From Anaspis maculata (lineage: Eukaryota; Arthropoda; Insecta; Coleoptera; Scraptiidae): a DNA stretch of 64,000 nt. Within the stretch, counting starts at the first letter, position 1. Each line of letters opens with the position of its first letter. The stretch is taken from contig OX421966.1 in the NCBI GenBank assembly GCA_949128115.1, forward strand, positions 68,755,416-68,819,415. Reading direction: 5' to 3'. The position numbers were made by a program, and so were the translations under genes. The notes under the pieces are model-generated. The model was not told where the DNA came from, ran no database searches, and worked only from the letters and a program-made list of their open reading frames with translations. Below are positions 1 to 64,000 of this stretch, piece by piece.

Positions 1-319
1 CAGACGTTCAACAAAGCACACAATTTTTTCAAATCATTCAATCATGTTTTATAATCAATTGAACAATGACCGCATTGTCGTGCCAGTTTGACCACATATG
101 CGACGCGTCACTAGTCATGTACCTCAACTTTGATAGCGCTCCGCAGCTAAGTAGACAAAGATACATACATGTCATCACGGCATTTTCTATAGATGATTTT
201 ATCCTCTACAAGCTAGTTTGTTTAGATTTTCCATATTTATTACGTTTATTTCAGTATTCAATGAGGAAGCTGGGAGTGCAAATCGCTATTTTCCAACATT
301 TTTTTATATTTCCTTAGAT
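1..319. other. No supported gene, left edge
   Basis: AT-rich sequence with one short open frame (66-317) that has no recognisable domain. I see no splice structure, repeat or inverted end that I can support here. Confidence 0.4.
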
Positions 320-1060
320 TTCCCGAGACGCTGTGGAATGAAACTTTGGTTTTTTAGATCCAGTTTTTCATCCTCTACATTGTTATAGTTTTTTCATCGA
401 GTCTAGGGTTTTTGTAAGTTTTCCAGAAGAACCACTTTATCAACAGGATTGTCACGCAACTTTGAACGTGGTTCACGGCTGAACTAGAAGTGATAATAAT
501 TGGCCTTGAAAATTTTCTAGTGAAGCATTCGATTCTCTACAACTTTGTCACACACAATTTTTTGATATCTCTTATCGTTCTCACAGCATCCAAGAAGGAA
601 GGTCACGCGGACAGTTTTTCCACTTCACTAGACCGGCGCGCAACTTTGACTGCGATAAACGGCTAAACTGAAGAGGTTAGACATATGCCCTCAGGGACTT
701 TTTTGTAGATTATTGAATTCCCTACAACTTTGTCTCTGACAGTTTTCGCACATCTCTCACCGTTCTCTCAGCGTTTCAAAAGAAAGATTGCGGCGCATGT
801 TTTTCCATCTTCTCCATTTTTTCCCCATGGTTCCCGGGATAACTGGAAATGAAACTTTGGTTTTTCTTATTCAGTTTTCCATTCTCTACATCTCCATATT
901 TTTTTCATTCTGCCCCTAATTTGTTCCAACTTTGGCCTAAAAATCGCTTCATTTTACTGGACTATGAGGTCTGTATGCCGAATTTCAAGTCGATCGGATC
1001 AACGTTGTGACTGTTATCGTCGTAGATTACAGACAGACAGACATCACTCCAAAAAATGTT
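320..1060. repeat. Diverged tandem repeat, about 160-185 bp unit, ending in a CAGA-rich motif
   Basis: Related blocks recur. The phrase 'ctacaactttgt' occurs near 537 and 721. The phrase 'gaaactttggttttt' occurs near 340 and 852. Each is followed by similar text about inhibition-like 'cgttctc.cagc' strings. The last part (about 960-1060) holds a 'cagacagacagacatcact' run. Similar CTGT or CAGA runs recur near 19920 and 23840, so this is probably one dispersed family. No coding potential is seen. Confidence 0.5.
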
Positions 1061-1196
1061 CTCAATCATCTTGGGGGACCTCAAAATGGATATAATTATC
1101 CGTCTTCATCTCGATTTTTTTTTTTAGCGCGTTCAATCACCTTTCCCTCCTCGTTGGGTGGTGAATCGGGGAAGTAAAAAAAAGGTTGCATTGTAA

Positions 1197-2637
1197 CTAT
1201 CTGATTTCTACATTCGCAGCATGTTTGTTTTTCACGTGCTTCATCAAACTTCTCTTTTGTCTGAATCGATATGCACAATGGTTGCACTGGAACCAGCTGA
1301 AGTCTCCGTCCGCAGTATGTTTATGAATCGTGTGCTCTTTCAAAGTTGACTTAAATTTGGTCCGGTGCGAGCACTGATTGCACTGGAACCAGTTGATTTC
1401 TTCATTCGCGGCATGTTTACTTATCACGTGCCTTTTCAAATCAAATTTTTGTTTAGCTCGGTGAGAACAATGATTGCACTGAAATCCGTTGATGTCATCC
1501 GCGGTATGTTTTCTTATCATGTGCTTCATCAAACTTTGCTTTCGTTTGGCTCGGTACGAACAATGGGCGCAATGGAACCACATGATTTCTTCGTTCGCAG
1601 CATGTTTCAACATGTGCTTTTTTAAATTTGTCTTCCATTTAGTTCGGTACGAACAATGATTGCAGAGGAACCAGCTGATCTCTTCATTGTCGATCTCTTC
1701 ATTCGCAGCATGTTTAATTTTCATGTGCCTTCTAAAGTGTGAGTTATGTTTGGATCGGTAGGAACAATAATTGCAATGGAACCAGTTGATGTCTTCATCC
1801 GCGGTATGTTTACTTATAATGTGCGTTTTCAAATCCGATTTTTGTTTAGATCGGTATGAACAATGGTTGCACTGGAACCAGTTGATGTCTTCATTCGCAG
1901 TATGTTTAGATGTCATGTGCATCCTCAAACCTGACGTTCGTTTAGTTCGGAACGAACAATGGTTGCAGTGTAACCAGTTGATATCTTCATTCGCAGTATG
2001 TTTAGACGTCATGTGCGTCCTCAAACCTGACTTCCGTTTAGTTCGGAACAAACAATAGTTGCAGTGTAACCATCTGATTTCTGCTTTTGAATCATGTGTC
2101 GACACGTTTGATCCCATTACTTTAACGTCTCTTATTGACCTTGCAGCGGCCCCATTCAATTCTGGCGATTCCATGTCTTCGACCTCTTCTGTAATTCTTT
2201 GTCGCTTCTCCGTCGGCGCCTTGCCACACCAGTCGTGATGTTTCACGAAAGCCAAACTCGAATCCGATTTGAATCTGCAGTACTCGCACGGATATCTTCC
2301 GATTTCTCCACAAAAAGCTCCATTTTCTTTGTTTCTGATGTCAGGATCGTGTGCTTGTTTGCAATGTTCGTACAATTCGAACTGAAAGTAACTTTCGTAG
2401 TCACACCAGATGCAAGGGAACTGTTCCAGCTCGAGAATGGCATGGTACAGTTCAGATGCATAAACATTTTTGTGAGTTCTCTGGACGTGGTGGTCGAGTT
2501 GAAACACGGATGCAGCCTGATGCGAACATTGAGAACAGATGTAGATGTCACTAATTTCGTATAGTTCTAACCTGAAATAGCACAGGAATGGATCTTGACA
2601 AAGTGTTCCCCGTATATTATTCAATAAAAACTTACAT
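1197..2637 (-). CDS. C2H2 zinc-finger protein, about 458 aa
   Basis: A predicted nuclear DNA-binding protein with 11-12 C2H2 fingers. Three divergent N-terminal units come first (starting ICSQC, FPCIWC and YPCEYC). A linker containing the basic stretch EKRQR follows, then nine closely related tandem fingers of the form W-F-x-C-N-x-C-S-Y-R...H-x3-4-KH, joined by linkers like TANEDIN or AANEEIN. The long open frame runs to 2651, but its first 27 residues look intronic. A GTAAGT donor at 2635 and a TTTCAG acceptor at 2572 remove 64 bp and join AAAAT to G, making an ATG across the splice (M-LELYEISD). The stop codon TAG is at 1197-1199. The near-identical fingers suggest recent internal duplication. 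Targets are unknown and no orthologue is recognised. Family assignment is firm; the start is inferred. Confidence 0.85.
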
Positions 2638-3318
2638 TTTGCGATAATCAAGTGCTACCGGTATAAATAACAAATCGGAAAGTGATTTCAGTGACCGAGG
2701 AACAATACGCCTGTTTACATGAATGCTGATGAAGGCATAATATAATGAAAGCAAGCTAGCCATAGAAGCATAGAAGTGGAACATCTAATGCATCATGGGG
2801 AAAAACAGAGAGCATAGAGCGGCATCTGCTGTAGATTGGACGAGGATGAAAACACTAGCGCCAGCGGCGGGTGTAGGGGCAACTAAATACCAAAAGGCGG
2901 GACTTTTAAACGGGTTGCTTGCCACTTGCATCCACTTCAAATTTTGCTCGTGTAATTTCAATTTGTAAATTTCATTTCTTTGTTTTCAAATCATTGCTAC
3001 ATATCGCAGAAGTTACTTAAATTTTTTTTTTAATCTCTACTGTAATAGCGATTAGTGGTACAATTGCGGACTTTTTAAAGTGGACGACAGTTGACAGATT
3101 CTCCAGGATTCTGGCCTGAACGTCGCATGACAGCACGCCAACTCGTTGACATTGTCGTCCACTTTATTTTGGCCGCAACCGTACCTAATGTCTTATTGAA
3201 AAACGAAGAAATAATGCTTCTGCGATGCAACATCGATTTTTTGAAACGAAAAAGTGGAATTCTCAAAAAGAAGATGCATGGAAACAGTACACTGTTACTT
3301 AAAACAAACATACATAAA

Positions 3319-3357
<39 letters not shown>

Positions 3358-4129
3358 CTATTTTTCAGCAAAATTTATCTCAAATCATAGGTAGGCACAT
3401 CTACTTATGTAGTGAGAACAAAGTAAATAACCGCTTTTAATTTTCTGGGCTATCAGTAACAAGATTTACTCACTTCACTAGGAAATCCTTTTGATCAACT
3501 TATAGCTGAGACATCAACGGCACTTTCATTTAGTTTATTTTCGTGGCCTAGCTTCTTCAACAGGTCTGGAAATGCTAGCTGGTTCTTCGACAGGTGTGGA
3601 AGTGCTGGCCAATTCTTCTACGGGCTTGATCATATCCGCAGCGACAACTTGAGGATAATTATCTCCACCACCATGCTCCACTATTAACATAAACATTAAC
3701 AAATTGTAACACACTTTTGCCAAATCAATTTGAATAATCAAATTATGGAATTAGTTTGGGGGCATAGGGTCAAAAAAGGCTTGGGAGAGGCTTATAGAGA
3801 TAATATGTCCTTATCGACTCCTGGGCGATCAAGGACCATGAAAAACTATGGTGGAATATGGAATATTGACATTTGCTGCAGGCAAATATTATGGAGGCGC
3901 CAAAATGGGCTTCATCTGGTAATAAGAAATTGGGTGTAGCTCGTTTGTTTTTCAACGGATTTCAACATCTAGAACGTCATTTTGTAGACAAAAAAATTCT
4001 CTTCTTATTTCATAGCTAAATTTACAAACGTCATCTCGGGAAACTGTCAAAATTGTCTTGTAAGATATGCTAAATTTCGGCCTTTTTCGAAGGTTATCTG
4101 ATATCTTCGAAACTTGGCAGTATTATAGA
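2638..4129. other. Intergenic region; A29 run at 3324-3352
   Basis: No gene is supported. An uninterrupted run of 29 A residues at 3324-3352 could be the tail of a retroposed sequence lying to its left, but I recognise no SINE or processed gene there. The open frames crossing it are low-complexity lysine or phenylalanine runs. Confidence 0.4.
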
Positions 4130-4268
4130 TACAGTTACCGACACAAGTCGGCTTGTGTCGACACAAATCGACACAAATGCGTTCCATTTGATTCGTGCTG
4201 GCTGTGTACAAGCTAACACAGGATGACACAAACCGACACAAAGTGCTTTAAATGGAAAGCGCCCAGTG
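4130..4268. mobile_element. MITE-like repeat rich in 'gtgtcgacacaa' (copy 1)
   Basis: The block is made of repeated 'cgacacaa' and 'gtgtcg' words and ends in 'ggaaagcgcccag'. Two further copies lie at 4912-5058 and 12803-12950. Full copies have inverted ends of the form TGGGCGTTTTCCATTTA. No coding capacity is present, so this is a non-autonomous element of unassigned superfamily. Confidence 0.55.
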
Positions 4269-4911
4269 AGTGACATGTAGTTTGGAAGTTGACCAAATGA
4301 GGGCGCCACCAGCATCGTTGTGAATTTAAAATTAGACAGACTGATGTCGAGCTCGTTGCGTTTTTCTGTATACCGACCGACAGTTGAAAACTTCACTCCA
4401 TTTTTTCATACTTCACCTTTTTTCTATTGCGGGTTTTAAAGACAAATATGGTATAGGTACCTACAAGTTAACGTTAATGAACTTGAGTTAACGGAAGATG
4501 AATGTAACGGGAGTTACTTAGCTCTCTAGTTGCTCACTTCGAGTTTAACTTATTTAAACTTGGTTTGGTTGTCATAGGTTTAATTGTTGATGCAACAATT
4601 ATTTCCACAGTAACTAAACTGGGTTTGAAGTTGAACTCGATGTGAGCAACTGGCCCTTAGGCCTTAGTCCGTTAATGATTTCTCATGTTGACTTAAAAGT
4701 TAACTTTGTGAATAAACGACTAACGGATGACCAAAATGACCGTTTCGAATTGTGAAGAAATTTAAAATTTGGAGGTTTTTCTGGAGATATTTGATTTTGT
4801 TTTATCTAGAGGTTTCTAGAGATATTTCAGATGCCATCTGGAGGATATCTTATTCAGGTGTTGGCAACACTGGGTAGCGCTAGCGCACCGTATGGCTCTG
4901 GTACCGCAATC

Positions 4912-5058
4912 AGAATGGGTGATTTCCATTTAAAACATTTGTGTCGGTTTGTGTCAGTTTGTGTCGATGAAACAAAGAAACACAGATCAAATGGAACGCG
5001 TTTGTGTCGGTTTGTGTCGGCACAAGTCGACTTGTGTCGCTAAATGGAAAATGCCCAA
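4912..5058. mobile_element. MITE-like repeat rich in 'gtgtcgacacaa' (copy 2)
   Basis: It starts 'tgggtgatttccattta' and ends 'taaatggaaaatgccca', so the ends are imperfect inverted repeats. The interior repeats 'tttgtgtcgg'. It is the same family as 4130-4268 and 12803-12950, in the opposite orientation to the first. Confidence 0.6.
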
Positions 5059-5126
5059 TACGAAATACAGGTCCATGGTCCTATTAGGCATTTCCACATG
5101 ACGTCACGAGCTCGTCAGTGTTGCCA

Positions 5127-7690
5127 AACTAAACTGCTTGACAATTGAACTGCAACACCTAAAAATTAGGTGCGTTTTCAAATTGAGATAGCTCAAAAAA
5201 TATTTTACGGATTCCAAAAATTCAGGCATGTGAGGAAAGGTCATTCCTTTGACTATCGAGTGCTGGTATTGATGATAAGTTTGATTGCACAATTTGTCAT
5301 ATACAAGGTGCCAACGGAGAACGTGCAGATATGGGCAATCTTTCACCTTGTGCAACTTTCGAAAAAAAAAACCGAGATTTTTTCTATCGCCTGCTTTTGA
5401 AAAGTTGAACTATTATGCCGAAACGGTTTTGGAATTTCTACCCTAACTTTTTTTTTCAAAAAATTGTGCTCAATTTTTTGAAATATGCACTTTCTGATTG
5501 AGAAACAGAAATAGAGACATTGTTTGTTTTCAAACGGCGTCCATATTGAATTTGCTTACGAAGATTTTCATTTGAGCCTCCACATCCCCTAGAAACTACC
5601 CCTTTTGGGACCCCATCTCACAACAAGATATGCAATGCTTCATTTAAAAGGCATAAGGAAATTACTCATCAATAATTGGATTGGAATAAGGATACTGCGA
5701 TGACCCCACACGTACAGCTCCCTAAAAACCACCCCTTGACTTCAAGGGACAGGGTTGGTAGGATAAGACATGCAATATGTAGATAAAAATTCTAAAAAAC
5801 TTCTTTTTCAACTGTTCCACTAAAAAAGTGATGCTACACGATGACCCTCTGCGTAGGTCATCCTAACAGTAGCTACCCTCTCGGAAAAGAACTACCTTTT
5901 AAAAATCCAGTACTTCCGCAATACCTCATTTGTTGGAATTTTTTCAAAATATGTGCAATAGTTTGCCGCTACGATGATTTCATTCACATATCTACCCGAA
6001 ACTACCCCTTCAACTACCCCTTCAATATCGCATAGCCTTTACCTTGATGCGTGTAAGGTCATCGCGAAATCATTTTGAACTTATTCAATCGCACCTTCTC
6101 TGAGCTTCCAAATGAGGTTTGCATAAGTTTAACTAAAGGGGCGATTTCTAGGGGTAGTTTCAGGAAAGGTTTTGTACTATCATCGTAGAAAACATCATCA
6201 TTTCAATGAAACGGTTAGTAGACAAAAGTTCTTCCAACTCGTAAATAACGCATCAAGGTAGAGACTATGCGATATTAAAGGGGTAGTTGAAGGGGTAGTT
6301 TCGGGTAGATATGTGAATGAAATCATCGTAGCGGCAAACTATTGCGACAGATTTTAAAAAAATCCTAACTAATGAGTAGAGAGCGGATTTATAATTTTTT
6401 ACATGTTCTATTCACTAAGTTGGATGCAACTGTCGACTTGCAGCTTGACGTTTCCATCTATAAGGAACCTGAATACCAAGTTTTATTTCGCATATAATTT
6501 ATTATTTTGACTTTTTACCGCATACAAATTGATAGTCCATATAATCGCATACAGCCGCATATTTAGTCCATATTTTTGCACATAACTGAATATTTGTCAC
6601 TATTTTGGTCATTTTATCTAGATGTGTGGAAAAATCACGATATTTTGATTTGAAAGAAAAAATAATTCAAAATTTTCGAAGAAATTTTTTTTTACTTTGA
6701 TGGTCAAAGTTGATTGGAAGGTTGGTTTTACATGTGAATGTTATATTTTTCACTATTCTTGCAGCTTATATCACATATTTACTCGCATATATTGCTCTAT
6801 TTGAACATTTTTACCGCATATTTTGATACTTTTTAAGCGCATATAAACTGCATATTTTGGACTTTTTTACCGCACATAAATCCGCTCTCTACTAATGAGG
6901 TATTGCGGAAGTACTGGTTTTTTAAAGGGTAGTTCTTTTTCGAGAGGGTAGCTACTGTTGGGATGACCTACGTAAAGGGTCATCGTGTAGCATCACTTTG
7001 TTAGTGGAACAGTTAAAGACGTTTTTTGGAATTTTCATGCATTGCATGTCTTATCATACCAACCCCGTCCCTTGAAGTCAAGGGGTGGTTTTTGGGGAGC
7101 TGTACGTGTGGGGTCATCGTAGTATACTTATTTCAATCCAACTATTGATGAGTACTTTTCTTAGGCCTTTTGAATGAAGCATTGCATATCTTGTTGTGAG
7201 ACGGTGTCCCAAAAGGGGTAGTTTCTGGGGGATGTGGAGGCTCCAATGAAAATCTTCGTAAATAAATTCAATATGGACGCCGTTTGAAAGCAAACAATGC
7301 CTCTATTTCTTTTTTTTAATCAAAAAGCGCATATTTCAGAAAATTGAGCACAATTTTTTGAAAAAAAAAGTTAGGGTCAAAATTTCAAAACCATTTCGGC
7401 ATAATGATTCAACCTTTCAAAAGCACGCGATAGAAAAAATCTCGGACTTTTTTTTCGAAAGTTGCACAAGGTGAAAGATTGCCCATATCTGCACGCTCTC
7501 CGTTGGCACCCTGTATATGACAAATTGTGCAATCAAACTTATCATCAATACCAGCACTCGATAGTCAAAGAAATGATCTTTCCTCACATGCCTGAATTTG
7601 TGGAATCCGTCAGATATTTTTTGGGCTATCTCAATTTGAAAACGCACCTAATTTTTAGGTGTTGCAGTTCAATTGTCAAGTAGTTTAGTT
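5127..7690. mobile_element. Large foldback (palindromic) element, 2.56 kb
   Basis: The left arm begins 'aactaaactgcttgacaatt' at 5127 and its inverted copy ends at 7690. The arms match along about 930 bp (5127-6055 against 6250-6368 plus 6894-7690), with a loop near 6056-6249. The right arm is interrupted by a later 515-bp insertion (6377-6891). Mirror-image open frames in both arms only reflect this symmetry. No transposase is visible. A transcript would fold into a very long hairpin. Confidence 0.8.
6377..6891. mobile_element. Non-autonomous hAT-like element nested in a foldback arm
   Basis: The terminal inverted repeats are TAGAGAGCGGATTTA at both ends. Direct flanks are CTAATGAG at 6369-6376 and 6892-6899, a perfect 8-bp target-site duplication as made by hAT transposases. 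The uninterrupted opposite arm shows the empty-site sequence, confirming insertion. The interior repeats 'cgcatat' and 'ccgcata' words many times, like subterminal transposase sites. No open frame is present. Confidence 0.85.
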
Positions 7691-8763
7691 GAATTTATAA
7701 CGTCAAAAAAGTGTTAGGGAACAACCCGCGTTGTTATGATTGTGAAAAAAGTACTTTTTTGAGATTTTGGATACAGTAGGAAGCAAGTTTGAGCGTGATA
7801 ATTGTTCACGAAACTCTGGCGCTTCGATAAATACTGATAGTTGGAGATGTGCTGCCCCAAATAGCTCAATAAACAAGAAAGTTTGGTGGAGTGCTTAAAT
7901 CATTTTCGTCGAAAAAAAAAGAAATCCGTGGCTTTTTCGCAAAACTAGATTCCTGGAAGAAAAGAGCATCTCAGGAAGTATCTCAAAGTGCCAAGAAATG
8001 CGACTTAAAGACATCTGGGAAGGAGAAAATATGCCAGTTTATATGCCTGCCGATAAGGTAAAAAGCTGACTAAATTGTTAGAATACAGAATAAATGTGAG
8101 ATGATTTACAAATTATCCAATACTAAGCGCCCTTCTGATTTCAGAAAGTATGGCTGTGGCAAAAACTGTGACCTGTGGCGATCGTGAAATGGGAAAATCC
8201 AGCGACCAAGGAATTTCTAAGTTGACCACAATGTTACCTCAAATCCTGCTTACAAGAAGAAATTTCAGGATTTTTCAAGCAATGTGTCTTGCCGCGATGA
8301 AGCCATCAACTGAAAATTCAAGATTGTCAAGTCAGGTGTACGATTTGGTCAACAGTAGATGAAGATACTCGGAGCCGATCCCATCTGGTTCACATGTGCT
8401 TATATCACAGCAAATATTACAACTACAGTGAAGTAGAAAATGGAAACTATTGTCAATTCAAACATCTAGGCTTGTGAAAGCAATGGAGAAAGCATGACCA
8501 GAGATGTAGAGGGCTCAATGAACGTGAACGTTGGGTTGGAGTTTGGAGTGGTTGAATCTTTTTTTTGAGGAAAAAATGAGAAATTCATGGTTTTCTCGAA
8601 ACGCTGGGGCTCGTGGAAGTACGAGGAATCACAGAATGTATCCCAAAGCGCCAAGAAATGGAAAGGAGGAAGGAAGGAAGGAATACACTTGAAGAAATAT
8701 ACGGAGGTTGTACCGATAACGCGATAACAATTAGGATGGGTAACTAAATTGCTGTAATACAGT

Positions 8764-10344
8764 CAGGGCCGATTCTGAGTGGTGTGCTGGGTGTGCCCCT
8801 GCACAGGGGCGGCCAAAATTCAAGGGCGGCGAAAAGTCGCCAATTTTTTCTAACGAAAAATTGAGTGTCGAAAAAGGAACTGATGTTATGATTTTCGAGA
8901 CCGACGGCAGCCGCCCTGCGTAAATTGTGATTTTTTAGTACCTACCGAAAAAATACAACAGGTTGTCAAGAATGGAGGCGAGGCGGCCGCCCTGCGTCAA
9001 CTATTATGGATATCAGACTTCTTTCTCAGATAAGTATCTGAGGAAGGGCAAGAATTTTCATCTCTTGGTAACATTTCGGATAGTCTGTTTGAAATCGGAT
9101 CGGCGTGAAAAAATGCGGTGTAGTACAAAAAAAAATTCACAACTTTCAAAAAAACCGCACTACGATCAAAATTCGAAAACCGTTTAGAGATATTGATATG
9201 TGCTTTTCAGAACTGCACTCAGAGAAAATCCGGGATCTTTTTCACAGAAGCGGGGCATTGAATATTGTGGACCGGTTTTGCACTTCTTCTGTTTTCAACG
9301 TGTATAGCTCACTCAACGTCGTTGAACCTCTGTACCATCCAAGTATCTTACAGCCAAAAGAACACGCTATCCAGCATGACCACGATTTTCAAAATCGATC
9401 CATTTTTACCTGAGATATTTACATTTGAAGTAAGGCAAAATTTTCCAGTGAATCAGTTCAATTGTTGCCCATTTTATTTGAACAGCTTTATCTGATTCCA
9501 TCCAACTACAAAATCAATATGCTTACCTATGAATTGGTATAAAGGTGCGTTCAGTCAGCTTATTTAGCCGCAAGTTTTAGTTTTAGTCGTAAGCGCAGCG
9601 ATGCTCATTGGCTGTCACGAACCAGCCTCCTCAGATCAGCCAATAAGCGATGCTGCGCTTACGACTAAAATTGAAACTTGCGGCTAAATAAGCTGACTGA
9701 ACGCACCTTAAGTGCCTAAAAACTCATCTATAGGTCACGGGAACATAACTGTCACCTTGGCACCCGCTATGGCAACGTTGCAAGTATGCCTGACGTGGCA
9801 ACTCCGCAATGCGCATTCTTTTCGTCGTTGAATTGACATGAAACGCTCGCGCAAGCGCAGACAGGGTGCCAAGGTACCGCGACTCGTTTGTTTTTAACAT
9901 TTCTCAGACAAATCTTGAGTTTAGCACAATTATTTTTTTGATAAAGTGGCAATTGTTCAATAAATCATCTATATAATTTATTACAACTCAAGAAAACGGT
10001 ATTCACAAGCACTAGTGACAATAACATTATACCATATACCCATCTTTAGCACGCGATTTTTGCTCCCGCGACCTATAGGGTGTGCCGAGGGATATGTTGA
10101 AGTGAGGTGGCCATGGACGCACCTTGATCCTCAGCGGAAAATAGATCATAATTGTTCATAATTTTGTTTAAAATGAGGGGGGCTTTGGTGGCGGTTTTAG
10201 GCCCGCAAAAGTGAAAAAAATCGCCTGCGGTGCAATTTCTAAGGAGCCCAGACGCCCCCGCTAGAAAATTGCTGCGGGGTTACAGCTGGCGGGCGGCCAA
10301 ATATTTTTCGCACAAGGGCGGCCGACGAGCCAGAATCGGCCCTG
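8764..10344. mobile_element. hAT-like non-autonomous element, 1.58 kb
   Basis: Both ends carry the inverted repeat CAGGGCCGATTCTG (14 bp, perfect), typical of hAT termini starting CAGGG. GC-rich 'ggggcggcc' and 'gggcggccaaa' words lie just inside each end. The expected 8-bp duplication is not clean (AATACAGT on the left, AATAGGTA then CAGT on the right). A Harbinger-type MITE (9543-9708) is nested inside. No transposase reading frame is seen. Confidence 0.65.
9543..9708. mobile_element. PIF-Harbinger-type MITE, 166 bp
   Basis: The inverted ends start AGGTGCGTTCAGTCAGCTTA and match over more than 35 bp. It is flanked on both sides by TAA (9540-9542 and 9709-9711), the 3-bp TWA duplication of PIF-Harbinger. 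The arms are long enough that most of the element forms a hairpin. Confidence 0.8.
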
Positions 10345-10730
10345 AATAGGTACAGTTATGATGTTTGCACAAAATTATCTGTTGCTAAGCCTATCTAGTT
10401 TCAGGAAGTACCTGTGTCAAGAATTGTGGCCTTCGGCAATCTAAAAATGGGAAAATCTACGGACTGAGGAATTGCTACGTCGACCACAATTTGGAGCCTA
10501 GAATCCTCAATAGAACAATAAATATTTGTATTTTTAAGAAATGTGTCTTGACACAATCAAGTTGTAGTTGAAAATTCAATATCGTTAAATCAGGTGTAAA
10601 ATTTCTGTCAAGGAGGGCTCCGGTGATCGAATACATCTTCGGTGGCCGAACAGCTGTTCGAGTTAAACTTTCATGTTTTGCCTCTGTCCATATTCTACAA
10701 CCGAAGTGAAGACATTCCTGCACTTTGAAA

Positions 10731-11304
10731 ATATAAAATATAAACAAAAACTATTGTTTGTTTCTTTAATCCAGCAGTAGAAGCTGGGCCTCAAGTATTT
10801 GGGTGATTGGGAAGCACAAACCGAAGAGGTACACACCTAGCCCCGCACAAGGCATATCACTCCAGCAATGCCACGAACGTAAACCCCAGGTGAGGTTTGG
10901 TGGCAAAGTTCATGCCCAATTTTGTCGGAAAATATGAACTTTTACCACTACCCTGTGCAGTTAACCTAACATGTTTGGCTTGCTTTTTCACAAAAAAAAC
11001 ACACTTTTCCACGAGAACTTATTTTGCAGGCGCATTGAGGACATTGCTTTGAACTTGATACAAAAGTTTCAAACTCAAACTCAAAAAGGTAGCCGAGGAA
11101 AAAAATGCAGAAACTGGAACTCCATAAGCGCCCTGTAGTTCGGTTGTTCCCAAACATTATTTGGTTCAAATTTGGCGGGCAATTCTGGACAGTTGGCAAC
11201 ACTGCTGTGACGTCAATGGAAATGCCTAATTGAGGTCTCCAATTTTCCGTTGTCTCTCTTTACTGTGACGTCATGCGTATAAGAGACGGTTAATCGAGGT
11301 CATT
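10731..11304. other. No supported gene
   Basis: There are short frames only and I recognise nothing coding. The run 'ttggcaacactgctgtgacgtcaatggaaatgcc' near 11192 resembles text near 5095-5125 inverted, so this is probably repeat debris. Confidence 0.35.
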
Positions 11305-11501
11305 GGGCGCTTCCCAATAAGGCGTATAAGGACACAATTCGACACATATGGACACAATTTGACACAGCTAGCGTTCCAATAGCAGTAATAGCACCACATG
11401 TCGACACAATCGAAACATTGTCGAGGCTGAGTTTAGAATTGAGCTGGCAAGTGCATTTTGAAATTGTGTATCCGTCTTGTCGCAGTTATTGGAAAGCGCC
11501 C
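11305..11501. mobile_element. MITE-like repeat with GGGCGCTT ends
   Basis: The left end reads 'TTGGGCGCTTCCCAATAA' and the right end is 'ttattggaaagcgccct', an imperfect inverted pair. The interior repeats 'gacacaatt.gacaca', linking it to the family at 4130, 4912 and 12803. No coding capacity. Confidence 0.55.
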
Positions 11502-11681
11502 TATGTTTCTTGAGATATGACATTTCGTTTCTGACAATGGGAAATTTTTCGAATCTGACAAGCGCTCTGTCGTGTATTTATTTGATTTCAGCATGGATTT
11601 CATGATTTCACTTGTTCTTACCCTCGTTCTTACCAATAAGTGTGTTATATGTAGTGGAAAACTGAGAAGATACTTACAGAA

Positions 11682-11864
11682 ATGGTTCAAGGGTGTTGTG
11701 TCGCTCTATGCGAGTGCGATAATAAGACGAATACACCCGGCATGCACCGGTTCACGAAAGACCCAAACTTGATGGAAGTGTGGCTGCACCAGCACCAGCA
11801 AGGATCACGCTGCACCAGACACGTGCATCTTACTACGAAAAAACTCTATTACTTCGTCCATTAA
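11682..11864 (+). pseudogene. THAP-domain fragment
   Basis: The frame starting MVQGCCVALCEC matches the start of a THAP zinc finger: C-x2-4-C, then MHRFTKDPNLMEVWL in place of the family's FHRFPxD...W segment. The later CxxH pair and AVPTF-like end of a normal 80-90-residue THAP domain are not evident before the stop at 11862-11864. THAP domains are sequence-specific DNA-binding modules found in host factors and P-type transposases. This looks like a fragment. A spliced gene continuing elsewhere cannot be excluded. Confidence 0.5.
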
Positions 11865-12009
11865 AAACTCCCTTATGGGCTCTAGTGACTTTCCCCACAT
11901 GATAAGTCAGAAACGAAACGTCCAAACGTCATAAACGTCAAAACGTCAAAGGTGACCTCGAAAAACCATGTATTCTCTATCTCCTAAAATTGGAAAGGTC
12001 AATTGCTCC

Positions 12010-12802
12010 CAAAACCGTCAATGCGTGCTTTCCACCTAGCCCCAAGTTCGGTACACCTGCCATTTACGCATGTGCGGGTGCCAAACGGTGCTTTCCATCT
12101 ACGTGTTCATACTCGGTTCTGTGCCGTTCATTGGATCACCTAAAATTTTGTGTTACACGATGGAACGGGTGCTTTCCACCTAGGCGGTACAAATACCACC
12201 AGACGGCACATGTTCCATTGTGTGCAGTGATGTAAAATACCCGGGTTTTTATATTTAAGGGTAAATACCCAGGGTAAATACCCGGTATTTACCCAAAATC
12301 GGGTCTCTAATAGGGTATCTATTTTCATTAATAATAATAACAATAACAACAATAACAACAATAACAATAATGATTTTTGCTCACAGCAGCAAAATAATAA
12401 TAAGTGCTTTGGAGGGTATGTTTATAAAGCCTTGGAACTTGGAAAAAGAAATCATTTAACCTTTAACTGTCAACACTGTCAACCGAGCTGTCAACAGTGC
12501 CAACTTTTCTGTCAAACTGGGTAGGGTGGGTAAATATCGCTCGGGAAAATACCGGGTAAATACCCGATTTATATTTACCTACCTACCCGGTAAATACCCG
12601 ACTCACATCACTGATTGTGTGGCACAAAATTTTAGGTGATCCAATGAACGGCGCAGAACCGAGTAGGAACACGTAGATGGGAAGCACCGTTTGGAACCCG
12701 CACATGCGTAAATGGCAGGTGTACCGAACTTGGGGCTAGGTGGAAAGCACGCAACATGTGCCGTCTGGTGGTATTTGTACCGTCTAGGTGGAAATCACCC
12801 AA
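12010..12802. mobile_element. Rearranged foldback element with 'gctttccacctag' words
   Basis: A left segment (12010-12164) reappears inverted at about 12614-12751. A spacer segment (12165-12216) reappears inverted at 12752-12802, outside the first pair instead of inside it. So the order is A-B-(insert)-A'-B', not a simple palindrome. Each subunit begins with a 'gggtgctttccacctag'-type word, suggesting the repeat is built of submodules. The hAT element 12225-12613 sits in the middle. Confidence 0.55.
12225..12613. mobile_element. hAT-type MITE with CAGTGATG ends, 389 bp
   Basis: It begins CAGTGATGTAAAATACCCGG and ends ...CACATCACTG. Subterminal 'ggtaaatacccg' words are repeated at both ends. 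Flanking ATTGTGTG at 12217-12224 and 12614-12621 is a perfect 8-bp duplication. The centre holds an AATAAC microsatellite (about 12330-12370). No transposase is present. Confidence 0.85.
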
Positions 12803-12950
12803 TGGGCGTTTCCATTTACTGACACAAGTCGACTTGTGTCGACACAAATGCGTCCCATTTGATCTGTGTTCCTTTGTCTCATCGACACAAACTAACACAA
12901 GCTGACACAAACCGACACAAATGTTTTAAATGAAAAGCGCCCATTATGAA
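12803..12950. mobile_element. MITE-like repeat rich in 'gtgtcgacacaa' (copy 3)
   Basis: It starts 'tgggcgtttccattta' and ends 'tgaaaagcgccca', the clearest inverted ends in the family. It is closely similar to 4912-5058. It lies about 360 bp upstream of the TSEN54 start codon, so it may sit in the promoter region. Confidence 0.6.
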
Positions 12951-13312
12951 CTCGCCTCGCTTCCGCAATCTAGGGAGCTTTATCTGGGGACCCTAAACCC
13001 AGCGGCGTGCGCTGTCTCATTTCCACGTCAATTTGCGTGAACGCACACTCGATTCACACAAACCAGCCAGTCTTATTCAAACTCATAGTGCGTCTCTGTG
13101 TTACAGAGGCTATTTCGAAATTTTTTCAATACCATCAATAGTCGCATGCAGAGAAATTGATAAAACACGAGCTTCGCCCCGGCAGACGCACACCCCTGAC
13201 CGTCAAACGTCAACACACGGCGGTTTGACACATCGGACTTTCCCAGGCGAAAGTGAGGTTATCGTCCGGGAGGAAATTTCAGTTTTTCTCATGATTTAAA
13301 TCCGGCGATAGC

Positions 13313-16300
13313 ATGAAATCCAATGAGACCGAAATGAATCCGGTGAGTGGGCGCCGTTGCGACGGATATTGCCGGTTTTCTCGATGACTTTTTTCCGAAA
13401 CGTTTTTTTGCGACCGCCAGACATTTAGCAATTTTTCTGTTGTCAGTTTTTAGCCGAAAAGATCCTGCACGACCACAACAATCCTCTAGTCAAGGTCGAA
13501 GGACCGCCGGCCAAGTGCACGCTCAAGACGGAAACCAGGGCCGAAGAGTATGTCGAACAGATCGAGGAGAATGTCAGACACGAACATGTTGACAGAAGGT
13601 AAACAAGTCTGTGGAAAGTCACGTTGCTATTGTTGTTGTTGTTGTTGTATTTCTTGACAGCTGTCTGACTGTTTTATTTCAATTTGAAACCCTCAAGTCT
13701 CTCGAGTGTCTTGGATATTTTCATTCAGAGTTGGCGTGGGAAACAAGATTTTCATCAAATGGATCAGCCTGATTGGCCGGAGTAACTGGATATTGTGACA
13801 GCAGATTTAGCTCCAACAATTTGTTAGGTCGCAAGCTAGAACAAGTCTTTCTAAAAACTAAAAGCTAGAATCTTGCAATAATCTAGAAACCTCTCGAGAA
13901 ACCTATAGTTGCAGCGGTACGCTAGCGAAATGACCCTGATTCTGCATTTCGTGATACTGCAATGAAATTTGGCATATGCAAATTACGTAGAATTTCAAGT
14001 GATTTGACCCGCAGCACTCAAAAATTTGTCCATTAGGGGGCGACTGGGGGCCCCTCCAAATTTCAAGATGTCAGAGTTTCTACCATGCACCATTCAGTAC
14101 CGCCCTATCTACCGTACAGGACCTAAACAACTTTGTTCTTGACCATCATAACATTTTTCGTCATGTCAATTCCATTCTTCTCACAGAAAAAAATTATTTC
14201 TTTGTCTGGTCAACAAGTCGAGAAAAATATATTTTTTTGGACCACAAATAGATAGTTGAGTCGTTTTTGTGTGATCATCGATAAATCCGCATCCTCTTGA
14301 TTCATTTATGAAAACAAAAGTTTTGCTGTTCTATTCTTCAACGAAGGGGTGACCTCAACTTACCATTATTTTCAACATTACCTATTTCAATGTTTCATCC
14401 CTAAAAATATGATTATTATTGTACTAATATATAGCTTGAAGTTTTCTTCAACGGTGTGGATGATGAAACGGCCTCAGATTCCACCTGGAAGCCGTGCATA
14501 TTAATTTTTCTGCAAGGCCGTCAAATTTGGCATTTTTGATTTTCTACCGGGAGTGGACAAAATGTCAATACACACCACTCCGCCCAAGAGCACCGGTTGC
14601 AGTACTTTCGCAGCATCTCTCATTTCAGTATCACAAAATGCAGAATTGTTAGGCGTGAATATCGTTTTCCGCTAGAACAAACCGGTGCTCTTGGGCGGAG
14701 TGGTGTGTATTGACATTTTGGCCGCTCCCGCTATAAAATCAAAAATGCCAAATTTGACGGCCTTGAAGAAAAATTATTATGTATGGCTTCCAGGTGGAAT
14801 CTGAGACAGTTTCATCATCCACATCGTTAAAGAGAACTTCAAGCTGTATATTAGTATAACAATAATCATACTTACCGGGGTAAAACATTGAAAAAGGTAA
14901 TGTAGAAAATAATGGTAAGTTGAAGTCACTCCTTTGTTGAAAAATAGCACTGCAGAAGTTTTCTTTTCATAAATGAATCAAGGAGATGCGGATTCATCGA
15001 TGATCGCACAAAAACTACTGAACAATCTATTGGTGGTCAAAAAAATATATTATTTTCCAATTTGTTGACCAGGCAAAGAAATTTTTTTTTCTATAAGAAG
15101 AATGGAATTGACATGACGAAAAATGTTATGATGGTCAAGAACAAAGTTGTTCAGGTCCTGTACGGTAGATAGGGCGGTAATGAATGGCGCATGAGAAAAA
15201 TTCAGACATCTCGAAATTTTGAGGGGCCCCCGGTCGCCCCCTAATGAACAAATTTTTGAGTGCTGCGGGTCAAATCACTTCAAATTTTATGTAGTTTGCA
15301 TATGCCAAATTTCATTGCAGTATCACAAAATGCAGAATCAAAAAGCGTACCGCTGCAACTACTAGGCCTTGGCCTGGTTTCACAGAGCTTTGCTAAATGT
15401 ACTGTAGAACTAATTGATTCCATTACAATAGCTACAAGAAATTTAAAGATTGTTTAAGGGGTTTTAGGACTAATAATATTACAAAAGACTTCTTGTCACT
15501 GAGACGTTTCGCCCATGATTCTGGCCTTCCTCAGGCTGAAAATTTGTTTGAAACATTAATACAAGATGCGGCAGAAACAAATGTACAGGGTGTTCACGTT
15601 AAGATTGACCCCTTTCCCCCTCACAGCTGCCTTATCCCTGGGACGATTTCAAAAATGAAAACTGATTCTTGAAGGAGTTTCGCTAAATTTTTTGAATTTG
15701 CCCATAAATTTTTTCCAAATCATCAATTCACAGGGTATCGCAAAACATTTTTTTCCATTAACATGCAGTTGATGCAGTCTTTTATCCTGATTACAACGAA
15801 ATAAAGCACTTACGGGCTCATTTGACAAACAAACTGTCAAAATATTATAAATGTGACAGTTAGACTGTAGAAAAATCACAATCAAACCGATTTTGAGAAT
15901 TTTTTTCAACCTCCTCTAATTTTTTGGAAAAATGAACCCATAAGTTCTATATATATATTTTTTTATTAGTACCGTATGATCAAAAACTTTCCTTCTCTAG
16001 GTAGGCTGTGGTCTGGCCATTGGCAGGCAAACGAGGCTAATTTTGGCCAGGCCACAGCTTGCCTAGAGGAGGAAAGTTTTTGATCATACGGTATTAAGGA
16101 CAAAAGTCTGCATCCATTGCATTATTTGAATAAATATGAATGTAATAAAACAAGCTATTTTTTTGCGACACCCTGTATATTATGGATCTAGAAATTTTTT
16201 ATAAATTTGAAAAATTCAGCAAATATCCCTCACGAATCAATTTTTTTTTTCAATTGGTTCAAGCATAAACCAGCTAGTGGGGGGATCAATCTTAACGTGA

Positions 16301-19300
16301 ACAACTCCTGTACAGGTGTCCCGCCTAAAGTTGACCCCTTCCCATTATTTTCCTTATTCTTGAAGTATTTTTGTCGGTCAAAACTTTTTATTCAATCATT
16401 TACCATTCATTGTTTCAAGACAATGTCAAATTTTCTTCATCTTAACAATACAGGGCTCTTCAGAATTTTTTTTTAAACAGAATGCTATACAGGTGTTCCA
16501 ACGATGGTAGCAAAAAATATAACTGTGGTCAGATCTCGTGACAATATGACAAAAACCCATACCTCATTATGCAAAGTTCGGCCTAATGACAAAAATACAG
16601 CCCTTCCAAGTTTACTTTTTTTGGATTTCGAAAATTTGTAACTCAGGAACGTTTCGAAGAAATTGACTTGGATTCACCATAGACTTGTTTGTTGAAACTA
16701 TCTACCGACCTACCAAATTTTGAAAGAATCCAGACAGTGGCGTAGGAGTTACGAGAGTCCATAATTTAGAAGCATCAGAAGAAAAGTTAACTCAAGGTGA
16801 CCCCTCATAATTTCTACGCTACTGGTTGGATTCTTCGAAAATTTGGCAGGTTGATAGATCATGTTGATAAAACAGCTTATGCTGAATTTGAGCTAATTTT
16901 GTAGAAACGTTCCTGCGTTACTAATTTTTGAAATCCGAAAAAAGTTAACTTTGAAGGGCTGTATCTTCGTCATAAGGCCGAACTTTCAAAATGGTATATA
17001 GGTTTTCGTCATATTTTGACGAGATCTACCCACAGTTGAATTTTTTGCTATCATCCCTGGATCACCTTTATATCTACTTCACAAATAACAATTTTATGAG
17101 ACATAAAATGCCGAAAACATTACGCTCACTAGTGGAGCAAAAAACTAACAATAAGCAAGCCATGATTTTCATGTTACCATGGCTTCAATAAACAATAAGC
17201 TATATTAACAGAATTACATACCTATCATTATATTGTAACTAAAGCTATAACAAATCTATAAATCCTCCATTATTTTCTACGCAAAGATTACATCTTTTGA
17301 TGAAATTGTCCATAACTTTTTCGTAAGAATTAGGATTATTAAGAGTGTTTATTTCTCCAACGATCAACTCTTGGAGATGATTCCTGTTTTGAATATCTTG
17401 AACGTAGATTTTATCTTTTAGAGTCCCCCAAAGAAAATAATCGGGCGGATTAAGAGCTGGGCTCCGGGCTGGCCATAAAATGGTTCCGTTTCTCCCGAGC
17501 CATATAGGATACCTTTCATTTAAAAAGTATAGAACCACCCTCGTATTATGTGGCGGAGCCCGCCCCATCCTGCTGCCAAATCAAACTATTTATCCAATCC
17601 TATTGAATAATGCACGCATTGTCACGCGCATACATGCCTGCATTTTTCAATAAGACTGGATAAAGCATAGTATTCTACTCGCGGGTAATGGCTATTATTC
17701 ATTCGGATGCTTTACGACACTCGCCAAGGCTTGTGTCGGCAAACTGCATCCTTATGAGTAAGAAGCAATCATTACCCGCTTGTTGAATAATACAGGGTGG
17801 TGAAAATTTCGATGCTCACCATTGGTATCTTGGAAACGGTAAGAGATACGAGGTCGATTGAATTAGAAAAAAGTTGCGCATTTTTGTGGGAATTGAGAAT
17901 ATGTAAAGAAACTTTGAATATTTTGATTGGTTTACGATTTATTACGAAAAAACTGAAAATTTTGATTTCAGAAATTATTTTTTATCTTTCCAACCATTCA
18001 AGCTATTTCAATCAAACTTGGTAGTTTTATGTTTTTGATCACTCCGAGTCGATCAACGTTGACAGAAATTTTCCAGGCCTTCTAGATGTCAAATTATGAT
18101 AGTCAACTTTTGTTTTTCTCATGGCCGCCATATTGGATTTTTGCACAAATAGATAGAGGAAAGAAATAGCTTTCCGAATTAGTAACCAACATGTTCTTTT
18201 AATGACATTTTAAGCGTCAAATTTTGAAATTTTCGTAAATTATTGACAAAATCGAGAATGCTTTGAAAAACAATTGAAATATTGTCAATAGCAACAACAA
18301 AAAAGTGACAGATGGTGTGCAATTGACGTATCTAACTTCTTAATCGTGTTTTGCGCTTGTTTGTACCGGTAGTTCATAAATTGAATGGGTCAAGGGTGTC
18401 TGTGAGTTCAAAAACGTCTGTCGGAACTAGCATATCGTTCTTGTTAAAGTTGAAAAAATTTATTAGAAAAGGAGTGAGAATTACCCTAGTTTCGACAGAC
18501 GTTTTTGAATTCACAGGCACCCTTGACTCATTTAATTCATGAGCTCTCGGTACAAACAAGCACAAAACACGATTGAGAAGTTACGGCTCGATACCAAGTT
18601 GGGGCTGAGACCGCCGTAAGTGCCGTTACCATAGCAACGGCGGATACCAACCAATCAGACCACGCTGTATTTGGCGAGTTACGCCGTCCCAAACTTCGCG
18701 CCTGACACTTGGTATCGAGCCCTTAGATACGTCAATTGAACACAATCTTTTTTCTGTTGTTGCTATTGATAATATTTCAATTGTTTTTCAAAGCATTCCC
18801 GATTTTGTCAATAATTTACAAACATTTCAAAATTTGACGCTAAAAATGTCATAAAAAGAACATGTTGGTTACTAATTCGGAAAGCTAATTTTTTTCTCTA
18901 TTCATTGATGCAAAAATCCAATATGGCGGCCATAAGAAAAACAAAAGTTGACTATCATAATTTAACATCTAGAAGGCCTGGAAAATTTCTGCCAACGTTG
19001 ATCGACTCGGAGTGATCAAAAACATAAAATTACCAAGTTTGATTAAAGTAGCTTGAATAGTTGGAAAGATAAAAAATAATTTCTGAAATCAAAATTTTCA
19101 GTTTTTTCGTGATAAATCGTGAACCAAACAAAATATTCAAAGTTTCTTTTCAGATTCTTAATCGCCACAAAAATGCGCAACTTTTTTCTAATTTAACCGA
19201 CCTCGTATCTCTTACCGTTTCCAAGATACCAATGGTGAGCATCGAAATTTTCACCACCCTGTATACTATTCTTTGGATAAGGGGTAGTCGGTCAATGAAT

Positions 19301-19944
19301 TGCGCAATTTCACCATGTATAACGCTGTCCTGTGAGAGAACTCTCGATGAAAATTGGTCCAATTACTTCCCTCCGCAGAATTCCACACCATACAATGAGA
19401 GTTTGACGGCCTTGTTTCTTCACTTGACTTACTGCTCTGGGGTTTTCTTCTGTCCATATATGGACATTATGTCTGTTGAAAGATCCAGACGTCGAGAAAG
19501 AGGATTCATCTGTCCACACTATGTTTCTTAAGAAATTATTGTCAAAATCGTTGTCATTTCTAACATGGCTCTGCAAAAATTAATCCTATTTTCTCTATTT
19601 CTGGGATATAAGTAACTGCTGCGTAGGAAGGGTTTTGAACGGTTTGCGACGATTTTTCTTTAAAATTTTAGCTACTGTTGTTTTTGACACTTCCAATGCG
19701 ACTGCAGCAGAGCGCACAGAATCGTGTGGATTGACGATTTCTTGTGATATCCGCGACACTCTTTTCTCGTCTAAACTTTGCGTCTATTTTTTTACTTTCC
19801 CGGCCCACCCACGAACACGGAGGGAAAGTATTGTAATCGTGCAGAAAAAAAGTTTCGAGATTTCACCGGATATATCCGTTTTGAGGTCCTCCAAGACGAT
19901 TAAGACCATTTTCAGAATGATGTCTGTCTGTGTGTGTGTGTGTA

Positions 19945-19988
<44 letters not shown>

Positions 19989-22900
19989 TCTGTCTGTGAT
20001 CTTCCACGATAACTGCCGTAACGTTGACTGGATCGACTTGATATTTGGTATACAAACATGGTTGTTTCCTGAAAAGAGCCCATTAGTTTTTGGCTGTCAT
20101 CTGTCAAACCCAACTGTCACTATCATCAAATGTCAGAAGCTATATCTCACGGAACTCAACTTGCAATATGTCATTTGAAAGCCCTTGAAAAACTGTATTC
20201 AAAACAGTTAAAAACATTGCCCTATCTGTCATCTGTCAAATAATAAAAAATGTTAAAGTTCAAAACTTTACCAATTGATTATTCAAAATCTATCCGATGG
20301 ATTGGAACCAGATTTGGCAGGAAGCAACACAACAAAAGAGTCAAATTGAGGCCGCAGTTGCAGTTTTCCACCATTCTCCAGTTGAGCGTAATGAATTTTC
20401 GAAATTTCTCCTGGCCGTTGCCACTCAGGAGGGGCTCTCGCCGGTGTTTCGACCAGCACGACTCGCTTTTGTAGCAGGACTACACTCAAAAATTTATTCC
20501 TGCTCGGGGATCGACTTTTTTTTGGAAATTTCAACTGATATCGAAAGTAGATTGTATTGAGCGTCGTGCAGGTCTATTTTCAGAGTTGCCACGGTTTCGG
20601 TTTCCCGACTGTAATTTTTTCAAAATGAAATTTGCACATTCCGTGAATTTGAGAAAAACGCAATGCAAACTTCTACATGCGGTAAGCCCCACGAAATATC
20701 AATTTTAGGTGCAGACATGCTGTGAATAAAAGTTAGAGAAAAGATTGAGCTAATTTTTGAAGGAAAAAGTTTCGAAATCGGATCAACAGTTGCCGAGTTT
20801 TCCTCTCTGGAAAAACTGCAAATTTTCCAACTTTTTATTCCGTGAACAGATTTCTTGGAATGTTTCTTTTAGAGAATAGATAACTGGTTCTTGAACATTT
20901 TCCAATAATTTCTCTCCAATTTCCCGGAAATTTTCCTCCTGAAAATATAAAACCACTCATGCGATCGTACAAATTAAGCGGTTCTGTCACGATAATTACC
21001 GAATTATTGATCCGATCAAATCGAAATCAGGTACGGAGGCCTAAGTTCAGCCTGGAATGTTCTGATTAGACTTTGGGTGGATGATTTTGATCGGAAGCCC
21101 TCAGGTGGCACATTGGGTCTGGGTTTGTCTGCCCAAGCTCTAAATTGAAAATATAGAGTTGAAATTTGACACAAAGATGCAGTGAAAGTTTTCAATCAAG
21201 TTTTTGTAATTTCATCATCATATCTGAAGTAGGAACAAAAATTTCAATAAGGAACCAGCATTGCATTTTTGAGATATCACAACAGTTAGCTACCTAGTTC
21301 TACCTTTTGGATCATTTCATCACCTTGGAAAACTGACCTAACCTGTCATTTTTTCTGTCCGCTCAACAATGGATGCAGGATGCTCGCTAAACGCTCGACT
21401 AAATAGAATTTTTTCATCAATTTCCAAATCGAATCGCCCCCTCCCGAAGGGACACTTCGATCAAAATCATTACTGACGTCTCTGGATACCGCCGGGAAAG
21501 TTTTGTGTCGCCCCACAACAGATTTTTTAATGTGTTTTTCGAAGGCACTGGTCTTTGCGGATTCTTTCGAATAAACAAGCGCCTAGCAGCAGAACGTTTT
21601 TTTTTCCTCTGTCATCTTTCAAATTTGTTACAGCGGATTTTTGGCAGCAAGCAAATGAACTTGTGTTGCCATGGTAACATGAAAATCATGGCTTGCTTAT
21701 TGTAATGTCACGTTGCGTATCAATCACCTCTCTGATAGGCTGCTGCCAGGCAACGTGACGTCACAAGCGTAGAATTCTGCTCATCGTGATACGGCCCCTG
21801 AGTTGGAGTGAGATCAGTACAATCTGAATGCCTACTGCTATTACAGGGTGTTCCCGGTTTACTCTGCCAAACTTCCGGAGGTGATACTGAATAAAAGATA
21901 CAGAGTGATTCATGAGTGACCTTACATAGGCTAATGGGAGATAGAGGACTCCGAGGCGAGTCAGGATCCACTGAAGAAATTTTGTTTCCTCCATTGGTTA
22001 CGAAGATACAGGGTGTTTTGTGTGTTTCGTATGAAACTTTGATAAGCGATATATCTGAAACGGCTAGAGATATTTTCTTGAAATTCACCAGTAATATTTC
22101 TCTATTGGAACTTACCCTGTAGCCATACTGGGTAAGTCAAAATCCAGGGCCGGGATTGAAACAATGTGCCCCTTATTTACTTGATCAAAATGTATATTGT
22201 CTGACCGCTTTTCTAAAAAACTGCTATCGGATTCGAAAAGCTAAGGAAAAATGCTTCAAGAATCACTCTTCAATTTAGATGGCACACCTAAACCGTTTCG
22301 AAAAAAAAATTGAAAGTGAAATTTATGGATAGGTTTCCATTTTTGACCGGACATAATCGACTCATTGTTTGATTGAATTCATTTAAATTCATTTTTCAGC
22401 TTGTCTCTGTGGAATAGAAGGGCTTGGTAGGAAGTAAAATTCCATAGCCAAAGATTTTTTTTTGACGACCAAATCGAGTCTAATTTTGGTTTCACTCTCG
22501 ATTTTGTCATAAAAAAAAATGGTCGGCTCTGGAATTTTTCTTTAAACCAAGCTCTTCTATTCAACAGAGACAAGCCAAAAAATTAATTTTGATGAATTCA
22601 ATCAAACAATCAGTCGATTATGTCCGGTCGAAAATGGGAACTCACCCACAAATTTTACTTTTGATTTTATTGTCGAAACGGTTTAGGTGTGCCATCTGAA
22701 TTGAAGAGTGATTCTTAAAGCACTTTTCCTTAGCTTTTTTAATCCGATAGCAGTTTTTTAGAAAAGCGGTCAGAAAATGTACTTTTTAATGAAACAAAAA
22801 AGGGGCACCTTTTTTCTAGCCCGGCCCTGGATTTTGACTTACCCGGTGTGGCTTCGGGATGAGTTCCAACAGAGAAATATTACTGGTGAATTTCAACAAA

Positions 22901-25900
22901 ATACCTCTGGCCGTTTCAGAAATATCGCTTATCAAAGTTTCATACGAAACACACAAAACACCCTGTATTTTCGTAACCATTGGACAAAATAAAATTTCTT
23001 CAGTGGATCCTGACTCGCCTCGAAGTCCTCTATCTCCCATTAGCCTATGTAAGGTCACTCATGAATCACCCTGTATACGCGAATTTTTCAGGAAAATACA
23101 TTTTATAATGAATCTTGAACCGCTAATCCGGTTCTCTTGAAATTTGGCCTCGAATTTGGCCTACATGTTTTCTTGGTACAGGCCTGCGATCTACTCTCGG
23201 ATCTACTAAAAATAAATTAGTGAGTAAGTGAGAAATTAGGCGCAGTGAAAGAAACGCTTGCCTTCTTTTTCCACCCCTATTTTCTACGCCACTGGAAATT
23301 TTCTCCAAATTGAGCACATTTTCCAATTTCCGTTCAGGTTAGAGCAAAAAGTCACTCAAGTAAAATTTTGATCAGATACTTCGTTCTCGAGATGTTTCAG
23401 TTTGAACCAAGATTTAAACGTTTGAAAAACATCCCAGAAACATCAAAATCATAGAGCTACTGAATGTTTTTCAGTAGCTCAGTTGTCAGTTTGGGTGAAA
23501 TCTGTGATACATCGGCCAGAAAAACTTTTTTGAAACTTCGTAGACTTACATACTTAGTACCTACTTGATTTTTTTAATTTAAGAAATGAGAATTTGCTTC
23601 AAATCGCAAATTACCTGAAGGATAATGGCACTCAAACTACGAAACACGTTCACTCAATAACAAAAAAAAGTAGGTAGGTATCACTAGAAATCATGTGACA
23701 GATTACCATTTTTTCGGTTTTTCGATAAAAAAGAACTATTCCAATTCAAAAATAAACCCGATGTTCGTGTTCAGGGGGTCGAATCAGTTATAAAACATTT
23801 TTTTATAAGTAACAGAACGACGCTTATGTGGCCGGTTTGTCTGTCTGTCTGTCTGTCCGTGTAGAAATTAAGACGCCGTACTCCTTCTCGAGAATTGAAG
23901 CGAGAGCCTTGGAACTTTTTTCGATGGATAGCTGACGTCCCCAGAGGTGGCCAATGGGCACATTTTTGTTATCCATACACCGTTATCATTATTATCAAAA
24001 AACAGAGATCTCCTGTGCACTTCGAAGAAGTTGGACTTCTCTTCGGGAAATAAAGCGACAGCCCTTAAAAATTGAGCTTTATCCGATGGATAGCTTAGCA
24101 AATAGGCAGATTGGCTTTAATAATTCCGCCGCCATCTTGGCTGCCATATTGAAATCTCTTATTAGTGTACGATTTTCATGAAACTTGGAATGTACCTTTG
24201 TCTCGTATGATCAATTTTTATTTTCAAGCCAAATTTTATGATTCTGCCACCATCTTGGCCGCCATATTGAAGTCTCTTATTAGTGGAACGATTTTCATGA
24301 AACTTGGAACTTACTCTTGTCTAGTACGATCATTCTGATTTTCAAGCCGAATTTAATGATTCTGCTGAAATTTTGGCCGCCATATTGAAATTTTTTGCCC
24401 AAATAACGGTAGAACCCTAGTTAATTACTTAACATCTTGCGTTCACTAATCCTTCAAAAAGGAAGTGCGCTACTGAGCTTCATGCCCATGAGGCATATTC
24501 GCTTGTTCAAGTTCAACTTGTAACACCTGTATCTTCGTTGTTACGCATTTCTGAAATATACAGGATGTTACACTTTTTTCCAATATTTTAGGAGGTGGTA
24601 GAGCAAGCATCGAATAATTAGTTGACTTTCTCGGGAAAATTTCTATCCGAAACGCATTATAACGGAGATATAGGCTTTCAAAGTTGAGTTTTGAAAATGG
24701 TTTTTTGTCCTAAATCCAAATTTTGATCAAAGATACAAATAATAAGTTGCATTTATACAGTGGCGTAGATAGTCATTTATTTTGCTCTTCGTTAACCACG
24801 CCAGTGATTTTTCCCTTAATATTGTAATAATCAATATACATAATAAAAGTAAGTGCCAAATCTTTGTGCCGCTAAAACTCAGAAACGAGTACCGCTACGA
24901 TCAAGGGAGTTATATGGTATGGTAGCCCTTGGAAAAAAGGCCAAATCATGGCTCTTGCAAAAGATTAGCCTTTGCATCCAACGGGGAAATGCCACCAGCA
25001 TTTTGGGGACCGCCGACCGTCATTATTATTAATTTTTATTGTTATAACTTATTGTTTTTATTATATTATGGTAGCCCTATATCCCCCATCGATGAAGAAG
25101 GTTTCCGTTTTTACCCAAAGGGCGTGCTTTTGAAGATTTTTAGCTCTCTAGAAATGTCTAGAACAGTCCAGAACTTTCGAGAGTATTCGAGATCATTCAA
25201 CAACATTCCAGAATGTTTCGGTATGTTCTGGAATGTTCGGAAATAGTCTTCAACGTTCGAATAATAAAAAAAAGTGTACAGAGGTGCGTGCCGGAACTCA
25301 GAAACGAGTCCCAGTAGGATCAAAGAAGTTATATGGTGTGGTAGCCCTCTATGCCCCATCCATGAAGAAGGTTCTTGGTTTTCCTTGAAGGGCGGGTTTT
25401 TTTAAAGATAAAAAGGCTGGAACTTCCGCCCTCTAGAATGTCTAGAACAGTCCAGAACATCCGAAAGTATTCGAGATCAATCAACAACATTCCAGAATGT
25501 TCCGGTATGTTCTACAATATCCTGGAATAGCTTGGAACGGTCGGAAACATCCCGCAACATTCCAAATCATTGTGGAACATTCGAGATCATTCTACAACAT
25601 TCCAAAATGTTCCGGTATGTTCGGGAATGGTCGGGAATAGTTTGGGATGGTCGGGAATAGTTTAGGATGTTCGGAAACATCCCGTGATTATTCCACAATA
25701 TTCCAGAATGTTCGGGTATATCCGAGAATAGTCTGGAACGTTCTGAAACATTCCAATCCATTGTTGTACCTACATTCGAGATCGTTCCACAACATTTCAG
25801 ATTCCAGAATGTTCCGGTACGTTCTAGAATGTTCGAGAATAGTCTGGAACGTTCGAAAACATCCCGGAATATTCCAGATCATTGCGGAACATTCTAGATC

Positions 25901-28900
25901 ATTCTACAACATTCCAGAATGTTCAGGTATGTTCTGGAACGGTCGGGAATAGTCTGGAATGTTCCCAAACATTCCGAAATATTCCAGATCATTGTAGAGC
26001 ATTCAAAATCATTCCATAACAGTCCAAAATGTTTTGGTATGTTCTAAAATGGTCGGGATCATCTAGAACGTTCAAAAACATCCCGGAACATTCCAGATCA
26101 TTGTGGAACATTCGACATCATTCTATAACATTCCAGAATGTTCTGGAATTGTCGGGAATAGTCTGGAACGTTCTGGAACATTCCGAAATATTCCAATCCA
26201 TTGTGGTACCTACATTCGAGATCGTTCCACAACATTTCAGATTCCAGAATGTTCCGGTACGTTCTAGAATGTTTGAGAATAGTCTGGAACGTTCGAAAAC
26301 ATCCCGGAACATTCCAGAATGTTCCGGTATGTTCTGGAATGGTCGGGAAATACTGGAATGGTCGGGATCATCTAGAACGTTCAAAAACATCCCGGAACAT
26401 TCCAGATCTTTGTAGAGCATTCGTGATCATTTCACAACATTCCAGAATGTTTCGGTATGTTCGGGAGTAGTCTGAAACGTTCGAAAACATCCCAGAATGT
26501 TCCATTATGTTCTAGAATGATCGAAAATAGTCTGGAACGTTCGGAAACATCCTGGAACATTCCAGATCATTGTAGAACATTCGAGATCATTCTATAACAC
26601 TCCAGAATGTTCTGGAATTATCGGGAATAGTCTGGAACGTTCTGGAACATTCCGAAACATTCCAATCTATTGTGGTACCTACATTCGAGATCGTTCCACA
26701 ACATTTCAGATTCCAGAATGTTTCGGTACGTTCTAGAATGTTCGAGAATAGTCTGGAACGTTCGGAAATATCCCGGAACATTCCAGATCATTACGGAACG
26801 TTCTAGATCATTCTACAACATTCCAGAATGTTCTGGTATGTTCTGGAATGGTCGGGAATAGTCTGGAATGTTCGGAAACATCCCGAAATATACCAGATCA
26901 TTGTAGAGCATTCAAAATCATTCCATAACAGTCCAAAATGTTTTGGTGTGTTCTAAAATGGTCGGGATCATCTAGAACGTTCAAAAACATCCCAGAATGT
27001 TCCATTATGTTCTAGAATGATCGAAAATAGTCTGGAACGTTCGGAAACATCCTTGAACATTCCAGATCATTGTGGAACATTCGAGATCATTCTATAACAT
27101 TCCAGAATGTTCTATAATTGTCGGGAATAGTCTGAAATTCCCGAAAACATCCCGGATCATTCCAGATCACTGTGGAACATTCCAGAACACCCTTGAAAGT
27201 TCCTGCAACATTGTGGACCATTCTAAGCCTTTTTGATGTGGAGCCACCTATTAGTAAAGGTGCAGTACAGAATAAGTACAGAATATTCGAGAGTATTCAA
27301 GATCATTCCACAACATTCCAGAATGTTCCCGTATGTTCTGGAATGTTTGGGAATTGTCTGGAACGTTCAAAAACATCTCGAAACATTCTAGATCATTGTG
27401 GAACATTCTAGGACACTCTTGAAAGTTTCTGGAACATTATGAACTATTCGAAGCCTTTTTGGTGTGGGGCCACCTATTGGTAGAGGTGCAGTACAGAATA
27501 TTCGAGAGTATTCGAGATCATTCCACAACATTCCAGAACGTTCCGGTATATTCTGGAATATTCAGGAATAGTCTGGAACGTTCGGCCAGGAACATTCCAG
27601 AACACTCTCGAATGTTGTGGATTCTGGAAAGTTGTGATCCATTCGAAACTTTCTTTTGGTTTGAGTGGGGATACCCATTAGTAGGGGTGTATAAAGCAGG
27701 ATCCGTCGTGGTTTTGAACACCTGTTTCTTGCCAGTTGTTAATGAAAAGTTGATATGATATACATTTTACACAATGCCCAACGTGGAAGAGGAAATCTTG
27801 CCAGTTCTGTAGCAAGATGGCAAAAAAAAAAACGAGCAGCGAAAACATGAAAAAGTCGAAGAGCGCGAAGTACGGTAGATGTTCCCAACGAATAAGTAGA
27901 ATGTGCACCGTTAGATGCAGAGCAGTCACTCATGAAAATATCACCCTACGAGAAGCGCGAGCGAACGAGGACTAGGTTTCGCTCAGGGGCCGTATAACAC
28001 CCTGTATTTTATCAAGAAAGTTCACTTATTTTTTTGTTTTTTCTTCACCTTCTGAAGTTTGGTAGATTAAACCGGAAACACCCGATTCAGTTCAAACTGA
28101 AGAAACTTTAATGGTAGATTCTTTTAGCCGTCCTGATTCAGAACAATCTACAGGTTGGTCCAAGGTTTGGTAGGCAAATTTCGTAGGTCGATAGGGGGAT
28201 AAAAAAAGTGAACTCGCTCAAGGAGGTATAAATCCAAAATGCATAATTACAAAGTTACAGACTCTCAAAGTTGATGATAGAAAAAAGGCTTTTCATCACT
28301 AACTGAGGGAATGAAAATTTTAATTTCGAAAATTTCAGTGCTAAAAAATGCGGCTTTTTGGCTCTTTGAAATTACAAAATACTTTTTTTCCAGACAGAAC
28401 GCTCGTGTTTTTTCAGATTTCAATTTTCAGGTTGTTGAATTCGACGTTTTGAGGGTGTTTCTAAATCCTCCAGTCTCCACACTTGAATTTTAAATTGATC
28501 GTAGAATCTAAAAATTACATAAATTTTTCGAAATGTCCAGTGGTGTAAAAAGTTCAAGGTCAAAAGGCGAAATCCTCCAATAGCTACACCACTGAATCGT
28601 TTTGACAGAATTTTTTTGAGCAATCAGTGGGGACGTGTTCCAAAACCATTCATGCAGAGCTAGAGTAAAATCGATCAAGCGGTTCAAAAATTATTGGAAA
28701 AAAACTTGTTTCCTTACCAACTTTTGAGGGCCCATAACTTTGTTATTAGCATTTTACAAAATATATACTTTCTGGTGTGAGTTCACTTCTTTTTTTTTAA
28801 CCTGTAATGTTTATATTTGTCTCTTATTTTCTAAAAAAAAGAAAAGTATAAGGCGCCTCCACCATGTCAGAGACAAGAGACAAGGTCGCAACTGACCATT

Positions 28901-31900
28901 GATCTATTGAACTGAATTTTTGCTACCAACACCTGAACCACCCTGTATACTATATGCCTCCATCTCGCTTCCTAAAAATAATAAAGGATGTTAGATTAAC
29001 AAAAAAAAACAATGCCTTGCAAAAAAGCCCTAGGTATTGTATCAGGGCATTTCGAAAAATCGAAAAAATTGTGTGACACCCTGTATAGGGACATGAGATA
29101 GATACGAATAATATGTGCTTTCTTTTAACAACCTAAACTAAGTATTCTGACCTAAGTTGTTAGTAGTATCTCACTTTCGCGCATGTGATTTCTCGCTTTT
29201 TTTCTCTCTAACTTAGATCAGTGACTTTTGAGGTAAAAGGAAAGCACCTAATGTATTTAAAACTATAGAGAAAATCGCGTAAAAAATATTTTGTTCATTG
29301 AATTGTTCCGAAGGGAAACCCTTCAGGGTGGGGTAGAGTTTATGCTGCAGAAGAGCTCTACCTACCACGAGTCCGTAGGACGAGTTTTGTTGGCAAAATG
29401 TTATACTTATAAAAATGCTTATGAAAACCCGATGAAAACCGTATTGGACTAAACTACTGATGGTAAACGGGTAGCCAATTTGACAAGTTTGGTGATTTTT
29501 TTTTTTGGAATGCTGGCTTGTATGTAAGTAACAATGCACCTGCCAGCGAGTGGAGTCAGATTTGATAAGAATGTTAGTACGTTTGGACCAAGACCAATTA
29601 TTTCAGTCTTATCAAACCACGTATACCTACAACAAAAAATGAATTATACAAGTTATAATGATCAAGGAAAATTTTGATAGTCTTACAGCCAGTTCCACCA
29701 AAATTTTATGAGCAAAGTTGTCATGCAGCAGTCACTAGCATGGTCGATTTCTTAGTATGAACGCAATAAAGTCAATTCGCTCGTGAGACTGGTAGAACTG
29801 GCTATGAGAACGTTAAACTGAATGATTAGTTAGTTTCTAATGTTCAATTCACAATTTCAGATGTAACAGAGTCAAAGCAGTGTGGCTACCAGACAGAAAC
29901 TTGGCAAAAGTCACCAAAGCTTCAGGAGCAACTCTGGGAAATTTCGGTTATCAGGACAGGACCGGCAAATATCTCTACCCAGAAGAAACGCTTTTCTTGC
30001 TTGAAAATGTAAGTTGTTTTTTTTGTATTCTTTATAATGTACTAGGTAGCTAGAGTGCGTTCGATTTGAGAAGAGCACATTTACCATCCACATCTGACCG
30101 TGACATGCTCACCAGTGGCATATTACTTGCGTTCTGGAATGAGGCATTTCAGACAATCATCAACATCATCTGTCCTAAATTTGAACATCATATCTTGTCT
30201 GGACTTATTTTCTCCTGCAAAATTTTGTTTTGTGTGCTATTTCTGAAAGTGGACGAACTCTTTTGTCACACATATCTTTAAACTTTCACAGGACACTCAC
30301 TCCGACACACTAACATCAATCATTTTTCAACTCCGTTTTCCAGTGTAACTTTTTTTTCAGGTAAATTGGAAGCATTGGAGCATGATTTGATTTTTTCAAA
30401 TTTCAGAATTATTGTCTTCACGATGTTTACTCCAAATTTTGAACCCTAAAATCAATTTTTAACAAAAAAATTGAATAAAATTGAATATTTTCGTAACTTT
30501 AAGAAGCTAAAAGCTGTTACAAGTATAGTCACAATTTGTATTGAAATACAAACAAAATTTGATCTTGCCTACATCGATTTGTTTTCGGAGAAGCCCACCC
30601 ATGACTTGGACACCCAAGTCTTATAAGTAATTCTACTTATATTGTGTATTTGCCTATTACGTACAATGTCTAGCACCTACCTCGTTCACTTGCGCTGCCC
30701 TACTCGCATAATCGGTTCACCCACGTTCACTCGCAGGCAAGGGAACAATTCTCCCTTTTTGGACCGGTCGGACAGGCCCGATCCGTTCGACTCCACTGCA
30801 CTTGATGAGACTCAACCCGTAAGTTCCCGTCACACTCATTGCGTGTTGCTTTTACTAGCGAGTGGCGACCGCTTCTTCGCGGGGAGAAGGCCGACCTCAA
30901 ACCATACTTGTGACAAAGCTCAACTTCCAAAAAGTAAACACAGAGGTGGAAAGTGCTCGTCAAGGCCTTTTCTGGGAGGTGCCACATTACACACTTCCAT
31001 CCACTTTGTAATTGAATGGCTCCGATTTTGTCTTTTTTCACAAATTCGAAAACGTAATGAAATTTCAGCATTACGTACTCCAGTTGAAACTCGTTTTCGG
31101 CTTAAGCGACATCTAACTTCATACTTTTTACTACTTTTTATTTCAAGTTCTAGTGATCACCTGTTTAATTCGTCAATTTCGTTCCAGAACAAGCTGGAGC
31201 TGTCCAACTTGGAAGACGTGACGCTGAGCATACAGGAAAGCTATGCACTGGTGATGAAGTGCCCCGGCTTCAGCTTCGTGGAGTACTGCACGTACAGGAA
31301 CCTCGCCCATCAGGGCTTCAAAATCACCAGAGAAATGAAACCGGGCAGCAGCTATTACGATTTCACCGTAAAAAAACGCAAGGGAAGCGAGGTCGAACCG
31401 GAAGAGCCCGCATTGACGCAGCAAGAGGCGCACTGTTCCAAGGTGCTGCGTCTGGAGGAGCAGTCGAACTCGGGAGACGGGAGCGTTTTCGAAGCCCTGC
31501 GGCAGAACGGACCCCAGCAGGTGCTCGAATCGTCGACGAGCGACTCGAGCACCTCCAATCCCGAATATTTCGCCTACATGGCCGGGGCTAGCAGCAACCA
31601 GGCGGCCGGCAGGCCCGGACCGGATTTTAATTTATTTATTAGGTAATGCGTGCGTACCATATGCGTGAGATTATGAGGATGATGTATAAATTATTTTAAT
31701 ATTAAACCAATACTACTAATAATGACACAGTGAATGAATAAAGAGCTTGTTGGAACAATCTGGTTTCTTTTGTTTTGTAGACAAGGACAGGACGTGGAAT
31801 TCGGAAGGAGTAGAGAAAAGGACGTGTACGCCGTCAACCCCAACGGTTCCAAGGTTTCGTTTTTCAGATTCGTCACCGTAAACATACCGGGCAATTACTG

Positions 31901-31901
31901 A
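13313..31901 (+). CDS. TSEN54: tRNA-splicing endonuclease subunit Sen54, five exons, 301 aa
   Basis: A structural subunit of the nuclear TSEN complex that cuts introns from precursor tRNAs. Exons: 13313-13342, 13447-13598, 29861-30008, 31188-31642 and 31781-31901. All junctions are GT-AG and phases agree. Exon 2 ends EHVDRR and joins CNRVKAVWLPDRNL. Then come GNFGYQDRTGKYLYPEETLFLLEN and LSIQESYALVM, followed by FVEYCTYRNLAHQGFKI, the N-terminal Sen54 domain with the conserved G-x-YL-x-PEE-x-LFLLE core. The C-terminal part includes PGPDFNLFIR and ends VSFFRFVTVNIPGNY. At 301 aa it is shorter than the human protein (526 aa), mostly in the variable middle. Intron 2 is 16.3 kb and full of transposons plus the heat-shock-element array. 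AATAAA repeats at 32049-32064 fit polyadenylation. Sen54 has no catalytic triad, and none is expected. Confidence 0.9.
13906..15361. mobile_element. Foldback element, 1.46 kb, in TSEN54 intron 2
   Basis: It is near-complete palindrome: arms of about 700 bp (13906-14606 and 14680-15361) around a 75-bp loop. Both ends read 'tagttgcagcggtacgc'. 'gaccaccaccg'-type GC-rich words ('caccactccgcccaagagca') lie next to the loop. No open frame is recognised. It would form a long hairpin in the TSEN54 primary transcript. Confidence 0.8.
15586..16310. mobile_element. Inverted-repeat element with CAGGGTG-type ends, TA flanks
   Basis: The left end is 'CAGGGTGTTCACGTTAAGAT' and the inverted right end is 'CAGGAGTTGTTCACGTTAAG'. 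Both are bordered by TA, as in Tc1/mariner-type elements. A smaller element (15972-16091) is nested within. No transposase is seen. Confidence 0.65.
15972..16091. mobile_element. Nested 120-bp palindromic MITE, TA flanks
   Basis: It begins CCGTATGATCAAAAACTTTC and ends with the inverse. The ends match for about 45 bp, leaving a small loop, and TA lies on both sides. Probably Tc1/mariner-type by its TA duplication. Confidence 0.7.
16490..17068. mobile_element. Foldback element, about 580 bp
   Basis: Arms of about 260-290 bp are inverted copies: 'ggaacgtttcgaag' near 16647 answers 'gaaacgttcctgcg' near 16902, and 'atttcgaaaatttgtaac' answers 'ttactaatttttgaaat'. The left end is 'CAGGTGTTCCAACGATGGTA'. 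No coding capacity. Confidence 0.7.
17793..19261. mobile_element. Foldback element with CAGGGTGGTG ends inside the transposase, 1.47 kb
   Basis: The left end CAGGGTGGTGAAAATTTCGA and the right end are exact inverses, each bordered by TA (17791-17792 and 19262-19263). Arms of about 640 bp meet near 18440. The right arm carries a 139-bp Harbinger-type insertion that the left arm lacks. No transposase of its own is present. The open frames at 18351-18565 on both strands are palindrome artefacts. Confidence 0.85.
18584..18722. mobile_element. PIF-Harbinger-type MITE nested in a foldback arm, 139 bp
   Basis: The ends are (c/g)GGCTCGATACCAAGT and its inverse. TTA flanks it at 18581-18583 and 18723-18725. 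The intact opposite arm preserves the uninterrupted target (aagttagatacgtc), so both the boundaries and the 3-bp duplication are directly proven. Confidence 0.88.
19794..21501. mobile_element. Insertion with ACTTTCCCGGC inverted ends, 1.7 kb
   Basis: The 11-bp ends ACTTTCCCGGC (19794) and its inverse (21491-21501) border the segment. It separates the N-terminal and middle parts of the transposase pseudogene. It contains a GT microsatellite and no recognised gene. The superfamily is not assigned. The short ends make the exact borders uncertain. Confidence 0.5.
19922..19999. repeat. GT/GTAT microsatellite
   Basis: 'tgtctgtctg' is followed by long (TG)n with occasional TA, about 70 bp. The cysteine-valine or histidine-threonine open frames across it are artefacts. 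Confidence 0.9.
21901..23073. mobile_element. Foldback element with CAGRGTGATTCATG ends, 1.17 kb
   Basis: The ends CAGAGTGATTCATGAGTGAC (left) and the inverse of CAGGGTGATTCATGAGTGAC (right) are bordered by TA at 21899-21900 and 23074-23075. The two arms remain complementary to the centre near 22470. The left border is itself next to 'attacagggtgttcccggtttactctgcc' (about 21840), part of another repeat whose relative lies near 27995-28085. Paired open frames on both strands reflect symmetry only. Confidence 0.85.
23080..24100. other. TSEN54 intronic sequence, CTGT run
   Basis: No gene is supported. A (CTGT)n run lies at 23839-23858, followed by text resembling other dispersed repeats. The rest is unremarkable AT-rich DNA. 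Confidence 0.4.
24118..24392. repeat. Tandem repeat, about 118 bp unit, 2.3 copies
   Basis: 'gccatcttggctgccatattgaa' near 24131 recurs as 'accatcttggccgccatattgaa' near 24250 and 'aattttggccgccatattgaa' near 24369. Between them 'cgattttcatgaaacttgga' repeats. The 'ggccgccatattg' word also occurs inside the foldback arms at 18123 and 18932. Confidence 0.7.
24876..25432. repeat. Flanking module of the 10-bp array, duplicated
   Basis: A non-periodic segment, 'aactcagaaacgagtaccgctacgat...ttatatggtatggtagccct', at about 24876-25140 recurs at about 25293-25432 ('ggaactcagaaacgagtcccagtaggat...ttatatggtgtggtagccct'). Each copy ends 'ctctagaa.tgtctagaacagtccagaac' and runs straight into the 10-bp array. 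So the array and its leader were duplicated together. Confidence 0.75.
25141..27690. repeat. 10-bp-period array of heat-shock-element modules
   Basis: A satellite-like array with a 10-bp basic unit TTCnnGAAnn and a higher-order unit of about 110 bp. The register holds for dozens of consecutive units with rare one-base slips. TTCnnGAAnnTTC or its partner phase is exactly the HSF1-type heat-shock element. By eye I find 20 perfect sites of three or more boxes. Seven have four boxes: 25822-25839, 26131-26148, 26166-26183, 26307-26324, 26635-26652, 26731-26748 and 27551-27568. The right part is broken by two spacers (near 27220-27285 and 27440-27505) containing 'ccacctattgg.agaggtgcagtacagaata'. 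It lies in TSEN54 intron 2. Open frames here read the same 10-residue peptide in every frame (10 bp x 3) and are not genes. Confidence 0.9.
27691..29117. other. TSEN54 intronic sequence with repeat debris
   Basis: No exon is supported. 'aacaccctgtattttatcaag' (27999) followed by 'tgaagtttggtagattaaaccggaaacaccc' is a relative of the repeat left of 21899. Further 'accctgtata' ends occur near 28941 and 29084, suggesting degraded inverted-repeat elements. Confidence 0.45.
29118..29253. mobile_element. MITE with GTGCTTTCYTTTAC ends (copy 1)
   Basis: The left end 'gtgctttcttttaac' and the right end 'gtaaaaggaaagcac' are inverse. The interior ('ctaacttagatcagt', 'tttcgcgcatgtgattt') matches the element at 63271-63415 in inverted orientation. 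Non-coding. Confidence 0.7.
29687..29803. mobile_element. Small MITE with AGCCAGTTCYACCA ends
   Basis: Inverted ends 'agccagttccaccaaaattt' and '...gactggtagaactggct' enclose 117 bp. It shares 'gttccaccaaaatttta.gagca' with the element at 40034-40178. It lies only 57 bp upstream of TSEN54 exon 3, so it borders that acceptor's branch-point region. Confidence 0.6.
30009..31187. other. TSEN54 intron 3
   Basis: Intron between the exons ending LLEN and starting NKLELS. The open frame that starts at 30642 and runs into exon 4 is intron read-through: its first 180 residues have no family resemblance and a TTCCAG acceptor sits at the exon border. No transposon recognised. Confidence 0.6.
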
Positions 31902-32206
31902 ATGTTTTATAAATTTTTATTCTTTGGTACAAATCCTTTGGTTACTATACATGCTAGACATGAAGAAAATGCAACGAATGCACAATAATGGAAATCAATG
32001 TATGTATAAATATTTGTACGTTTCACTGCACCCTGTAACAAACAACACAATAAATAAATAAATAAACACTAAATAAAAACAAACACGAAACCCACGTGTG
32101 TGTCAGTGTTCTTCCTAGAATAATTATTGGAAGGATATGGTGTTTTAAACATTCCACTACCAAAGAGGGCGCTGCATGGCGTTGCTATGGAAAATCTAGT
32201 AGCGTT

Positions 32207-32348
32207 CAGCGGCGTTGTCATGACAACAGCGGCGTTGCCATGACAACAGCGGCTTCGCCATGACAACAGCGGCTTCGCCATGACAACAGCGGCATCGTCA
32301 CGACAACAGCGGCATCGTCACGACAACAGCGGCATCGTCACGACAACA
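32207..32348. repeat. 20-bp tandem repeat, seven copies
   Basis: Unit CAGCGGCRTYGYCAYGACAA in seven consecutive copies, with the 5' copies reading 'cgttgtcatgacaa' and the 3' copies 'catcgtcacgacaa'. It lies about 300 bp beyond the TSEN54 stop codon. Any encoded peptide is repetitive and unsupported. Confidence 0.9.
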
Positions 32349-32642
32349 ACAGATATACCGCGTCCACAGACTGCCACGGAAACGCTTGAAGCCCCCCCAA
32401 CTACGATTAAGTACGATTTTTAAAGCTTTGCAATCCTTGCAGAGGTATACAGTTTCTTCATAGAGAATTGAAAATTGACTGGTTTCTGTGCGCACTGGGC
32501 ACTGCGTGTATAGGTACTCAGTAAAAAAAAACTGAACGCTCACGTATATTGGAAAAGCTCATGTGCATAACTCTGAATAAAACGTTTCGCTGTCTCTGCA
32601 ATAATAATGGTAATAGTGCGGGCGCTAAGAGCCAAAATCGGG

Positions 32643-33311
32643 ATGAACCTTGCAAATGGTGATGAAAGCATGAAATTCGGTAGGTACACATACTCAAGAG
32701 TGAGCCCCTCTTTCAGATAAGAGGTGAAGCCACGCCGAATTTTCACCGGAATGGGGCTCAGGGGGCTCCTGAAAGTTGGAGGTGCTAGAAATACCAAACC
32801 GCTCATCAGTATCGTTTTATTGGTTAAAGAGGAAACTTATGAATATATCGTAAACATTGACGGTGTTTATTGCCTTGTCCCGGGAATTTTTCAACATGAA
32901 AAAAAATTAGTTCTTCGGCAGATCAAAAAAATTGGATTTATTTTATTTCCACCTACAAAGAATCAATTAAGAGATGTGCAACACGTTGATTCCTGCGAAT
33001 TCGCATCCACCGAATTCGTTTGTGGAGTCAAAATTCTCATGGTGTATCTTCTTGAAGAGGAGCATTCGGGGCATTCCAAAGAGTAAGCAATTTTTAACAC
33101 TAAGTTCAAACAGAATTTTTTCAATGTTTTGAATCGATGTTACTAATATTTCTCCCAGCAAAACATACCCTGAACCGTTCTTTGGAAGTACCGCGTGCGA
33201 TTGAACGTGCAGTGAGTCCTGGTTCGGCGTGGCTTCACCTATCTAAAAGAGGGGCTCACTCTGAGTATGTGTACCGAATTTCATGCTTTCATCACCATCT
33301 GCAAGCTTCAT
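32643..33311. mobile_element. Inverted-repeat element with about 120-bp ends
   Basis: 'gcaaatggtgatgaaagcat' at the left and its inverse at the right ('atgctttcatcaccatctgc') start arms that continue through 'ggtacacatactc.agagtgagcccctctttcagata' to about 32750. The central 450 bp is unique and holds a 120-codon open frame (32724-33086) with no recognised family. Confidence 0.7.
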
Positions 33312-33432
33312 TCACCTAGTGTCCCCACTATAAGTATAAGTATGAGAACGTTGCCTAGTTGAAATATCAACTCAGAATGCCATCCTAGTTGGGTCATTGT
33401 ACTGGTCGCCCGATAGTCAGAGCGTCGCCTGG

Positions 33433-36400
33433 TTAAGCCCATCCGAAATTGATGCCGGTCATCTGGTAGAAGCGCAGGTTGAAGGGGCGGAAGAAGTCGC
33501 GCAGACGCTGCAGCACCACCGGGTCGATGTACGGGTGGTTGCGGCCCTTCGTCTTGCCCAGGCAGTGGGGCGCGCTGTGGCCTTCGCTCTTGAACAGGCA
33601 CGGGAAGCCCTTGGTGGAGTTGAAGTAGAAGTGCTTTTCGGTGACGACGCGTTTGAGGCCCATGAAGTCCTGGACGCGTTTCAGTTCGATGGCCGGGTCG
33701 ACGATGAGGCGTTCCCCGCTGACGAAGAGGAACTGGGACAGCGGGAAATACCTAAAAAAGAACAAACGCTAAACAAACACGCTAAGATGCAGGGTATTCA
33801 AACGATCGGCCGGTTATATTCATGCAAAAAAGCAGAATTTTTGCCTTATTTGAACACCACGAATACTGCTCTATTATGAAGTTTCTAGGCCTAATTTTGA
33901 ATCTTTTAGCTATAGAGGTACTTGCTCAAAGACTGGGACTGTACGAATACAGTTTTATGCCATTTGGACGAACAAACAGCCCGGCTACATTCCAAAGATA
34001 ATCACCAAAATCTTTTACTAACCGCTTTTTCGGGCAAAACGAATCCTAATCTACATGGATGACATTCTTATGCCATCGCAACCGGTAAATCAGGGCTTGA
34101 AAATTATCTAAAGTGTTGAAATCATTTGTCAAATACGGGTTGTCCATCCGACTGGATAAATGTCACTTCTTACAAATCAAGATCAAAAACTTGGGTTAAA
34201 GCAAAGATCAGGTCCTGCTTTTGGTCGTGAAAACCCAAGCTGTTTCAATTTTCAAATACCTACAAATCCAAAACAAGTTCGAACGATTTCTTGAAAATAA
34301 CCTTGCGACGGCTCAAATTTGGACAAGCCCAGTCCGGCTCTGCCTGTGCAAAGTACGCAGAGCGGTGAGTTTTGAGTTATGGTAGTGGTAGCTCTGTCAT
34401 CTAGCACCAAAGTGACAGTCGCCGAAAAATATTCCACACGACCCGCTGGCCGCATGTCGCTGAGCACACTGCTGCCATGCTCGCCGCCGTCACGGTTGCT
34501 GCTGCTCGACTTTATACACCGACCACCGTCTGCACCCTTGGGGCGTCGCCTGTTTTCCGGCCCGAGTTTCGGCTGGCCTCCTCGTGCAACGCGCTACCAT
34601 GCGTCAACAGCCGTGCACGACAGAGACCGACACCACGCATGCTTCTCGACGTCATGGCGCAGTCGCCAAGGCCTTCGGCAAATTAAAATTGAAATTCAAA
34701 TTCAAACCCCTTTCGGGGCATTTAATGCCAGAAAACGTAAATTTCTAACATTTTTGACGGTACCTATACACCCGTCTGACCGTATTCACAATTTTTAATT
34801 CATTGGATTAGGCCTTCGGCAGTAGCAAGTTCTCACTTCCTCTGGAGACGCCATGCCAAAGCTGAGTGTTTACATTGCTCAAGTTGTGGTATTCCCCCAT
34901 TGTTTTGTTTGTACGTTGGTACCTGAAGTAGGTACGGTGGTTTACGTTCGTAGCGTTTGCCGATGGGAGATGGGAGAGATGGCGCTGGCGCGGGAGCGGC
35001 AGCCGCGTACAGGGAGAAGAGAATCAGCTGTGGTGAGGACCACGTGATTTTCAGTGCAACGAGAGTGCGTCGTTTTTACAATTTTAAGGTCGGTCTTTCT
35101 TTGATTATTGTATCGTAGTTTTGACTTCTACCCACTCACTAAATCATGCATTTCGATACCTATTTTGTCTGCAAAATTATTGTACATAACCCAAAATTCT
35201 TCATTCTCTTTGTTCTCAACGAGCTTGCATTACCCGCAGTTGTTTTCCCTTTGAAATCAAGTTGATTTGGACTGCTTTGAATTTTGTGTAATTCATCTAC
35301 TCCCAAATGATCTCAATATTGATGGCAAAGGCCGTAATCTAGTGGGTGTGCACTTTGCACACTTACGACGTGGCCTCAAAATTGCGCTGTCGCGCGTATT
35401 TCGAGGTTTCATTATTGTTTCTTTTCCACAAGTTACGTCACAAACAGTAAGACGACAAAAGGAAACTCTGCTACGCCAAAATCAGCCGCTAAGTAGAGAA
35501 CAGTACTTTTTATGATTTATTTACATTTCATTGTTCATTGTCGGGTTATACATGAAAGTAAAGGAAGGAAAGAGAGACTTGCACGCTTCTCCGTGTCCTG
35601 GGGGGGGGGTCCACCTGCTCGTATGAATCTGCCTTGTTGAGTCTACTAACCTTTTCTTATTTAGGAGAAATTATGTAATACGACGAAGAAAGGGCCACAG
35701 GTTGGCTTGAGTCGATTTTCTTGTATTTACTGTTATTTACTGTATGTGATTACTGTTTACTAACCATTGTTCTGTTTTGTATGTATGTATGTATCTGTGG
35801 GGTTTGTGATGGGTTACTTCTGGGCAATTTCAGGCGAATGCGTTATAGATACTTCTTTCTTCCAATTGCTTACTAAGAGTATGACCAACTTCAACTTCTC
35901 TACTTATTTATCTCTCACCTGTTCCTTGTTTAGTTATCTACCTATTTATCTATAATTTTTTTCTTGTTTATTTACCTACACCATTACTTATCGTTTGTTT
36001 CTTGTTCATTGATGTACTTGTTTACCGATCGTTTTTTATTGTTTACTTATCTATCAATTTGACTACTTTTGTTTGTAAAGTGTAAAATAAATTGCTCAGC
36101 GTTCAAAGCGTAAGCGAGCGAGTTTCCTTTTGTTGTTACGTAAATAACTTGTAAACTAAACAAACTTACAAAGAGGTTCAAGCACCGATTCACGCTGACT
36201 TGATCAATGCATTACTGGAGTGACTTCTCTGTCATTTCATCATGACTCATTCACACTTGGCTTTTGTTTAGATCATTTGAGAAAAGATTTTTCAGCAATC
36301 AACCAGGCTATACGCATGGGTTTCTTTGACGTGTTTTTCTCATGTGTGCCTGCCAGCGAATACGTCACTTTTTCTATTTGCGATCAAATTGACAGTTTGA

Positions 36401-39400
36401 CATGTTTCATGATTTCTTGTTTTGTTTTGCTAATCTGATTTTGTGTTCATAGGGCCTTATGAATAAAGATCAAGCAATTGCTTTTGCTTGAAATATAGCA
36501 GCCAAAAACGGAGAAACATTTGGAAATGAGACTTTGAACCATTGCACAGTGGGACAAAATCAGTTGTCGGCGGCCAAAAGTCTGAAACTCACCAGATCGT
36601 CTAAGAATATTGAGGTCATTATAGAAAAAATATTGAAAAAATTTCAGTTGTGCTCGGGAGTGAAATTGGGGTTTGGGGTTGAAAAAAAACCAAAGGATAA
36701 CAGAAAAATTTCCAGTTCAGCGAATTGCCTCAGAATATAAAGTCGATTAAGGGAAAAATATTGAATAAAATCCATTGACCCTTGGGGGTGAGATTTAAGG
36801 GTTGAAAAAAAAAATTGCGAGAAAAAAAATTGAAATTCATCAAATCGTCCCAGAGTATTGAGGTGATTATGAGAAAAATATTGAAAAAAATTCCGACTTC
36901 AAGTTCTTAGTGATAATAGAATTCAAACTAGAAAACATGCTCGTAACGAAAAAAACAGAACTTTCCACTTTTTATGCAAAACACCCCTAGAAACAACCCT
37001 GCTCTCTCAATATCGTTGAAATAATATCTTGTTGAAAATCTTAACATGATTTCGCAGCAGTCCAGTGGAAATCAGCGCTCTCCAGAAATTTTAAATTTTT
37101 GTCTGATTTTCATATATTCGAAAAAAAAAATTGTTAATCACGGGGACGCACGTGGACGCATACAATTTCTTTTGAAATCAACTTGAAAAAGGTGTAGCTT
37201 TTTGTGAAAGAAGTTGTAGGCTGGAGCAAGGTGGAACATTTTTTGTAAGCCACTGCAAAAATGGAACTCTTGGAAAACAAATTAACCGAACATCGCCATT
37301 TGAAAAAAATTTTAATTCTGAAACAAGTGAACATATATTCTATGTGAAGTATGATTTACTTTCAAAAAACTTCAAGTGAGCTGTGGTAAAATTTATAGAA
37401 CGATATCTGGCCTCTGAAAAACACAGTCGGCAATAGCACTTCAGTCACAAAATTCTATGAAAGTGTTATCAGTAGAGCTATTTTAAAGTCCTATGTTTGA
37501 GGCATCACACAAAAGTTATAAATTACCTTGGAATCTCAAGACCTTGGTAACTTATGAATCAACTATTTTTCTAAATAATAGCAAAAATTTGGACCGAAAT
37601 ATCAAAATGACCTTGCTCGACTTTTGGCCACTTTTTACGGCACTTGGCCCACTGTGCATTGTTATTATTTCAATCAGTTACTCAAATGTTCAATAAAACC
37701 TGAATCAAGGAATTACTTGAAGTTTCTGATTTTTTGAGAATTTTTTAAAAACAGAAAATCAAGCAAAAGCAATTGCTTAATTTTTATTCATAAGGCCCAT
37801 ATCATTGTTGTTAATTCCTGCATTGTCTGGTTAATTTGTAATGATTTTTCTTGTTACGTGTTTTGTTGTTCTTTATCCTTGTTGTGTCATTTTATCACTG
37901 TCAGTTTATTGTTGTGAGGTGTTTTGAGAAAAGAAACAAATTCATTCAAAACTTTGCAAATTGATTTCAAATAAAAGTTCATTTTGCTTGCATTTTACTC
38001 GCGTTTCATTCAAGAATCAAACCTCATCCCCAAGGACACATTCTTATCTCGAGTAAGAACTCAACGCAACGTAGGTAAAAGGTAAACGACGTGGGGAAGG
38101 GAAGGGACAACGACGATCACCGCCAAACATCGAAAAACATCCTGGCCCCGTGACCAGGATACACTACAACGTGTGTTTAGCGTCTCGCTGTCAGTCTAGC
38201 CTTTTTCGTCATTTTCGTCATTCAATTATTTTGCTAAAATCGTAAATTCCCGTTGTTGAGTTTTGATTCTGGCCGGACAGCCCTCAACATCCGGTCAGCT
38301 TGTGTTTTGTAGTCTTGTGCCTTCAGCATTCCACCGTGGTAATGCCTGCCATTAAAACTGATCAACGCCTGTGTGCGAACAGTTGATCTGAGGTCGTTGA
38401 CCCCGTCGTCAATTTATTGTTCTTTCTTATTTTACATTTTGTCGAGGCCTACTAATCTGCCGGTATTTTGTGTTGTTTCAGGACGTCGCACAGTGATCCG
38501 AAATTCAATAAATGCGGCCAAAAATCAAATTTTACAAGTATTTTGCATGACTTTCATATTTTGTGAGCACGTGAAAAAATAATGTAAGTAGTCTTTTCTG
38601 GAATATGGGTTACTTTGTCCCAAAAACTCACCTGTTCTGACCCCTCAAAGTTACTTATTTTTTCGGAGTCGAAGTTACCCTATTTTGCTCGCAAACTTCA
38701 AGGAATGAGTGCCAGCTTAATAATTGCACTGCGGGTTTGCAACTTTTACAAAATGATCTTCAAAGGAAGTACTTCAGTTTGACATATATGGTCAGACTTA
38801 AAACAAATTATAAAACATCCAATATTATTATTATTCATATAGTTGATTGTTCGAGTTTTTGAGAAGTTTCTTGAGAAATACAAAAAAGTCCCCACAAAAC
38901 CCCACGGAGATTTATACCCTAAGAGATACTACAACATGCCATGAATGAAATGGTATGAACAGTTTTTCTTCGAAAGTTCTCCATTGGCAATTGGCAAATA
39001 ATCTTTTTTTATGTGGTGCGTGCATCTGTGCATTTTAGAGTGAAAAAAAAATAGGTTGGCACTTATCCAGCGAGAAATCGTTACGTTTTGTGAAATGAAC
39101 ATGGTTCATGGTTCATGGTACCTATCTCTGGATTTTCAAGATTCGACCTTTTTTTGTGACCCTTCAGTCCCTCAAATTGTGAATTACTTGTTTAAATCTG
39201 TTGAAATTTAGTTAATTTACTTAGGTATTCACTCAAAACATTGTTCTGTCAACCTAGAGCCAAATTTAGCAACGCGTTTATAATTTATTAGTAGAAAAAC
39301 CAAGATTAAATTGAAATTTTGAAGGACTGTGTCTCTTTCAGTCCTTTATGAGGCCGAATTTTGCAAAACAACTGGACAGTCGCTCATCATAAGGTTACCT

Positions 39401-42400
39401 TTTTCAACATTTTCTGGACTCCCTGACCTTCCATAGAATTTAGTTCATCATCAAATCTACCGTGATGACAGATACATTGGTCACTCTTTCCTAATTATTT
39501 ATTATAAATTATATATTTATAACTCGGTTCCACTAAAAAGATAATAGGAGATTAGTTGATTCGTGATGGTTTATCCCTCAATAATGAAAAGATGATCGGT
39601 CCAGTACAGATTTCAGGCATTTTTTATGGTTAATCGCCTAACATTAAGCAGAAAAAAGTTCAGTTGATCTGCAATCAGCCTTGATCGCTGCTCTTTTTTT
39701 TGTGGAACTGACGGTTAGTATAAATATATTGATAAACTATATATTCATCATCATAAATTTCCAAATTATTTTTCGTGCAATCACAATCTTATCATGGACC
39801 AGTTCCATAAGTTTCAGAGTTTTTCCAATTTATGTCTAATCAATTGGAACCCCTCAAAACCCCATCCTGCGACGCGGTGTTTTCAATTAATTTGCCAGTG
39901 ATAATGACCTTATTATGGATCAGTCCCCAGAGTTTCAGAATTTTTCTAATTCATTTCGATTTTATCCCCCTCAAATCAACCTAGTTTTGAATAAGAATAC
40001 TACAATGCCGCAGCTTGCCTATTACTGCACTGACCGCGGGTTCCACCAAAATTTTAAGAGCAGATTAAATCTATAACGCTGATAGTTGCTATGCACCAGC
40101 CAATAGGATGACCAGTTGCTTAGTTACTATCAGAGTGATAAAGTTATCGCGTTGATAAAAGTTTGGTGGAACCCGAGGTTAGAGTAGTTTTTCTTTTTAT
40201 ACAAGTTTTATTAGGTACGCCACTGAGATCGTTCAAGCGCATGTTTTGTACTCCCGGAAAATTCGCGAATTGTTGCGGTTTTGGTGCGTCGGAAAGCTCT
40301 GAAATGTTGTACGATAGACAGTTGAAGATATAGTGCGGTACACAGATTGTTTGCCGAGCTCAAAGTGCGCGCTAAGACGGCCCGCGGGACTTGCTTAGTG
40401 CAGCAGCTGTCAAATTAACATTAAATAAACATTATCAGCCTTGTTTTTTGGACAGTCGCATGTGGTGATAGTGAGCAGCAGCGGCGTATCACTAAGAGGG
40501 GCTTACCTCGTGACCCGGAATGCTCTATTGCAGAGCTTTCGGGTACTAAGTAGAATCGGATGAACAATCCTGAAAACCCATTCAACCGCTCGATCAAAAT
40601 GACGAGGACGCCGCCCGAAGGAGAGAAAAAATCAAAGAAACCTCGAGTTCATGATGATGATAACCAGGCTCCAGGGGATCTACAGGTAGAACCCCCGCCG
40701 CAGGACAACCACACTGAATTCCAAAATGCACCCAATCATGAAGGCGGTGCAGACTGTGAGGAAACGGACTACAGAGACTCCCAGAATGAAGATGAGACAG
40801 GCCGTTACGTTCAGGAAATTTTCTACGCTACGGACGAGATTAAAAAGTCTGTTCCACTAGAGGGAAACCCCCATATTCGCACGATATTTTTCGCTGTGGA
40901 CCACATAACACAGAATCTACTCAGAATTACAAGGAAAAGTGGTAATGTAGAGACAGACAACATCAAATTGAAGTTTGAAAACTACAAACTGAAAAACAGG
41001 ATCAAAGAATTGGAGAGCCAATTAGTTGGAGTCAACGACAAACATGCAGACTCCAAAGGAGACACTTACGCCCGGGTAGTTCAGAGCGACACAAGAAGGA
41101 AACAAACGACACCTCTAAGAACGGACAGCAGTGAAAAAACCTATGGACGTCTAGAACCAAGGCACCGTGAAGAAGAGAGCTTGGAACATCAAGAGTGGAC
41201 AACTCCACCACAAGCAAAGAGATTTGAAACAATGCTGAAGGCTGGGAAAGTTGAAGAAACAAGAAAACACTGGAAAGAAATGAAGAAAGAAATAACGAAA
41301 GAAGATTTACAAGGCGCACTGAAGAGCATAAGAACCAGAAACGACGGAACAATCATCCTAGAAAGTCACAGCGAGCAACAGAGAGTAAAATTACACGAAA
41401 TACTCAAGAAGAACAAAGAAATTTCTTATCAAGATGTGCAAAACACTGATCCCATGTTGATGCTAACAGGAGTTGAAGCAGGATATACTGAGCAGGAAAT
41501 CAGAGACATGCTGATCAACGAAAATGAAGAAATCGACCAGAAAGAAGAATCCAGGGAGACCATCATCAGGCTGATAGCTAGGAAGAAGTGTAGAAATGCC
41601 AAAAAAGAAAACCTCATTCTGCAACTTTGTCCAAGAATCTTCAAGGCACTGATAAGAAGCGAACAAATCAACTTTGACTTGACTAGAATACATATCAGAG
41701 AGTACATCAATCTGGCGATATGTTTCAAGTGCTCTGGATTCGGTCATGTCGCAAAAAACTGCTCCTCAGAATCCTGCTGTCACAGATGCGGTGGAAGGCA
41801 CGACGGGCAAAACTGCACAGCGCAAGAGCTAAACTGTCCAAACTGTAAGAAGCTGGGAATCTCGACAAGATGTCATTCTGCCCGTGATATAAACTGTCCA
41901 GGCTACAAAAAGAAGTTGGAACAAGTTAGAAAACAAGTCAACTACAATACCAGTGAAAATGGTAGTGCATAGCAGAGAATGTGTGAGGGTGCTAATGTTT
42001 TGAAAGAGACGAGACAGGACTCGCAAGATGAAAGTGTTAGTTTCCAAAGAGTGAATGAAGATCGGCAAGAAATTGCTGGACATGAAAGGGCAGCACGTGA
42101 ACAGCAAAAAGTGGACTTATGTGCGAGAGTCGGTTTTGAAAGAAAAAATGTGTCCATTGTTTTTTGGAATGTTCAAGGCTTTAAAAATTTGGAAACATTT
42201 GTGAGCGATAATCGAGAGTTTGACATTCTGTGCATTAGCGAAACTTGGCTCACAAGTGAATTGTCGGCTCCTCCTGAGTATTTAGCTGATTATCGGGTAG
42301 TCTCTTCACCTGCACTGCGAGAGTTTTCACGCGGCAGGGCGAGTGGCGGCTTGCTGTTTTTTTGTGAAAAGCAATATTCGGTCGACACCATTCATGTATC

Positions 42401-45400
42401 TCCACATTGGATAGTGTGCAGGGTTGGTTACCGGGATTCTAGCATTATTATATGTTCTGTGTATTTTAGACCGCTTTTTGAGATCAAATCAGTATTAGAG
42501 CTCTTTCATTCTGTGCTAGACGATGTGGTCTCGGATTACCCAGACATCATGTGTGTGATTGGTGGTGACTTCAACTGCAGAACGGGTTCTGGGGGGGAGA
42601 TTCCGCCTGAGGTGCTGGAGGGCTGCGATCTTTTTGAATCAAGAAAATCTCGGGATGAGAACGTGAACGGGAGGGGTCGCACCTTGCTTGAGTTTATGAC
42701 AGACAATTCATTTTTTCTTCTCAATGGCAGGACTCGACACGACTGTCCGGGAGGGTATACCTATTGTGGCCCGGGGGGGAGGAGCACCGTAGACTATGTT
42801 TTCTGCTCGGCACTGGGCTTGGGTCAGGTTAGTGACTTACGGATAATGGATGATGTTATTGAATCTGATCATTTCCCTGCGAAATTAGAACTGCATGATT
42901 TTTTTAACCGTGAAATTCCCGTAATGCACACGCGACTGACAACCAGCGAAACATATATGACATGGAGAGAAGATCTAAGTTTGAACTATGCATCTGCAAT
43001 GCAATATTCTCCTGGAATCGCGTTAAAGGGTGGGGTTCAGGAATCTTTCGACAATTTGTGTAACGTGATGCTGCAGGTGTCTGGTTATCTTGGCCTCAGG
43101 AGGCAAAAAGTGTTTGGGTTCGCGACAAAAAGATTTGCCAACAAGAAATGGTTTGATATGGAGTGTAGGGAAGCAAAAAGAATTTTAAAAGATAGTCTGA
43201 AAGAATGTAAACAAAATAATTTTTCAGCGCAACACGTGCACATTTATTTGAATTCGAAAAAGCAGTACGGTAAGTTACTTAGATCAAAAAAGAGTAATTA
43301 TGATGAAGCGTGCGTGGAGGCGGTTGGTAATGCAAAGGACTCAGCGACATTCTGGAGATCCCTGAGGGGACTTCGAAGTTCACCTACTAACGCGAAGGTC
43401 AATCTCACAGTTGAACAGTGGGAAGAATTTTACAAAGACGTTTACACCCCGAGGGTTTCTCTGGGAGTCAGCTTTTTTGATGCTGGAAGTGAAATCTTGG
43501 ACTCCCCTATCACTTTTGAACAGCTTTCGGGTGCTTTGAGTAAATGTAAATCAAGAAAATCGCCCGGTCCTGATGGGTTTGCTTTTGAGTTTTTTAAAGG
43601 TTTACCGCAGAATTGGTTACTTTATTTACAGAGCATGTTCAATGCGGTGCTGTCATCCGAGGTACTGCCAAGACAATGGAGTAATATATCCATTGTGATG
43701 TTGCACAAAAAGGGACCCGTAGATGATCCTCTCAATTACAGGGGTATTGCATTAACCAACTGCTGCACTAAGATCTTCACTCAGATTCTTCTAGAGAGGC
43801 TGGTCGCGTGGACTGACATGACTGGAGTCATTCCTGAATGTCAGTCAGGATTCAGAGAGGGACGCGGATGCCTGGATGGCGTATTTGTTTTGAATTCGCT
43901 GATTCAGATTCAGCTGAGGCTAAAGAGAAGACGAGTCTATGCGGCATTTATTGATTTCAAGAGAGCTTTTGACTCTCTAGACCATTCAATTTTGTGGCAC
44001 AAATTGTACAGTCTTGGTCTGAGTGCCAAGATCATCCGGATTTTGAAAAAGCTGTATGATTGTGCTACTATGCGTGTCAGGGTTGGCGGTGAATACACAA
44101 GAAGTTTTGATGTAACGTCCGGCGTTCTACAGGGAGAGACTTTGAGCCCACTTCTGTTTTCTCTCTTCATCTCGGATATGGAAGGATTCTTCCGGGAGTC
44201 GGGTGTTACGGGTTTGAACATCAACAACTATACCGATATTGTACTGCTGCTGTATGCCGATGATTTGGTCATCCTGGGTGATTCGCCTGCTGATATCAAC
44301 CGCAAACTCCGAGTTCTCCAGTCTTACTGTCGGAACAATCGATTAACAGTCAATGTTGAAAAGTGTAGCGTCCTTTGTTTTGGTAGAGGTTGTTCTGGGT
44401 GGGACAGGGGTTTAACATTTCTTTATGGTGAGCAGAAAATAAAAACGGCAAACAGCTATACTTACCTGGGAATCCAGTTTTGCTCCTCCTCGGTATTCCT
44501 ACAAGCGTCCAAGGCTGCAGTGACAAAAGCTAAAACGGCCACTGGGGGGGTGATGTCTTTGATGTCTCGAGCTAAGGTTGACTGCTGGGATTCGCGTATC
44601 CGGTTATATCAAGCAATAGTTATAAGCTCCATCTCACATTGCATAGCGGTTTATGGTCTAAGATATGTAGAACTCATAGGAAGGATACAAGTTCATTTTT
44701 TCAAAAGGCTACTCTCATTGGCTGGAAACACGCCTGATTATATTGTGCGTCTGGAAATGGGACTACCCAGATTGTCCTTGTACATTTTGGAGATGGCGCT
44801 CAACTGGATCGAAAGAGTTCTTAGAATGAATAACAGACGCTTTCCGAGATTATGCTTTGATAGGTTGGCCGCGATTGAATCGGGTGAGTCAAGGTACAAC
44901 TGGGCTTCGCAAGTCAAAGAGTATTTTGTTGGGGCGGGTCATGGACAGTCGTGGTTGAATTTGGAAAGCGGAAGTTTTGACTTGTGCAGGGGTGACATCC
45001 TCTCATTCTATAGAGATAAGTACCTAAGGGAAGACATTGAGAGGGCTCGGTCCTCCAGCTTTTCGGGTCGGTTTGTCACTTTTAACTTTGACGAAAATCC
45101 CAAAGATTATCTGCGGTTGAGGTTGCCCATTCACTACACTAGACTGATCGCTCAAATGAGACTTGCTAGCGACAAATACATAAAGCTATCGTTCAGGGGC
45201 ATATGTTACAGAATAGCTGCTGATGAGATATGCTCCATTTGCAATCTCAACCAAAATGAAGATCTGAATCATTTTTTGTTCAAATGTCCTCTCTACTCCA
45301 ACATAAGATCTGCATACATATCCAAAAATCTTAGTAACACCGATGATTTGTTTGTATTTTTAGATGAAAATGTGCGGGGTAAAGTAGTGAAAGATATTTG

Positions 45401-48400
45401 TAATTTTGTTATGAATGCACTAAGGATCCGAGCTTTTTGTAGGAACGAATGACATTTATACACTTGGTCATATTTTTAATTGTGTTTCCATATTTTATTT
45501 TCTATGTTTTATGTCTTGCTTTTGTTCTTTTGTCATAAATTTGTTAAAAGTTTGAAAGACAATAAATTATTTGTATTTGTATTTGTATTTGTATTTGTAT
45601 ACAAGTTTTCTTTCACTTTGATGATAAATGCTAATTGCGATTATTTTTTCTGTGATCACGGATCAGTACTGTAAGTATCACAGTAGTATCACCCAGTAGT
45701 CATTGAAACCATGGGATGTTGGAACTTGGATGATTTAAAATTCATTAGAGATAGGATGCCGGATCACTGAACAAAATCACGAGAAAAGATCCAGTGACTT
45801 TTTACTCCAACGCATCAGTCTGGCAATATTTCGCGGGAATGCAGCGTCCATTAGGCAGCAGTCACACTGAGCCACCCACCACCACCCACTACCATCAACC
45901 AAAAATCAAACGCACGCAATGTAATGATGCTGGTCACACTGCAGCCACCTCTCACCACCGCCCAGTGACCACCGGTGGCCATGTGTTTGAAATTTCCAAA
46001 TTGGTGGTCAGTGGTCGGTGGTTAACAATGCGCATCTTGATGCGCATGCAGAACAAACATTTTGTGCATACGTACAACATACAATGTGTATGTCCCGAAG
46101 AGAACAAAGGTTTCACTTTTGTCACTAACAAATTGTAACATTTCTTGTTCATACGGTAATAACTGTAAAATTGTTCTTCATCATCAACAAGCTGCGGCAC
46201 TAATTGATGAAATTCTCCTAGTTGCTTTCTATCGAGAAACATTTGACGCACCCATATGTTCCGGCGTTTTTTACGGATTTTTTTCGAAATGTAGTATAAA
46301 GCTACAACTTCGTCGATATCTGAGTCATCATACAAAATCATTGCAATCAGAGAACTTGTCAATCTTGTCATGAGCTGGGCCACTATTCTTGAATCGTGTG
46401 AGAAAAGTCCCTGGGAGTATGAAATACATTCCGCAGTACACTGATGTAGCGAATGTTGCCTAAAATCGTGGTTTTTAGGCAACTTTCGCTACAGAATTGT
46501 AGTACGGATTATATAAAACAGGATTATGTCAAATTCAGGAGGGAGACACGGTGGTTACCGGTGGACGATGGACGGTGGCTCAGTGAGACCAGGGCGGATT
46601 ATTTTGCTTGGTGGTAGTGGGTGGTGGTGGGTGGTAGTGGGTAGTGATGGCTCCAGTGTGACTGCTGCCTTATGGGTACTTTCCCTGCTGGAAACATTGA
46701 GGAACAATTTTTATGGTGTTGTAAAACTTTTGTTATACAAATATTTTGTCAAAAAATAAATACTAAATGATAAAAATGATGATTAAAAAAAAATTCTCAT
46801 TTATTTCGATTTCAACCCCCTAAAATCAATCCAATTTTCCAATAAGATTTTTTCAATCATTTTTTTTGTAACCACGACCTTGTTATAGAACAGGTTCAAA
46901 AGTTTAAGAATTTTTCAAATTTATTTCGATTTGAACCCCCTCAAAATCAGCCCCATTTTGCAATGAGATTTTTTTTTCATTATTTTTTCTGTAATCACGA
47001 CTTTATTATGGACCAGTTCCATAAGTTTCGGAATTTTTTTAGATTATTTCGAATTTAACCCCCTTAAAATGGATCCCATTTCCCAATGAGATTTTTTTAT
47101 GATTTTTCCTGTATTGACGATTTTGTTCTGAGCAAGTCACATGAGTTTCAGATTTTTGGCCAGATTTTCTTAATTCTGAACCACTGTGCGTCGCGTCGGT
47201 CGGGGGGGTCCTCCTGTCTCCTCCTTCACTTCAGTGTCTACTGCACTGCATCGAGGCACCAGGTGCAACGCAAGCCCTCTTCAGCGGTGGCGCCAAGACG
47301 GCATAAACGTGAGCTAGTCGGCAACATCATTCTGAGTCAACTAAATGCCGCATCGCTACGGCAGGAGTGGGGACCCGGCCGCCAACGATCTTATGTCACA
47401 GAAGTCACACCGGAGCCGATTATAACTTGAAAAGAACTTCGGTGGCGTGCACTTTATTTCAATTCCGTATCTACGAAGTTTTCAAGGGCCTTTTGCCGTC
47501 ACTATTGTAGCTAGGTTGCTGGCTTGGCATTAGCTTTTATCATACGCAGCTTGAATATACCCAGATCTACCTGAAACAAGTTTTGTTCAACTCCTTCTGC
47601 CTTCCGCATCCGCAGCACTGCCCTCGAGAAAGACACAAACGACAACACTGGATTTAGTTTGTAGGGCTCTTTGCCATGCCGGCGTTTGCCCCAAGCGTCG
47701 GCATGGTCCTTTCTCAGCTGCGCTGAGAAAAACTGATCTCTGGCCCTAGGCCGGAAGGGTAGACGGTAATAAGCGTTCTTATATTTTGTCAAACCGAAGC
47801 AGTTCACATTGTTGTAAAATAACTAAAATTGTGTTGTTGTGGGAGAAATGCGTGGTCGGACAAGTTCCGGTCGGACGTTTGAGCTTTGGGAGAGTGGCGC
47901 ACTTGCTTTCCGTGTGGGAGAAATGTGTGGTCGGACTAATTTTAGTCGGACTGCCGAATTGCTTCGCCGTCTGCACTAGTTTCCGAAGTTACGCGGATAT
48001 GTACAAAAGTACATCAAAAAGCCTGTAAGTGATACAACTGCATAATAATAGCATAGAAAAGTACCTGAGCCACCTCAGAAGGTAACGAGAGTAAATGCCG
48101 AGTTTTATGGGCCCCCACGACGTGTCAACTATCCCGCCGCCGTCCGTGCCGTTGACGAAAACCAGCTCTTCGAAGGGCTTCATGTCCGGTTTCTTGGAGA
48201 TGGCCTGCGTGTAGTCGGAGATGGCCCTCGTGACTGGATCTCTGAAATTTCACCAGAGTTGGAGAATTTGTTTGCAATTATTCAGCGCATCAAGGCTGGG
48301 GAGAGAGGAGGTTAGATATTGAATAGGTCAGTACTGTAATGTTCTGCGTCACCGACAACCAATTTGTAACATTCTGCCTAACTGCAACTATTTTGTAACA

Positions 48401-51005
48401 TCCCAACCTCACGGTAACATTTTGTGATAAACCTCGTCACCGGCCCCAATTTTGTGATATCCCTCCCTTCCCTACATTAAATTAAGTAAGCTATGATGCG
48501 TCCAATTACCCTAAAGTCATATTTCGTTGTGCCGTAGATTTTATTTCACCTTTACCTAAGTTATTTAAATCAATTACACCTGCCTCAACTTCACGTCGTA
48601 CTAATACCTCAAGCCTACTCTAGTAGTAACCTCACGTTCTTTTAAAGGGAATGAATTGAATAAATATTGAAAAATAAACAAAGTCATTTAACCACACCTC
48701 AATTTTATTACAAATTAATCAATCATCGCCAACTTAATTAAATTCACCTTAATTATTCATTTTATAATTTCCTAACGTGCTGACGTTCAGCTAGCGTTCG
48801 GAATTGTTTTATTCAGTTTACATTCGGTTTCTGAAAGAAAAGTACATCCTAATACCGTATGCAATCCTACGACGAATTTGTTCAACCCTTGCAAATTAAT
48901 TCCGTTCTCATTCTTCCTAATTTTCAGAATTATGGGTGAAGCCATTTCCTAGTACACTTGAGTTTAATTCCCTGCCTGATTTTAATTCTTTGTCCAGTTT
49001 TCAATTCAACCCTTTCTTCCCTTTCGCCCATTCACCCTGGTACGAAAAGAAATCTTTACTGTTTAATTGTACTTAGAGAGATTATTGTTCACTGAGTTTT
49101 GTCTTGATCTTTCGAATTTATAGCCATTATTTTTAATTATTGATCAAATAATTTACATAAAATTTGAGTGTTGACATTCCATAGATTTTATGCATCCAGC
49201 TGGTGCTATAGTTTATAATTTGGAGACTTATCCAGCAGCTCGGTTTCATGCAGGTTCAATACCATTACACAAATTTACAATATGGAGTACAAGTCATCGC
49301 AATGAGCCTCTAATTAATTAGCCTGCAAAATTTTATGTCTCGTTCATTTCTTATCTTGAAGTGTTTCGAAACGACACTGAATTTTCTGGCATTGTTCTTA
49401 AGAGGTTCTCTTTGTTTGGAACGCTAGCTTATAGAAAATATAGCTCATAGAAAATATCGCGTAATCAAGATTTTGCCCAGGTTTGATTTGCATAAATACT
49501 GCTAGTGCTTGTTTCAGCTAATAGAGTCTACAAAATCATGCTCTGTCGGAAGCCAAATCTCTTAAAAGGGTTGCTGAGGTTTTCACCCTTTTTCTTGCGT
49601 CTGAAAGGTAGTTATCTGAAAACAAGGGGCCGCATTTTAAAAGCTCAGAGCAATTACAAAGAATTGAAATCGGCTTGACACTTATCATGGCTGTTCAAAA
49701 GATCAAACAAAACCTACTATCATTTTCTAAACCAAAACAATTACTTCAACCTTATTTAAACAATGAGCATTTGATTACAAAATGGAAATCAGACTTGCCT
49801 TAATATTTTCCTTTCACGTCACTGATGTACTACAAATCTATCACAGTGTTTTAGCACTTTTCTTAATTTATTCTTCTTAAAAAATATCAGTTTTCTTCCA
49901 GCCAAATACACCCGTTGTGCTCGACTCTTACCACTCGAATCCTCTCACCAGTCGCTACTCTGGGACCGCTTCTTATTTTTCCACACCCCGTCTCCCGTCA
50001 CAACCCTCTGGCCTACAAACGTCGATGCCTTTTGCCTGCATCCGGTTTCGATGCTGGCCGGCCAAAATCGATATATTTCGCATTCCTCAACCCAATTTCT
50101 TTCCTTTCTTATATCGCCCGTAATCCTAATTTTATTCCCAAATATTTCATTCCCCTTTATTTTATAATTCTAAGGCGTTCTGCCACAGTACTAAGATTCA
50201 TTTTTCCGGGCGAAGTCTGAGAAATTCAATAACTGGGTAGCCTGGATTCTGGATTTATTGGGGGGAGTTGATGAAATCTAGTTGCACCTGGAACGTAGAC
50301 CTCACTATATTGGACCCATCGTACCTCTACCAGACTTTCCGGACTCACCGAGCTACAATGTGGTGCCGGATGTTGAAATAAAAAGCCTCTGGGTAAGATG
50401 GGCGAAGGCCCGAAAGGCCCTTTCGGGTAACTCATTTACCTGATGACGACCAACAGCTTGGTGGAAGGGTTCATGTGCTGCACCCTGCGGGGCGCCTCTT
50501 TCGTGATGAAATACGACGGAGTCTTCTCGATGGTCAGCTGGCCCTCCAGCGTGGGAGGCATCCTCTGCCTGTACCACTGGAAGCCTTTGGCGTAGTTCTT
50601 GTCGAAAAAGTGCACCTCGCTGCCGGCGGCCCGGACATCCGGATGGATCCTGATGAACTCCAGAAGCGCCCTGGTGCCTCCCTTTTTTACTCCTGCGAGT
50701 GAGTGTCAAAAAAGCTATTAAAATCTTGAAACAAAGCTCTTCTTATAAATAATGAGCTATAGCTTTGGTCTTATCTTATAAAGCTTGAGGTATTGTTTTG
50801 TACTTGTTGGTTGCATACCAATGATTAAAGCGTTGGGCAGCTGACGGGCGGGGCGCAGACCTTGCTCTCGGAAAAACTTGTATTTGGGGGATATGTCTGA
50901 TTCGTTGTTGTTCCCGATTCCGCCGAGTAGGGGCACCACGCGCACGGAGGTCGTGTAGTGCAGAGCTGTGGGGTTATCGGCCGGCACCACTGGATGTTGG
51001 CGCCA
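33433..51005 (-). CDS. Hs3st-B: Heparan sulfate glucosamine 3-O-sulfotransferase, sulfotransferase domain, four exons (5' end missing)
   Basis: A Golgi type II membrane enzyme that transfers sulfate from PAPS to the 3-OH of glucosamine in heparan sulfate. Minus-strand exons: 51005-50819, 50692-50440, 48241-48065 and 33751-33433. Phases agree, giving 311 residues. The order shows [20 protein letters not shown] (5'-phosphosulfate loop, KKGGT), then TIEKTPSYF and [18 protein letters not shown] (3'-phosphate-binding RDP..R..S). Next are [26 protein letters not shown] and [14 protein letters not shown]...HCLGKTKGR with the conserved cysteine pair. It ends [12 protein letters not shown] at TAA 33433. 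The GLIDTSW/RHFP-type region resembles HS3ST2/3/4/6 (Drosophila Hs3st-B) more than HS3ST1/5. The exon encoding the cytosolic tail, membrane anchor and stem is not identified and may lie outside the window. The 14.3-kb last intron contains the LINE and other transposons. Confidence 0.9.
33915..34205 (+). pseudogene. Ty3/gypsy reverse transcriptase fragment
   Basis: Three frames carry consecutive RT motifs: [19 protein letters not shown], then [14 protein letters not shown] with the catalytic YMDD, then [19 protein letters not shown]. Stops and frameshifts separate them. No LTRs, integrase or gag are recognised nearby, so this is a short decayed remnant inside the HS3ST intron. Confidence 0.75.
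34210..36451. other. HS3ST intronic sequence, no supported gene
   Basis: Moderately GC-rich at 34380-35060, then pyrimidine-rich. Open frames at 34379-34798 and 34477-34686 overlap in different frames and have no recognised domain. No clear LTR pair is found to complete the gypsy fragment. Confidence 0.4.
36452..37798. mobile_element. Inverted-repeat element with GGGCCTTATGAATAAA ends, 1.35 kb
   Basis: Ends 'GGGCCTTATGAATAAAGATC' and the inverse of 'gcttaatttttattcataaggccc' match over about 38 bp and include an internal 'aagcaattgcttttgctt' palindrome. ATA occurs on both flanks (36449-36451 and 37799-37801). The interior (36580-36900) is a roughly 125-bp tandem repeat with 'aaaaatattgaaaaaaatt' words. 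No transposase is seen. Confidence 0.65.
37802..39735. other. HS3ST intronic sequence, no supported gene
   Basis: AT-rich, with a GC-richer stretch at about 38030-38480. No exon, inverted repeat or known domain could be supported on either strand. Confidence 0.4.
39740..39990. repeat. About 125-bp tandem repeat, left block
   Basis: Two copies of a unit containing 'atcatggaccagttccataagtttcagagttttt' and 'cccctcaaaaccccatcctg'. The same unit recurs at 46790-47165, so the array is split by the transposon block 40034-46672. Confidence 0.65.
40034..40178. mobile_element. Small MITE with CGGGTTCCACCAAA ends
   Basis: Left 'ccgcgggttccaccaaaatt' and right '...agtttggtggaacccgagg' are inverse. It shares its subterminal sequence with the element at 29687-29803. 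Its right edge lies 20 bp from the LINE target site. Confidence 0.65.
40560..41972 (+). CDS. LINE ORF1 protein (gag-like, CCHC zinc knuckles), 470 aa
   Basis: An RNA-binding nucleocapsid-like protein of the retrotransposon. The N-terminal part is charged and low complexity ([17 protein letters not shown], a likely nuclear signal). A predicted coiled coil lies near residues 130-160 ([20 protein letters not shown]). The middle matches the general gag-like RRM-type region by position only. Three zinc knuckles start at residue 388: [14 protein letters not shown] (CX2CX4HX4C), [13 protein letters not shown] (CX2CX3HX4C), and CPNC...[10 protein letters not shown]. The stop TAG at 41970 is only 6 bases before the ATG of ORF2, suggesting reinitiation or stop-restart translation of ORF2. 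Codon use resembles A-rich LINE ORF1s. Confidence 0.9.
   Translation: MNNPENPFNRSIKMTRTPPEGEKKSKKPRVHDDDNQAPGDLQVEPPPQDNHTEFQNAPNHEGGADCEETDYRDSQNEDETGRYVQEIFYATDEIKKSVPLEGNPHIRTIFFAVDHITQNLLRITRKSGNVETDNIKLKFENYKLKNRIKELESQLVGVNDKHADSKGDTYARVVQSDTRRKQTTPLRTDSSEKTYGRLEPRHREEESLEHQEWTTPPQAKRFETMLKAGKVEETRKHWKEMKKEITKEDLQGALKSIRTRNDGTIILESHSEQQRVKLHEILKKNKEISYQDVQNTDPMLMLTGVEAGYTEQEIRDMLINENEEIDQKEESRETIIRLIARKKCRNAKKENLILQLCPRIFKALIRSEQINFDLTRIHIREYINLAICFKCSGFGHVAKNCSSESCCHRCGGRHDGQNCTAQELNCPNCKKLGISTRCHSARDINCPGYKKKLEQVRKQVNYNTSENGSA
41979..45452 (+). CDS. LINE ORF2: endonuclease-reverse transcriptase, 1157 aa
   Basis: The enzyme for target-primed reverse transcription. An apurinic-type endonuclease domain spans about residues 55-310, with [28 protein letters not shown] (near 195), TVDYVF and [10 protein letters not shown]. 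The reverse transcriptase spans about 520-800: [79 protein letters not shown] and the catalytic [12 protein letters not shown] (near 758). A C-terminal zinc-finger motif [19 protein letters not shown] begins near 1084. No RNase H domain is visible. All catalytic residues checked are present and the frame is uninterrupted, so the protein could be active. Confidence 0.95.
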   Translation: MCEGANVLKETRQDSQDESVSFQRVNEDRQEIAGHERAAREQQKVDLCARVGFERKNVSIVFWNVQGFKNLETFVSDNREFDILCISETWLTSELSAPPEYLADYRVVSSPALREFSRGRASGGLLFFCEKQYSVDTIHVSPHWIVCRVGYRDSSIIICSVYFRPLFEIKSVLELFHSVLDDVVSDYPDIMCVIGGDFNCRTGSGGEIPPEVLEGCDLFESRKSRDENVNGRGRTLLEFMTDNSFFLLNGRTRHDCPGGYTYCGPGGRSTVDYVFCSALGLGQVSDLRIMDDVIESDHFPAKLELHDFFNREIPVMHTRLTTSETYMTWREDLSLNYASAMQYSPGIALKGGVQESFDNLCNVMLQVSGYLGLRRQKVFGFATKRFANKKWFDMECREAKRILKDSLKECKQNNFSAQHVHIYLNSKKQYGKLLRSKKSNYDEACVEAVGNAKDSATFWRSLRGLRSSPTNAKVNLTVEQWEEFYKDVYTPRVSLGVSFFDAGSEILDSPITFEQLSGALSKCKSRKSPGPDGFAFEFFKGLPQNWLLYLQSMFNAVLSSEVLPRQWSNISIVMLHKKGPVDDPLNYRGIALTNCCTKIFTQILLERLVAWTDMTGVIPECQSGFREGRGCLDGVFVLNSLIQIQLRLKRRRVYAAFIDFKRAFDSLDHSILWHKLYSLGLSAKIIRILKKLYDCATMRVRVGGEYTRSFDVTSGVLQGETLSPLLFSLFISDMEGFFRESGVTGLNINNYTDIVLLLYADDLVILGDSPADINRKLRVLQSYCRNNRLTVNVEKCSVLCFGRGCSGWDRGLTFLYGEQKIKTANSYTYLGIQFCSSSVFLQASKAAVTKAKTATGGVMSLMSRAKVDCWDSRIRLYQAIVISSISHCIAVYGLRYVELIGRIQVHFFKRLLSLAGNTPDYIVRLEMGLPRLSLYILEMALNWIERVLRMNNRRFPRLCFDRLAAIESGESRYNWASQVKEYFVGAGHGQSWLNLESGSFDLCRGDILSFYRDKYLREDIERARSSSFSGRFVTFNFDENPKDYLRLRLPIHYTRLIAQMRLASDKYIKLSFRGICYRIAADEICSICNLNQNEDLNHFLFKCPLYSNIRSAYISKNLSNTDDLFVFLDENVRGKVVKDICNFVMNALRIRAFCRNE
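45854..46669. mobile_element. PIF-Harbinger element, 816 bp, internally deleted
   Basis: Inverted ends GGCAGCAGTCACACTG... at 45854 and ...CAGTGTGACTGCTGCC at 46669. TTA flanks both sides (45851-45853 and 46670-46672), the PIF-Harbinger duplication. Subterminal 'ccaccacccact' repeats mirror 'agtgggtggtgg' at the right. A hairpin 'tgtagcgaa.gttgcctaaaa' lies at 46446-46494. It retains an N-terminal piece of the transposase frame on the minus strand but lacks the catalytic region. Confidence 0.9.
45952..46482 (-). pseudogene. Harbinger transposase N-terminal fragment
   Basis: The open frame contains [40 protein letters not shown] and [10 protein letters not shown], the characteristic segment just before the nuclease domain of PIF-Harbinger transposases (and HARBI1). 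The conserved start is probably the internal methionine near [11 protein letters not shown]. The frame then runs into the element's terminal repeats, so the DDE domain is deleted. It could at most make a truncated DNA-element-derived peptide. Confidence 0.75.
46790..47165. repeat. About 120-bp tandem repeat, right block, three copies
   Basis: Units carry 'atttcgattt.aaccccct.aaat' followed by 'tttttctgtaatcacgactttattatggaccagttccataagttt'. It is homologous to 39740-39990 across the inserted block, and a partial unit occurs at 45615-45665. Confidence 0.75.
47166..48064. other. HS3ST intronic sequence with a 92-bp direct repeat
   Basis: 'gtgggagaaatgcgtggtcggac' at 47839 recurs as 'gtgggagaaatgtgtggtcggac' at 47915. 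No exon beyond the HS3ST exon at 48065 is recognised. Confidence 0.5.
48242..50439. other. HS3ST intron, no feature seen
   Basis: A 2.2-kb intron between the exons ending LLVVIR and starting DPVTRAI. Pyrimidine-rich on the + strand. No transposon ends, tandem arrays or open frames of note. Confidence 0.6.
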
Positions 51006-52740
51006 CTGAAATCAAAAGCGAAACTCTTTAGAAGCGACACAAGCGAAGGCATAGCGGTGTGAGCCCTTATCCTCGCCCTTAATCAGCTCACTCTTCAATA
51101 ATTATGAAGGACACAAAAGAACAATTTCAACACAGACGGTTATAGGAAATAAACAGCTCAATGATCTTAATTTTGGACTCACGAGCTTTAATTGGCGCAG
51201 ACAGCCCTTGGTCATCACCAGACTAGCCTCTTATACTCACCTTGATTAGTTTAAAAGAGCGGTAGTTAACCCTGAATGTCAGACTTCAACCTTGAAACGT
51301 ACCAATAAGTTTTCCGCAACTGTTGAGAGTTGAAACGCGGGTTTTAACGAGAGTTATTTGACCCTGATGGACTTCAAGATTGATGGTGATATTTACGCGA
51401 AGGACGGACCATGCATGTCATAGTCATATGAGTGAGAAAGAGATAGTACGTAGACAGCAGCTACGTGACTACAATCACGCAATGTCTCAGAATTGCTGGT
51501 AAAGAAACCATTCATTCAGCAGCAAACACGACAATTTTCTCTTATCGTCTAGACAAAAATCTATTTGTCAATTTATAGTAAGATTTGGTTTCAAAAGAGG
51601 CAGGACTTTCCTACAGGCAGCGCAGAGAAACCAGCCGCTGTTGTTGGTTAAGAAGGGAACACGGGAAGACGTCATCGAAGATTATGAGGAACCCTTGAAG
51701 CGTTCAATTCGTTACGAGTTATTAGCCGGTCGACAGTTACGAACAAATTATTAGCGAGTCACGATGTAAGTCACGGGTCGAAACCTTATAAATTGACGCT
51801 TGCTGCTAGGAAGTTCTCAAGGACCTCTCAACTTTGCTAAGAACTCTCAAATTCTTTAGTGAAAAGTGAAAATGCAACATAAATAATTATTGAGGCGAAA
51901 GGGCCGTTTCATAAACCCGAAATTCAAGAGCTAAGATAGTGAAAGTTAATATTGGAAAACCATGCGAAGTAAATACCGCATTCACGATGCGAATAAAAAA
52001 CCACTGGCGTTAGACGGTACCATGTGCCCACGTTGGGCTCTCGAATGAAATCGACCTATGCACTATGCAGCCCAATAATCGTTCAAATACAGTGGTTATA
52101 AGTGCGCAGAAAGCTGGATCGTTGCAATATTAAGTCATGTTTTAGTGGGATGGCCATCTAGCAGGTAGGATTTGTATCAGATAAAATGAATCGCCGCGAC
52201 ATCCCTTTCCTGAAAGAACAATTACCGGGACTCTCACTTGGCATTCGGATCTCTTTCTGTAATTATTTCTCGTAGGAAAACGAAATAATGCCCCTCTATA
52301 TTTTTAACCGTTATTATGACCTCTCTGGTTCAATCACAGGAGTGCACCTCTCAAATGAGCGTATTTGCTACAATTACTTTCCGAGTGGGTTGACGTCACA
52401 TGCTACACAGTGACGTAACCTATAGCTTGGGTGACCACGTGTTATTGTTAATTGTAATTATTTCAAGGGCATTCCCTAATTTAACTCGATAAATGAAGTA
52501 TACCTAGCCCAGACTGGCTAGCCATTATTATTTGTGCTTTGTGAATACTAATTTAGTTTTATAAATATATTGCGTTTGTTGATTGAAGAAACGTTTTTGA
52601 ATTTTTGATTTAAAATGACGTAATCACTGCATTTACAAGAAAGTCCATACTACCTGCCATATGGCTGCTTGGACACGGATCCAACCTTTTACATGCCTGC
52701 TGGACAATCATAACAACTGGACAATGTAATGATTCTGTTC
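51006..52740. other. Upstream HS3ST sequence; 5' exon not found
   Basis: The first exon seen at 51005 begins mid-protein ([12 protein letters not shown]), so more 5' sequence exists. I searched the minus strand here for a methionine followed by a hydrophobic anchor and a donor site and found none convincing. It otherwise lacks clear repeats. Confidence 0.4.
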
Positions 52741-52749
52741 AAAACATGT

Positions 52750-53330
52750 ATCAGATTTTGAATACCGAATATTTTGACCACTTTACCCATTTCCTTCCAT
52801 TTGAATATTTTGCCATTTTTCTATTTCTAGTTGTAACTCCATCTAATTTACTAGATAGTGTAGCTACTCTTCAGCTCAGTTTATTTGTTTTGATAACAAC
52901 AGCATCAGCATTGTTGATCGATAAGAATAACACATTACAGAACTAGCAATTTACTTGGGTTAGCTAGCTTAGGTATATCAATTTATTATTTATATACACT
53001 TGATATATGGATGGTGCGCTACAACAACAAAAAATGTCTTGCAATGATAATGATGATAGATAACAGACAGGAATGAGATCAACAATCATCAATACTGATG
53101 TGAAAAATTGTATCTCGTAATTATTCTTATCGATCAACAATGCTAATGGGATTGTTATGAAAAAACTCAGCTCAAGAGTAGTAGATACACTATGTGGTGA
53201 ACTAGATGAGGTTACGACCGAGGTTAGGACTAGAAATAGTAGAATGGCAAAATGGTCAAACGAGACAAAATGGTTGAAATGGTCCAAACGGTTAGGTAGC
53301 CAGAATCCAATAGATATTTTGACCAAAATC
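52750..53330. repeat. Inverted repeat pair, arms of about 190-220 bp
   Basis: The stretch 52755-52940 ('ttttgccatttttctatttctagt', 'ttgttgatcgataagaataa') reappears inverted at about 53120-53320. The short loop has 'caatcatcaat.ctgatg'-type palindromes. Hydrophobic frames on both arms are reflections of one another. This block is fused to the receptor-like frame that follows. Confidence 0.6.
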
Positions 53331-53699
53331 ATTACATTGTCCAGTCACTTAGGACTACTGACAGTGGAGCCACTCAAGAAAAGCTCACAATGGAAGTTCG
53401 CACTTGCAATTGCAATGGTAGCGTGCAACGTTTTAGCAAGTCTCATCACTTTCAAACGGTTCGACAAAACGGAATTCGCATTGAACACTGGATATATATT
53501 TTCCAAATTTTTTCAAGTCTTATCGGTTTGCATTGCGGTTATTTTCACCAAAAAACACGAAATATTGACAATGAGCATTCTGAAAAGACTTGGTGGACTT
53601 GGAACGTCAATCAGTCTCTGTTTTTTCGACAGCTTCGTACTGACAATATGTGCGTTGGAGATGCTGATGAAAACCTTGAATATGACCTTTTCGATGTAG
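53300..53699 (+). pseudogene. Possible gustatory-receptor fragment
   Basis: From about residue 50 of the frame 53157-53699 the protein reads LTKIITLSSHLGLL, then hydrophobic segments: FALAIAMVACNVLASLI, a second in GYIFSKFFQVLSVCIAVIF, KKHEILTMSILKRL, and a third in SLCFFDSFVLTICALEMLM. The spacing and the K-rich loop before MSILKRL resemble the N-terminal third of insect gustatory receptors. The frame stops at 53697. The signature C-terminal TYhhhhhQF motif is absent, and the start lies in repeat sequence. It is either a fragment or the first exon of an unrecognised gene. Confidence 0.35.
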
Positions 53700-54325
53700 A
53701 AATTAGGGGTGAATAGTTTCATCTCCATCATACCCATTTTACGTTGTTAATACCATTGTACCGTTGAGGGCAGTCTTAGCCCCATAACTCGGCTAGCCTG
53801 AACGGGTGCCTTGTTTTTTTTTTGTAAAAAGCAAATATCTGATTATTTCTGTGAAAGCTCAGCTTTATACGAAAAATGCCCACCTCGGTAGTAATATAGA
53901 GCATTTTGCATAGTATGTATGAGTGGCATGCGCGCACCACTTCTTTACAGTTGTTGGTTGCGTCAGAAAAAAAATCATATCTAAAAAACTATAAGTCCTA
54001 GATCAAAATTTTTTCTTTTGAAAAATTCTGCAATACTTTGGCTCCAATCGCTTCGCTGGTTGTATACAAGGCTGGTCGACGTTATGTTGTACTATAGGTT
54101 GCCTCATCCAGTTTATGCGTGACGTCACAAGATACCGTCCGGGATCTTGATTTTGGCTGAAACTGATGTCGCTTTTTTCGTTTGACATTTCGGATCTTAT
54201 TTCGACGGAATTTTAAATGAATCGGGCATGCTTTTATTCACCAAAACACAGTTTGAACCGCCGAACTGTCAAGACCAAGAACAAGGCTTAACGTTATCAC
54301 GAGGTGAAGCGAACGGCGCATCTGT

Positions 54326-54409
54326 CACCGGGTAGCTCATTGGTAAAGAACCTGACTTTCAACAGGAAGGTAGTGGGATCAAACCGCAGCCGTGCCGAAC
54401 TTTTTTTTT
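54326..54409 (+). ncRNA. tRNA-like Pol III block (left arm)
   Basis: GGTAGCTCATTGGTAAAGAA matches an A-box/D-arm (TRGCnnAnnnGG). An anticodon-arm-like CCTGACTTTCAACAGG follows. GGGATCAAACCGC is a degraded B-box/T-arm. A T9 run at 54401-54409 would end Pol III transcription. Acceptor pairing is poor, so it is a tRNA-derived sequence, not a functional tRNA gene. Confidence 0.5.
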
Positions 54410-54523
54410 CAAAAACACCCAAACTGTGATTTTTAAAATTAAATATGAGTTGGGCAACACTAATTTAAATTTTGTTTTCTCTTTCTGATTTTAAAAATCA
54501 CAATTTGGGTGTTTTTGAAGAAA

Positions 54524-54607
54524 AAAAAGTTCGGCACGGGTGCGGTTCGATCTCACTACCTTCCTGTTGAAAGTCAGGTTTTTTACCAATGAGCTACCCG
54601 GTGACAG
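54524..54607 (-). ncRNA. tRNA-like Pol III block (right arm)
   Basis: An inverted copy of the left block with a B-box-like GAGATCGAACC closer to consensus than the left copy, followed on the minus strand by a T8 run. The two blocks face each other, so convergent transcription would give complementary RNAs. Confidence 0.5.
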
Positions 54608-54924
54608 ATGCGCCGTTCGCTTCACCTCGTGATAACGTTAAGCCTTGTTCTTGGTCTTGACAGTTCGGCGGTTCAAATTGTGTTTTGGTGAATAAAAGCA
54701 TGCCCGATTCATTTAAGAACCACCAATCGTTGAATGTGCATTAACCATTTCTCGTCCAGTTCAGAAATTTGGTGGATTTCCGTCGAAGTAAGATCCGAAA
54801 TGTCAAACGAAAAAAGCGACATCAGTTTCAGCCAAAATCAAGATCCCGGACGGTATCTTGTGACGTCACGCATAAACTGGATGAGGCAACCTATAGTACA
54901 ACATAACGTCGACCAGCCTTGGGT

Positions 54925-56300
54925 TGTATATAGAAAACTGTGAAAATAAAAAAATTTCTCGCTGATTGAAAATCATGCTGCATTCATAGCCGATTAAAAT
55001 GTTTATAAACCTTATAAATAAATAATAAACCATTGTTTCTCAATGCTGTAACAGTTCGCTGTCACTGCGACGAAGGTCTGGATATGTACTTCAATTTAAA
55101 AAAAAAATAGGCACAAAGCTTCATTAGATCCAAAGATATGATGATGGAAAGGCTGACATCCATGCGCTTTCTCTATTTTAAATGAGTTTCACGAGTTGTG
55201 CATTCTTTATTGTTGTTAAAGATTGTTTATATTTGACCGATCATCTTCAAACGTCGTCGGTATCAACCTGCAATAGTTGAGATTCGATTAGCGAAAGAAT
55301 GAACTAGATATATTGAACCGTTCAAAAGATACGGGAGATTTAGGTGAATTTTGTTAAGAAACGAGGAACGAGGAAAAAAAAAGATCAAGAAAAAAAAGCG
55401 GCCACAAATAGCCTCCGCCACTACGTCTAGCGAGGCTTGAAAAAACTTATTCCCAAGGTTTCTGACTCACCTTGTATAGAGAACAAAATTCAATACATAT
55501 CCAGTGATTGGTTTTCTTTACTCATAATTCTACCACAATCAGTCAAATGAACTCTTGGAATCGCGGAGCTTGAAGGGCTTGAAGGAATACCCTTTTACAC
55601 TTCATAACTTCAAAAATAAAAGTTCAAGAATTCTTTGAGATTTTTTTTCCGTCCCATCAAATACTCCATGTTATATTATTATACATATTGTTTAGTCCCG
55701 ACACTTTTAAATCATACTGTATACAGTGTGTCAATCACAATTTGACTCTGTCGTCCACAAATATTTTTTCAGAAGAAATTCTTTTTTTTTGAGCTTTTAG
55801 TTCACGACTTCTTTCTGTATGGTAAACAAAAACAAAAGATGCAACGGAAAGTTCATTTTTGCTCTCGTGTGTCTTCGCACAAGTCCACCAGAACCCCATC
55901 AGATAATAGAAATGAGAGGAGGCGGAGCCCTACACTCCAACTTCTTCATTCTACAAAATAAAAACTTCAAAACTTGAAGGACATTTTTCTGATACATTCG
56001 AAGAACTTTTCTAAGCTGCTTTGGACTCTGGGACGCTATTCCTATGACACTCTATACAAGCATGGCCGACGCACGTCTGTGTCTCGCTCCGCCCTTCTTC
56101 CTTCCCCCTTCGCATACCTTGGCAATTATGTAAGAATTCAAGAGAGCTATTGGCGAGTTTCAAGATCGAATACGCCATCTGACGGCCAACGTGTAAACGA
56201 CGTTTGTGCACGGATCAACTGCAGATTTGTGTGGGCTCTTATGAGCGTTGCGGTGTTTGGGGACTTTATTTGATTCCATCTGACTTGACGCGGCGTTAAT
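54925..56300. other. No supported gene
   Basis: AT-rich. A short frame at 55974-56273 overlaps the opposite-strand frame 56147-56431 and neither has a recognised domain. No inverted ends noted. Confidence 0.4.
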
Positions 56301-56317
56301 TTTTTCCAACAAAGTAC

Positions 56318-56800
56318 GTGAGCCACGCACGTTTCATTATCTCGAATATATTGGGTGTCGTCGATTGCAAAAGCATTGAATTTTTGAATAAGAGTGGCAC
56401 GTGTACGACGACTGGCAAACAAAAGTGGCATAGAATGGAAGGTGGCAAGATAGATAGTGACAAAAAGTGGCGGAGAATTAGTTGTGTTTCCGAGTGTGAG
56501 TCGCGCTGTGGAAACCGGAAAAAGGAAGAGTTACATTTCCACCGTTTCCCGTCGAAAGCGGAAGACGCAAGTTGGGTAGTCAAAATGACAAACAAACTCG
56601 GCACTGTGGAAAATATGACTACGAGAAAAGCCTGGGAAGTGTCGTTGAAAATGGGAACTTTATATGGCTGCATCGAAGAAGCACAGCTGCGATATTTTTG
56701 CATGTCCCGGACTGGCCTGCTTTGCAAGTACATTTGAACGTTCCAATTTCACAGGAACTGCCACTATTATTTTTTTTTAATTACATTCCCAGTTACCTAG
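56318..56800 (+). pseudogene. THAP-domain gene fragment with probable frameshift
   Basis: From M at 56437 the frame reads ISCVSECESRCGNRKKEELHFHRFPSK then WVVKMTNKLGTV, the first half of a THAP zinc finger (C-x4-C, then the FHRFP signature). The second half, expected as CxxHFENGNF, is found in the next frame as VVENGNFIWLHRR (about 56638-56680), implying an indel and loss of the CxxH pair. Compare the separate THAP fragment at 11682-11864. A DNA-binding role is inferred from family only. Confidence 0.5.
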
Positions 56801-57123
56801 TGAGGTGATTCATACAATGCGCTTGTTTGTAAACACAATTCAAATATGTCTTGTTTAAATTGATACTTGATTCGGTTCGCTTTCGACCACACAACACAAG
56901 AAATTGTGACTTCAGAATTTCTTCTTTCATCACGATACATCGAGAATCCGTTGAGTCCATCAAGTGATTCAAAACCTCCATAACACTCAATTGCGCTTCT
57001 GCCATTTTTGAGTTCCACCGCAATACTAATTAACCACGTTTCACGTCTGGAGGACATTGAAAACCGCTTACTACTGATGAGATTTTTGAACGCGCGGGCA
57101 ACAATCCGTGCTCTATCCGACAT
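56797..57123 (-). CDS. Unrecognised small ORF, 108 aa, divergent from the F-box gene
   Basis: An intronless frame starting MSDRARIVARAFKNLI and ending YESPH, rich in basic and polar residues, with no signal peptide or membrane segment. I do not recognise the family. Its ATG (57121-57123) lies 218 bp from the F-box ATG on the opposite strand, so the two could share a promoter. The plus-strand frame 57008-57208 overlaps it and is less plausible. It may be the first exon of a spliced gene or chance. Confidence 0.35.
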   Translation of the reverse strand: MSDRARIVARAFKNLISSKRFSMSSRRETWLISIAVELKNGRSAIECYGGFESLDGLNGFSMYRDERRNSEVTISCVVWSKANRIKYQFKQDIFELCLQTSALYESPH

Positions 57124-57341
57124 GTTTGTTTACATGCGAAGCGCATCAGCAGCGCCACCATCGGTAATGTTACTCGCCAATTGGGAGGCGGGTTTCCATT
57201 GTTACTAGTCCAGGCACCTTTCAAGTTTATGGTTCGTTTCCTTCTCATCACTTCCCTGTTTGCTGTCGTTTGTGTGCATCGTCGTAACACGTGCAAATCT
57301 GTCAAAACTATTCGAATTATATATACTTCAGTCGAATAACA

Positions 57342-60300
57342 ATGTCGGGAGCGAGGCTTTCCCAGGAGCCGGTGAGTAATTATTTCATATTCATAATAAT
57401 CTGATATAGATATCGGCGGATCGCCGCTTGAAGCTGTGGATACTACCGGAATATTTGGGGCCGGGTGCCGAAAAACTCATCTTTCTCTGATTTTCTACAT
57501 TATAGCTCCCGAAAACAAAATTTTATCTCACGAGCGCCCTAGCTATTCAGTTTTATATAGGAACACATGAGTCTTTTTCGAGCGAATGACTTTCATGACC
57601 GGTATTACACTTGGTTATAGAATTTGACGTTTGAGCGAGGATTGGTTATAAGCGGTGGAGGAAGTTCCGCCATTTTGATATCATCACCAGTTATACATTT
57701 CATAACTTGGTCATGGGGATGGTTATTGTTATGGTGGGGGAACAAATTGTGGCGGTAACAGATTCAAATTCGAAAGAAGCGGTCCACGTGCAAAAGTCAA
57801 AGTACCTAACCTCAAAGACTTGACGTAACGACTTGACGAGAGATGAAGAATCTATGAGAAGACGATGGACCCATTACCCATGGTTTTTAAATTGTTTTTT
57901 AGCCGTAACTTTTGAACCAAAGTTTATTGAAATAAGTCCTTACCGACCAATATTAACGCGTTTCATCAAAACTTTACAGGGGCGTAGATAATAGCAATAG
58001 GAGGTGCTACCACCATCTCTATTCTCTCCCCTTTTGTGCCATTTAAGACAACAACGAGACCTGATCCTTTTTGTCTTCAAGTTCATCCAGTCCTTCAATA
58101 TTCTCATCACTTTGACGTATTCTTGCAAGCTCTATTTTGTGCGAGTCTCTTGTGTGGCTCGTTGTCAGTGCCCCATGATGTCTTCCTTTTGTTTGGATCG
58201 CTAATGAGAACCCCACTTGATTATGTCGCTTTTGAAGCTTCCAGGTAACTCACATGCCTTTTACATTAGGTTCCGTTGTTCGAGGGCAAAGCCAGCTCCC
58301 TTTCTTGGATTGACGGAAGTCTTATCGGCCCCCTGGATGTCTCCTTTTTTTTGAAGCCCCGCTGAGCTCACGTTTCGTTTTGAGGTTTTAATAGGTTTGT
58401 TTTGGCAGCGATACACAACCGTTTCCAACCGTTTGGATTCTGCGCGCTTCCGTTAAGCCGTTCGGGCAGTGTAAACTTCGAGTTGCCAACTGTTGGTAAG
58501 CTGTTTGGGCAGGTGCCCCCAACGGTTCGAAAACAGTTTGTGGACGGTCAGAGGAGTTTGAGAATTAAAAAGAAACTGGTGATCAGACGCATGCGTACGC
58601 CTTTCTTCGCAATCGGGCGATCTTTGATTGATGGCGTGGCGCCTAATGTGACAGTGTGACAGTAAAGGTAAATAAAGACGCATTTTCGAGGTTAATTTAA
58701 AATAGTTTTACCTGCTGAAAGTTACATATTTACATTAATTCGGTAAATTTATTAAGGGGTTTCTGATGCGACTAACAAAGTTGTTGACGGGAATCGGTTT
58801 TATTTTTTTTTTCGTCAAGAAGAAACTCCTCTAAAAAGAAAATGTACGGATATTGCTATCATATTTTGAAAAATTTTAATTTTGATTTTTGAAAATTCAA
58901 AAACTAGATAGCATCGACAATGTATTTTTCCTCAAGAAAGTCGCATGCCAAATATGAACTTTTTATTTTCAAAAAAAAAGGCACCAAAAATGATTTCTCG
59001 TAGACATGAAAAAGTGAATTAGTAGAAGTCATTTTTGGTACCTTTTTTTTTTAAAATAGAAAGTTCAAATTGCATGCGACTTTCTTGAGGAAAGATACAT
59101 TGTCGACGCTATCTAGTTCTTGAATTTTCAAAAATCAAATTCAAATATTTTCAAAATATTTTGGAAATTTTCAAAATTTGATAGCAATGTCTGTACATTT
59201 TTGTTTTGGATGAGTTTGTACTTGACGAAAAAAATAAAATAAAACCAATTTCCGTCGACAACTTTTTTAGTCGCATCAGAAACCCCTTAAATAAGACCTC
59301 GGCTTGGCGGGGAAAACTTGACAAGTTGTTGTGTCCCTAGTTTCAACTGGAACCGCTCGCTACGCGTTCTTGCAGCAAAAACTTTCCAACCACTTGAAAA
59401 CTGGTTGGAGTCGAGTATGCGCGCTGAATCACAGTTAGCAAACCGTCCGCAACTCGCTGCCAAAACAAACCTAATAACTCTTGTGCCATGAGGTGTGCAG
59501 GTACCGCAATGTTTTACTGTCTGTTCATGTTCAACTTTTTCAACTGTCTTATGCCTGTATTTTTGTTTTTCAATTGTGTGGTAGTGCTACCAACTAAAAA
59601 TTAAAAACTAAAAAATATCTCATTTTCACAGTTTTCTTAAAAAAATCGTAGCGGCCTTGCTTTTCAAAACTAAGAGATGAAACTTGACATGGTCATAGTT
59701 GAGTCAAAGACCAATATCCCAATGTTGAAAAAATTGCGATTTCTTGATACAGGGCGTTCACAAAAAAACATCAAACTTCATAATTTTCAAAGTATCATGA
59801 CTCATTTTTTTCAAATGGCATGCCCCTAATTTTATAACGTTATCTGATAGCTTTTTCGATCCTCTTTCATTTTTACTAGGGGTACCCTACCCTTGAACTT
59901 CATTTTTTTCGAGATGATCGGAAATTTTCACAAAACTTGCTATTTTTTTTGTTTTTTTCCAAAAATTGACCTGGCCGTGATGAATGACAGGCAAGCCAAA
60001 TAGTACGCAGCTGTCAGTTAGTCAGTCTGAATCTTGTCGAACAAAAATGGCTTCAACACAAAAGGAAAACAGAGTGGGATCCTGGATATCTGGATTATTA
60101 CCAGAATATCATATCAATCATTTCCTCTCCCGTAAAGTCATTTTTCTTTGTTCGACAATATTCAAACTGACTAACTGAGAGTTGCGTACTATTTGGCTTG
60201 TCTGTCATTCATCACGGCCAACTCAATTTTTGAAAGACAAAACAAAAAATTGCAAATTTTGTGAAAATTTCCGATTATCTCGAGAAAAATGAAGTTTAAG

Positions 60301-62662
60301 GGTAGGGTACCCCTAGTAAAAATGAAATAGGATAAAAAAGCTATCAGATAACGTTCTAAAATTAGGGACATGCCATTGGAAAAAAAATTAGTTATGATAT
60401 TTTTGAAAATTATAAAGTTTGATGTTTTTTTTGTGAACGCCCTGTATCAAGGAATCGCAATTCTTTCACATTGGGATATTGATCTTTGACTTGACTATCA
60501 TCATGTCAAGTTTCATCTCTTAGTTTTGGAAAGCAAGGCCGCTACGATTTTTTCAAGAAAACTGTGAAAATGCGATTTTTTTCCGTTTTCAATTTTTAGT
60601 TGATAGCACTGCCACACAATTGAAAAACAAAAATACAGGCATAATACAGTTGAAAAAGTTGAACATGAAAATGCAAAAAAATATAGGGTGTTCGATCCAT
60701 TCAAAAAAATTGACGTTTCGTTGATCCCGTCAAAATGGGACACCCTGTATAGCTGAAAATAATTTAAGGTTATAGGTTTCATCAATAGTATATTACATAC
60801 CGAGACAGAAAATACATCATTACTGCTGAGGGTACAGAGAGATGCCCTCTCTGTGCCATCATTCTCTAGCTTGAAGCTGGAATGATGTATTTACCGTCGG
60901 GAGTTTGTATACTATTCCACTCACAACCATGTACTCAGCTTGCAAGATTACAGGCGTTCTAAAGTTGAAATCTGAAAATTTCCTTTTTGTCATAACTTCC
61001 AGTTAGGCCGATTAATTTTGCTGAAACGTGGTTCAGGAAATACTGAATTACACACTTATTGTTTGGTTGGATGCATATTTTGAAATTTCCCTTCTAAAGC
61101 TACCATTTCTTCACTTTCTCAGGAGGTCGGCAAGAGGTCACTTCCCGACCTCCTACTAGGTATGTAATGAATCAATTACCATAGTGGTTGTGAGTGAACC
61201 ATATAACTTCTCTCTCACATTTCTTCTCTATCTTGAACAGTAAGACCGCTATGGGATAATTACGCTAGGATGGACCACCCTGTACAGTTTTCTATCATTT
61301 TTTCTTATTTTGGCTGAAAAGTACCTAACGATTGCACCAAAGTGCAGAGTATTTACCAAACATCTGACGAGGTTAATAATGGCTTATTCCTATTACTTGA
61401 TAGCTTAGTATAATCATAATCTGCAATCCTACCGTATAATTAAATATTGTTCCAGGAGCAAACAGTCGATTATTTCGATTACGTACCCGACGAGATCTTG
61501 TACAAAATGGTTTCGATTCTCCCGAAATTCGACTTGTGCACGTTAGCAAAGGTCAGCCGGAGATTCCAAAGGGTGTGCGGCGACAAACGACTGTGGAAAA
61601 GACTTTCTTTGACTAGACAAGAAGTCACCTTTTCCCAAATGGAAATGCTCATTACAGGTGAATTTCCAATTGAAGAATTGAATCTGTCTCGCAGCAGGGT
61701 GAGTATTTGTCTATGACGGAATCTGTACCCAGTTTCTCTCTCTTTATATCCACGATGTCTTGAAAAAAAGCCTTACCTCTGCCTACATGAAGAGAATTTG
61801 ATTTTTCATATATTTACACCAGATTCCTGATTTTCCTTCATACCACCGATTTGGATCATCATCCGATATCCACATGACGCTTAAAAAGCTCAACCTGAAG
61901 AAATATGGGACAAGTCCAGATATGTTCTGTCCTATAACGTATAATAAAAACTTATTGTACATACTGGAGAGATGCAGAACAAAAGAACTGATACTGGACA
62001 ACTGCAGAGTGAAACAGGATTCCAGAGTGATGGAAGCAATCTCGAAACACGAAGACTTGGAAGTGTTATCCATGAAATGGGGGATTTTATCTCGCGTCGG
62101 CTACGATGACCTTCAAAAGCTCTTCATAGGCTGCGGTCGTTTGAGAGAGTTGAATTTGACTGCATGCTTAGTAACTTTACAACAGTTACGTGCCCTCTGC
62201 GATTGCATACCTGAAACGGTAGAGAAGCTGGTGCTGCCGAGAATATCTGAATACATGTTTCCCCAGGCAGTGGAATCGCTTGGAATTCTCTTCAATCGCG
62301 CCAGAAATTTGAAGTACTTTGGGACTTCCTTCAATGTCTTGAGAATACCGGCGATCATAAACCAGATGATTCAACATCGGAGTCTGGAAACTCTGCGTGT
62401 TGACTCGCACGCACTCTCAGAACCAGATCTTGTTAGGTGGGTTCCAATTTCGAAATTTTCTCGCCAGTATCTTTTTGCATTTTTTTTTCTCATCAGTGTT
62501 TTAGGACGAATGGCGCCAAAACTGAAAGGGATTGACATTCATTGGAAGCACAAGAATTCTGGAACTGAACGTGGTTTAGCCCAAGTAGAAAATCTCAGGA
62601 AAGAATTGATAGGTTTAAAAGTACGCGTGAATAAATTGTTCCCTAATCGACCTTTCCCTTGA
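57342..62662 (+). CDS. F-box/leucine-rich-repeat protein, four exons, 350 aa
   Basis: A predicted substrate-recognition subunit of an SCF ubiquitin ligase. Exons: 57342-57371 (MSGARLSQEP), 61456-61698, 61823-62436 and 62497-62662. All introns are GT-AG and in phase. The F-box occupies about residues 15-60: FDYVPDEILYKMVSILPKFDLCTLAKVSRRF, then DKRLWKRLSL, the Skp1-binding helices. Leucine-rich segments follow (LKKLNLKKYG, TKELILDNCRV, LEVLSMKWG, LRELNLTAC, VEKLVLPRISEY, LKYFGTSF, LETLRVDS, LKGIDIHW), spaced like FBXL repeats. The last intron (62437-62496) is 60 bp and has no stop in frame; removing it gives the smoother DLVSVLGRMAPKLKGI. The human counterpart is not clear. The 4.1-kb first intron holds two foldback elements and a TIR element. 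Confidence 0.85.
58394..59471. mobile_element. Inverted-repeat element with GGTTTGTTTTGGCAGCGA ends
   Basis: The ends GGTTTGTTTTGGCAGCGA and the inverse TCGCTGCCAAAACAAACC are perfect over 17-18 bp, with subterminal 'aaccgtttccaaccgtttgg' and 'gcaaaccgtccgcaactcg'. Direct TAATA lies on both flanks. The TTAA foldback 58756-59286 is nested inside. Superfamily unassigned; lies in the F-box intron. Confidence 0.6.
58756..59286. mobile_element. Foldback with TTAA flanks (piggyBac-type target site), 531 bp
   Basis: It begins GGGGTTTCTGATGCGACTAA and ends with its inverse. TTAA flanks at 58752-58755 and 59287-59290 match the piggyBac (or Sola3) duplication. The two arms are complementary almost to the centre near 59020. 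No transposase. Confidence 0.8.
59525..60668. mobile_element. Foldback element, 1.14 kb
   Basis: Arms meet near 60095. Ends 'tcatgttcaactttttcaac' and inverse. The arms contain 'gtagcggccttgcttttc' and 'gaacgccctgtatcaagg', so they include an internal TACAGGGCG motif. Lies in the F-box gene first intron. Confidence 0.8.
60669..61455. other. F-box intron 1, distal part
   Basis: Contains degraded 'gggtgttcgatccattc' and 'gggacaccctgtatag' ends at 60687-60750 and 'accaccctgtacag' near 61253, which look like remnants of TACAGGGTG-ended elements. No exon seen before the acceptor at 61455. Confidence 0.4.
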
Positions 62663-63270
62663 GAGGAATCACTTGCACGCATACCTCTAAGCGCACACTC
62701 CGGCTAGTACAACTACAGATTATTACAGATTACAGACCACTAGTTTCGCCCTCACAGGTATGCGTGATATTCTCGTGGAAAAAAACGGATGGTAGTGGAC
62801 CACCTCGAAATTTTGCCAGGGGTAAAATATAGATATCTCTAAAAATAACGATCCGATCTTCAAAATCTCTGTGGTGCTTGATCAATAGTCTTTCAACTTT
62901 AGGGTACTGTTTTGGGTCACCTGATTTTCGACCTATTGTACAATATACAGAGTGAAATGGAAGTAGTGCAAAATTGACCTGAATTCGGTGTGGCCTCGTT
63001 TTGGGACAACAAGTGGCAGAATTCTTCAGGTGTCATTTGCGGAAATCGTAAAGTGACGAGCTCATACATTGAAACACTTTTCCTTTTTCAATTTGAGCTG
63101 ACAGTATTTGATTTTTCTCCCGATCTTTACGACAGCACAAAATAGACGTTGTCTTCTATTGCTAACCAAGTTGCCATGAGGAGGATCATTTACAGTTTGT
63201 CGGAGTATGGAAAATAAAATGACAGGTCATGTCAAGTGTTTCCAATAATTCGATCGTAACTGTAAGATAT
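62663..63270. other. Downstream of the F-box gene
   Basis: No gene is supported. No canonical AATAAA close to the stop was identified with confidence. Confidence 0.35.
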
Positions 63271-63415
63271 TAGGTGCTTTCCTTTTACCACAAAACTCAA
63301 CTGATCTGATCTAAGTTAGAGAGAGAAAGACCGAAAAATCACATGCGCGAAAGTGAGATACCGCTAGCAACTTAGGTCAGAATACTTAGTTCAAGTTGTA
63401 AAAGGAAAGCACCTA
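63271..63415. mobile_element. MITE with TAGGTGCTTTCCTTTTAC ends (copy 2)
   Basis: Inverted ends of about 18 bp enclose 145 bp. The interior ('gatctaagttagagagagaaa', 'cacatgcgcgaaagtgagata') is the inverse of 29118-29253. Target-site duplication is unclear. Confidence 0.75.
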
Positions 63416-64000
63416 ATGTCTCGAGATGGTTTCGAATTTTCCTCCGTATTTTGTTTTCTCAAAAAGCTATTGACATTTTGTGGCTTATGGAATATACTTA
63501 CTGCTGGCAGATCCGGCACCAAAAAAGTCAAAAATCACAAAGTACCTAATCAATAATTCTTTGTAAAATCCAAATAAGATCAAATTTTGAAACAGCTCCA
63601 AGATGTTGATGTGAGCTTCCCAAAAATGTTAAAAAGAGAAATTCCTGCGAATTGTTTTTTCGAAGTGAGACCTTGTTGGAGTCAGATCATTTTTTGCACA
63701 CCTTTCAATGTCACCCTGTTGACTCGGCAACCTGGTGATCAAAGATAAAACTTGCAATGTAAAAGTGCACCCAAGGGTTCACTCTATCGATCACTATATA
63801 GATAAATTCTGGGAATCGGTCGTCTTTTTCTTTTTTGGAGATTTTCTTATTATACCGGGTGGGCCTTATTAAACCGTGCTCTGAATTTTTCCCTCTAAAA
63901 TTTTCATTCCTCCACCGATTTCATCGAATTTTTTAGTATTCGAATTCCAATTGAATGGGCTATCATTTCTATATTTTAAAAATGGCCGACATACCAAAAT
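63416..64000. other. No supported gene, right edge
   Basis: AT-rich. It ends inside text resembling dispersed repeats ('ccgggtgggcc', 'atggccgacat'). Nothing further supported. Confidence 0.35.

Follow-up and report, generated by a model that had tools for sequence, protein, structure and literature searches.

Within a 64-kb window, by which we mean the whole stretch of DNA analysed, lies a 2.5-kb array with many motifs resembling the sites of heat shock factor (HSF). The question raised by this locus is whether these heat shock elements (HSEs) have been kept as a platform for HSF, or whether they are simply what a decamer repeat of this kind yields. The structure of the array, the number of its HSEs relative to several kinds of shuffled sequence, and the divergence among its internal copies bear on the answer.

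Structure of the array and its surroundings

According to a cyclic HMM, positions 25147-27648 form a tandem decamer array of 2.5 kb in four blocks without assigned strand: block 1 (25147..25260), the main block 2 (25432..27225), block 3 (27279..27451) and block 4 (27494..27648). The consensus of the units, GAAYRTTCNR, is near-palindromic with a 10-bp period; the identity at lag 10 is 0.545, and lags 20, 30, 40 and 50 are likewise raised. The 2.5-kb array of 10-bp period described in the initial annotation was thus borne out, the period being 10.0 bp, but its description as built entirely of HSE boxes was overstated: among the 207 complete units (cyclic HMM), GAA is found in 92, TTC in 118 and both intact in only 54, and the array is broken up by linkers of 171, 53 and 42 bp, with 16 phase breaks in the same model. 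It had also been claimed that successive boxes recur on a helical turn. Since the turn of B-DNA is about 10.5 bp and the period is 10.0 bp, the sites share one face of the DNA locally but not over the whole array; about 21 units correspond to one full turn of drift around the helix.

Block 2 contains internal duplications that are about 92% identical: 25726-26102 corresponds to 26635-27011, 26058-26335 to 26527-26804, and 26464-26637 to 26964-27137. A tandem array of units within 10-100 bp, with higher-order blocks derived from duplication, is a minisatellite, and this array has both properties. A search with its own 131-aa ORF gave no related protein at E values up to 0.001. Two Pfam matches in the translation of the array, OST48_MD (below the cut-off) and DUF6578 (above the cut-off in one scan and below it in another), were both taken as chance matches to a repetitive peptide.

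The array is interspersed with non-array modules, also without assigned strand. The 5′ module occurs as copy 1 (24840..25146), which carries an insertion of about 130 bp (about 24930-25061) between TATGGTAGCCCT-type direct repeats, and as copy 2 (25261..25431). The cyclic HMM further delimits linker A (27226..27278), linker B (27452..27493), which resembles it, and linker C (27649..27689), a diverged linker copy that closes the array. Directly 3′ of the array is a TATAAAG word on the plus strand (27690..27696), possibly a core promoter to judge from its sequence; the plus-strand background of TATAAA[AG] in the window is 0.22 per kb.

The nearest recognised exon is 2.2 kb downstream of the array. 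It is an internal exon of a TSEN54-like gene (29862..30008, plus strand), which encodes the Sen54 N-terminal domain and has an acceptor before it and a gtaagt donor after it. The last recognisable exon of this gene (31188..31646, plus strand), whose start was placed by a ttccag acceptor, matched four Sen54 chains weakly (E 0.30-0.42). No acceptable upstream or first exon came out of four scans for motifs of known Sen54 proteins, and the location of the array within an intron of this gene is unproven.

Occurrence of HSEs in the array and in shuffled sequences

HSF sites were scored by consensus boxes with allowed mismatches, not by an HSF position matrix. With an HSE defined as three or more nGAAn boxes in alternation, spaced 5 bp apart, exactly 20 maximal perfect runs of alternating TTC/GAA boxes are found in 25141-27690, seven of them with four boxes, just as had been counted by eye. 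Six of the seven runs cited as examples have exact coordinates, while the other, 25802-25839, consists of two runs (25802-25814 and 25822-25839) split by a broken box. The same region holds 27 overlapping perfect three-box sites, as compared with a mean of 0.10 and a maximum of 2 in 500 dinucleotide shuffles; the remainder of the window holds 2. When up to one mismatch is allowed and all three G positions are intact, 72 non-overlapping sites are found. The density of HSF-type sites in the array is therefore real and far above what base composition gives.

A different picture emerges when the period is retained in the shuffling. Two kinds of period-preserving shuffles gave 65.4 and 52.6 perfect three-box sites, against the 27 observed, and all 300 shuffles of each kind were at or above the observed number. 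In the non-redundant part of the array, 13 perfect sites were found against 24.3 in the period-preserving shuffle. Over the array as a whole, sites with up to one mismatch (202) were about as numerous as in 40 shuffles of each kind (202.6 and 189.2). Only 1.2 sites arose when the TTC/GAA words were retained but the period was not; therefore, it is the periodicity that makes the sites. The initial annotation had regarded the array as purpose-built and had itself named period-preserving shuffles as a test; by that test, a purpose-built array, selected as a platform for HSF, is not supported.

Divergence of boxes and spacers

Over 50 overlapping segments, the box positions differ at 248 of 2966 and the spacers at 336 of 1958. 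In the three duplicate pairs of block 2, differences were found at 22/493 core versus 36/325 spacer positions (p = 0.0004), and at 11/427 versus 20/285 (p = 0.008) after the pair ends were trimmed by eye where differences clump at breakpoints. For transversions alone, the trimmed pairs gave 2/427 in the core and 5/285 in the spacer (p = 0.12), and the rates in the untrimmed pairs were similar (10/493 and 5/325). These counts supersede an earlier BLAST-based one (core 47/463, spacer 64/307; outside CpG-type contexts, 38/388 and 5/49), which lacked the longest duplicate pairs.

CpG decay was not adopted as the cause of the spacer variability, because the observed/expected ratio of CpG is close to 1 (0.95 in the window and 1.02 in the array). 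Nor does it obviously explain the lower divergence of the boxes: with the CpG-type context held constant, 22 of 58 differences fall in the core, against 30.4 expected. Lower divergence of the box positions is also what constraint on the boxes would give. Intact boxes (7/222 changed), however, show no advantage in conservation over broken boxes (4/204), and the evidence from conservation is ambiguous.

Similar arrays in other sequence collections

Stretches with at least eight perfect boxes were found in 11 prokaryotic contigs, each with 9-20 consecutive boxes; the records are mostly MAGs or drafts. To our knowledge, prokaryotes have no HSF. Among viral contigs, the eight-box HSE pattern gave 3 stretches, two of which carry the same array, as compared with 7 for each of two control words matched in composition; the six-box pattern gave 15 stretches. 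The prokaryotic and viral arrays are no match for the 2.5-kb array in length, because their periodic extent is at most 108 bp (stretches L001-L026). No similar DNA was found in phages or plasmids, and two words of the array had no exact match in viral contigs. With a synthetic decamer peptide as the query, 15 of 19 protein matches show the residue pattern over two turns, which suggests that the decamer unit recurs elsewhere, although these are matches of proteins only and the query itself selects for the pattern.

Origin of the array

We consider, with a probability of about 70%, that the array is an ordinary, decaying minisatellite of a dyad-symmetric decamer with higher-order structure, and that its match to the HSF pattern is incidental. 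Its period, near-palindromic unit and block duplications are matters of observation, and so is the fact that it has no more HSEs than follow from the period. This reading is favoured because HSEs are no fewer in period-preserving shuffles, because intact boxes are no better conserved than broken ones, because core and spacer transversion rates are similar in the untrimmed pairs, and because short HSE-type decamer arrays occur in prokaryotic contigs as well. It is also favoured by the excess of control-word stretches over HSE-pattern stretches in viral contigs, and by a simulation in which 3.7% of dyad-symmetric decamer units were HSE-like (0.35% of random units). On the other side are the lower divergence of the boxes than of the spacers and the much shorter length of the prokaryotic and viral arrays. 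The array resembles ordinary decamer minisatellites in its 10-bp unit, higher-order blocks, decay and phase breaks, and differs from them only in its HSE-like consensus.

Such an array would have grown by tandem duplication of the 10-bp GAAYRTTCNR unit and later of longer blocks, the unit coinciding by chance with the HSF recognition pattern. Where heat stress leaves the chromatin accessible, HSF trimers would be expected to bind a number of the 20 perfect sites passively, and occupancy of the array under heat is possible in view of its sequence. An influence on the adjacent TSEN54-like gene, if there is one, would then be incidental, not kept by selection.

Alternatively, the array may belong to a mobile element, as a regulatory region through which HSF serves the element's own transcription, comparable to the Helitrons of Caenorhabditis or ONSEN; the HSEs upstream of the TATAAAG word would then drive heat-induced transcription of the element. 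The modular flanks repeated together with the array, the position of TATAAAG directly after it, and the precedents described in PMC6927752 and PMC3907296 are consistent with this. So is the HSE density: PMC6927752 scores bins of 1 kb that exceed 10 HSEs, and by the motif NGAANNTTCNNGAAN given in its methods the densest kb of the array (start 25801) has 16 sites, although in a sliding window. Nevertheless, we regard such an origin as unlikely. A six-frame Pfam scan of 16231-31232, which did find the TSEN54-like exon, detected no transposon protein domain, neither a Rep/helicase domain (present only in autonomous Helitrons) nor a pol domain. No Helitron 3′ end, a hairpin with a stem of 7-12 bp plus CTRR, was found in the flanks scanned (27600-28700 on the plus strand and 24300-25200 on the minus strand), and an LTR containing TATAAAG was rejected since the 64-kb window has no second LTR copy. 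The sole candidate for terminal inverted repeats, TACAGGATGTTA (24559) and TAACACCCTGTA (28006), is weak: identity ends after about 13 bp, and these 13-14 bp are a word common throughout the window (35 occurrences with up to three mismatches, against 16.6 expected by shuffling).

Among known systems, human satellite III forms large pericentromeric arrays, binds HSF1 and is transcribed under stress, whereas the present array, with predicted HSF sites, is 2.5 kb long and lies beside a gene. The likeness lies in a short-period repeat with HSF-type sites (PMC9032817). The closest precedent is the Helitron-associated clusters of Caenorhabditis, in which repetitive DNA likewise carries HSEs packed densely, in tandem and with overlaps, at more than 10 sites per kb (PMC6927752). 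The array, whose HSF sites are predicted, differs from them in having no Helitron end or Rep/helicase domain in the stretches scanned. In ONSEN, nGAAn boxes are located in the LTR of a copia element and HSFA2 binding has been demonstrated (PMC3907296); the array shares with it HSE-type sites of potential use to a mobile element, but no LTR pair in the window and no coding part were found.

A host stress enhancer or HSF sink kept by selection, which would influence TSEN54 or titrate HSF, is very unlikely. The 20 perfect and 72 mismatch-tolerant predicted sites upstream of the TSEN54-like exon, the lower divergence of the box positions, and the common occurrence of HSF binding in introns of Drosophila, as given in PMC3021535, would agree with such a role. 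However, perfect runs fall short of the number predicted by period-preserving shuffles, and the intact boxes have fared no better than the broken ones.

The relevant factor could also be TEAD/Scalloped instead of HSF, since its MCAT core, CATTCC(A), is as frequent as the perfect HSEs: the array contains 33 copies of CATTCCA, a density of 13.2 per kb, whereas the remainder of the window has 0.21 per kb. As a by-product of the same repeat unit, in which TEAD sites would be as incidental as the HSEs, it does nothing to separate the two factors, and we find this highly improbable. Least probable of all is an action through structure, with hairpin RNA or a cruciform leading to small RNAs: the folding energy for 601 nt of array sequence is −213 kcal/mol (z = −12.4 relative to 20 dinucleotide shuffles), but dyad-symmetric decamer arrays would be expected to fold so, and a transcript of the array is hypothetical.

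Implications

If HSF does bind the array, the locus would represent a high-density HSE cluster that lacks visible signs of a Helitron, at variance with PMC6927752, which reports no such clusters outside Helitrons in the genomes it examined. It is distinctly unlikely that an animal other than Caenorhabditis carries dispersed multi-kb HSE arrays that HSF binds during heat shock and that place neighbours such as TSEN54 under stress control, as an independent counterpart of the Helitron clusters outside Helitrons. The minisatellite reading carries a caution instead: palindromic decamer repeats yield HSE-like arrays of themselves, even where the organism has no HSF, and the density of sites alone is therefore no evidence of function.

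Structure of the decamer array

The array at 25147–27648 is real. Between 25141 and 27690, 20 maximal runs of at least three perfect alternating TTC/GAA boxes were counted, seven of them with four boxes, as the initial annotation had stated, and the three-box sites (the HSF trimer pattern of the heat-shock element, HSE) numbered 27 in the array, as compared with a mean of 0.10 in dinucleotide-shuffled sequences (n = 500) and 2 in the rest of the window. The 10-bp period was also borne out: the lag-10 identity is 0.545, higher multiples of ten behave likewise, and a cyclic HMM gave the unit GAAYRTTCNR in four blocks, interrupted by three linkers and 16 phase breaks. However, the description of the array as built entirely of boxes stands only in part: perfect boxes are dense, while both boxes are intact in just 54 of the 207 complete units.

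The main block contains internal duplications of 377, 278, and 174 bp (~92% identity). Since the 5′ module of non-array DNA occurs twice (24840–25146 and 25261–25431) and the 3′ linker three times, the region ~24840–27690 reads as a single compound repeat. Copy 1 of the 5′ module carries an insertion of ~130 bp (24930–25061) that copy 2 does not have; with TATGGTAGCCCT-type direct repeats on both sides and an A/T-rich end, it looks like a retroposed fragment.

Density and rarity of the HSE-like sites

Sites were scored by consensus boxes, not by an HSF matrix, against three types of shuffles, with 300 runs of each type. When the TTC/GAA words were shuffled and no period was kept, 1.2 three-box sites remained, while shuffling bases within each phase and shuffling whole units gave 65.4 and 52.6, respectively, with at least 27 in 300/300 cases for both; thus, the period creates the sites. 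A purpose-built array, as had been proposed, would be expected to exceed the period-preserving shuffles, and the counts do not support this idea. In the 109 of 207 units left after removal of the duplicated part, 13 sites were observed versus 24.3, a value as low being found in 0/2000 shuffles. The comparison indicates that broken units space out the intact ones, which are not strung together. Sites with at most one mismatch numbered 202, versus 202.6 (within-phase) and 189.2 (whole-unit; 40 shuffles each). Because the shuffles take units as independent, yet many share ancestral blocks, the deficit is no clean significance test, and the safe statement is that the HSE density is no higher than in period-preserving shuffles.

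In simulation, a random decamer unit was HSE-like in 0.35% of cases and a dyad-symmetric unit in 3.7%. Searches for stretches of at least 8 perfect boxes gave 11 prokaryotic and 3 viral contigs, and two control words of equal composition, the only two used and on viral contigs alone, gave 7 and 7 viral stretches. The prokaryotic arrays have 9–20 consecutive boxes, whereas no run in the window exceeds four; the prokaryotic and viral arrays are at most 108 bp, far shorter than the 2.5-kb array here. At the protein level, a synthetic decamer peptide gave 19 matches at E ≤ 0.01, and 15 of them showed two turns of the decamer-dictated residue pattern, which the query itself selects. Among the papers listed in literature searches, no title or abstract opening described an HSE-decamer array in an insect. 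Caenorhabditis Helitrons are reported to carry HSE clusters in PMC6927752, which concludes that none occur outside Helitrons in the genomes examined there; its results text and methods print the HSE motif differently, and the methods version was applied here.

Box conservation and other readings

Box positions differ less than spacers in 50 overlapping segments (248/2966 versus 336/1958) and in three duplicate pairs, both untrimmed (22/493 versus 36/325, p = 0.0004) and trimmed (11/427 versus 20/285, p = 0.008); with CpG-type context fixed, 22 of 58 differences fell in the core versus 30.4 expected. Taken alone, this lower divergence favours constraint. However, constraint on HSF binding should shield intact boxes, and no box-specific conservation was found between duplicates, although the numbers are small: 7/222 positions differ where one or both copies keep the box intact and 4/204 where it is broken in both. 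For transversions, the untrimmed (boxes 10/493, spacers 5/325) and trimmed (2/427 versus 5/285, p = 0.12) data disagree. On these small counts, the evidence on constraint is mixed.

CATTCCA, a TEAD core sequence, occurs 33 times in the array, on par with perfect HSEs. The RNA fold of the array is strong (z = −12.4), as palindromic decamers should give. The word TATAAAG lies at 27690, immediately 3′ of the array, and is at most a candidate promoter element. A bold alternative, that the array is a dispersed repeat bound by HSF, is possible but improbable.

Genomic setting

A six-frame Pfam scan of 16231–31232 gave a Sen54 N-terminal domain at ~29865–30005 (+) as the sole accepted match above the cut-off; this TSEN54-like exon is preceded by an acceptor and followed by gtaagt. 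A further exon at ~31.2–31.6 kb shows weak Sen54 likeness (four PDB chains, E = 0.30–0.42). An upstream exon of this gene was sought and not found, so the array sits either within a TSEN54-like intron or upstream of the gene. On the opposite strand, a sulfotransferase-domain exon (33.4–33.8 kb) is presumably that of a heparan-sulfate 3-O-sulfotransferase.

Other elements were also seen in the window. An inverted repeat at 21898–23076 has 566-nt arms (89% complementary), a 47-nt spacer, and TACAG-type ends, and TACAGGGTG-like words occur throughout the window (35 versus 16.6 expected). An inverted pair of ~550 bp (17785–19271; 93%) has TACAGGGTGGTGAA ends, and the nearby ORF at 17248–17580 (−), mariner-like by eye, had no match in Pfam. 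At 40554–45452, a non-LTR retrotransposon ORF of 1159 aa has endonuclease and reverse transcriptase domains (best relative 42% identical); the 472-aa ORF ahead of it shows, by eye, motifs resembling zinc knuckles. A separate 118-bp tandem repeat (24116–24391, 2.3 copies) contains CCGCCATCTTGGC-like words, and a 485-aa C2H2 zinc-finger ORF at 1200–2654 (−) overlaps a 96-bp tandem repeat.

Taken together, this beetle carries a genuine HSE-like minisatellite, whose likeness to the HSE is most likely incidental.
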